The notes: generated from the sequence alone by a model not told the origin. Shown: positions 1-39,825, counted from the first letter of the stretch. The stretch: 39,825 bases of DNA from an uncultured Pelagibacteraceae bacterium (GCA_902588625.1 CACIPU010000009.1:1-39825), one strand, 5' to 3'. A program made the numbers and translations.

Positions 1-1
1 T

Positions 2-493
2 ATTACACAAAAAGCTCTTTACTCACCTTGGGGAAGAATGATGAGAGCAATTAGAGATAATGATGAAGCTGCAAATGCAATGGGTAAAAATGTTGTAAAG
101 CAACATCTTTTAATTTTTGTACTTGGGTCTGCTATTGTGGGAATAGCTGGAGCAATGATGGTTACTTATGATGGTCTCTTTACTCCAGGGAGTTATAGAC
201 CAATGCGTTATACCTTTTTGATTTGGGTAATGGTGATAGTGGGAGGTAGCGGTAATAATTTTGGTGCAATTTTAGGTGGCTTTGCCGTTTGGTTCCTTTG
301 GATTGAAGCTGCGCCAGCATCTTTATATTTAATCAATTTGTTTACAAGCAGTTTAGAAGAAACAAATGTTGTGAGATTACATTTAATAAATAGCATTCCC
401 TACTTCAGATTACTAGTAATGGGAATAGCTCTATTATTAGTTATGAGGTATAGACCTAAAGGAATTTTACCTGAAAAGATAAAAAATATATAA
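2..493 (+). CDS. livM: Branched-chain amino acid ABC transporter permease LivM, C-terminal part
   Basis: The frame is open from base 2, so this is the 3' part of a gene that starts outside the window; a Met codon at 38 is internal. The peptide carries RMMRAIRDNDEAANAMGKNV, the conserved cytoplasmic loop of LivM/LivH-type permeases that contacts the ATPase. Several hydrophobic membrane segments follow, with the family feature VGGSGNNFGAILGG, and it ends in a typical RPKGILPEK tail. LivM is one of two inner-membrane subunits of an importer for branched-chain or other small amino acids and amides. The exact substrate cannot be read from this fragment. A LivK-type binding protein occurs 22 kb away but need not be its partner. 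Confidence 0.9.
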   Translation: MTQKALYSPWGRMMRAIRDNDEAANAMGKNVVKQHLLIFVLGSAIVGIAGAMMVTYDGLFTPGSYRPMRYTFLIWVMVIVGGSGNNFGAILGGFAVWFLWIEAAPASLYLINLFTSSLEETNVVRLHLINSIPYFRLLVMGIALLLVMRYRPKGILPEKIKNI

Positions 494-597
494 ACCTTAA
501 ATATATTTTATCGGGTAAATTAGATAAATTATACGCTATTTTACTATATTTTTTATCCTGGTATAGACGGCTTTTTTAATTTGTGTTTTAATAATGC

Positions 598-789
598 ATG
601 GAAAAAATTAAAGAGCTAAAAGCAAATTATTTATCAGAAAATCAGTATGTTAGAAAAACGACGCTTGATTTAAATGATTTATTAAAGCGAAGATCTGATG
701 AAAAAAAAAACGATAATAAAAAAAATATACTACTCATTGCTGGCACATTTATATCAGCTGGAATAGTTTTTCTTTTAATTATTTTATAA
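598..789 (+). CDS. Small hypothetical single-pass membrane protein
   Basis: This 63-residue protein was not recognised. The first 45 residues are charged and Lys-rich, with a likely helix containing KANYLSENQYVRKTTLDLND. The last 18 or so residues are strongly hydrophobic and would form one C-terminal membrane anchor, leaving the N-terminus in the cytoplasm. It lies between livM and ccmD on the same strand, about 100 bases from each. No clear Shine-Dalgarno sequence precedes the ATG. The coding pattern (charged domain, then a clean membrane helix, then stop) makes a real gene plausible. Position next to ccm genes hints at, but does not show, a role in cytochrome assembly. Confidence 0.5.
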   Translation: MEKIKELKANYLSENQYVRKTTLDLNDLLKRRSDEKKNDNKKNILLIAGTFISAGIVFLLIIL

Positions 790-897
790 AAAAAAACCAT
801 GATTTTAAATAAAACAAAGTACATTCAGGGTTTTTTTAGCAACGTTTGTGACAAAAAAGCAATTGTCTTAAAATTCTTTTTAAGGTAATAATCAATA

Positions 898-1116
898 ATG
901 TTTTCAGAATTACTATCAATGGGTGGCTATAGCCAATTTGTTTGGCCAGCTTTTGCATTTTCTTTTTCAAGTTGTCTTTATCTTTTTTTTAAAACAAAGT
1001 CTGAATTAAAAAAGCACGAAGTATTATTTTCGAAGGAATTTGAAATTGCTAGTTCAGAAAAAATTGAATTTAATAAAAGAAAAATCTCTACAATAGAAAT
1101 TTTATCAACAAATTAA
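898..1116 (+). CDS. ccmD: Heme exporter protein CcmD
   Basis: CcmD is a small membrane protein that helps release holo-CcmE from the CcmABC heme-loading complex in cytochrome c maturation system I. This 72-residue protein has the family N-terminus, MGGYSQFVWPAFAFS at about residues 8-22, running into a single membrane helix. A charged cytoplasmic tail with KTKSELKKHE follows, as usual for CcmD. It is somewhat longer than the common 40-60 residues. AAGG about 15 bases upstream is a weak ribosome site. It is followed by ccmE 35 bases downstream, which supports the call; such short proteins are otherwise hard to assign. Confidence 0.8.
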   Translation: MFSELLSMGGYSQFVWPAFAFSFSSCLYLFFKTKSELKKHEVLFSKEFEIASSEKIEFNKRKISTIEILSTN

Positions 1117-1151
1117 ATTTATTTTAATTAATTCAAAAAAACGAGCAATTC

Positions 1152-1577
1152 ATGTTTGGTAAAAAAGCTAAATCAAGAGTAATTATCTTGATTTTATCTT
1201 TAATAATAAGTGGTTTAATAATTTTTCTTATATTGAGATCATTAAAAGAAAATGTAGTTTATTTTTTTTCACCATCAGAAATAATCAATAAGTCAGAAAT
1301 TTCGTTGAGTAAAAAAATTAGAGTGGGCGGATTAGTAAAAATAAATTCAATCCAAAAAAAAGAAAATAATTTAACTTTCATTATAACTGATCTAAAAAAT
1401 GAAATTATAGTTACTTATGAAGGGCTAGTGCCAAATTTATTTTCCGAGGGAAAAGGAGTTGTGGCAGAAGGTAATCTAAAAGATAAAAAGTATTTTATTG
1501 CCCATAAAATACTAGCTAAACATGATGAAAATTACATGCCTCCAGAAGTTGAGAAAATTTTAGAAAAATCTAATTAA
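1152..1577 (+). CDS. ccmE: Cytochrome c-type biogenesis protein CcmE (heme chaperone)
   Basis: CcmE is a periplasmic, membrane-anchored chaperone that binds heme covalently and passes it to the CcmFGH ligation machinery. The 141-residue protein has an N-terminal membrane anchor at about residues 9-29 and an OB-fold beta domain with [10 protein letters not shown]. The diagnostic C-terminal motif [11 protein letters not shown] is present: His124 is the covalent heme attachment residue and Tyr128 the axial ligand. Length and layout match the family. It lies between ccmD and ccmC, so the order here is D-E-C rather than the common C-D-E. Confidence 0.95.
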
Positions 1578-1633
1578 ATTTTTAATTATTATTCTTTTCT
1601 TTATCTATACGTTTTTTTATATATTATACATTT

Positions 1634-2341
1634 ATGTTCAAATTTTTTTTCCCAAATAAAATTCTTAAAATAAATAGTAATTTAATTAATATTTTAATTA
1701 TTATAATGAGTTTTATAATTTTCTTTGGCATTATATATTCTTTATTCATATCTCCTCCTGATTACATTCAAGGAGATTCAGTAAGAATCATGTATGTACA
1801 TGTTCCTTCTTCATTTCTTGCATTAGGAATTTTTGCAACAATAGGCGTATCATCTATTTTAAATTTAACATTAAAAATTAAAATTATGCCACTTATAGGC
1901 AAGAGTTTAGCACCAATTGGAATTACTTTTACTTTAATTTCAATAATAACTGGATCTTTGTGGGGCAAGCCAACATGGGGAATCTGGTGGGTTTGGGATG
2001 CCAGATTAACCTCAATGTTAATATTATTTTTTTTTTATTTATTTTATATTGTTATTTGGAAGTATTTTAAAAATTTTGAGAAAGCAAATAAATTTTCCTC
2101 GATAACTAGTATTATAGGTTTGTTCAACTTGCCTATAATAAAATATTCTGTAAACTGGTGGAATACACTTCACCAGCCCTCAAGCATAACGCTCACATCT
2201 CCTCCAACCATACATTATTCAATGTTAATCCCTTTATCGATTATGTTTATTGGAATGATATTTTATTCTTTAATTATATTTTTGATGAGATACAAAACTG
2301 AATTAATTAAATTTAAGTTATACCATAAAAAAAATAAATAA
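1634..2341 (+). CDS. ccmC: Heme exporter protein CcmC
   Basis: CcmC is an inner-membrane heme-handling protein that presents heme to CcmE. The 235-residue, six-helix protein carries the tryptophan-rich WGIWWVWDARLTS motif at about residues 115-127. It also has two conserved periplasmic histidines, in MYVHVPSS (His56) and NTLHQPSS (His180), that ligate heme in this family. These features separate it from the larger CcmF. The gene ends 11 bases before the end of the oppositely oriented ccmH, so the two ccm blocks converge here. CcmA and CcmB, its usual ATPase and permease partners, are not in the window. Confidence 0.95.
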   Translation: MFKFFFPNKILKINSNLINILIIIMSFIIFFGIIYSLFISPPDYIQGDSVRIMYVHVPSSFLALGIFATIGVSSILNLTLKIKIMPLIGKSLAPIGITFTLISIITGSLWGKPTWGIWWVWDARLTSMLILFFFYLFYIVIWKYFKNFEKANKFSSITSIIGLFNLPIIKYSVNWWNTLHQPSSITLTSPPTIHYSMLIPLSIMFIGMIFYSLIIFLMRYKTELIKFKLYHKKNK

Positions 2342-2352
2342 TTTATAAGTTT

Positions 2353-2772
2353 TTATTGAGATTTTTTATTATGATAAATCACAATCCCAATCCCAAAAAT
2401 AAGAAAACAAAAAGGTAAAAACCACAAAACAAAAGTATTTAAATTAATATCAGGTTTTAAAAGTATAAAATCCCCATATCTATCAGTTAGAAATTCGTAT
2501 ATTTCTTCATCATTTCTTCCTTCTTTTATTTTGTTTCTAATTAAAATCCTTAAATCTTTTGCTAATGGAGCGTTCGATTCATCGATTGATTGATTTTGAC
2601 AAACTACACATCTAATATTTTTTGAAATATTTCTTGCTCTTAATTCGTAATTTTGATTATTTAAAATTTCATCAGGTTCAACACTATAAGAGATGTCTGG
2701 AATTTGCGTTATTACAAAAGATAAAAATATTATAAAAATTATTTTTGATATAAAATTATTAGTTCTATTCAT
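2353..2772 (-). CDS. ccmH: Cytochrome c-type biogenesis protein CcmH (thiol oxidoreductase subunit)
   Basis: CcmH keeps apocytochrome c heme-binding cysteines reduced and works with CcmF and CcmG during heme ligation. The 139-residue protein has an N-terminal signal or anchor segment (about residues 9-28). The active-site motif RCVVCQNQS has Cys55 and Cys58, and one C-terminal membrane helix lies near residues 110-132. This is the short single-domain form, with no CcmI-like TPR extension. Its start overlaps the 3' end of ccmG by 8 bases, indicating coupled translation in the minus-strand run. Confidence 0.95.
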   Translation of the reverse strand: MNRTNNFISKIIFIIFLSFVITQIPDISYSVEPDEILNNQNYELRARNISKNIRCVVCQNQSIDESNAPLAKDLRILIRNKIKEGRNDEEIYEFLTDRYGDFILLKPDINLNTFVLWFLPFCFLIFGIGIVIYHNKKSQ

Positions 2773-3295
2773 TTTTATCTATAATTAAGCTAATTTTTTT
2801 ATATATTTTACCTGTAATAGCCCCAACATGTCTGTACTTAATAATACCATTTGAATTTACAACAAATGTCTCTGGAATTCCGTAAACTCCCCATTCTATT
2901 GCTATTCTTCCCTTCTTATCTACCAAGACATCTGAATATGGATTACCTAAATTTTTTAGCCAAATAACTGTTTTTTTCGAACTATCTTTATAATTTATAC
3001 CTATTATTTTTACTTTTTTTTTATCAGATATTTTTTTAAGAAAATCATGCTCATCACGACAAGGTTTACACCAAGTTGCAAAAAAATTAACTAGTATTGT
3101 TTCACCTTTAAATTCTTTCGTTGATATAAATTTTTTACCACTTATGAGAGATTTGGCTTCAAAAGTGGGAATATTTTTATTTATTAAATTAGAAGGAAGT
3201 TCTGATGGATTTCTATCAACTATCAATAAATAAAAAAATACTGATAAAATAAAAAAAAATACTATTAACGGAAATATTGGTATTTTTTTTTGCAT
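2765..3295 (-). CDS. ccmG: Thiol:disulfide interchange protein CcmG/DsbE
   Basis: CcmG is a membrane-tethered periplasmic thioredoxin that reduces CcmH or apocytochrome disulfides. The 176-residue protein has an N-terminal membrane anchor (about residues 7-26). A thioredoxin domain follows with active site WCKPC (Cys76, Cys79) and the cis-proline loop GVYGIPETFVV, which is the CcmG/DsbE signature. It starts 1 base after the ccmF stop codon and overlaps ccmH by 8 bases, so it is clearly part of the ccmF-ccmG-ccmH unit. Confidence 0.95.
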   Translation of the reverse strand: MQKKIPIFPLIVFFFILSVFFYLLIVDRNPSELPSNLINKNIPTFEAKSLISGKKFISTKEFKGETILVNFFATWCKPCRDEHDFLKKISDKKKVKIIGINYKDSSKKTVIWLKNLGNPYSDVLVDKKGRIAIEWGVYGIPETFVVNSNGIIKYRHVGAITGKIYKKISLIIDKNE

Positions 3296-3296
3296 G

Positions 3297-5174
3297 TTAT
3301 ATTTTTTTTAATTTTTCTAAATTTTTAAATATTGATATAGTTCCACCTATGAATATAACTATAGCACCGATCCAGATCCAAATTACAAGCGGGTTATGAT
3401 AAATTTTTAAAACCCAGCCTTCACTTTTATTACCCGTTCCTAGAACAATATATAGATCTCTAAAAATATTGGAGTGTATAGAAGCTTCTGTTGTGTAAAT
3501 ATTGGTTACAGGATAATATCTATTTTCAGGAGTTAGTTCTGTAACAATTTTTTTTTCCTTGTCGTAAACTACAAAATTTCCTTTTAAGGCAACATAATTA
3601 GATCCAACTACTTCATTAATATCCTTAAAAAAAATGCTATATCGATTTATCTCTGTTGAACTATTTGTTTTTAATTTTGTAATTTTTTCTTCTTGCCAAA
3701 CACTTGAAGCGGTTATACCTAATATCAGAAATCCAACACCTAAATGTGAAACAAGCATACCGGTAGAAAAATTTTTTCTTTTTTTAATTAATATAACAAT
3801 ATTATTTGATATTATCCAAAAAGCTAATATAACACCCAATGTTCCAATTAAACTAAAAGATTTATAAATTGAAACAATAATTAAACTCATTATTCCTGTA
3901 AGGAGAACACTAGGAAGAATTTTTTTTAAAATTTCAGATTTTTTATTTCTATTCCAAGCTAATAATGGACCTACTCCCATTACTAAGATTGCTGGTAACA
4001 TTATTGGTACTACTGTTGCATTAAAGTAAGGCTCCCCAACAGAAATTTTATTATTAGTAAATGCTTCTATTATCAAAGGATAAACAGTTCCTAAAAAAAC
4101 TGTTGCACACACTATAGTCATAAGAATATTGTTTATTAGTATTGAACCTTCTTTACTAAAAAAATTAAAATAATTTTTGTCAAAATAATTTTTAGATTTT
4201 TTTCCAAATAATAACAAAGAATATCCACCTAAAATAGCTGTAAATATTAAAATGTATATCCCTCGTGATGGATCTAAAGCAAAAGTATGAACGCTGGTTA
4301 ATATTCCAGACCTAACTAAAAATGTTCCAATTACACTTAAGAGAAAAGCTAACAAAGCTAATAGTAAAACCCATGCTTGAAGTGATTTTCTTTTTTCAAC
4401 AATGATGAGAGAATGAAGAAGTGCGGTTGCAAGCAACCAAGGCATAAAAGATGCATTTTCAACTGGATCCCAAAACCACCAACCTCCCCAGCCTAATTCA
4501 TAGTATGCCCAAAGTGCACCTATAGCTATTCCTATTGTCAAAAAAGCCCAAGCTACCAAAACAAAAGGTTTCATATATGTGTACCAAGCAATATTTTCTT
4601 TATTATTTAAGTTTAAAGTTGCGACACTAAATGAAAAAGCAGCTGACAATCCAACATATCCGATGTAGAGAAGAGGAGGGTGAATTGCTAAAGCAGGATC
4701 TTGTAATATTGGATTAAAACCTAAACCATTTTCTTGTTCTACAATCATCTTTTTAAATGGGTTTGAAGTAAAAATAGTAAATACAATAAAACCTGTAGTA
4801 ATTAAAGATTGAACCTTTAATGTTTTTGAAATAAGTAAAGAATTATTTTTATTATAAAGTTTGAATATAAAATAATTAAATATAGTTAAAACTAATATCC
4901 ATAAAAGCATCGAACCTTCATGGTTACCCCAGACACCAGATATTTTATAAAGTAATGGTTTAGTTGTGTGAGAGTTTTCAAAAACATTTAATATACTAAA
5001 ATCTGAAACTATGTGTAAATACATCAAGATAATGAAGGATCCTAAAGAAGAAATTAACAACCCATTAACAATAACAGATATTACTTTTAATTTTCCTTTC
5101 TTGCTTACGTATATTTGTAAGATAGAAAAGATGAGAGATAACCAAAGAGCTAAATTTCCTATTGAAGCTACCAT
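3297..5174 (-). CDS. ccmF: Heme lyase subunit CcmF
   Basis: CcmF is the large membrane component of the cytochrome c synthetase that attaches heme to the CxxCH motif of apocytochromes. The 625-residue multi-pass protein has the tryptophan-rich periplasmic motif WGGWWFWDPVENASFMPWL near residues 229-247. The neighbouring conserved segment AIHPPLLYIGYVG lies near residue 165. I start it at the ATG at 5174; a TTG two codons upstream at 5180 is in frame but less likely. It begins 15 bases after the ispH stop codon and is followed immediately by ccmG, so it probably shares the transcript that begins at or before crtI. Confidence 0.95.
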   Translation of the reverse strand: MVASIGNLALWLSLIFSILQIYVSKKGKLKVISVIVNGLLISSLGSFIILMYLHIVSDFSILNVFENSHTTKPLLYKISGVWGNHEGSMLLWILVLTIFNYFIFKLYNKNNSLLISKTLKVQSLITTGFIVFTIFTSNPFKKMIVEQENGLGFNPILQDPALAIHPPLLYIGYVGLSAAFSFSVATLNLNNKENIAWYTYMKPFVLVAWAFLTIGIAIGALWAYYELGWGGWWFWDPVENASFMPWLLATALLHSLIIVEKRKSLQAWVLLLALLAFLLSVIGTFLVRSGILTSVHTFALDPSRGIYILIFTAILGGYSLLLFGKKSKNYFDKNYFNFFSKEGSILINNILMTIVCATVFLGTVYPLIIEAFTNNKISVGEPYFNATVVPIMLPAILVMGVGPLLAWNRNKKSEILKKILPSVLLTGIMSLIIVSIYKSFSLIGTLGVILAFWIISNNIVILIKKRKNFSTGMLVSHLGVGFLILGITASSVWQEEKITKLKTNSSTEINRYSIFFKDINEVVGSNYVALKGNFVVYDKEKKIVTELTPENRYYPVTNIYTTEASIHSNIFRDLYIVLGTGNKSEGWVLKIYHNPLVIWIWIGAIVIFIGGTISIFKNLEKLKKI

Positions 5175-5189
5175 ATTCAAGTTATAGTA

Positions 5190-6173
5190 CTACTTTTGAT
5201 TTACAGAAACAGGTAGTTTAAAAGTCACATTTTCCTCGATACCGATAAATTCTTCTATAGAAACACTTGCATATTTCTTGATTTCATTGATGAAGTCTTG
5301 CACTAGTTTTTCGGGAGCCGACGCACCTGACGTTAATCCAATTTTATTACATTCAGTTATTTCATTCAAAGGAAGGTTTTGATTGGAAGTAACAAGAATA
5401 GATTTATTACATCCAGCTTTTTTAGCAACCTCTACTAGTCTTTTAGAGTTAGATGAATTTTCACTACCTATTACAAAAAACATTTCACATTTTGGTGCAA
5501 TCTGCTTTACAGCATCCTGTCTATTAGTAGTTGCATAGCATATATCTTCTTTTACAGGAGATTTAATATTTGGAAATTTTTTTTTTAGAACTTCAATTAT
5601 TTCTTTAGTATCATCAATCGATAATGTTGTTTGTGTAACATAAGCTACGGGTTCTTTTAGTTGAAGATTATTAGCATCATTAACTGTTTCAACTAAAATA
5701 ATATTTTCTTTCGGGATTTGGCCCATTGTACCAATCACTTCTGGATGATTTTTGTGTCCAACAAGAATCACTTTATTTCCGTTTTTGTTATGTCTTTCTG
5801 CTTCTCTATGCACTTTGGTAACCAAAGGACATGTAGCATCTACATAAAACATTTTTTCATTTTGAGCCTCTATCGGTACTGTTTTTGGAACTCCATGTGC
5901 TGAAAAAATTACAGGTCTCGATTTATCTTTGATCTCACTTAATTCTTCAACAAAAATTGCACCTTTTTTTTTTAAATCGTCTACAACATGTTTGTTATGA
6001 ACAATCTCATGTCTTACGTAAACTGGCGAGCCATACTTTTCTAAAACTTTTTCTACAATATCTATAGCTCTAACAACTCCAGCACAAAAACCCCTGGGAG
6101 CTGCTAAAAGTATTTTAATTTCTTTATTTTCCATTTTTTTGCTATTAGAAATAATATCAGCATCAGCTTCCAT
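5190..6173 (-). CDS. ispH: 4-hydroxy-3-methylbut-2-enyl diphosphate reductase IspH (LytB)
   Basis: IspH is a [4Fe-4S] enzyme making the last step of the MEP pathway: HMBPP to IPP and DMAPP. All three cluster cysteines are present, in PRGFCAGV (Cys30), DATCPLVTK and EDICYATTNRQ, with VRHEIVHNKHVV and SGASAPEKLV. The start is uncertain. ATG 6173 has GAG six bases upstream and gives 327 residues. ATG 6134, 13 codons later, begins directly before the conserved domain but has no visible ribosome site. Either way the gene starts inside the 3' end of blh (70- or 31-base overlap). Its place after the carotenoid genes suggests linked isoprenoid precursor supply. Confidence 0.95.
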   Translation of the reverse strand: MEADADIISNSKKMENKEIKILLAAPRGFCAGVVRAIDIVEKVLEKYGSPVYVRHEIVHNKHVVDDLKKKGAIFVEELSEIKDKSRPVIFSAHGVPKTVPIEAQNEKMFYVDATCPLVTKVHREAERHNKNGNKVILVGHKNHPEVIGTMGQIPKENIILVETVNDANNLQLKEPVAYVTQTTLSIDDTKEIIEVLKKKFPNIKSPVKEDICYATTNRQDAVKQIAPKCEMFFVIGSENSSNSKRLVEVAKKAGCNKSILVTSNQNLPLNEITECNKIGLTSGASAPEKLVQDFINEIKKYASVSIEEFIGIEENVTFKLPVSVNQK

Positions 6174-7066
6174 TTTTTCTCAATTAAATATTCTAGCAAT
6201 ATATGTGGAAAAGTTAATGAAGCCAATCCAATAAATATAACTTTATATGTAGATTCATTTAGCTCTAAGTAATTACTTAAAAAATATAATGAAAATAGAT
6301 AGATTAATGCGGTAATTATCGTTAAAGGAATAGCTTTTTTAACAAATAAAACAAAACCTTTTCTAATATTTTTATTTAGTTGAAGAATTAACGATAATGA
6401 ATGTCTTACTGAATGTAAAAAACAAAAATATATCGTAAATGCTAAAATCGGGCTTAATAAATAGTTTAAAATTAGTATTGAAAAAAAATCTAATAATAAA
6501 AGAGATTTCATTTCAATATTTTCTTCAAATAATAAATATAAAGTAGAAAAAAAACTAAGTATTAATAAAATATATAAAAATATATCTTCTATGAAAATAA
6601 TTCCAGAGATATTAAAGTTTAAAAACTGAAATATTAATATAGTTTCGATTTTATGAAAAAGCAACGGGGAGACTATTACTGAAGATCCTTTTAAAAAATA
6701 CAATATTCCATCATAGACTTTTTTCTTGTTTTTTAAAAAGAACATATCTTCTTTTCCAAAATGATATGCGGCAACTATAAGAAAGATTGATAAAAGTATT
6801 TTTGGAAGCATAACCCAAATTAATATTATAAATAAGCTAAGCAATAAGTATCCAATATAAAAAGTAGACATTGATTTTAAGTTAAAAAATTTTAAAAGTT
6901 TTTTACCTTTAATATTATCTAAAGCTCCATGAGAAATACCAATTGTTAATATTAAAAATAAACAAAGCATTAATAAGTTGTTGTTTCTAAAAAAAGAAAG
7001 AGCAGAAATAATAATTGAAAAATTAAAAAAAATTAAGGAGTGGAAAAAATTTATTTTTTTAATCAT
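6104..7066 (-). CDS. blh: Beta-carotene 15,15'-dioxygenase, Brp/Blh family (retinal synthesis)
   Basis: Blh cleaves beta-carotene into two retinal molecules, the chromophore of proteorhodopsin. The 320-residue protein is almost entirely hydrophobic membrane helices. It carries the family histidines in GISHGALDN (His46), AYHFGKEDM (His102), FLHSVRHS (His218 and His222) and LTFPHILLE (His288), the likely iron ligands. It starts 1 base after the crtY stop codon. The tail past residue 297 is Lys-rich (KKWKIKKLKYF), looks non-conserved and is encoded by DNA that also encodes the IspH N-terminus. It may be a run-on after loss of an earlier stop. Confidence 0.95.
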   Translation of the reverse strand: MIKKINFFHSLIFFNFSIIISALSFFRNNNLLMLCLFLILTIGISHGALDNIKGKKLLKFFNLKSMSTFYIGYLLLSLFIILIWVMLPKILLSIFLIVAAYHFGKEDMFFLKNKKKVYDGILYFLKGSSVIVSPLLFHKIETILIFQFLNFNISGIIFIEDIFLYILLILSFFSTLYLLFEENIEMKSLLLLDFFSILILNYLLSPILAFTIYFCFLHSVRHSLSLILQLNKNIRKGFVLFVKKAIPLTIITALIYLFSLYFLSNYLELNESTYKVIFIGLASLTFPHILLEYLIEKKWKLMLILFLIAKKWKIKKLKYF

Positions 7067-7067
7067 A

Positions 7068-8138
7068 CTATTTTCTAAAAAGAGCTTTTATAAAAATCCA
7101 TTTAGGCATTTTTAAAATTATTGATAAGTCCTCTAAAATAGTACTCTTGTTAGATAAAAATTTAATTACAGCATTTGATGAGCCGCTAAACATTCTAAAG
7201 AATATGTTGGGCATTCTTTTTGGGTAATTTTTTAATACTCTTAAAAAGATTTTGTCTAAAAATTTGTATTTTTTTTCAACACTAAAAATTTGTGAATTTT
7301 TAATATTTTCAATGTTTTCCCTTATGTATTTACTTTGTTCTTGAATATTTAAAAAAGTATAGCCAGTACTTAGTCGTGTCATACCACCAGCAACTCCAAT
7401 ATTTATTTTATTTTTTGTACTAAAATTTGTTGGATAAAACATTGGTATAGAACCTTCCTCACTATAAGTTATTTTATAATTTTTTAGTCTTAAACTATTA
7501 CTAATATAATCTTTAATTTGATTACTATAATCTTTCAATAAATTATCATTAATTGTGGATAACCAAGTGGTCTCTATTAGTGCCTTTTTTCCATCGTAAG
7601 GAAGTGTATAAAAAAAATGTACATTATTTCTTTGTTCACAATCAAAATCCATTAAACTTAAAACATTGTCATCAAAAAAACTATCTTGCGTTTCAATTTC
7701 AACACCATGAAAATGTTGCCAAAGGTGATTTTGACTATTTTTAAAAGATGGCACACTGTTAAAAATAAAAGAGTTGTTCGTGTTTAAATCTTTTATATCG
7801 GTATAAAAACTAATATTTTTATTTTTTTTTAATCTTTCGATTATTTTTTTATAAAATAATCCGCTATCAATACTTTGGTAAGGAAAATCATCACACTTGA
7901 TAATTTTAGATTTATTAGATGTTTTAATAGAAAAATTATTCCAATTTTTTTTTACACAGTCATCAAAATTATGATTTATTACTTTCCAAAAAGACCATGT
8001 TTTATCTCTCTTGTACTCACTTCTTGGTTCAATAATTGCTAGAGTTTTATTTTCTAGTTTTTTATGAATTTCTAATTCATAGGCTAAAGATAAACCAGCA
8101 CAACCTCCACCGATAATTACATAATCAAATTCTTTCAT
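7068..8138 (-). CDS. crtY: Lycopene beta-cyclase CrtY
   Basis: CrtY closes both ends of lycopene to give beta-carotene. The 356-residue protein begins with a Rossmann FAD-binding motif, YVIIGGGCAGLSLAYELE (residues 6-23). It continues with cyclase family features such as KTWSFW near residue 47 and GVAGGMTRLSTGYTF in the C-terminal half. It overlaps the 3' end of crtB by 14 bases and is followed directly by blh, which fits the lycopene to beta-carotene to retinal order of reactions. Confidence 0.95.
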   Translation of the reverse strand: MKEFDYVIIGGGCAGLSLAYELEIHKKLENKTLAIIEPRSEYKRDKTWSFWKVINHNFDDCVKKNWNNFSIKTSNKSKIIKCDDFPYQSIDSGLFYKKIIERLKKNKNISFYTDIKDLNTNNSFIFNSVPSFKNSQNHLWQHFHGVEIETQDSFFDDNVLSLMDFDCEQRNNVHFFYTLPYDGKKALIETTWLSTINDNLLKDYSNQIKDYISNSLRLKNYKITYSEEGSIPMFYPTNFSTKNKINIGVAGGMTRLSTGYTFLNIQEQSKYIRENIENIKNSQIFSVEKKYKFLDKIFLRVLKNYPKRMPNIFFRMFSGSSNAVIKFLSNKSTILEDLSIILKMPKWIFIKALFRK

Positions 8139-8973
8139 TTAAATTTATTTCCTCATTAATTATTTGGTGTTCAGCTTCTTTATTATGCTCTTTTAGATTC
8201 ATAGTAAAAAGTATAAAAAAGTCAAAGATAGCTAATATTGTTTGAAAAAACTTTCCTAAACTAGAAACATATATTTTTCCTGATTTATTATAATTTTCAA
8301 TATTTTTTTTACTTAAAATATTACTTCCAATTTGCCGATAAACTCTTCTTGCTACTAAAATTGCAAATCTACATCTAATTGGAATATCTCTTATTGATGA
8401 AAATGAACTATCATAAAATGTATCAGCAGTTTTTAAAGTATTTCTTATAGACTCAAAATTTGAATTTATATATTTTCTATTTTTTTTATTGTCTTCAACC
8501 ACATCTCTAGCAATATTTGTTAACTGCATAGCAATACCTAGATCTATTGCAGACTTGAGTGAATTTTGTTTTTTAACATTAAGTATTTTTGCCATCATTA
8601 AGCCTACGGTACCTGCAACTCTATACGAGTAGATTAAAAGTTCTTTTTTTGAACTTATTTTTACTTCATTTTTTAAATCTGTTTCAACACCATCGAATAA
8701 ATCATAAACAATTTTTTTTGATATTCCAAAATCATCTATTACTTCATATATATTTTTTATAATTTGATTACTAAAATCTTTTTTTATAAATTGATTTTTA
8801 AATTCATTAAATTGTTTTACTTTAATATTCAATTTTGATTCTTGATCTGCAATATCATCTACAGTTCGACAAAAATCATAAAGGGATGAACATTTGTTAT
8901 ATATTTTTTTTGGTAAAAAAAAACCTGCCCAGCTAAATGATTTTGCATAGATTGATAAATAGTTTTTATACAT
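8125..8973 (-). CDS. crtB: Phytoene synthase CrtB
   Basis: CrtB condenses two geranylgeranyl diphosphates to phytoene, the first committed carotenoid step. The 282-residue protein is all helical and has the two Asp-rich magnesium-diphosphate motifs: FCRTVDDIADQ (Asp39, Asp40, Asp43) and TNIARDVVEDNKKNRKY (Asp157, Glu160, Asp161). RVAGTVGLMMAKI is also typical. Its ATG shares one base with the crtI stop codon (TAATG), indicating translational coupling. No geranylgeranyl diphosphate synthase (crtE) is present in the window, so its substrate must come from a gene elsewhere. Confidence 0.96.
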   Translation of the reverse strand: MYKNYLSIYAKSFSWAGFFLPKKIYNKCSSLYDFCRTVDDIADQESKLNIKVKQFNEFKNQFIKKDFSNQIIKNIYEVIDDFGISKKIVYDLFDGVETDLKNEVKISSKKELLIYSYRVAGTVGLMMAKILNVKKQNSLKSAIDLGIAMQLTNIARDVVEDNKKNRKYINSNFESIRNTLKTADTFYDSSFSSIRDIPIRCRFAILVARRVYRQIGSNILSKKNIENYNKSGKIYVSSLGKFFQTILAIFDFFILFTMNLKEHNKEAEHQIINEEINLNERI

Positions 8974-10436
8974 TATAAAATTTTATCTAAAACTTTTGCT
9001 GACGATAACACTCCAGGAACACCTGCACCAGGGTGGGTACCTGCTCCAACGAAGTAAAGACCATTGCACACTTCTGATTTATTATGAAACCTAAAGTAAG
9101 CTGATTGACTGAATTTAGGTTGAATAGAAAATCCTGATCCGTACTTTGTGTTTAAATCCTTTTCGAAATAATCTGGAGTTAAATAAAAATCCTCAACAAT
9201 ATTTTCTCTAAGATTAGGTAGTAAAGTTTGTTCCATTTTCTCAATTACTAGATCTTTAAACTTACCTCCTTCTACTAACCAATCAATATTAGATTGGTTA
9301 TTTGGCACAGGGACTAATACATAAAAACAATCGTGTCCCTCTGGTGCCATTGATTTATCTGTTGCAGTAGGCCTATGAAGATAATAGCTAATATCATTAT
9401 TCAATTTCTTATTACTAAAAATATCATCCAAATGTTCCTTATACTTATTGCCAAATTTAATTGTATGGTGTTCAACTTTTTCATAAACTTTTTTTGTTCC
9501 AAAGTAATAAACAAAAAGACCCATAGAATATTCCATGCGTTTTCTTTTCCAATTAAACACTTTATTATTTTTAACTTGATTTAATAACTTGTCGTAAACA
9601 GCTGGTGGATCAGCATTGCATACAACATAATCAGCTTTTATTTCTTTGTGATTATCTAACTTAACTCCTTGAATTTTATTATTTTTGTAAATAATATTTT
9701 TTACTTCATTACCTTTTATTACTTCAATATTTTGTTCTAGCATCAATTTTTCTAGACCATTTACAATCTGTCCAGTACCACCCATTGAATAATGAATACC
9801 CCATTTCTTTTCTAAATATAAAATGAGTCCATAAATTGAAGTTGTAGTAAATGGGTTCCCCCCAACTAATAGTGGATGCATACTTAGCATTCGTCTTAAG
9901 TTTTTATTTTCTATATAAGATGAGACTAAAGAGTAAACCGATTTATAACTTTTAAGATTTAATAAAGATGGCAATTGTTTAAACATAAAACTAGGTTTAT
10001 CGAATGGTACGTCTGAAAGTTCTGAAAAACCTTTATCAAATATTTTTTTTGTAAATTTTAAAAGATCTTGATAGCCTTTAACATCATTTTTGTTAATTTT
10101 TTTGATTTGGTTTTCCATTTCATTTTCATTACCTGAATAATCAAAACTCAAACCATCATCAAAAATAAATCTATACCATATTTTCAATGGAACTAAATTA
10201 ATATAATCTTTAGAACTCTTATTAAATAATTCAAATAGTTCATTGATTAAATATGGTGCAGTTATAACAGTTGGTCCACCATCAAATATAAATCCATTTT
10301 TTTTAAAGACTCTTGCTCTGCCACCTAAATCATTATGTTTTTCAATTAAAGTGACGTCATATTTTTTTGCTCTCAGTCGTAAAGCAGTTGCAATACCACC
10401 AAAACCAGATCCAATTATAATAATTTTTTTAGACAT
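8973..10436 (-). CDS. crtI: Phytoene desaturase CrtI
   Basis: CrtI is an FAD enzyme that desaturates phytoene to lycopene. The 487-residue protein opens with IIIIGSGFGGIATALRLRAK, the dinucleotide-binding motif. LGGRARVFKKNGFIFDGGPT follows, and it ends with the CrtI signature FVGAGTHPGAGVPGVLSSAK. Length fits the bacterial four-step desaturases. It is the first gene of the eight-gene minus-strand run down to ccmH. The 99-base gap to proteorhodopsin contains that gene's terminator, so crtI probably uses its own promoter in the remaining 35 bases or readthrough. I see no strong ribosome site. Confidence 0.96.
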   Translation of the reverse strand: MSKKIIIIGSGFGGIATALRLRAKKYDVTLIEKHNDLGGRARVFKKNGFIFDGGPTVITAPYLINELFELFNKSSKDYINLVPLKIWYRFIFDDGLSFDYSGNENEMENQIKKINKNDVKGYQDLLKFTKKIFDKGFSELSDVPFDKPSFMFKQLPSLLNLKSYKSVYSLVSSYIENKNLRRMLSMHPLLVGGNPFTTTSIYGLILYLEKKWGIHYSMGGTGQIVNGLEKLMLEQNIEVIKGNEVKNIIYKNNKIQGVKLDNHKEIKADYVVCNADPPAVYDKLLNQVKNNKVFNWKRKRMEYSMGLFVYYFGTKKVYEKVEHHTIKFGNKYKEHLDDIFSNKKLNNDISYYLHRPTATDKSMAPEGHDCFYVLVPVPNNQSNIDWLVEGGKFKDLVIEKMEQTLLPNLRENIVEDFYLTPDYFEKDLNTKYGSGFSIQPKFSQSAYFRFHNKSEVCNGLYFVGAGTHPGAGVPGVLSSAKVLDKIL

Positions 10437-10470
10437 ACTTTTAACAAGTAATTGTACAGAAATTCGTTGT

Positions 10471-10505
10471 AAAAAAAAATAGGGCGGATATTGAATCCGC
10501 CCTAT
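10471..10505 (-). terminator. Intrinsic terminator of the proteorhodopsin gene
   Basis: Bases 10479-10489 (ATAGGGCGGAT) are perfectly complementary to 10495-10505, giving an 11-bp GC-rich stem with a 5-base loop. On the minus strand the stem is followed directly by a run of nine T residues (10471-10479, the first pairing in the stem). The stop codon of proteorhodopsin lies about 30 bases upstream. This is a textbook rho-independent terminator and would separate rhodopsin transcription from the crt run. Confidence 0.9.
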
Positions 10506-10535
10506 TAAATAACTATTTTTTAAATATTCTGTTTA

Positions 10536-11306
10536 TTATCTTTTAGAAACAGAAGTATTTTGCATAGCACATGACCAGATAACTAGACCAAAAGCGATCT
10601 TGTTAACGAAGTCTGCTAAATTGTAGATTATATTTAAAGTATTAGTGTCTACTCCACCAGCTAGGTATCCTAAAAGATATCCAAGCGGGTAAATAGCCCA
10701 ACCTATTGTTACAATCATTCTCATTGCAGTAAAGGCAGTTTTAAGTGCTTTATTACCACTAGACTTCATAGCTTTTCCAGCTTCTCCTGAGAACAATTCA
10801 AATAAAATATATATCCATGCAGCTGTTCCAACTACAAAACCTAAAAGAGCTGAAATGTATCCAGCTTCACCAAGGTATCCGAATACCAACATAACTAAAG
10901 ATGCTACTAGCAATCTCCAAAACATTGATACTGGAACTTTTCTAACAGCAGCAAGAATTAAATAAAATTCTACTATTTGAAGAGGTACAGTAATTAACCA
11001 GTCTATATATCTGTAAACTGTAGGCGTTTCACCAGTTTCTACCCATATACCTCTCATATACATGTAGTGAACAAATGCAACACCAGTAACTAATCCTGCA
11101 ACTGATACCGAAGGTCTCCACGCTTGTGCTACAGTTCCTCTTTCAGCAAAAAAGAATACAGTAGAAGCGATCATACCCATTGAAACTACCCAAAAAGTAA
11201 TTCCAACAAAATCATTTGTTGCTAAGATTGTCGTTGCTGCATTTGCTGAACTAGTTACACCAAAAAGTGCAATAGTAGCTAATGCAAATAATCTTAATTT
11301 TCTCAT
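10536..11306 (-). CDS. Proteorhodopsin, blue-light-tuned type
   Basis: This is a light-driven outward proton pump with seven membrane helices and retinal as chromophore. I start it at ATG 11306, preceded by AGGGAG at ideal distance, giving 256 residues with a cleavable-looking signal peptide ending SSANA; an ATG at 11321 is less likely. Key residues match green proteorhodopsin positions: His80 (His75), Arg99 (Arg94), Asp102 (proton acceptor Asp97), Thr106, Glu113 (proton donor Glu108) and Lys236 in FVNKIAFG (Schiff base Lys231). The tuning residue (105) is Gln110, in RYIDWLITVPLQIVEFY, which indicates blue absorption. It appears monocistronic, with its own terminator and a 220-base leader region. 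Confidence 0.98.
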   Translation of the reverse strand: MRKLRLFALATIALFGVTSSANAATTILATNDFVGITFWVVSMGMIASTVFFFAERGTVAQAWRPSVSVAGLVTGVAFVHYMYMRGIWVETGETPTVYRYIDWLITVPLQIVEFYLILAAVRKVPVSMFWRLLVASLVMLVFGYLGEAGYISALLGFVVGTAAWIYILFELFSGEAGKAMKSSGNKALKTAFTAMRMIVTIGWAIYPLGYLLGYLAGGVDTNTLNIIYNLADFVNKIAFGLVIWSCAMQNTSVSKR

Positions 11307-11312
11307 AAGGAT

Positions 11313-11318
11313 CTCCCT
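11313..11318 (-). promoter_or_regulatory. Strong ribosome-binding site fixing the proteorhodopsin start
   Basis: On the minus strand AGGGAG lies six bases before the ATG at 11306. It also overlaps the first codons of the alternative upstream ATG at 11321, so translation very probably begins at 11306. Most genes here lack a strong Shine-Dalgarno sequence. Those with one include highly expressed types (rhodopsin, transporter binding proteins, AmtB). Confidence 0.75.
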
Positions 11319-11485
11319 CATATTATTGTTAATTTTAAATTTAAAAATTTAAGTTATCTAATAATTAATTAAATAAATTAAACGTTGAGAACATAGTAAA
11401 AAATCAAATAGTTTTGAAGTCTTTTATTTTAAATAAATGATCTTTTTTTCATTGATTTTACTAAGTTTTTGAATAGTTATACACT

Positions 11486-11513
11486 ACCTCGGCGACAATT
11501 CGCCGAGGTTTTT
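11486..11513. repeat. GC-rich hairpin, copy 1 of a repeated stem
   Basis: ACCTCGGCGA (11486-11495) pairs perfectly with TCGCCGAGGT (11500-11509) around a 4-base loop. The identical 10-bp stem recurs at 22360-22384. It lies just past the stop codon of the minus-strand NCS2 permease gene. The T run follows it on the plus strand (11509-11513), which is the wrong side for that gene. It could be a terminator working in the minus direction without a U tract, a terminator for unannotated plus-strand transcription, or a dispersed hairpin element. Confidence 0.6.
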
Positions 11514-11527
11514 GCATTATTTAAATA

Positions 11528-12847
11528 TTATTTTTTTGGAAGTGTAGCGTTTAAAATAAATGCTAAAAAGCCAGCTGGAATTAATCCAGTTGTTAGCAAT
11601 AGTTTAAACTTAATACCAAAGTCTGGTATATGAGCTACTACCTGAGGTAATAGAGATAATCCAATACCAAATGATAGTGACAAAGCTAATATTAATAGAT
11701 TTCTCTGACTCATGTCTGCTTGAGAAATTAACTTAATACCTGCCGCAACAATCAATCCAAACATAATAATCGCTGCGCCACCAATTACAGATTCTGGCAT
11801 TGCTGCAATAATTCCACCAAGCTTTGGAAACAAACCTAGTAAAATTAAAATGACACCAGCAACTGTTCCAACATGTCTGCTAATTACTCCCGTGAAAGCT
11901 ACAAGACCTGCGTTTTGAGAATATGAAGTATTAGGCATAGCATTAAACAAAGCTCCAAAAACTGTACCAGCTCCGTCAGCCATTATACCGCCAGATATTT
12001 CTTTATCTGTTGCTTCTCTATTTGCACCACCCATTGTTGTTGCGCTTATATCTCCGATTGTTTCAATTGTTGTTACAATTGACATGAACAACATTAATAT
12101 AATTGCGCCCGGAACAAAATCTATTCCGTATTGAAGAGGCATTGGAAGAGCAAACCAATCAGCGTCTGCAATTTTTCCATAATTTACCATACCTAGAGAC
12201 ATTGCTACTATGTAGCCAGCAATTATTCCGATTAATATAGACGCAGACGAAACCATACCTTTTCCTTTTTGGTGAGCTATCAGTGCTACGATTAAAACAG
12301 TAAATGCTATAAATAAATGATTAGCATTTCCAAAGATTTCAGGTTTGTTACTCATTAACCATCCACCTCCACCAGCATACATAAAACCAACTTTAAGAAG
12401 ACTGAATCCAATCATCAACACTACAATTCCTGTAACCAGCGGTGGAAACATATGTCGAATTGGTTTTAAAATTTTACCAATGAACATTTGAAAAATTCCT
12501 CCTACCAAGGCAGCAGTAAAGATTGCTCCAAGTCCTAATGCTTTAAAAGGTAACATTATAGGAATGAAAGCAAAACTTGTTCCTTGAATAATCGGAAGTC
12601 TTGAGCCAACTTGTTTATAACCAACAGTTTGTATAATTGTTGCAACTCCAGCAACAAACAAAGCCATTTGAATTAAAAATATTTTTTCTGCGGGGGTTGA
12701 ACCAAAAACACCTGCAACAATTATCGGGACCGTAATGTTACCTGCAAACATAGCAAGCACATGTTGAATTCCCAATGGTATTGATTTATTAAGCGGCAGT
12801 TTTTTATTAGCTCCACCACCAGATGAGCTTTTTCTTGATTTAGCCAT
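11528..12847 (-). CDS. NCS2 family nucleobase permease (xanthine/uracil type)
   Basis: This 439-residue protein belongs to the nucleobase:cation symporter-2 family, which imports uracil, xanthine, urate or related bases. It has about 14 hydrophobic segments. Family features include GIQHVLAMFAGNITVPIIVA near the N-terminus, GSRLPIIQGTSFAFIP, GGANREATDKEI, and the central MPNTSYSQNAGLVAFTG motif of the purine-type branch. PESVIGGAAIIMFG is also typical. AGGGAGGA four bases before the ATG is a strong ribosome site. Substrate cannot be fixed from sequence alone; purine or oxidised purine is a reasonable guess. It lies alone, between two minus-strand units. Confidence 0.9.
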   Translation of the reverse strand: MAKSRKSSSGGGANKKLPLNKSIPLGIQHVLAMFAGNITVPIIVAGVFGSTPAEKIFLIQMALFVAGVATIIQTVGYKQVGSRLPIIQGTSFAFIPIMLPFKALGLGAIFTAALVGGIFQMFIGKILKPIRHMFPPLVTGIVVLMIGFSLLKVGFMYAGGGGWLMSNKPEIFGNANHLFIAFTVLIVALIAHQKGKGMVSSASILIGIIAGYIVAMSLGMVNYGKIADADWFALPMPLQYGIDFVPGAIILMLFMSIVTTIETIGDISATTMGGANREATDKEISGGIMADGAGTVFGALFNAMPNTSYSQNAGLVAFTGVISRHVGTVAGVILILLGLFPKLGGIIAAMPESVIGGAAIIMFGLIVAAGIKLISQADMSQRNLLILALSLSFGIGLSLLPQVVAHIPDFGIKFKLLLTTGLIPAGFLAFILNATLPKK

Positions 12848-12987
12848 TAATCCTCCCTTAATTAATTGAAAAGCCTATTAAACAAGATGAGTAATGGAAA
12901 GCATTAAGTTGACTAAATATACTCTATATATAGCAAATACTTAAAAAGATTAAGATTTGTTGTTTAAATATCACTGCTGATTGCCAG

Positions 12988-14016
12988 TTAATAACCAAGT
13001 TTTTTATCAACCTTATTATTAAGCTCACTATTTTCTAAAAATAGTTTTAGATTTTTTACAAATATATTAAGTGTTAATTCTATATAATTGCCAAGCTCAT
13101 CAGATGATACATGGGGTGTAATAATTAAATTAGGAGTGTTCCACAGTTTTGAATTTTTTTCTATTGGTTCAGGTGTAAACACATCAAGTATTGCACCAGC
13201 AATCTCATTGTTTTTGAGTTTTTCGCACAAAGCATCATAATCCATAACTGACTGCCTTCCTATATTTACGATTCCGCAACTAGATTTAAGCTTATCTAGT
13301 CTTTCACGATTAATTAAATTTTTAGTTTCAGGTGTACCAGGCACAGCTAGATATAAAAAATCTGCATCAGCTAAGACACTGTCAATTTTATCTATGGTAA
13401 CAATTTTTGAACATCCATCAACCATCCGTCCTCTCTTGTTAACTCCAATTATATTAACACCTAGCGGAGCCAAGAGTTTAGCCATTGACGAACCAAGAGA
13501 ACCAGTTCCAACTAACACTACCGTTTTTCCTTTAATAGGATTACTAAATAATGAAACAAATTTTTTATCTCTTTGATTAGTAATAATTTTTGTCATATGT
13601 CTTTGGAGCATTAAAATGCTCATCAAACCATATTCTCCTGCGTTTTTAGCATGTACGCCACTGCTATTTGTTAAAACTAAACCATCGAACATCCAATCCA
13701 AAGGAAATAAATGTTCTACGCCTGCTGAAATAAGATGTATCCATTTTAGATTTGGTGCAATTTTTTTAAGATTTTTTGTAGAAAAATTCCATGCCAATAA
13801 AATATCAGAATTAGACATCGAGGTTTTAAAATTATCTTCATCCCAGTCAATAAAGATTTCTACCTTTTCTCTAATTTCTGGAAATTTTTTTAATGCTTTA
13901 TCCAAATGTTTTTTTGTTATTGTAAAATTTTTTTCTCCCTCAGCATCACTTGGAAAAGAACCAGGAGCCCAATGGTTATTTTTAATATGAATTTTAATTT
14001 TTTTATTTTTATTCAA
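12988..14016 (-). CDS. D-2-hydroxyacid dehydrogenase family protein
   Basis: This NAD(P)-dependent oxidoreductase interconverts a 2-oxo acid and its D-2-hydroxy acid. The 342-residue protein has a Rossmann domain with VVLVGTGSLGSSMAKLLAPL. The catalytic triad of the family is visible: Arg in NIGRQSVMDYDAL, Glu in FTPEPIE and His in ITPHVSSDE. It seems to start at TTG 14016, overlapping the stop of the Rieske oxygenase gene by four bases (TTGA). No in-frame ATG occurs for about 67 codons, and the early residues (HWAPGSFPS) look conserved. Coupling to the oxygenase suggests it processes a product of that reaction. Confidence 0.87.
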   Translation of the reverse strand: MNKNKKIKIHIKNNHWAPGSFPSDAEGEKNFTITKKHLDKALKKFPEIREKVEIFIDWDEDNFKTSMSNSDILLAWNFSTKNLKKIAPNLKWIHLISAGVEHLFPLDWMFDGLVLTNSSGVHAKNAGEYGLMSILMLQRHMTKIITNQRDKKFVSLFSNPIKGKTVVLVGTGSLGSSMAKLLAPLGVNIIGVNKRGRMVDGCSKIVTIDKIDSVLADADFLYLAVPGTPETKNLINRERLDKLKSSCGIVNIGRQSVMDYDALCEKLKNNEIAGAILDVFTPEPIEKNSKLWNTPNLIITPHVSSDELGNYIELTLNIFVKNLKLFLENSELNNKVDKKLGY

Positions 14017-15344
14017 AGTACCCCACTTTTTTCTGCTTCAGATAATTTTTTAATTATATGTTTGTCGCGATCGTTAATAGGCATTTTTTCAGCATCAAAC
14101 TGTAATTTCATAATATTAGACCCAATTGATTTAATAAACTTACGATCATTAATATTTCTTTTAGGCATTCTTAAAACTGTGTCTTGTCCATTAGTTCTTA
14201 TTACATCTCCTTTTTTATTTTGTGGTTGTGGAGGTTCTTTGCCTTCTTTTAAATTTTTAATTAATTTTCTGATACGACGCCTGTAAATCATAACTCCGTA
14301 ATCTGTGGGCATAAGATGTTCACCTTTATGGGCAGAGATGGCTCCCATACCTTCAACAGCTTCTGCATCCCCAGGTTTTTTTTGTTTTTCTTCCCAAGGG
14401 CGATCCATAATCTCTCCAGCTTCAATTCTTTCACATCCTTCTTTGTTATTATATTCTATTGGATCACCTCTTTCTCCGAAATTACCCCAGGCTAAAGCTA
14501 AGCAATGTTTATCGTCAACAGGAACTACCCAGCGAGTAAAAGAACTTCGTCCAAAATAACGTGACCTAGTTCCATCTGCAGCAAAAGCTGATCCAGCTTG
14601 AGTAAAGTTAGGGAGTATCAATTCATTCACCCTAACCCAAACATAGTCATCAACTCTACGAGTGTTACAACCAAGATATTGAACTCCTCTTTCAAAAAAT
14701 TCTAACTCTCCAATTTCTGCAAAACCTTTGGAGAATTGTATTCCTGAGCTTTGTCCGTGTAAAAAAGAAGTATGAACAGGATCCATAATTGCATCGAGTA
14801 CTTGAATCCAATTACAATTATATTCGATACGATAAGGTCTTCTTATTATTTCCGGAACATCAAATGCATCATAGTGAGGAAATTCCGGTATATTTTCAGG
14901 AGGACCCATATAAGCAAAAACTAAACCATTAAATTCAATTACTGGATAAGCACCAAGTTTAAAAGTTTTTCTTAATTTAGCTGCTTGCTTTGAATCAGGA
15001 TCTTCTCCGGGTGTTTCCAGAATTTCACCATCAGGTGCAAACAACCAGCCATGATAACAACATCGAATACCCTTTTTTTCACATTTACCATAAACTAAAG
15101 ACGCTCTTCTATGAGGACAATTCTTATGAACTAATCCAATTTTATTTTCTGTAGTTTTAAAAATAACTAGATCTTCACCAAGAATACGTATTTGTGATGG
15201 AGTAGTTCTTACTTCTGAAGTTAGAGCAACGGGATGCCAATATCTTCTTAAGTATTCTCCACCTGGGGTACCAGACCCAGTTTGCGATATTGTTTCATCA
15301 CTTTTTGGTGGTTTTGATTGGTTATATCCTCTGAAGTTTTTCAT
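14013..15344 (-). CDS. Rieske non-heme iron oxygenase, alpha subunit (phthalate-dioxygenase-like)
   Basis: This 443-residue protein is the catalytic subunit of a Rieske oxygenase that hydroxylates or demethylates an organic substrate with O2 and electrons from a reductase. The Rieske [2Fe-2S] ligands are in NCPHRRAS (Cys76, His78) and RCCYHGW (Cys95, His98). The catalytic domain has LDAIMDPVHTSFLHGQ, carrying the Asp/His mononuclear iron site. YLRRYWHPVAL near the N-terminus is typical of the phthalate dioxygenase/LigXa-type branch. No ferredoxin or reductase gene is nearby. It is divergent from a second Rieske gene and coupled to a 2-hydroxyacid dehydrogenase gene. Confidence 0.92.
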   Translation of the reverse strand: MKNFRGYNQSKPPKSDETISQTGSGTPGGEYLRRYWHPVALTSEVRTTPSQIRILGEDLVIFKTTENKIGLVHKNCPHRRASLVYGKCEKKGIRCCYHGWLFAPDGEILETPGEDPDSKQAAKLRKTFKLGAYPVIEFNGLVFAYMGPPENIPEFPHYDAFDVPEIIRRPYRIEYNCNWIQVLDAIMDPVHTSFLHGQSSGIQFSKGFAEIGELEFFERGVQYLGCNTRRVDDYVWVRVNELILPNFTQAGSAFAADGTRSRYFGRSSFTRWVVPVDDKHCLALAWGNFGERGDPIEYNNKEGCERIEAGEIMDRPWEEKQKKPGDAEAVEGMGAISAHKGEHLMPTDYGVMIYRRRIRKLIKNLKEGKEPPQPQNKKGDVIRTNGQDTVLRMPKRNINDRKFIKSIGSNIMKLQFDAEKMPINDRDKHIIKKLSEAEKSGVL

Positions 15345-15361
15345 TATTTTTATTATTATTG

Positions 15362-15396
15362 ATTAATCTAAAAATCGCAATTAGATTTGGATTAAT
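15362..15396. promoter_or_regulatory. Possible operator in the divergent Rieske control region
   Basis: The 68 bases between the two divergent Rieske genes hold a nested inverted repeat. AATCTAA at 15365-15371 is mirrored by TTAGATT at 15381-15387, and ATTAATC at 15362-15368 by GATTAAT at 15390-15396. Such symmetry in a short shared control region is typical of a transcription factor site. No regulator gene is adjacent, and AT-rich DNA yields such repeats by chance, so this is tentative. Confidence 0.35.
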
Positions 15397-15412
15397 TTTT
15401 AGAGGATGTAAA

Positions 15413-16507
15413 ATGGTTAAAAACGGCAAGTCAATACACGGTCTACCAGCGAAATCTTACACAGATCAACAATTCTGGGAAACAGAGTGTGATACTGTTT
15501 TATCTAATGGATGGTTGTTTGTTGGGTTTGTTCATGAATTTTTAAAGTCAGGAGACGTTTCACCAATTTTAATTGCAGGCAAACCCATATTACTTATAAA
15601 AAATAATAAAAATGAAATTAAAGCGTTCCATAATGTTTGCAGTCATCGATGCCTTAAATTGGTAAATGAAAAAAAAAATGTTGGGAAAATTATTCAATGC
15701 CCTTATCATTCTTGGACTTATGATTTGGATGGAAATCTAAAAGTCTCCCCTCATTTTGGTGGAACAAATAACCACAAACCAAAAGGATTTAATAATTCTG
15801 ATCATGGACTTAAACCAATTCGTATACACATTTGGCATGATTGGATTTTTATTAATTTAAACGGTAAAGCTAAAAAATTTTTAGAATATGCCAAACCACT
15901 TATAAATAAATTTAAAAATATTAATCTTAAAAAAATAAAAAAAGTTGCTACATTGGATTTTGGAAAAATTAATTCAAATTGGAAATTTCTTATAGAAAAT
16001 TTTATTGAACCCTATCATGTTCAATTTGTTCACAAAACAACAACTAAACAACCTCTCAAAGATCATTATACAATTGTGGATGGAGTATGTTTTGGAAGCG
16101 GCGTAGATGTACAAGAAGAAAATAAAGATAGTAATACTTTGTCTGTAAGTTCTCGATACTTATCTTTATTTCCTAATTTCATAATAGGAACTTATGTTCC
16201 TAATCAAATTGGTGTATATTTAAATGTACCGATAAGTCCGGGATTGACTACTCAAAAAAGAATAATTTATACTACCGAAGGCAAAGATATGACAAAACAA
16301 GAAATTGAATTACAGAAAAAAATTTGGTGGAGTGTACACAAAGAAGATCATGCGATATGTGAAAGACTACAAGAAGGTAGATCATCTCCCGCTTCTACAA
16401 AAGGTGGGCTTTTATCCCCACATTGGGAAACAAGTGTTCAAGCATTTCAAAAACTTATAATAAACTCAACTATGAAAGGAAGCAAAAATGTCCGAAGAAG
16501 TAAATAA
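15413..16507 (+). CDS. Second Rieske non-heme iron oxygenase, alpha subunit
   Basis: This is a separate Rieske oxygenase catalytic subunit of 364 residues. I start it at ATG 15413 because GAGGA lies eight bases upstream; an upstream in-frame start at 15359 would occupy most of the control region. The Rieske ligands are in NVCSHRC (Cys76, His78) and QCPYHSW (Cys96, His99). The catalytic domain has NWKFLIENFIEPYHVQFVH with the mononuclear iron histidines. It resembles the branch that includes quaternary-amine monooxygenases and aromatic dioxygenases; substrate is unknown. It overlaps the downstream glyoxalase-fold gene by 20 bases and heads a six-gene plus-strand unit. Confidence 0.92.
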   Translation: MVKNGKSIHGLPAKSYTDQQFWETECDTVLSNGWLFVGFVHEFLKSGDVSPILIAGKPILLIKNNKNEIKAFHNVCSHRCLKLVNEKKNVGKIIQCPYHSWTYDLDGNLKVSPHFGGTNNHKPKGFNNSDHGLKPIRIHIWHDWIFINLNGKAKKFLEYAKPLINKFKNINLKKIKKVATLDFGKINSNWKFLIENFIEPYHVQFVHKTTTKQPLKDHYTIVDGVCFGSGVDVQEENKDSNTLSVSSRYLSLFPNFIIGTYVPNQIGVYLNVPISPGLTTQKRIIYTTEGKDMTKQEIELQKKIWWSVHKEDHAICERLQEGRSSPASTKGGLLSPHWETSVQAFQKLIINSTMKGSKNVRRSK

Positions 16508-16907
16508 AGAAGGTTATAGATTGGCACATACAATGATTAGAGTTAGAGACTTAGAAGCTTCTTTCAATTTTTATTGTAAAACTTTAGGAATGAAAATTCT
16601 AAGAAAAACAGATTATCCAGATGGTAAATTTACGAACGCATTTATAGGTTATGGTCTTGAAACAGAATCTCCTTGTTTGGAGCTTACTCATAATTGGGAC
16701 CAAAAAGAAAATTATGACAAAGGTAACGGTTGGGGACATATATGTATAGAAACAAGAGATGTATATAAAGCTTGTGATGACTTAGCTAAACTCGGAGTAA
16801 AAATTACTCGAGCACCTGGTCCAATGAAACATGGAACAAGAGTTATTGCTTTTTGTGAAGATCCAGATGGATATAAAGTAGAGTTAAATGAACCAGTAAA
16901 AGTATAA
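16488..16907 (+). CDS. Glyoxalase I-like metalloenzyme (VOC superfamily)
   Basis: The 139-residue protein matches lactoylglutathione lyase (GloA) in length and in all four metal ligands: His14 in LAHTMIRV, Glu65 in CLELTHNW, His84 in GWGHICIE and Glu132 in YKVELNE. GloA turns the methylglyoxal-glutathione adduct into lactoylglutathione. In this operon it might instead act on an intermediate of the Rieske pathway, since VOC proteins are functionally diverse (ring-cleavage dioxygenases, isomerases). AAAGGAAG precedes the ATG, which lies inside the end of the Rieske gene. Confidence 0.85.
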   Translation: MSEEVNKEGYRLAHTMIRVRDLEASFNFYCKTLGMKILRKTDYPDGKFTNAFIGYGLETESPCLELTHNWDQKENYDKGNGWGHICIETRDVYKACDDLAKLGVKITRAPGPMKHGTRVIAFCEDPDGYKVELNEPVKV

Positions 16908-16923
16908 AAGAAAGGAAATAATA

Positions 16924-17328
16924 ATGTCAAAAAAACCTCAATTATATAAATTTAAAGATATAGAAAATAGGTTACATACATTAGAGCCAGGAAAAAGTTA
17001 TATTAAGCCATTCGTAACTAGTAAAGTTAGTAATACCATGTGCGGAGGTTTAAATTTTTTAAATAAAGTTTCTGTACCATGGGATTTGACCTGTGATGAG
17101 ATTATTTATTGTATGGAAGGAACTTTCCGTCTGACTTGTGATGGACAATCTTATATTTGTAATCCAGGAGATGTTCTTTACATTCCAAAAGATAATCATA
17201 TAGCCTACGAATGCGATGAAAAGTGTGTGATATTTTATGCAGCTTATCCACATGATTGGAAACAAAAAGCAGGTATAACTTTTGTTCCAGGAATTGATCC
17301 TGAAGATATGCCTCCAGTGGAAAAATAG
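16924..17328 (+). CDS. Cupin-domain protein, EutQ-like
   Basis: This 134-residue protein is a single cupin barrel. The conserved strands are visible in DEIIYCMEGTFRLTCDGQS and NPGDVLYIPKDNHIAYEC, with the usual Gly-Asp turn. Of the common metal-binding residues only part is present, since the first motif lacks the HxH pair, so catalysis is doubtful. It resembles ethanolamine-utilisation EutQ-type cupins. GAAAGG lies upstream. It lies between the glyoxalase-fold gene and the glutamine synthetase-like gene (2-base gap), so it likely acts on, or senses, a compound in the same pathway. Confidence 0.75.
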   Translation: MSKKPQLYKFKDIENRLHTLEPGKSYIKPFVTSKVSNTMCGGLNFLNKVSVPWDLTCDEIIYCMEGTFRLTCDGQSYICNPGDVLYIPKDNHIAYECDEKCVIFYAAYPHDWKQKAGITFVPGIDPEDMPPVEK

Positions 17329-17330
17329 TT

Positions 17331-18758
17331 ATGTCTAAAAATAATAAAATTTATTATGAATCTTTTGAAGAAGCGATAGAACGTAACAGAAAAAAAATAC
17401 CTGAGGTTCACAAAAAATTAAAAAGTGCTGGAGTAAAATATGTTTTATCAAGCTGGATAGATCTCCATGGAATACCAAAGACTAAACCAGTTCCGATGAG
17501 TGACTTTGAACCTTTATGTTTGGGTAAGGGACCGCAGTTTGCTGTTCATTCTATTTCCTTTGTTCCAGAACTTACTCCTGCAGATTCAGATCAAATAATG
17601 TTACCAGACTTAAATTCTGTTTATATTTGTCCATGGGATAAATCTACGGCTATTATATTTGCTGATCTTTTTTGGGAAGGTAAACCATATAATGTTTGTC
17701 CAAGGCAAGCACTAAAACGTGCAATGCAAAAAGTACAAGATGCTGGTTACAAAGGTATGTGTGGTATTGAGCCTGAATTTATTGCTATGAAATATGATGA
17801 AGATGGAAAACCAATCAAAGCTATTGATAGCGATCCTATTAAAGGAATAAGACCAAGGAGACAAGCTTTTGGTTATGACGTTGAACACTCTTTAGACTCA
17901 ATGCATTTTTTTAAAGAGTTAATAGATATACTTGAAGATCTTGGCTGGAATTTACATGATGTTGTTGCAGAAGGAGCTTATTCACAATTTGAATTAGATT
18001 TTCATTATACAAATCTTTTAGAAATGGCTGATAGATTAGTTTTTCTTAGAATACTTTTAAAAGAAGTTGCTAAGAAAAATAATATGTTCATTACTTTTAT
18101 GCCAAAACCTACGATAGGGGATTGGAGATCAGGAGCACATATAAATTTTTCTATGGAAGACATTAATAAACCTGGAAAAAATATTTTTACTGATGGAAAA
18201 TCTTGGTCCAAAGAATCCCAGCATGCTGTAGGTGGATTAATGAAACATGCAGAAGCTTTAACTGCCATTACATGTTCGACAGTCAATTCGTATAATGGAT
18301 TAGTTCCAAGAGTGGGTGGATTTGAAGGTGGTACAGTGACTTGGGCTCCTACTAATATTACTTATGGTCATAACAATCGATCAGCACAATTCCGTTTACC
18401 ACAAAATAGATATTGTATAGAAAATAGGGCGGCAGACATGACTATGAATGTTTATCTAGCTCTAGCTATGACTTGTTCAGCAGCATTAGAAGGAATTAAA
18501 AATAAGATTGACCCAGGCAAACCAACTGATCGTGACTTATATCAAATGACAGAAGACGAGTTTAAAAAATTAGGAATTAGAAGACTTCCTAAAAATTTAC
18601 TACAAGCTATTGAGGCTCTTAAAGTTGATAAACTAGCAGAAGAAGTTCTAGGATCTGCCATGAAAAAGTCGTTCCTTTCTTACAAAAATGATGAATGGGA
18701 GCGTTATCACCAAGCCGTTACAGATTGGGAAGTGAAAGAATATCTTAGATTGTATTAA
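17331..18758 (+). CDS. Glutamine synthetase family ligase, GlnT/gamma-glutamylamide synthetase-like
   Basis: This 475-residue protein joins glutamate to ammonia or a primary amine using ATP, judging by its family. Glutamine synthetase motifs are present: GIEPEF (Glu147 and Glu149, metal ligands), EGAYSQFELDF (Glu221), SGAHINFSM (His270), NSYNGLVPR and ENRAADMTMNVYLAL. The N-terminal SWIDLHGIPKTKPVP matches the GlnT (type III) branch rather than housekeeping GlnA. That branch includes gamma-glutamylmethylamide, gamma-glutamylanilide and gamma-glutamylisopropylamide synthetases. Its place behind a Rieske oxygenase recalls aniline and alkylamine degradation, where amines are first glutamylated. 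The actual amine is unknown. Confidence 0.87.
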   Translation: MSKNNKIYYESFEEAIERNRKKIPEVHKKLKSAGVKYVLSSWIDLHGIPKTKPVPMSDFEPLCLGKGPQFAVHSISFVPELTPADSDQIMLPDLNSVYICPWDKSTAIIFADLFWEGKPYNVCPRQALKRAMQKVQDAGYKGMCGIEPEFIAMKYDEDGKPIKAIDSDPIKGIRPRRQAFGYDVEHSLDSMHFFKELIDILEDLGWNLHDVVAEGAYSQFELDFHYTNLLEMADRLVFLRILLKEVAKKNNMFITFMPKPTIGDWRSGAHINFSMEDINKPGKNIFTDGKSWSKESQHAVGGLMKHAEALTAITCSTVNSYNGLVPRVGGFEGGTVTWAPTNITYGHNNRSAQFRLPQNRYCIENRAADMTMNVYLALAMTCSAALEGIKNKIDPGKPTDRDLYQMTEDEFKKLGIRRLPKNLLQAIEALKVDKLAEEVLGSAMKKSFLSYKNDEWERYHQAVTDWEVKEYLRLY

Positions 18759-19771
18759 TGAAAGATTACGAGACTTTTGATTTAGGAGATATAAAACTCC
18801 TTTCAGGAAAAATTTTAAAATCTGGAAAAATTACTTACAAAACTTACGGAACTTTAAATAAAAACTTTGATAATGTTATAGTTTTGCCTACTTTTTATAC
18901 TGGTAGTCATAAAAGAAACGAAGGTTTTTTTGGCCCAGGTAGAGCTATAGACCCTAATAAATATTTTATTGTTTCCATCAATATGTTTGGAAACGGTTTA
19001 TCATCATCACCAAGTAATAGCTCAAACCAACAAGATGGGCCTCGTTTTCCTGACATAACATTATGGGATAATATATATTGCCAACACAAATTATTAATTG
19101 AAAAATTAAAAATAAAAAAAATAGCTCTAGTGACAGGCTGGTCAATGGCTGGTTGCCAAGCTTATCAATGGGCTGCACAATTTCCTAATATGGTTAAATC
19201 TATTCTACCATTTTGTGCTTCTGCAAAAACATCCTTACACAATCATGTTTTTTTAGAAGGAGTTAAGGCTGCACTAGTTGCAGATAAAAATTGGGACAAT
19301 GGAGAATATAAGTCACCTCCCATTGCAGGTCTAAAAGCATTCGGTAGAGTTTATGCTGGTTGGGCTTTTTCGCAGGATTTTTTTAGAGAAGAACTTTTTA
19401 AAAAATTAGGTTTTCAAACAGCTGAAGAATTACTTAAGGATTGGGAAGATGATCATGCTAAAAATTGGGATGCCAATAATTTACTAACCAAACTTAAAAC
19501 ATGGCAACTAGCAGATATTAGTTTTGGACCTATTTATAATAAAGATTTTAAAAAGGCATTAAAATCAATCAAAGCTCGTACAATTTTAATGCCTTGTAAT
19601 CAAGATTTGTATTTTAGAACTAAGGATAATGAATTTGAAGCAAAATATATTCCAAATTCAGTTTTAAAACCTATAGATTCTCCCTATGGCCATTGTGCAG
19701 CCAATCCGGGAAATGATAAAAATTTTGAACTTCAATTAGATAAAAATATTAGTGGATTATTAAATGAATAA
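18758..19771 (+). CDS. MetX-fold alpha/beta hydrolase or acyltransferase
   Basis: The 337-residue protein has the homoserine O-acetyltransferase (MetX) fold. The nucleophile elbow is TGWSMAGCQAYQW with Ser129, and the other triad members appear in CNQDLYF (Asp283) and YGHCAAN (His312). The N-terminal strand VLPTFYTGSHKRNEGFFGPG is typical of this family. True MetX has GGSMGGMQ at the nucleophile, so GWSMAG points to a paralogue that may be a hydrolase of an ester, amide or thioester. Its ATG shares a base with the stop codon of the glutamine synthetase-like gene, so it is translationally coupled. Confidence 0.8.
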   Translation: MKDYETFDLGDIKLLSGKILKSGKITYKTYGTLNKNFDNVIVLPTFYTGSHKRNEGFFGPGRAIDPNKYFIVSINMFGNGLSSSPSNSSNQQDGPRFPDITLWDNIYCQHKLLIEKLKIKKIALVTGWSMAGCQAYQWAAQFPNMVKSILPFCASAKTSLHNHVFLEGVKAALVADKNWDNGEYKSPPIAGLKAFGRVYAGWAFSQDFFREELFKKLGFQTAEELLKDWEDDHAKNWDANNLLTKLKTWQLADISFGPIYNKDFKKALKSIKARTILMPCNQDLYFRTKDNEFEAKYIPNSVLKPIDSPYGHCAANPGNDKNFELQLDKNISGLLNE

Positions 19772-20933
19772 AAATTTATCACTATTAGCATTGAGCCAAG
19801 TTTTTGGCTTTACAGCTAATATTATTACAGTTTTTTTAAGTGGAATTGTTGGCTCTCAAATTACTTCTATAAAATCACTGTCAACATTACCTACATCTTT
19901 GTCAGTTCTGGGTACTGCAATTTTTACTATTTTAGCAGCAAAAATTATGGACAAAATTGGTCGGAGGTTAGGTTTTATTTTTGGAGCTTTAGTAAGTTCA
20001 GCGACTTGTTTGTTTGCTGTATTTGCTATCATTCAACAAAATTTTATATTATTTTGTATTTCACATTTAATTCTTGGTTTGGGAATAGCTTTTGCTCATC
20101 AGTACCGTTTTGCAGCAGCAGAAAGTGTAGAGAAAGAGAAAGTTCCAAAAGCTATCTCTACTTTAATGTTAGCTGGAATTGTGTCATCTTTTTTAGGTAT
20201 AACTTTAGCAAATTATACAAAAAATCTTATTCCTGATCATTTGTATGTAGGTTCTTATCTTTTACTTGCTTTATTTACTTTTATCCCTGCAATACTTTTT
20301 ATTTTTTATAAAAATAATGAAAAAGTAAAAATTGATCTTAATAATAGATATAATGGGCGTAGATTACCTGAAATAATTTTTCAACCAAAATTTTTGCAAG
20401 CAATCATTGCTTCAGCATTTGCTTATGCTGTTATGTCGTTTTTAATGACAGCAACTCCTTTAAGTATGCATCTCATGGATAAAATGAGTTTGGATGATAC
20501 TGGTATAGTTCTTCAATTTCATTTATTTGCTATGTTTCTTCCGTCGTTAATTACTGGACATTTAATTAAAAAGTTTGGGCACAGTAATATAATTTATATA
20601 GGGGTTTTGTTTTATGCTGTAACAATAATCTTAGCTTTATTTGAACAAACATTTATAAATTATATGATTGCTCTAATATTTTTAGGATTAGGGTGGAATT
20701 TTTTATTTATTTCTGGAACAAGTTTAGTTGTTTTAACTTATAAAGAAGAAGAAAAATTTAAAGTACAAGGAATTAATGATTTAATTGTATTTTCTACAAT
20801 GGCGTTAGCAAGCTTGTCGGCAGGAATAATGTTAAGCTTAACTAGTTGGAAAACTATGAACTTAATCTGCATTCCTATCTTAGTTTTAATAGTTTATTCG
20901 ACTTTTAGAGCTGATTCTTTAACTAATAAATGA
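19764..20933 (+). CDS. Major facilitator superfamily transporter
   Basis: This 389-residue protein has about 12 hydrophobic helices. The MFS loop between helices 2 and 3 is visible as KIMDKIGRRLGFIFGALV, with the equivalent loop in the second half, GHLIKKFGHSN. It overlaps the MetX-fold gene by eight bases and ends the plus-strand Rieske unit. It probably imports the pathway substrate or exports a product; direction and substrate cannot be told from sequence. Confidence 0.88.
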   Translation: MNKNLSLLALSQVFGFTANIITVFLSGIVGSQITSIKSLSTLPTSLSVLGTAIFTILAAKIMDKIGRRLGFIFGALVSSATCLFAVFAIIQQNFILFCISHLILGLGIAFAHQYRFAAAESVEKEKVPKAISTLMLAGIVSSFLGITLANYTKNLIPDHLYVGSYLLLALFTFIPAILFIFYKNNEKVKIDLNNRYNGRRLPEIIFQPKFLQAIIASAFAYAVMSFLMTATPLSMHLMDKMSLDDTGIVLQFHLFAMFLPSLITGHLIKKFGHSNIIYIGVLFYAVTIILALFEQTFINYMIALIFLGLGWNFLFISGTSLVVLTYKEEEKFKVQGINDLIVFSTMALASLSAGIMLSLTSWKTMNLICIPILVLIVYSTFRADSLTNK

Positions 20934-21047
20934 GATTATTCTAATACAAAAGTAATTTTTGTCATACCAAATTGTGCATATCTGATTTTCTGTAAAGTCA
21001 TTGGTAATATTTTTTTTTTTTAATATTAATTTTTAAAAGGAGAAAAT

Positions 21048-22334
21048 ATGATTAAATCAAAAATTATAATACCATTTTTTTTATTAATGGCTTTAACTAC
21101 ATCAAGCTATGCTGAGACAACTGTTTCTTCAGAAGTTAGTTTTATATTTAATACATTTCTGTTCTTAGTTTGTGGATTTTTAGTTATGTTTATGGCTGCT
21201 GGTTTTGCGATGCTAGAGTCTGGAATGGTTACTTCAAAAAGTGTATCAGTGATATGTGCAAAAAATATTGGATTATTTTCAATTGCTGGAATTATGTTCT
21301 GGTTATTTGGATATAATCTTGCTTACGGAATACCAAAAGGAGGCTATATAGGCAATTTTTTGCCTTGGTCTGATTCAAGTACGCTGGAAACTGGTTATTC
21401 AGACGGGTCTGATTGGTATTTTCAGATGGTATTTTGTGCAACTACCGTTTCAATAGTTTCTGGAACATTGGCTGAAAGAATAAAGTTGTGGCCATTCTTT
21501 TTATTTGCAGCAATTTTATCAGGAATTCTTTACCCAATTGTTATGGGTTGGCAGTGGGGTGGAGGATGGTTAGCTGTATCAGGCTTTTCTGATTTTGCTG
21601 GGTCTACATTAGTTCATTCTACTGGTGGATCTGCTGCATTAGCTGGAGCTATAGTGCTAGGCGCTAGATCTGGAAGATTTAAGATTAAAGGAGAACCAGC
21701 GCCAATAAAACCTTTCGCAGCATCATCAATTCCATTAGTAACTATCGGTGTGTTTATTTTATGGTTGGGTTGGTTTGGATTCAATGGTGGATCACAATTA
21801 TCAATGGGAACATTCGACGACGCAGTTGCAGTATCAAAAATTTTTATTAATACAAATCTAGCAGCCTGTGGTGGTGTATTAGCTGCAGCAATCGTTACAA
21901 GGCTAATGATAGGTAAAACAGATATTATTCAAATGCTAAATGGTGCAATAGGTGGTTTAGTTGCAATAACTGCAGAACCATTAATGCCATCTCCACTAGC
22001 TGCAATATTAATTGGGGGAGCAGGAGGAATAATTGTTGTTTTTGGAACTAAGCTTCTATTTTCATTCAAGATTGATGATGTTGTTGGTGCTATACCTGCG
22101 CACTTATTTGCCGGTATTTGGGGAACTTTAGCAGTACCACTTACCAACAATGATGCAAACTTTGGATCTCAATTTTTGGGTGTTATCTCGATAAATGTAT
22201 TCGTATTCGCCGTTTCATTAATAGTTTGGTTGATAATGAAAAAAATTATGGGAATAAGATTGAGTAAAGTAGCTGAGATAAAAGGAACTGATGTTTCAGA
22301 AACAGGAGTTATTGCATACGCAATAAGAGATTAA
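21048..22334 (+). CDS. amtB: Ammonium transporter Amt
   Basis: Amt proteins form trimeric inner-membrane channels that take up ammonium. The 428-residue protein begins with a signal peptide ending SSYA, as in other bacterial Amt proteins. It has the family motif AAGFAMLESGMVTSKSVSVI, and the conduction-path histidine pair in STLVHSTGGSAAL and AIPAHLFAGIWGTLA. AAGGAG seven bases before the ATG is a strong ribosome site. No glnK/PII gene follows, unlike the common glnK-amtB pairing. It has its own 114-base leader, so it need not be cotranscribed with the Rieske unit, although nitrogen metabolism links them. Confidence 0.97.
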   Translation: MIKSKIIIPFFLLMALTTSSYAETTVSSEVSFIFNTFLFLVCGFLVMFMAAGFAMLESGMVTSKSVSVICAKNIGLFSIAGIMFWLFGYNLAYGIPKGGYIGNFLPWSDSSTLETGYSDGSDWYFQMVFCATTVSIVSGTLAERIKLWPFFLFAAILSGILYPIVMGWQWGGGWLAVSGFSDFAGSTLVHSTGGSAALAGAIVLGARSGRFKIKGEPAPIKPFAASSIPLVTIGVFILWLGWFGFNGGSQLSMGTFDDAVAVSKIFINTNLAACGGVLAAAIVTRLMIGKTDIIQMLNGAIGGLVAITAEPLMPSPLAAILIGGAGGIIVVFGTKLLFSFKIDDVVGAIPAHLFAGIWGTLAVPLTNNDANFGSQFLGVISINVFVFAVSLIVWLIMKKIMGIRLSKVAEIKGTDVSETGVIAYAIRD

Positions 22335-22359
22335 CTAATTACTAACCTCTAATAGTAAT

Positions 22360-22386
22360 ACCTCGGCGATTTTATCGCCGAGGTTT
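22360..22386 (+). terminator. Hairpin terminator between convergent amtB and livK, copy 2 of a repeated stem
   Basis: ACCTCGGCGA (22360-22369) pairs with TCGCCGAGGT (22375-22384); an added T-A pair leaves a 3-base loop. A short T run (22384-22386) follows on the plus strand, so it most likely ends amtB transcripts and may also serve livK from the other side. The stem is identical over all 10 bp to that at 11486-11509. Confidence 0.7.
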
Positions 22387-22399
22387 ATTAAATTAATTA

Positions 22400-23590
22400 T
22401 TATCTTTGTGTTTTAGTCTTAAATTTACCGCCTTTAACTTCTTTCTCTAAGAAAGAACCAAAAGCTTCTCCAACGTCTGTAAAGTTGACACCAGTTGCTC
22501 CTTCGTAATCAACTGCTTTTCCTTTAGCTAAAAGGTCTAAACCTTTTTTTAATTGGCCAGGGTAAATTTTTGTTCCTGGGCCATTAGCTACAGCCATTAC
22601 ATTTTTAGCAATCGAACCACGATCAGCCGATCCACCAGCTTGCATAGCAAGTACGATTAAAGCTGCTGCGTCGTAAGACTCACCAGTGTATGGACCAGAA
22701 GAGTCAATTCCACCTTTTTTTGCAACTTTAGTGAAAACTCCTGCTCCTTTTCCAGTTGAACCCGGTAAAGAACCAAACGATTTATTTAAACTTTTTCCAA
22801 AAGTATCTGTAAGAGAATCACCAATCATACCATCTGATAATATAAATGTATCAAAGGCACCAGAATCTATAGATCCTTGAATAATTCCTTTACCACCTTG
22901 GTCAAGATAACCAATCACTGCAACAGCATCTCCACCTGCAGAAGCTAAAACTGCAACTTCTGAGCTGTAGTCAGCTTTACCGTCTTCATGTGCTGCTACT
23001 GTTGTAACTTTAATACCATGAGCTTTAACTGCTGCTGCGTATACATCAGCTAAACCTTTACCATAGTCATTGTTAGTGTATGTGACTGCAACACTTTTAA
23101 TTCCTCTGTCTTTAGTAATGTCAGCAAGAATTTGACCACCACGAGCATCAGATGGAGCGGTTCTGAAAAAGAAACCTTTATCATCTAATGTAGTTAAACC
23201 TGGTGATGTTGCTGAAGGTGAAATCATAACTACACCTTTTGGTACTGCAACATTACTTGCAATTGCTCCAGTAACACCAGAACAATCTGCTCCCATAATT
23301 GCAGCTACTCCTTGTGAAATCAATCCTTCTGCAGCAGTTGTTGCGGCAGCTGAATCAACACATGTTGAGTCTGCTCTTAAAGGTTCAATTTTTTTTCCAC
23401 CAAGCAAAGAGCCTGAGTCAGAAGCTTCTTTAAAAGCTAATTCTGCCGAAGCCGCCATTGCTGGGGTTAGAGATTCAATAGGACCTGTAAATCCTAAAAT
23501 AATTCCCATTTTAATTGAGTGTCCATCTGCATATATGTTTGTTGTAAATGTCGAAACAAACATAAAAACAGCAATAAATAGTTTTTTCAT
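22400..23590 (-). CDS. livK: LivK-type periplasmic substrate-binding protein of an ABC transporter
   Basis: The 396-residue protein has a signal peptide of about 21 residues ending IYADG. The type I periplasmic binding fold of the branched-chain amino acid group follows: KMGIILGFTGPIESLTP, INGADCSG-like MGADCSGVTGA, and VMISPSATSPGLT. It captures a small amino acid, amide or related solute for a LivHMGF-type importer. No permease or ATPase gene adjoins it; the LivM fragment lies at the far left edge. It follows the catabolic operon ending in an aldehyde dehydrogenase on the same strand with a 101-base gap, and has its own GAGGG ribosome site, so it may feed that pathway. Confidence 0.93.
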   Translation of the reverse strand: MKKLFIAVFMFVSTFTTNIYADGHSIKMGIILGFTGPIESLTPAMAASAELAFKEASDSGSLLGGKKIEPLRADSTCVDSAAATTAAEGLISQGVAAIMGADCSGVTGAIASNVAVPKGVVMISPSATSPGLTTLDDKGFFFRTAPSDARGGQILADITKDRGIKSVAVTYTNNDYGKGLADVYAAAVKAHGIKVTTVAAHEDGKADYSSEVAVLASAGGDAVAVIGYLDQGGKGIIQGSIDSGAFDTFILSDGMIGDSLTDTFGKSLNKSFGSLPGSTGKGAGVFTKVAKKGGIDSSGPYTGESYDAAALIVLAMQAGGSADRGSIAKNVMAVANGPGTKIYPGQLKKGLDLLAKGKAVDYEGATGVNFTDVGEAFGSFLEKEVKGGKFKTKTQR

Positions 23591-23691
23591 ATTTTCCCTC
23601 TTAATAATATTATTAATAATATAAGAGTATTTACTGTTAAACTTTATTTTTCAATGGGAAAATTTCTTTTATTTATGAGGTTGATTCAGCC

Positions 23692-25173
23692 TTATCGCAT
23701 CGAAAAAGGATCATCAGTTGGTTTATCTGAAGTATGGAACCAAACCGTTTTAATTCTGGTATAATCCTTGATAGACTCTATTCCAGCTTCTTTTCCATAA
23801 CCGCTATCTTTTATACCTCCAAAAGGAGCAGATGGTGAAATTAAACGATAAGTATTAACAAAGGTAATTCCGGCGCGGATAGCTTTTGATACTCTAAGAC
23901 CTCTACCTAAATCTTTTGTATACACGCCTGAGGATAAACCATACTGGTTATCATTCATTTTTTTTATTACTTCATCTTCAGTATTAAATTTCATTACCGA
24001 CAGGACGGGACCAAAAAGTTCATTTTCTGCAGTTGGTAAATTATGATTTTCACATTCTATAATTGTCGGAGGAAAGTAGTAACCTTTATTTGAAAACGAA
24101 TGTCTTTTTCCTCCACATTTTATTTTTCCACCTTGTTCCATAGTAAGTTTAATATTTTTTTCTATTATTTCTAATTGTTTAAAATTACTTAATGGACCCA
24201 TTTCAGTTTCTGGATCCATTGGTGCTCCAATTTTAATTTTGTTTGCTCTTTTAGATAATTTATCCAAAAAACTATCATAAATACTATTTTGTATATAAAG
24301 CCTAGATCCGGCTATACAACTTTGTCCACTGGCACCAAAAATTCCAGCTGTTATTCCATTAATTGCATTTTCTTGATCTGCATCTTCAAATACTGCAACT
24401 GGACTTTTTCCACCAAGCTCTAAACTTACTTCAGATAAATTTTCTGCTGAATTTTTAATTATATGCCTCGCTGTATCTGGTCCGCCTGTAAATGCAATTT
24501 TTTCTACCAATTGGTGTGTGGTTAATGCCTTACCACATGGATTTGCTAATCCAGAAATTACATTTACAACTCCTTTAGGAATTCCAGTTTTTTCAATTAA
24601 CTTTACAAATTCAAACATTACCGCAGGGGCGAGCTCAGAAGATTTAATTACAACTGTATTACCCATTGCCAAGGCTGGCGCTAGCTTTGTTGCTGTTAAA
24701 AGCATTTGAGAATTCCAGGGGATAATTGCAGCAATTACACCGATTGGAATTCTAGTTGTTATTGCTTGCATGTTTGGTTTATCGATTGGCAAAACAGTTC
24801 CTTCAACTTTATCGGCTAAACCAGCATAATAATCATAGTACTCTGCTATATAGTTTGCTTGTTTCTTCGTTTCTCTAAATAATTTACCAGTATCAATAGT
24901 TTCAATTTTTCCTAAAAGCTCAGCGTTTGTTCTTAATTGATTGCCTATTTCTCTTAGGAATTTACCTCTTTCTCTTGGTAATAGTTTAGACCACTCTCCT
25001 TCAAAAGCTTTTTGTGCCGCTTTTACTGCTTTATCTACATCTTTGGCGCTTGCTTCAGGCACTCTAGCCCAAGGTTCATTATTTTCAGGATTTAAAGTTT
25101 CAAATGTTTTTTTACTTTCTGAGTCAACCCAATCACCGTCGATGTACATTTTATAATCTTTAAGCTTTGTCAT
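23692..25173 (-). CDS. NAD(P)-dependent aldehyde dehydrogenase
   Basis: This enzyme oxidises an aldehyde to a carboxylate. The 493-residue protein has the full ALDH pattern: IIPWNSQMLL (Asn154 of the active site), FTGGPDTARHI (NAD binding), LELGGKSP (general base Glu252) and GASGQSCIAGSRL (nucleophile Cys286). I start it at ATG 25173; a TTG three codons upstream is also in frame. It overlaps the alpha/beta hydrolase gene by 14 bases and is the last gene of the operon that starts with the flavin monooxygenase. The aldehyde is probably made by the upstream enzymes. Confidence 0.96.
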   Translation of the reverse strand: MTKLKDYKMYIDGDWVDSESKKTFETLNPENNEPWARVPEASAKDVDKAVKAAQKAFEGEWSKLLPRERGKFLREIGNQLRTNAELLGKIETIDTGKLFRETKKQANYIAEYYDYYAGLADKVEGTVLPIDKPNMQAITTRIPIGVIAAIIPWNSQMLLTATKLAPALAMGNTVVIKSSELAPAVMFEFVKLIEKTGIPKGVVNVISGLANPCGKALTTHQLVEKIAFTGGPDTARHIIKNSAENLSEVSLELGGKSPVAVFEDADQENAINGITAGIFGASGQSCIAGSRLYIQNSIYDSFLDKLSKRANKIKIGAPMDPETEMGPLSNFKQLEIIEKNIKLTMEQGGKIKCGGKRHSFSNKGYYFPPTIIECENHNLPTAENELFGPVLSVMKFNTEDEVIKKMNDNQYGLSSGVYTKDLGRGLRVSKAIRAGITFVNTYRLISPSAPFGGIKDSGYGKEAGIESIKDYTRIKTVWFHTSDKPTDDPFSMR

Positions 25174-25954
25174 TTTTATCAATAAACTTTTTGATTGTTG
25201 AATTAAAATCTTCTGAACACTCTATATTACAGAGATGTTTTCCTTTTTTTATAATTTTTAATTCACTTCCATGAATTAGTTTACTTATATTTTTACTCAT
25301 TTCAGGTTTTGATCCTATATCATTTTCACCTGTTAATATAAGAGAGTTAGCTGTAATTTGTTTTATCTTCATATCGTTATCTTCGTGATGAACGAATAGT
25401 TTATATATTTTCAACCACGTTTCATGTTTAGTATTTTCTAACATTTTATATATTTTTTTATATATTAACTCATTTTTACTAATAAATTCTTCGTTAAACC
25501 ATCTATATACAGCTCTTTTTTTTGTGATGTCTTTCTTAAGCTTCATCATTTCATATCTATTAAGTATCTGTCTTTTTTCATCTTCAGATCTTTTATATAC
25601 AGTTCCAAATATTGTTAGTGATCTTAGTCTATTGCTATGCAAAGACGCAAAATCTCTTGCAACAAGTGATCCTATTGAAAAACCAACTAAATGAAATTTA
25701 TCAATTTTTAAATAATTGACCAAACTCAATAATTGTTTAGTAAAATCTTTCATACTTATCTGTCTCTTTTTTATAGGAGTTTTTCCATGACCAATAAGGT
25801 CATAAACAATTGTATTATATTTTTTAAAAAACTCAATTTGGCGATCCCATATTCCATGAGTTAAACCAATTCCGTGAATAAATATTATAGGGGCTTTTTC
25901 GCTAGTTTTTTGAAATTTATAATAGGTTTCAAATGAATCTATAGTTTTTGTCAT
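25160..25954 (-). CDS. Alpha/beta hydrolase
   Basis: The 264-residue protein has the alpha/beta hydrolase fold: the oxyanion strand IFIHGIGLTHGIWDRQI, nucleophile elbow LVGFSIGSLVAR (Ser93), acid in LTGENDIGS and histidine in KKGKHLCNIE. It resembles enol-lactone and ester hydrolases of catabolic pathways. Its substrate is unknown. It overlaps the aldehyde dehydrogenase gene by 14 bases and follows the DUF1185 gene by eight bases, so it is firmly inside the operon. Confidence 0.87.
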   Translation of the reverse strand: MTKTIDSFETYYKFQKTSEKAPIIFIHGIGLTHGIWDRQIEFFKKYNTIVYDLIGHGKTPIKKRQISMKDFTKQLLSLVNYLKIDKFHLVGFSIGSLVARDFASLHSNRLRSLTIFGTVYKRSEDEKRQILNRYEMMKLKKDITKKRAVYRWFNEEFISKNELIYKKIYKMLENTKHETWLKIYKLFVHHEDNDMKIKQITANSLILTGENDIGSKPEMSKNISKLIHGSELKIIKKGKHLCNIECSEDFNSTIKKFIDKNDKA

Positions 25955-25962
25955 GAATAAAA

Positions 25963-26553
25963 CTATTTAGAGTTCTTGATACCCATTTCTTTCATATCTT
26001 GGTAGCGATCTCCTGTTCTGGCATGTGCCCTGCCACTTGAAGCTCCTCCTATAGCTATCACTATTTCATTATCAAAAGGTGCGTCATGAATAGTAAACTC
26101 ATGAGTTAGATAATAAGGCCTTAAACCAGAATCTGTTTTATGCATCATTGGAATAGATATTTTACATCCAGCAGGACCTCTTGTATTTGTGAAACTTAAA
26201 TAAGAAGTTCCACCCACAGCGTCTCTAAATTTGTTTCCAAACCTTAAAGTATGTATAAAAGCTGAAGCATGTTCAATTTCACCCGATAAACCTACAACAC
26301 CAGCTTTTCCATAGGCCAAAATTTTTTCTGGTGATCCCATTTCTTTAATTAATTCTGGTACCAAAACATCACCAAGTTTTGGAGCAAGATCTAATATTGT
26401 TGGTTTTAGATTTTCAACGAAACCTTTATCTGACCAAGGGTTTTTAATAACTGCAGCAACAGAAACTAATAAGACAGGCTTTTTAGCTACTTTACCACCT
26501 TCAATAAAAGTTTTATCGACAAATTTTGTAAATTTTCTTAAATTTAAATCCAT
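25963..26553 (-). CDS. DUF1185 'amino acid synthesis' family protein
   Basis: The 196-residue protein is recognised by its C-terminal GGASSGRAHARTGDRYQDM and by central features such as GKAGVVGLSGEIEHASAFIH and GPAGCKISIPMMHKTD. The family (Pfam 'amino acid synthesis', PF06684) is known mainly from structures and has no well-established reaction, despite its name. The conserved His, Arg and Asp residues near the C-terminus look like a binding or catalytic site. It starts 1 base... after the preceding TPP-enzyme stop codon region ends, so translation is coupled. Presence in this catabolic operon argues for a real enzymatic step. Confidence 0.8.
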   Translation of the reverse strand: MDLNLRKFTKFVDKTFIEGGKVAKKPVLLVSVAAVIKNPWSDKGFVENLKPTILDLAPKLGDVLVPELIKEMGSPEKILAYGKAGVVGLSGEIEHASAFIHTLRFGNKFRDAVGGTSYLSFTNTRGPAGCKISIPMMHKTDSGLRPYYLTHEFTIHDAPFDNEIVIAIGGASSGRAHARTGDRYQDMKEMGIKNSK

Positions 26554-28257
26554 TTATTTTTTTCTATGCTTAAAACTGTCTCTCCTAAAACTGTATAATG
26601 CTTTAGGATCTACCGCAACATCAATGACAGCGGGTTTATTACAGCTTATCGCAGCTTTAACTGCTTCGTTAATTTCAGAAACTCTATCAACTTTATAACC
26701 TTTGGCTCCATAAAGCGCAGCAACTTTGTCAAAAGGAGGACTACTTATATCTGCTCCAATAAATCTTTCTCCATAAAAATCTTTTTGGTAAGCTTTTTCC
26801 GCACCCCAGCTTTTATTATTCATAACAATTGTAATAGTATTTATTCCATAATCTACAGCAGTACTTAATTCAGAAATAGTCATTCCAAAACCTCCATCTC
26901 CCATTAAACTTACCACTGTCTTATTTGGACAAGCAACTTTTACACCTAATCCACATGCAAAAGAAAAACCTACTAAACCAAAATCTAGAGGTGTAAATAA
27001 AGAAGGAGGGTTATAATATTCTAGCGCGTCAGTTGCTTGAAGACATAAAGTGCCAGCGTCTAAAGTTATAGCAGAATTATTTGGTAATACATTTCTTAAT
27101 TGTTTGAAAAGACCTTTGGGTTGAATTGGAAATTTAGTTAAATTGTTTTCATTATCCCTATTATTTAAATAATTATTTCTTTCTTTTATGTAATTTTTTG
27201 TCCAATTGTTAGTTTCTGATATTAATTTTTGAGATTTTATTTCATTGTAAATTTGTTTAGTCACAGTAGATGCATCTGCACAAATTCCTACAGAAACAGG
27301 GAAATACCTACCAAGCATTTTTTTCTCTAATTCAATTTGAATTATTTTAGCTTTTTTATTTAAATTTTCATAAGTGTAAAAAGTTGAATTAAATCCTAGT
27401 CGAGTACCAATTGCTATTATTACATCAGCTTCTTTTGTAAGTTTTGAAGCAACAGGATTACCTCTTGGACCCATTTGGCCTGCATTAAGCTTATGGTTGA
27501 AGGGAATAGAGTCGCCATGTCCAGCCGCAGTTACTATTGGGACATTTATTAATTCTGCAAGTTTTGTCACGTCTTTATATTTTCCTGAATATTTTATACC
27601 ACCACCTGCGATAATAACGATTTTAGAAGCCTTACTTATAATTTTTACTGCTTTTTTAATATCATTTTTTTTACCTTTTATTGCGCTTTCTGTTTCATAG
27701 GATTTTTTATTTTGATTAATATTAAAAACAGCAGTATCCGACAAAATATTACGTGGTAAATTTAATTGTACGGGACCTCTTCTTGGCGACATAGCTAAGT
27801 TAAAAGCTTTACTGAATACCTCTGGGATTTTTTTTGTTTTATTTATAGTCCAGGTTTTTTTGGTTATAGGCTTAAACAATGACTGTTGATCTACTCCCTG
27901 AAAAGCGTCTTGCACTTTATCTTTGGTAGAAAAAGATCCAGCTATGGAAACAACTGGAGAAAAAGCTGCAGCCGCTTGAGCAATACCTGTTACAAGATTT
28001 GTAGCTCCAGGCCCATTCTGTCCAGCAAGAATTACTCCAGGTTTATTTGATGCCCGTGCATATCCATCTGCCATATGGGTGCCTGTCCTTTCATCTCTTA
28101 CTCCAATAAAATTAATTGTTTTTTCCTTATAAAGAGCATCAAACATCTCCATAGTGGCCGATCCTATTAAACCAAAAACATGCTTAGTTTTTTCTTTTTT
28201 AAGTGACAAAACCGCAGCCTGCCCACCAGAAATTTTTTGAGATTTTGTTTGGTTCAC
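26554..28257 (-). CDS. Thiamine diphosphate-dependent enzyme, acetolactate-synthase-like
   Basis: This 567-residue enzyme has the three-domain layout of acetolactate synthase, oxalyl-CoA decarboxylase and benzoylformate decarboxylase. The catalytic Glu56 lies in GVRDERTGTHMADGYAR, GQNGPGATNLVTGIAQA follows, and the ThDP-magnesium motif GDGGFGMTISELSTA ends in MNNKSWGAE. The reading frame is open to 28341, but I start it at GTG 28257, which overlaps the monooxygenase stop codon as GTGA; the extra upstream residues do not resemble the family. No regulatory small subunit accompanies it, so a catabolic decarboxylase or lyase is more likely than branched-chain amino acid synthesis. Confidence 0.88.
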   Translation of the reverse strand: MNQTKSQKISGGQAAVLSLKKEKTKHVFGLIGSATMEMFDALYKEKTINFIGVRDERTGTHMADGYARASNKPGVILAGQNGPGATNLVTGIAQAAAAFSPVVSIAGSFSTKDKVQDAFQGVDQQSLFKPITKKTWTINKTKKIPEVFSKAFNLAMSPRRGPVQLNLPRNILSDTAVFNINQNKKSYETESAIKGKKNDIKKAVKIISKASKIVIIAGGGIKYSGKYKDVTKLAELINVPIVTAAGHGDSIPFNHKLNAGQMGPRGNPVASKLTKEADVIIAIGTRLGFNSTFYTYENLNKKAKIIQIELEKKMLGRYFPVSVGICADASTVTKQIYNEIKSQKLISETNNWTKNYIKERNNYLNNRDNENNLTKFPIQPKGLFKQLRNVLPNNSAITLDAGTLCLQATDALEYYNPPSLFTPLDFGLVGFSFACGLGVKVACPNKTVVSLMGDGGFGMTISELSTAVDYGINTITIVMNNKSWGAEKAYQKDFYGERFIGADISSPPFDKVAALYGAKGYKVDRVSEINEAVKAAISCNKPAVIDVAVDPKALYSFRRDSFKHRKK

Positions 28258-29423
28258 GAAACTTTTTTGATATCTGTATTTAAACCTTTGTCGAAGTGGG
28301 GCATAACTTTTTCTGTAAATAATTTTATACTTTTCATACAATCTTCATGTTTAACTCCTGGAAAATTTGACCATACTTGAAGGTTTTGAAGATTTAACTC
28401 AGATTTTAATTCTTTTATCTTATCAACTACGTATTCAGGCGTTCCAAAAAGCATATTTCTTTTATGAAGAAAATCATAACTTAGTAAGTCTAGCTTGCCT
28501 TTAGTTACCGGCAACTCCTCACCTGGATCCATGTGATTTCCTAAACCTCTCCAATGACAGACCCATCTCATGTAATTAACCATATGCTCGCCAGCTTTTT
28601 CTTTTGCTTCTTCCATTGTATCAGCAACAAACATATCTCTCACTAAACTAATACCCTCTCCAAGTTTAACATTTCTTTTTTCAGCTTCTGATTTTGCATT
28701 TTTATATGCTTCAAACTTTACTTTTAAAGCTTTCACAGTAGGGATCCACATTATTACATTTATTCCATCTTTAGCAGCCTGCTCTATTGATCTCAATCCA
28801 TCAACTACTTGCCAAATAGGTGGAAATGGTTTTTGATATGGTTTAGGAACTACACTAATTTTTTTTATTACATTAGTTTTTAAATCCATAAATTCTTCAC
28901 TTGGTGGACTCATATCGTGTTGCCAAACAAAATTAGGAGATGGGTATGTATAAAATTCACCTTCATGATTAAAAAATTTTTCTTTCCAAGCTTTTTTTAA
29001 AACAGTTAATGTTTCTTGAAATAATCTATAATTTTTAGCCTGATCTTTTAAATCTGCTTCTTTATTTAAATTTATAGCTTCTCTTCCATAAATTCCCCTA
29101 CCTATACCAACATCAACCCTTCCTTTTGATAACTGGTCTAACATAGCAATATCTTCCGCTAGTCTTATTGGATTATGAAAAGTAATTACATTGCATGCTT
29201 GCCCAATTCTAATCTTTGAAGTTCTTGCTGCAGCATCTGTTCCCATCATTAAAGGATTTGTACAAGACTCCATCCCTTCGTGGTTAAAATGATGTTCGGT
29301 ATACCATATTGAGTTCCAATCATTTTTATCACAATAAGTTGTAATCTCTCTAGCTTCGTCTAGAAGCTGTGAGTATGGTTTTTTATTCCAGTTAGTGGTA
29401 TTACAAAAATATCCAAAGTTCAT
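28254..29423 (-). CDS. LLM-class flavin-dependent monooxygenase
   Basis: The 389-residue protein is a bacterial-luciferase-like oxidoreductase using FMNH2 or F420. Family features are the N-terminal strand MNFGYFCNTTNW, YTEHHFNHEGM, IGQACNVITFHNPIRLAEDIAMLDQ and GRVDVGIGRGIYGREA. Members insert oxygen into carbon-carbon, carbon-sulfur or carbon-nitrogen frameworks. AAGGAGA nine bases before the ATG is a strong ribosome site and marks it as the first gene of the five-gene operon running to the aldehyde dehydrogenase. No flavin reductase gene is present. Confidence 0.92.
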   Translation of the reverse strand: MNFGYFCNTTNWNKKPYSQLLDEAREITTYCDKNDWNSIWYTEHHFNHEGMESCTNPLMMGTDAAARTSKIRIGQACNVITFHNPIRLAEDIAMLDQLSKGRVDVGIGRGIYGREAINLNKEADLKDQAKNYRLFQETLTVLKKAWKEKFFNHEGEFYTYPSPNFVWQHDMSPPSEEFMDLKTNVIKKISVVPKPYQKPFPPIWQVVDGLRSIEQAAKDGINVIMWIPTVKALKVKFEAYKNAKSEAEKRNVKLGEGISLVRDMFVADTMEEAKEKAGEHMVNYMRWVCHWRGLGNHMDPGEELPVTKGKLDLLSYDFLHKRNMLFGTPEYVVDKIKELKSELNLQNLQVWSNFPGVKHEDCMKSIKLFTEKVMPHFDKGLNTDIKKVS

Positions 29424-29463
29424 CTGTATCTCCTTAAAAAAATTAAGTCGACCGATCCCACTT

Positions 29464-29476
29464 TCGTAATTTACGA
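29464..29476. promoter_or_regulatory. Possible operator upstream of the monooxygenase operon
   Basis: TCGTAA-T-TTACGA is a perfect 13-base palindrome, 40 bases before the start of the operon's first gene. It lies in the only sizeable gap (123 bases) before the next gene and is richer in G and C than its surroundings. The size and symmetry fit a dimeric repressor or activator site. No regulator gene is adjacent. Confidence 0.35.
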
Positions 29477-29546
29477 CGAGTTATGTATCGCTTTGATAAT
29501 CCAATTTTATTTAACTTAATGCATCAATGCAAACATTTTATCGAAT

Positions 29547-31283
29547 CTAATATTCATATTTTTTGACCAAATCTTCTAAAATTGGGCTAATTTTAACTAA
29601 ATGTGTTTTGTATTTTTCCCATCTTTGGGCGGCATGTTTATAAATTGGTTGCACAACCTGATAATAGCTTGGTGTTGATATTTTTTCTCTGTTAATGGCA
29701 GTTTTTCTATAATCTAGTAAAGATTTATCCCAACTCAAGTTAAGAAACCTAATAACATTTTTTATATTTTTCTCAAAATCATCAATTAAATCTTCGTACT
29801 TAATTTGTACGTAGTTAATTTTAAAAATAGAATTATATTGCTCCCAAAGTTCCATCGTTGTTTTGTATAAAATTGCTGCACTTTTAATATCCAAAAAATT
29901 TATCATGGCTTCGTTAAGCTTGAAATCTTGCATGTAACAACTCAGCACACAGTCTATGGGATGTCTTATAGCTAGAATAAACTTTGCATTAGGGAAAATT
30001 CTTAATATTTCACCGACATTAACAATATTCAAAGGAAGCTTATCTATATAAATATTTGATTTATTAAATTTTTTTATATTTTTATTAATTTCACTAAAGT
30101 ATTCTTTGCGCATTTCGCTTACTTCACTTTCACTAATATTTTTAAATGAACTCAAATTATTGTTTTTAATTAGGTTTAACATTTTTAAAACCATGGGTTT
30201 TTCTTCTATCACCTCAATTTTTGGATGAGATCTCAAAATTGTATCAAGAAGTGTGGTTCCAGATCTTGGAAAACCAATTAAAAACGTTGGACTTATATCA
30301 AATGATTTACAATCAATCTGATTCCATTGAATAATATTTTTCTTTGTAAAATAATTTTTTTTTATCTCGAGACTTTGTAAGTATTTTTTTCTATCAAAAT
30401 TTTTAGCTTCATGACTTTTGTTTGTTAATTCATTAGCTTTACGAAAATATTTAAAAGCTGAGTCATGTTCATTTATAAAATCATATGCTTTAGCCAAAAA
30501 AAAATTTTTTTTAATTTCAAACTCGGCTCCAAAATCATTTTTTTTAAGTATATTTATAGATTCTTTATATTTTTTTTTTCTAAATAAAAAAATTGAATAA
30601 TAAAAATCTAAAACTTTTTCTTTAGGAAATATTTTTTTAGATTGTCTTAATATTTTTTCATAATCACTAAGTTGGTTTGAATTTTCAAAAGCAGCTAAAA
30701 GATTTTTATAAGAAATAAAATTATTCGGATCTAATTTGAGGACCTTCTTATAATTATGTATAGCTTTATTAACTTCTCCAGTTTCAATTAAGATATTTCC
30801 GATATTATTATATGCTCTTAAATAATTCTTATCTATATCAATAATTTTTTCAAAACATTTTAATGCTTCATTACTCATATTTATATTTTTTAATAAAATT
30901 CCAAAATTATTTAACGCAGGAATATAGTTAGGATTAATTTTTAAAATTTTTTTATAATAATTGCTGGCCTCTTCATACATGGCAATTTCAGAGTAAATAT
31001 TCGCTAAATTATAAATAGCATTAATATAATTAGGGTTTATTTTTATTGCTTGCTTGAAAAATTTAATGGCTTCTTTTGTATTTTTTAATTCTTTATAAAT
31101 ATTTCCTAAATTGTTATATCCTTGAAGAAAATTTTTATCAAGATCAACTGTAATTTGAAAATTTTTTAATGCCAAATTATAGTTTTTTAATTTTATATAA
31201 ATATTTCCTAAATTAAAATAATTAATGATATTTTGCGGTTCAAGTTTTATTAGTTCTTCTATTTTTTTGATTTGATTAAACAT
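29547..31283 (-). CDS. TPR-repeat protein with C-terminal sulfotransferase domain
   Basis: The 578-residue protein has at least five 34-residue tetratricopeptide repeats in residues 20-200 (for example YNNLGNIYKELKNTKEAIKF). A helical linker follows, then a sulfotransferase domain. The PAPS 5'-phosphosulfate loop is LIGFPRSGTTLLD (residues 335-347), and the 3'-phosphate motif is AIRHPIDCVLSCY (Arg440, Ser448). It would move sulfate from PAPS to a protein or glycan bound by the repeats, as in tyrosyl-protein sulfotransferase-like TPR proteins. No signal peptide is seen, so it is likely cytoplasmic. It is monocistronic and divergent from the creatinase gene. Confidence 0.9.
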   Translation of the reverse strand: MFNQIKKIEELIKLEPQNIINYFNLGNIYIKLKNYNLALKNFQITVDLDKNFLQGYNNLGNIYKELKNTKEAIKFFKQAIKINPNYINAIYNLANIYSEIAMYEEASNYYKKILKINPNYIPALNNFGILLKNINMSNEALKCFEKIIDIDKNYLRAYNNIGNILIETGEVNKAIHNYKKVLKLDPNNFISYKNLLAAFENSNQLSDYEKILRQSKKIFPKEKVLDFYYSIFLFRKKKYKESINILKKNDFGAEFEIKKNFFLAKAYDFINEHDSAFKYFRKANELTNKSHEAKNFDRKKYLQSLEIKKNYFTKKNIIQWNQIDCKSFDISPTFLIGFPRSGTTLLDTILRSHPKIEVIEEKPMVLKMLNLIKNNNLSSFKNISESEVSEMRKEYFSEINKNIKKFNKSNIYIDKLPLNIVNVGEILRIFPNAKFILAIRHPIDCVLSCYMQDFKLNEAMINFLDIKSAAILYKTTMELWEQYNSIFKINYVQIKYEDLIDDFEKNIKNVIRFLNLSWDKSLLDYRKTAINREKISTPSYYQVVQPIYKHAAQRWEKYKTHLVKISPILEDLVKKYEY

Positions 31284-31309
31284 TTTATTTAAAATTAAAA
31301 TAATTTTTA

Positions 31310-31338
31310 TTTACAATACCCAGATACCATCTTAATCT
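31310..31338 (+). promoter_or_regulatory. Candidate promoter of the creatinase unit, possibly leaderless
   Basis: TTTACA (31310-31315) and TAATCT (31333-31338) are separated by 17 bases in the 62-base divergent gap. Transcription would start about seven bases after the -10 element, at or next to the ATG at 31346. That implies a leaderless or near-leaderless mRNA. The -35 matches consensus at five of six positions; the -10 is weak. Confidence 0.3.
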
Positions 31339-31345
31339 AGCAGGA

Positions 31346-32551
31346 ATGAAAAGGCTAAATTTTTTTCACCTAAAGAATGGATCTAAGGCGCCACTTCCCT
31401 TTACGGATAATGAATATAAGAATAGATTAAATAGCCTAAGAGAAATAATAGATAAAAATAATCTCGACGCGGTCATTTTAACTTCTATGCAAAACATAGC
31501 TTACTATTCAGGATTTTTATATTGTTCTTTTGGAAGGCCTTACGCATGTGTTGTGACTTTGAAAAACAATGTAGTAGTCTCAGCAAATATTGATGCAAGC
31601 CAACCATGGAGACGATGCTATGGAGAAAATTTAATTTATACAGATTGGGAAAGAGACAACTATTTAAAAGCAATTGTTTCTATTTTAAAAAAAGTAAAAA
31701 GAGTAGGCATTGAAAATGATCATTTAACTCTAGAACGCTATAAAAATTTGAAAGATGCGTTAGATAGTCCAGAGTTAATTGATATTGCGCCCTCTGTGAT
31801 GTCAAAAAGGATGATTAAATCAAAAGAGGAGATTGCACTAATAACAAGTGGAGCAAAAATTGCTGACATTGGTGGAGAAGAGTTAGTAAAAAAAATTAAA
31901 GTTGGAATATCAGAAATTGACATTGCAATGGTTGGTAGAGACGCTATGGAGAAAGCCATAGTTAAATTTCATCCAAATTCAGAATTGAGAGATACGTGGG
32001 TTTGGTTTCAGTCAGGAATTAATACTGATGGTGCGCATAACCCAGTAACTAACAGAAAACTTAAGCATGGAGATATACTTTCTCTCAACACTTTTCCTAT
32101 GATTTCTGGATACTACACTGCTTTGGAAAGAACACTTTTTTTGGGAGAGGTAGATGATGCTTCTCTAAAAGCGTGGGAAGCAAATATAAAGGTTCATAAA
32201 AAAGGAATTGAACTTATTAAACCAGGAGCTAAGTGTTCTGAAATCACAGCAGAGCTAAATGAATTATTTGCTGAACTCGGATATCTCGAGTATCGTACTT
32301 TTGGTTATGGACATTCATTTGGAGTTTTAAGTCATTACTACGGTAGAGAAGGTAAGCTCGAACTAAGAGAAGATGTTGAAACAGTTTTAGAACCAAACAT
32401 GGTTGTTTCCATGGAACCTATGATTTTAATTCCAGAAGGTAAACCGGGGGCAGGAGGATATAGAGAGCACGATATACTTGTAATTAAGGAAAATGGCTCT
32501 GAAGATATTACAAAATTTCCTTTCGGACCAGAGCACAACATAATAAAATAG
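31346..32551 (+). CDS. Creatinase (creatine amidinohydrolase)
   Basis: Creatinase hydrolyses creatine to sarcosine and urea in the cytoplasm. The 401-residue protein has the M24 'pita-bread' fold without a metal site. Alignment from memory to Pseudomonas creatinase is close along the whole length: YCSFGRPYA, DASQPWRR, YTDWERDNY, FQSGINTDGAHNPVT, YYTALERTLFL, YRTFGYGHSFG and VSMEPM. Catalytic His231 (His232 in Pseudomonas), Glu261 and Glu357 are in place. Length equals the known enzyme. It heads a plus-strand run with two more small-molecule enzymes and an ABC importer. A related guanidino or amidino substrate is possible. Confidence 0.88.
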   Translation: MKRLNFFHLKNGSKAPLPFTDNEYKNRLNSLREIIDKNNLDAVILTSMQNIAYYSGFLYCSFGRPYACVVTLKNNVVVSANIDASQPWRRCYGENLIYTDWERDNYLKAIVSILKKVKRVGIENDHLTLERYKNLKDALDSPELIDIAPSVMSKRMIKSKEEIALITSGAKIADIGGEELVKKIKVGISEIDIAMVGRDAMEKAIVKFHPNSELRDTWVWFQSGINTDGAHNPVTNRKLKHGDILSLNTFPMISGYYTALERTLFLGEVDDASLKAWEANIKVHKKGIELIKPGAKCSEITAELNELFAELGYLEYRTFGYGHSFGVLSHYYGREGKLELREDVETVLEPNMVVSMEPMILIPEGKPGAGGYREHDILVIKENGSEDITKFPFGPEHNIIK

Positions 32552-32555
32552 TTTT

Positions 32556-33317
32556 ATGAGAATAAAATCACAATACGTAAAACCAGAATTTAAAAAAAAA
32601 TATAATCCTAAAGTTGGTTTGCTCGCATTGACTACTGACCTCACTATAGAAAAAGATTTTAATTCTGTATTCAGTCAGCTGCCGATAGATGTATTTGTAA
32701 ATAGAATTCATAATGAAAATCCATTAACAAAAGAAAATCTTTTAAAAATGCGTGATCAAATAAAAGGAATAACTGAAAAAATTTTGCCTGGTGAAAAAAT
32801 TAATACAGTAGCGTATGGATGTACATCAGGAACAATAGCTATTGGAGAAGATCAAGTTAAAGAAAAAATTCAATTAGCTAAACCAAATTGTTATGTTACA
32901 ACTCCAATTACTTCTGCTATTAAAGCTTTTAAATTATTGAATATACAAAAGATTGCTGTATTTACACCTTATCCAGAATCGGTAAACAAAACTATTTATG
33001 AATATTTTTCTAAAAAAAATATCGACGTAATATCTTTTGGCACTTTTAATTTAGATTCAGATTCAGATTTTGCTAATATTGATCCAAAATATTTATTTGA
33101 AACATTAACAAAATTAGACACAAGTGGAGCCGATGCACTTTTTGTATCATGCACTGCGCTACCTGCTTTAGAAATTCTTAATGAGGTTGAAAAAAAAATA
33201 AATAAACCAGTTTTTTCTAGTAATCAAACCTTAATTTGGGACACCATAAGATCTGTTGGTTACGATTCTCCGGTAGATGGATATGGAAAACTATTGAGAA
33301 ACAAAAATGCTTTTTGA
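32556..33317 (+). CDS. Asp/Glu racemase-fold protein, EutA/maleate isomerase-like
   Basis: The 253-residue protein belongs to the Asp/Glu/hydantoin racemase superfamily. Its two active-site cysteines are Cys89 in AYGCTSGTIAIG and Cys199 in VSCTALPALEIL. The nearest branches are maleate cis-trans isomerase, arylmalonate decarboxylase and EutA of ectoine-degradation clusters. EutA is found next to EutD in those clusters, and here too the next gene is EutD-like, which favours this reading. It starts four bases after the creatinase stop codon and overlaps the next gene by 11 bases. Reaction unknown. Confidence 0.8.
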   Translation: MRIKSQYVKPEFKKKYNPKVGLLALTTDLTIEKDFNSVFSQLPIDVFVNRIHNENPLTKENLLKMRDQIKGITEKILPGEKINTVAYGCTSGTIAIGEDQVKEKIQLAKPNCYVTTPITSAIKAFKLLNIQKIAVFTPYPESVNKTIYEYFSKKNIDVISFGTFNLDSDSDFANIDPKYLFETLTKLDTSGADALFVSCTALPALEILNEVEKKINKPVFSSNQTLIWDTIRSVGYDSPVDGYGKLLRNKNAF

Positions 33318-34476
33318 AAAAAAAGAATATAAAGTGAGATTAAAAAAAGTTAAAGAATCAATGTTAAAAAAAGGTATTGATTTATTAGTTTCACATGATC
33401 CTGCTAATATGAATTACTTAACAGGGTATGATGCATGGTCATTTTACTACGCTCAATGTGTTTTGGTTCATGTTAATGAAGATGAACCAATTTGCTTCCT
33501 TAGAGCGCAAGATGCTGGAGGAGGATATATTAAAACATACGTTCAACATAAAAATATCATTCCATACGATGAAAAATATATTCATACTTGGCCTCTTCAT
33601 CCCTATCAATATTTAGTAGAGATAATAAAAGATAGAAAGTGGGAAAAATCTAATATTGGTCTTGAAATGGACAGTCATTATTTTACAGCATTTTGTTACG
33701 AAACAATTAAAAAGGGATTGCCAAATGCAAAATTTAAAGATGCAGAACGTTTAGTAAATTGGGTAAGAGTTGTTAAATCGGATTCAGAAATAAAATTAAT
33801 GCAAGCTGCAGCACGAATAAGTGAAAAAGCGATGGAAACAGCTTTTAAGATTATTAGTCCTGGTGTTAGACAATGTGATGCTGTGGCAGATATTCAAAAA
33901 TCTTTATTTAATGGAACACCAGAATTTGGAGGAGATTACGCAAGTATTGCAACTTTACTTCCAACAGGAAAAGGTACTTCTGCTTCACACTTGACTGCTA
34001 CCGAAGATAAATTTGTTAAGGGAGAAGCTACTATTATTGAAATATCTGGCGTGCATAATAGATATCATTGTCCAATGGCGAGAACTGTACTTTTAGGAGA
34101 AAAAAACCAGAAAAAAATAGATACCATGAAAGCAACAAATGAAGCTTTGGATGCAGGAATTGCTGCAACTAAACCAGGAAATACTGCAGACGACGTAGCT
34201 CAGAAGTTTTGGAGTGTGTTGGATAAATATGGAATTAAAAAAGAGTCAAGAACGGGTTATTCCATAGGCATAGGCTATCCACCAGATTGGGGCGAACAAA
34301 CCCTAAATATATCAAAAGGTGATAAAACTGTTTTACAACCTAACGTTACTTTTCATATGATTGCCGTTATGCAATTTGGTGAATGGGGAGTAGAAGCTAG
34401 TGAATCCGTAAGAGTAACAAATGAAGGTTCTGAATTATTCTGTAATTTATCTAGAGAATTGCATATTAAAGGATAA
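33307..34476 (+). CDS. Ectoine hydrolase-like M24 family protein (EutD/DoeA-like)
   Basis: The 389-residue protein has the M24 pita-bread fold. The N-terminal domain has SHDPANMNYLTGYDAWSFY. The catalytic domain has His228 in GTSASHLTATED and EISGVHNRYHCPMARTVLLG, a segment characteristic of ectoine hydrolases. The Asp, His and Glu metal ligands of true aminopeptidases are not all present, so it is a non-metal C-N hydrolase like creatinase. EutD/DoeA opens the ectoine ring to N-acetyl-diaminobutyrate. Downstream ectoine genes (eutB, eutC, eutE/doeB) are absent, so another cyclic amidine is possible. Confidence 0.8.
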   Translation: MLFEKKEYKVRLKKVKESMLKKGIDLLVSHDPANMNYLTGYDAWSFYYAQCVLVHVNEDEPICFLRAQDAGGGYIKTYVQHKNIIPYDEKYIHTWPLHPYQYLVEIIKDRKWEKSNIGLEMDSHYFTAFCYETIKKGLPNAKFKDAERLVNWVRVVKSDSEIKLMQAAARISEKAMETAFKIISPGVRQCDAVADIQKSLFNGTPEFGGDYASIATLLPTGKGTSASHLTATEDKFVKGEATIIEISGVHNRYHCPMARTVLLGEKNQKKIDTMKATNEALDAGIAATKPGNTADDVAQKFWSVLDKYGIKKESRTGYSIGIGYPPDWGEQTLNISKGDKTVLQPNVTFHMIAVMQFGEWGVEASESVRVTNEGSELFCNLSRELHIKG

Positions 34477-34520
34477 AACCCTTGAAATAATTTTTAACAA
34501 ATGTTTAATATTTGCAACTT

Positions 34521-35612
34521 ATGACAACATCAGAAAGTTTTGTAAAATTTGATAAAGTAGATAAAAGCTATGACGGAGAAGTCTTAGTTGTTAAAGATCT
34601 TAATTTAGACATTCCAAAGGGTGAATTTCTTACTATGCTTGGACCTTCAGGCTCAGGAAAAACTACAACTTTAATGATGCTTGCAGGATTTGAAACACCT
34701 ACGGGTGGAGAAATATATTTAGATGGTGAAGCGATAAATAAAATTCCTCCTAACAAACGTGGAATTGGAATGGTTTTTCAAAACTATGCTTTGTTTCCGC
34801 ATATGACAGTAAATGAGAACCTTGCTTTTCCTCTTGAAGTAAGAAAATTAAATAAATCTGACATCCAAGATAAAGTAAAAAAAGCTTTGGGTATGGTAGA
34901 ATTAGGGGAATTTGGAAATCGTATGCCTCTGCAATTATCAGGAGGTCAACAACAACGTGTTGCTTTGGCAAGAGCATTAGTTTTTGAACCTAGATTAGTA
35001 TTGATGGATGAACCTTTGGGAGCACTTGATAAAAAACTTCGTGAACAAATGCAATATGAAATAAAGCATATCCATGAAAATATAGGAATAACAGTTGTTT
35101 ACGTAACTCATGATCAAAGCGAAGCTTTAACAATGTCAAATCGTATTGCGGTTTTCAATGACGGAAAAATTCAACAGATATCATCACCAGATATTTTATA
35201 TGAAAAACCTGAAAACGCATTCGTTGCAAATTTTATAGGAGAAAACAATCAACTTAAAGGAAAAGTAAAATCTATTAATGGAAAAAATTGTATTGTAACT
35301 ACTGACAAAGGTGACGAGATTACATCTTTAAAAATTAATGTTAACGCTGTAGGAGACTCTTCAACCGTATCTTTACGTCCTGAAAGAGTTGAAATTAATG
35401 CGTCAGAAGGTAATTTTGAAAACTCTTTTGAAGCTAAAGTAAAAGAATTAATTTATTTAGGAGATCATATTCGAACAAGAGTTGAAGTTTGTGGAAACGA
35501 CCAGTTTATTGTAAAAGTTCCCAATTCTTACAAAGGAGCTAACCTAAAAGAGGGTACATCTGTGAAACTTTCATGGAAGGCCAGCGATTCAAGGGCATTA
35601 GATCTAGGTTAA
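34521..35612 (+). CDS. potA: ABC transporter ATP-binding protein, polyamine (PotA) type
   Basis: This 363-residue ATPase powers the importer encoded downstream. It has Walker A GPSGSGKTT, the Q-loop in VFQNYALFPHM, signature LSGGQQQRVALARAL, Walker B LVLMDEPLGALD and the switch His in YVTHDQSEA. A TOBE regulatory domain occupies the last 120 or so residues. I start it at ATG 34521; a TTG three codons upstream is unlikely. Only 44 bases separate it from the EutD-like gene, so it is probably on the same transcript. Confidence 0.93.
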   Translation: MTTSESFVKFDKVDKSYDGEVLVVKDLNLDIPKGEFLTMLGPSGSGKTTTLMMLAGFETPTGGEIYLDGEAINKIPPNKRGIGMVFQNYALFPHMTVNENLAFPLEVRKLNKSDIQDKVKKALGMVELGEFGNRMPLQLSGGQQQRVALARALVFEPRLVLMDEPLGALDKKLREQMQYEIKHIHENIGITVVYVTHDQSEALTMSNRIAVFNDGKIQQISSPDILYEKPENAFVANFIGENNQLKGKVKSINGKNCIVTTDKGDEITSLKINVNAVGDSSTVSLRPERVEINASEGNFENSFEAKVKELIYLGDHIRTRVEVCGNDQFIVKVPNSYKGANLKEGTSVKLSWKASDSRALDLG

Positions 35613-35648
35613 TTTCTCATTTTTTTATTTTACAGCACATTCTCAATA

Positions 35649-35677
35649 TGTTTAAATCCCTGACTTATACGTATAAT
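35649..35677 (+). promoter_or_regulatory. Candidate promoter of the binding-protein gene
   Basis: A consensus -10 element TATAAT (35672-35677) lies 21 bases before the ATG of the binding-protein gene. TGTTTA (35649-35654) is placed 17 bases upstream as a weak -35. GAGGG gives a good ribosome site before the ATG. An extra promoter here would raise binding-protein expression over the rest of the operon. Confidence 0.4.
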
Positions 35678-35698
35678 TAATCAACAAAGAGGGAAAAT

Positions 35699-36760
35699 AT
35701 GTTAAAATTAATTAAAGCTACTTTCCTTGGATTGATCGCGATGGCATTTACTGCATCTTCATATGCAGACATCACTTTCGTTTCTTGGGGTGGAGCTTAT
35801 ACAGCAAGTCAACAAAAGGCTTACGTAGATACTTGGAGCAAAGGTTCTGGAGTTACTGTTGAAAATTACAATGGTGGTCTTGGAGAAATCAAAGCTCAAG
35901 TAGAAGCAGGAAATGTAACTTGGGATGTGGTAGACGTACTTCCAGACCAAGCGATTACTGGTTGTGATGAAGGTTTATTTGCAAAAGTAGATCAAAGTTC
36001 ATTCATAAACGACATGGTTGTTCCGCCAGTATCTGATTGTGTAGTACCACAAATTTTTTGGGCTTACACAGCGTTTTATAGCAAAAGTGCTTTTCCAGGT
36101 AAGAAACCAAAAAATATTAAAGATTTCTTTAATGTTGAAAAGTTTCCTGGAAAAAGAGGAATACATACATGGGCAAACGCTTTAATCGAAATGGCACTAG
36201 TTGCTGACGGTGTTAAAGCTAAAAATGTATACAAAGTAATGAGTACTCCTGAAGGAATAGACAGAGCATTTGCAAAACTAGATACAATTAAAGATCACGT
36301 TGTATTCTGGTCAGCTGGTTCTAAACCACTTGAATTAGTATCAAGCGGTGAAGTTGTTATGGCATTAGCATACAACGGTAGAATTGGTGCTGCTGTTCTT
36401 TCTGAAGGTAAAGACTTCGAATACATTTGGGATGCTACAGTTCTTGAACAAGAATATCTTGTAGCAATTAAAGGTGGAAATGAGAAAGAAGCACTTGAGT
36501 TTATGGCTCACGCTTCAACTGCTCAAGCTTTAGCTGATCAAGCTAAATACATTCCATACGGCCCTATGAGAAAATCTAGTATCGACATTATCAAAAAAGG
36601 TGAACCTTGGTTCATAAAAGATGGTGGTAACATTGATATTATGCCTCATATGCCTACGGCTCCGAAAGTACTTAAGAGAGCTGTTATCGGTGATCCAGTT
36701 TGGTGGGCTGATAATGGTGCTGAAGTAAACGAAAGATTCGGCGCTTGGAAGGGTAACTAA
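35699..36760 (+). CDS. potD: ABC transporter periplasmic substrate-binding protein, polyamine (PotD/PotF) type
   Basis: The 353-residue protein has a signal peptide ending SSYAD at about residue 24. The periplasmic binding fold of the spermidine/putrescine group follows: ITFVSWGGAYTASQQKAY, TWDVVDVLPDQAI, and FWAYTAFYSKSAFPGKKPKN. It ends in WWADNGAEVNERF. It would capture a cationic or zwitterionic solute and deliver it to the PotBC-type permease. The ligand is not certain; by context creatine, ectoine-like compounds or polyamines are candidates. It is flanked by its own promoter and by a strong terminator. Confidence 0.9.
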   Translation: MLKLIKATFLGLIAMAFTASSYADITFVSWGGAYTASQQKAYVDTWSKGSGVTVENYNGGLGEIKAQVEAGNVTWDVVDVLPDQAITGCDEGLFAKVDQSSFINDMVVPPVSDCVVPQIFWAYTAFYSKSAFPGKKPKNIKDFFNVEKFPGKRGIHTWANALIEMALVADGVKAKNVYKVMSTPEGIDRAFAKLDTIKDHVVFWSAGSKPLELVSSGEVVMALAYNGRIGAAVLSEGKDFEYIWDATVLEQEYLVAIKGGNEKEALEFMAHASTAQALADQAKYIPYGPMRKSSIDIIKKGEPWFIKDGGNIDIMPHMPTAPKVLKRAVIGDPVWWADNGAEVNERFGAWKGN

Positions 36761-36776
36761 TAATTCGTAATGTTTA

Positions 36777-36808
36777 AAAAAAGGCGAGACGAAAGTCTCG
36801 CCTTTTTT
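36777..36808 (+). terminator. Strong intrinsic terminator inside the ABC transporter operon
   Basis: GGCGAGAC (36783-36790) pairs with GTCTCGCC (36795-36802) around a GAAA tetraloop. The stem extends through A6/T6 to 36777 and 36808, and the T run completes a textbook rho-independent terminator. It is symmetrical and could work in both directions. It stands 17 bases after the binding-protein stop codon and 16 bases before the permease ATG. Confidence 0.9.
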
Positions 36809-36824
36809 GTTTAGGGATAAAATT

Positions 36825-38078
36825 ATGAATGAAACAATCACGGGACCAATCTTAACAACAGATGGAATTCCATTAAAAGTCAGTCTTCAAAAATCTGAAA
36901 AAAGAAATAAAATAAGAGCATTTCTTTTGGTTGTGCCACTTTTAGCTTTTATACTTGTTACATTCTTAATTCCTATCGGTGACATGTTGCTTCGAAGTGT
37001 AGATGATAGTTATATCAATACTGTTTTTCCAAAAACTTTTAAAGAATATGAAAAATGGGATAGACAAGGCTTACCTTCCGAAGAACTTTACAAAACAATG
37101 TTCTTTGAAGTTAAAGAAAGCGAAGGTTACGCTATAGGTAAAGCTAGCACCCGAATGAATTATGCAAAATCAGGTTGGAAAAGTTTACTAAAAAAATCAA
37201 AGCGTAAATTCAAAAAAATTGAAGAAGGTCCATACAAAGAACAAATGATAGCTATTGATAAAAAGTGGGCTGACATGGAATATTGGAAAGCCATAGGAGT
37301 GATGGTTGATGCTACAACCGCAGGATATTATTTAAACGCTGTTGATTTAAAATATAATGTAGACAAAGATGTTGTTTGGCAGAAGGAAAATAGAAGAATT
37401 TATAATCAAACATGGGTTAAAACATTCAAGGTGAGTATTTTAGTTATGTTTTTTTGTTTGATGTTGGGTTATCCAATTTCATACTTGTTATCGACACTAC
37501 CTTTAAAATATAGCAATCTTTTAATGATATGTGTGTTGCTGCCTTTTTGGACATCGCTACTTGTTCGAACTGTTGCGTGGATGGTCATGCTCCAACAAAA
37601 AGGTGTTTTTAATAATTTATTAGTTATGTCTCATATCATATCAGACGAGAACCGCTTTGCGCTTATGTATAACGAAACAGCTACTATAATTGTTATGACA
37701 CAAATATTATTACCTTTTATGGTTTTACCTTTGTATAGCGTTATGAAAACAATTTCGCCAAACTATATGAGAGCAGCTTTAAATCTTGGGGCATCACCAT
37801 TACATGCTTTTTGGAAAGTTTACATGCCAAATTCAATCCCAGGAATTAGTGCAGGATGCATGCTAGTTTTTATACTTGCGATTGGATATTACATAACACC
37901 TGAATTAGTAGGTGGTAAGGATGGACAAATGATAGGAAATTGGATTGCTTATCATTTAAAAACAACTTTAAATTGGGGATTGTGTGCAGCTTTAGGAGCT
38001 ATCCTTTTAGGAGTTCTAACAGTTTTATATTGGGTTTATAATAAATTAGTAGGAATAGAAAATATTAAATTAGGATAA
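36825..38078 (+). CDS. potB: ABC transporter permease, PotB type with large periplasmic insertion
   Basis: This inner-membrane subunit has 417 residues, against about 280 for ordinary PotB. A first membrane helix (about residues 25-47) is followed by some 125 mostly hydrophilic, Lys-rich residues, with FPKTFKEYEKWDRQG and RKFKKIEEGPYKEQ. The usual permease core then begins near residue 185. The EAA-like ATPase-contact loop RAALNLGASPLHAFWKVYMP is present. I start it at ATG 36825 after AGGGA; an upstream TTG at 36807 lies in the terminator. The insertion would sit in the periplasm and may contact the binding protein. Confidence 0.9.
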   Translation: MNETITGPILTTDGIPLKVSLQKSEKRNKIRAFLLVVPLLAFILVTFLIPIGDMLLRSVDDSYINTVFPKTFKEYEKWDRQGLPSEELYKTMFFEVKESEGYAIGKASTRMNYAKSGWKSLLKKSKRKFKKIEEGPYKEQMIAIDKKWADMEYWKAIGVMVDATTAGYYLNAVDLKYNVDKDVVWQKENRRIYNQTWVKTFKVSILVMFFCLMLGYPISYLLSTLPLKYSNLLMICVLLPFWTSLLVRTVAWMVMLQQKGVFNNLLVMSHIISDENRFALMYNETATIIVMTQILLPFMVLPLYSVMKTISPNYMRAALNLGASPLHAFWKVYMPNSIPGISAGCMLVFILAIGYYITPELVGGKDGQMIGNWIAYHLKTTLNWGLCAALGAILLGVLTVLYWVYNKLVGIENIKLG

Positions 38079-38080
38079 TT

Positions 38081-38965
38081 ATGGCTTTACCAACATATGC
38101 AACCACAGGACAAAGAATAGGTTACTATACATTTTTAACTTACTGTGGATTGGTATTTTTCTTTTTAATTGCGCCTATTTTTGTAATTCTTCCTTTATCA
38201 TTTAGTGCTTCACCTTTTTTTGAATTTACTAGAGAGTTTATGAATTTTGAACCAGAAGCTTGGTCATTACGATGGTATAGGCAAATGGTTGGTATTAGCA
38301 GTATAGGAGATACAACAGTTGTTACTGATAAGTGGATGCTCGGAACTAGAAATAGTTTTATCATTGGAATAGCCGCTACATTTTTAGCAACAGCTCTTGG
38401 TACTGTTGCTGCTCTAGGTTTAAGTAGGCGAAATATGCCATTTAAAGGTACTATTATGGCAATATTAATTTCACCTATGATTGTTCCATTAATTATTACA
38501 TCAGCAGGAATGTTTTTCTTTTATTCAAAAATTGGATTAACTCACACCTATCTAGGTTTAATTCTTGCACATACTGCACTTGGAACACCATTTGTTGTGA
38601 TTACTGTTACAGCTACTTTAACAGGTTTCGATACTAATTTGATTAGAGCTTCTCAAAGTTTAGGAGCTGATACGATGAGAACATTTTTTAAAGTTATTAT
38701 GCCATTAATTCTTCCAGGAGTTATTTCTGGAGCCTTGTTTGCATTTATTACTTCTTTCGATGAAGTTGTTGTTGTTATGTTTGTTGGAAGTGTTGAACAA
38801 ATCACTATACCTAAACAAATGTGGGCAGGACTTCGTCAAGAAACTAGCCCTGTAATTCTATGCATGGCAACTTGTCTTGTTTTTCTTTCAATAGCTTTAT
38901 TAACAACAGTTGAACTATTAAGAAGAAGATCTGAGCGTCTACGTGGTATAAAATTACAAAATTAG
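38081..38965 (+). CDS. potC: ABC transporter permease, PotC type
   Basis: The 294-residue protein is the second membrane subunit. It has about six hydrophobic helices and the conserved cytoplasmic loop RASQSLGADTMRTFFKVIMP that docks to the ATPase. The segment after the first helix is slightly long, with FEPEAWSLRWYRQM, a feature typical of PotC. It starts two bases after the potB stop codon, so the two permeases are cotranslated. Confidence 0.93.
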   Translation: MALPTYATTGQRIGYYTFLTYCGLVFFFLIAPIFVILPLSFSASPFFEFTREFMNFEPEAWSLRWYRQMVGISSIGDTTVVTDKWMLGTRNSFIIGIAATFLATALGTVAALGLSRRNMPFKGTIMAILISPMIVPLIITSAGMFFFYSKIGLTHTYLGLILAHTALGTPFVVITVTATLTGFDTNLIRASQSLGADTMRTFFKVIMPLILPGVISGALFAFITSFDEVVVVMFVGSVEQITIPKQMWAGLRQETSPVILCMATCLVFLSIALLTTVELLRRRSERLRGIKLQN

Positions 38966-39032
38966 TCTGCTATTGAGCCAACAGCCCACAACGCTACTAC
39001 TATATATATGAAAATCATGATATTTATATTAT

Positions 39033-39825
39033 ATGAAATCATCCTCTTTTAAAATAGACAATTTACAGTATTGCAATTGGTCAAAAGAAATTTTTCAAAT
39101 TAATAATGAAGCAAAATTAGATGCAATTCATGTTACTATTGCTTATCATGAAGATTTTAAGGAAGTAAAAAAGAATCTAGAAATTTGGAGTAGATATTTT
39201 GATGAGTTTAAAGATTTAATTTTTCATGGAAAAAATTTTAAAGATATAGAAAAAGCTCATAAAGAAAAAAAAACAGCTGTATTTTTTGGATTTCAAAATT
39301 GTTCTCCTATTGGAGATAATATTAATTTAGTAGAAGAAATTCACAAATTAGGGATTATTTTTATGCAGTTAACTTACAATAACCAATCTTTATTAGCTAC
39401 AGGATGTTATGAAGAAAACGATAGTGGAGTTACAAGAATGGGAAAAGAAGTTATTAAAGAGATGAACAAGCTTGGCGTTGTAGTTGACATGTCTCATTCA
39501 GCTGAAAAATCTACATTAGATGCAATTAAAATATCTTCTAAGCCTATAGCTATTACTCACGCAAACCCATCTTTTTGGTTTAAGGCAAAAAGAAATAAAT
39601 CAAATGAAGTTTTAAAAGCTTTGGCTGGAAACGGTGGCATGATAGGGCTCTCTTTATATCCTCACCATCTAAAAGATAAATCAAATTGTACTTTAGAGAG
39701 CTTTTGTGAAATGGTTGCCAAAACAGCAGACTTAATTGGTATTAAAAATATAGGAATAGGTTCAGATCTATGTATAGGACATCCAGATTCTGTTGTTGAT
39801 TGGATGAGAAATGGAAAATGGACAA
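39033..39825 (+). CDS. Membrane dipeptidase (M19)-like amidohydrolase, cut by window end
   Basis: The frame is open from ATG 39033 to the window end (264 residues), so the gene is partial. It is recognised as the M19 (renal dipeptidase-like) TIM-barrel amidohydrolase family by MQLTYNNQSLLATGCYE, the zinc-ligand regions VVDMSHSAEK (His155) and AITHANPS (His176), and NIGIGSDLC. Two usual metal ligands differ: the N-terminal HxD is HVT (His33, Thr35), and the bridging Glu is Gln88 in FFGFQNCSPIG. Metal content and reaction may therefore differ from classical dipeptidases. It follows potC by 67 bases on the same strand. Confidence 0.82.
   Translation, partial: MKSSSFKIDNLQYCNWSKEIFQINNEAKLDAIHVTIAYHEDFKEVKKNLEIWSRYFDEFKDLIFHGKNFKDIEKAHKEKKTAVFFGFQNCSPIGDNINLVEEIHKLGIIFMQLTYNNQSLLATGCYEENDSGVTRMGKEVIKEMNKLGVVVDMSHSAEKSTLDAIKISSKPIAITHANPSFWFKAKRNKSNEVLKALAGNGGMIGLSLYPHHLKDKSNCTLESFCEMVAKTADLIGIKNIGIGSDLCIGHPDSVVDWMRNGKWT

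Follow-up and report, generated by a model that had tools for sequence, protein, structure and literature searches.

The window analysed here is a 39,825-nucleotide stretch of DNA of about 30% GC, taken from a genome of 0.99 Mb in 44 contigs that is 78% complete. Judged by sequence, its host is a bacterium of the SAR11 type, and the closest GTDB relatives of its LLM class flavin-dependent monooxygenase (hereafter LLM) are Pelagibacteraceae, Pelagibacterales or uncultured Alphaproteobacteria. Five intact open reading frames run head to tail on the minus strand, encoding the LLM, a thiamine diphosphate (ThDP)-dependent enzyme, a DUF1185 protein, an alpha/beta hydrolase and an aldehyde dehydrogenase (ALDH). 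These genes and the features around them are as follows:

31346-38965, plus strand: divergent unit, possibly linked, with M24 creatinase-like, EutA-like and DoeA-like genes and a spermidine/putrescine-type (Pot-type) ABC transporter
29430-29435, minus strand: AAGGAG, ribosome-binding-site-like, ahead of the LLM ATG (from sequence)
28254-29423, minus strand: LLM, first gene, class I clade, 389 aa (PF00296, 158 bits)
26554-28257, minus strand: ThDP-dependent enzyme, optional gene, 567 aa from GTG 28257 (PF02775/PF00205/PF02776, 112-127 bits)
25963-26553, minus strand: DUF1185 (PF06684, "amino acid synthesis family") protein of the cassette subfamily (210 bits)
25160-25954, minus strand: alpha/beta hydrolase, PcaD/RutD-like, below those family cut-offs (PF00561, 74 bits; GFSIG nucleophile elbow)
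23692-25173, minus strand: ALDH, 493 aa from ATG 25173, cassette-ALDH family (PF00171, 541 bits; tree)
22400-23590, minus strand: LivK-type (Peripla_BP_6) binding protein, an orphan of its kind, probably the last gene (family match)
22384-22360, minus strand: strong terminator-like hairpin 3' of the LivK gene, 11 pairs, 7 of them G-C (terminator scan)

The original prediction of five genes of these families at these positions was confirmed, with matches far above the Pfam cut-offs, and its claim that they form one operon is supported by the junctions between them. The stop codon of the LLM gene is joined to the start of the ThDP gene in GTGA (28257-28254), and the hydrolase and ALDH genes overlap by 14 bases, with the ALDH start at ATG 25173; both were checked in the sequence. 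The order is not due to chance, since the synteny is kept in hundreds of relatives. Mechanically called reading frames are too long for two of the genes (595 aa for the ThDP enzyme and 496 aa for the ALDH), and the likely starts are 28257 and 25173. The shorter ThDP start is preferred because relatives read to the longer one run into stop codons. Active-site motifs are present in the hydrolase (GFSIG), the ALDH (GQSC) and the ThDP enzyme (RDERTGTHMADGYAR and GDG...NN, with the catalytic Glu). The transcription unit probably comprises six genes including LivK, which sits on the same strand 101 bases 3' of ALDH, with no terminator-like site between the two, and is followed by the strong hairpin. 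The number of promoter-like sites in this region does not exceed that in shuffled sequences, and none is claimed; no open reading frame for a GntR or LysR regulator lies within 22400-29423 or immediately adjoining it.

Several other genes share the window. The AT-rich gene that separates the LLM operon from the divergent M24/EutA unit (29547-31283, minus strand) encodes a protein with TPR and sulfotransferase parts. At 7068-11321 on the minus strand, a rhodopsin gene (PF01036) lies beside lycopene cyclase-, phytoene synthase- and amine oxidase-type genes; on these gene families it is a proteorhodopsin and carotenoid/retinal cluster, usual for SAR11. Genes for a Rieske ring-hydroxylating oxygenase, a glyoxalase, an EutQ/cupin protein, a glutamine-synthetase-like protein and a MetX-like hydrolase stand in a row at 15359-19771 on the plus strand. 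Glutamine-synthetase-like and MetX-like hydrolase genes directly adjoin the LLM operon in loci L012 and L015, and a glutamine-synthetase-like gene lies 3' of ALDH in five of the 80 GTDB loci described below.

SAR11 bacteria rank among the sea's most abundant. Among the 297 genomes sampled from the SAR11 order, 100 have an orthologue of the LLM, and an operon carried by about one third of the sample marks a diet of carbon and nitrogen that is both substantial and testable. In a 48-genome subset, PF06684 was present in 26 of 28 LLM-positive genomes versus none of 20 LLM-negative ones (Fisher p = 1.4e-11); the two positive genomes without it are 79-84% complete. Gene order was compared in 12 longer SAR11-order loci and in 80 GTDB loci picked by nearness to locus L064. 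The order LLM-(ThDP)-DUF1185-hydrolase-ALDH-(LivK) is kept across two SAR11-order families. All four genes of LLM, DUF1185, hydrolase and ALDH occur in 71 of the 80 GTDB loci and at least LLM-DUF1185 in 78, while LLM alone was seen in the remaining two; loci L235 and L244 stop at the LLM gene or just past it. LLM-DUF1185-hydrolase-ALDH is thus the conserved core. The five families of the original prediction do not form a single conserved set; the four-gene core recurs and the ThDP enzyme is missing in many carriers. The predicted link between the binding protein and the operon is supported, with LivK following ALDH, directly or one gene later, in 42 of the 80 loci.

The ThDP gene is the variable member of the operon. 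Its presence was judged in classifiable genomes by the room between the LLM and DUF1185 coordinates. Among near-complete Pelagibacteraceae carriers, 9 of 19 classifiable genomes have room for it and 10 do not; in the second SAR11-order family all six classifiable genomes have it, and it occurs in none of the 80 GTDB loci, which were chosen near L064. No ThDP orthologue was found elsewhere in the ThDP-minus genomes checked, where the paralogues reach at most about 33% identity. The adjacency of the ThDP enzyme and DUF1185 in relatives, on which the original prediction staked its reading, therefore stands in part: the two adjoin wherever the ThDP gene is present in SAR11 (locus L038 excepted), but the gene is often absent. 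In L038, a Pelagibacteraceae operon, a methyltransferase gene is inserted between them at 8868-9497. ThDP genes also lie within three class II cassettes of other genomes, with 61-64% identity to the enzyme in the window. In the ThDP tree the Pelagibacteraceae group with these three cassettes and not with the second SAR11-order family, with moderate support (80/80). By this evidence the ThDP enzyme travels with the module and not with one LLM type, and its occurrence with either type suggests a downstream role. The near-even split between ThDP-plus and ThDP-minus strains constitutes a natural experiment on that role. The nearest plasmid-borne ThDP enzymes (R. pomeroyi and Ruegeria THAF33; 40-41% identity) were set aside, as they occur in another context, beside an MttB-type methyltransferase and FAD oxidoreductases.

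About 38 further neighbourhoods from other proteobacteria carry DUF1185 of the cassette subfamily, in most cases accompanied by genes for a hydrolase, a flavin reductase, an LLM and an ALDH. Their proteins are 50-66% (DUF1185) and 46-68% (ALDH) identical to those of SAR11, with most cassette ALDHs at about 50-66%. The trio of DUF1185, hydrolase and ALDH, accompanied by flavin reductase and an LLM of another clade, occurs widely on plasmids of Rhizobium, Leisingera, Sinorhizobium and Acinetobacter. For instance, the arrangement GntR / DUF1185-hydrolase-flavin reductase-LLM-ALDH occurs in Leisingera methylohalidivorans, on Sinorhizobium meliloti pSymA and on Shinella and Chimaeribacter plasmids. 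An Acinetobacter venetianus plasmid carries DUF1185, hydrolase, flavin reductase, LLM and ALDH together, and Rhizobium and Mesorhizobium have a rearranged variant. In Parasedimentitalea marina (locus L168, 5850-7973; NZ_CP033221.1, 22199-24322) a fusion of a family III CoA transferase and a flavin reductase lies in the DUF1185 cassette. Relatedness did not lead to the cassette of Ruegeria pomeroyi, as the sampled Rhodobacteraceae-like genomes were all too distant.

The oxygenase is the gene in which the SAR11 operon departs from these cassettes. Its LLM is 26% identical to that of Leisingera and falls in a clade split deeply from that of the classic cassettes. The idea that SAR11 hides a classic, homarine-type LLM elsewhere was considered and rejected, as the search of 297 genomes of the order gave only weak matches in three (28-29% identity). 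All cassette ALDHs form one family in the ALDH tree, where the class I LLM cassettes (SAR11, L064, L065 and L174) are scattered among those of class II, with at least three changes on well-supported branches. Because the tree mixes the two, both LLM clades feed one module, which the class I clade has joined at least three times. One DUF1185/ALDH/hydrolase module has thus been repeatedly combined with two unrelated LLM clades, and DUF1185 therefore goes with the aldehyde-finishing half of the pathway, making its long-unknown function directly testable. An EutA-M24-LLM-DUF1185-hydrolase-ALDH contig was also met in a genome binned as Actinomycetota (L174; JABHCN010000048.1, SI037_bin109). Its LLM is 70% identical to that of an alphaproteobacterial-class genome (G505), pointing to either cross-phylum gene transfer or misbinning.

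We favour, with moderate confidence, the reading that the operon is a SAR11 variant of a catabolic module of the trigonelline/homarine type. The oxidation, cleavage and finishing of a carbon skeleton, as predicted from the gene families, is supported as the logic of the gene set. The periplasmic binding protein would supply a small N-heterocyclic betaine-like solute, whose ring the flavin-dependent LLM oxygenase may open, giving a product with an aldehyde and either an N-formyl or a lactone/ester-type group. From its family, the ALDH is expected to oxidise the aldehyde. A hydrolase is part of the trigonelline pathway, and by analogy with it the alpha/beta hydrolase would hydrolyse the formamide or lactone. 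DUF1185 may assist the ALDH step, much as TgnF, its relative in trigonelline degradation, is reported to stimulate TgnE-dependent succinic semialdehyde oxidation (PMC7913881). Where present, the ThDP enzyme could act downstream on a keto-acid or aldehyde product. We know of no step for a ThDP enzyme in trigonelline breakdown, a point that counts against this reading. Homarine is the best guess for the substrate and trigonelline the second. Homarine is abundant in seawater particles, at concentrations that a published correction lowers; TgnA and TgnB cleave the ring of trigonelline, a compound that supports growth of a marine Ruegeria. The argument that TgnAB would not accept homarine (Heal et al.) also weighs against the trigonelline/homarine reading.

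The low identity and deep separation of the SAR11 LLM mean that its substrate may differ, and the main rival builds on this. The class I LLM would then mark a non-pyridine solute, such as an osmolyte resembling ectoine or another amidine/amide, processed jointly with the M24, EutA, DoeA and ABC transporter genes, and DUF1185, ALDH and hydrolase would be a reused, generic aldehyde-finishing set. Besides the deep split between the LLM clades, this reading draws on EutA/DoeA homologues lying divergently beside the LLM in at least 32 of the 80 GTDB loci, on the co-directional genes of the distant L174, and on a related Pot-type ABC transporter found by the cassette in L145 and by class I LLMs in L065 and L066. 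However, these neighbours are missing from many SAR11 loci, and EutA and DoeA score under the ectoine equivalog cut-offs (205 versus 318 bits and 463 versus 613 bits), so that an ectoine function is itself putative. We also know of no requirement for an LLM in the ectoine route, and on balance we regard this reading as unlikely. A doubtful proposal of similar standing is that the second, independently recruited oxygenase clade, with the ThDP enzyme moved between cassettes in part of SAR11, reflects an undescribed pathway that acts on some other abundant dissolved compound, neither trigonelline nor homarine.

Two further pathways were suggested by individual enzymes. Among the NCBIfam models, sulfoacetaldehyde acetyltransferase fits the ThDP enzyme best (421 bits), recalling an organosulfonate route in which an SsuD-like LLM yields an aldehyde that an Xsc-like ThDP enzyme cleaves to acetyl phosphate. 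The enzyme nevertheless falls under both Xsc cut-offs (620 and 676; 403 versus 676 bits for TIGR03457) and is missing from a large fraction of operons that are the same in all else, the alkanesulfonate monooxygenase model gives the LLM 34 bits where the cut-off is 518, and no phosphotransacetylase gene was seen within the operon, which together make this route highly improbable. Resemblance of the hydrolase to the PcaD (123 bits) and RutD (67 bits) models could instead point to a pyrimidine or lactone pathway, with a RutA-like LLM and a RutD/PcaD-like hydrolase or an aromatic enol-lactone route, and the induction of a DUF1185 member, HcdD, in coumarin degradation also speaks for this reading. 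The hydrolase scores are far under the respective cut-offs (256 and 239), though, the RutA model is absent from the best 25 of 26 family matches of the LLM, and no other Rut or Pca genes were seen within the operon; we hold this pathway to be quite improbable.

The trigonelline/homarine reading can be set against systems already described. The SAR11 operon shares with the cassettes a cassette-subfamily DUF1185 next to an alpha/beta hydrolase, an ALDH of the cassette family (one tree clade) and a PF00296 LLM. The LLM lies outside the classic cassette clade, and there is no flavin reductase gene in the operon and no PF01613 match in the 78%-complete genome. The operon was not placed as a member of the Tgn/Hom cassettes, as it lacks three of their features: an LLM of the classic clade, a flavin reductase and a regulator. 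The tgn module of Acinetobacter baylyi (Perchat et al., 2018), with its composition taken from PMC7913881, PMC8269262 and general knowledge, is, as described there, alike in combining an LLM oxygenase (TgnA), a hydrolase, an ALDH and a DUF1185 member (TgnF). From tgn as so described, the operon in SAR11 stands apart by its single ALDH, its LivK protein and its optional ThDP gene, and by the lack of a flavin reductase gene.

DUF1185 had been thought to lack a biochemical context, a view already superseded by TgnF and HcdD. The latter is induced in 7-hydroxycoumarin degradation, and no stimulating effect of it was found (PMC7913881). Its operon, hcdDEFG of Pseudomonas mandelii, likewise places a DUF1185 member inside a catabolic operon, but pairs it with an alcohol dehydrogenase, a cupin and an FMN reductase (PMC7913881). 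The crystal structures of BB2672 (3BYQ) and SPO0826 (2QTP) represent the same Pfam family and fold (PMC2954203). They belong to another DUF1185 subfamily, without the HTLxFGN...GGTSYLxFTN segment; SPO0826 likewise lies beside branched-chain-type ABC transporter genes. A fold search with the DUF1185 protein matched 2QTP and 3BYQ only and gave no mechanistic clue, and an AlphaFold model of the LLM (pLDDT 48) was set aside.

A conserved homarine catabolism pathway of environmental bacteria has been published (Nat Microbiol, doi 10.1038/s41564-026-02313-7), known here through its citation in PMC13390433. Cassettes of the GntR / DUF1185-hydrolase-flavin reductase-LLM-ALDH type fit the reported hom gene count. 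Ferrer-Gonzalez et al. are said to have reported in 2026 a five-gene homarine operon with a regulator, homABCDER, and reportedly listed SAR11 among the carriers. In comparison with the operon so reported, the SAR11 operon has another LLM clade and an optional ThDP enzyme, and no flavin reductase or regulator. The published homarine work may already cover it: if SAR11 is among the hom carriers, the operon described here would be the likely candidate, because in the subset searched PF06684 was found only in LLM-positive genomes.
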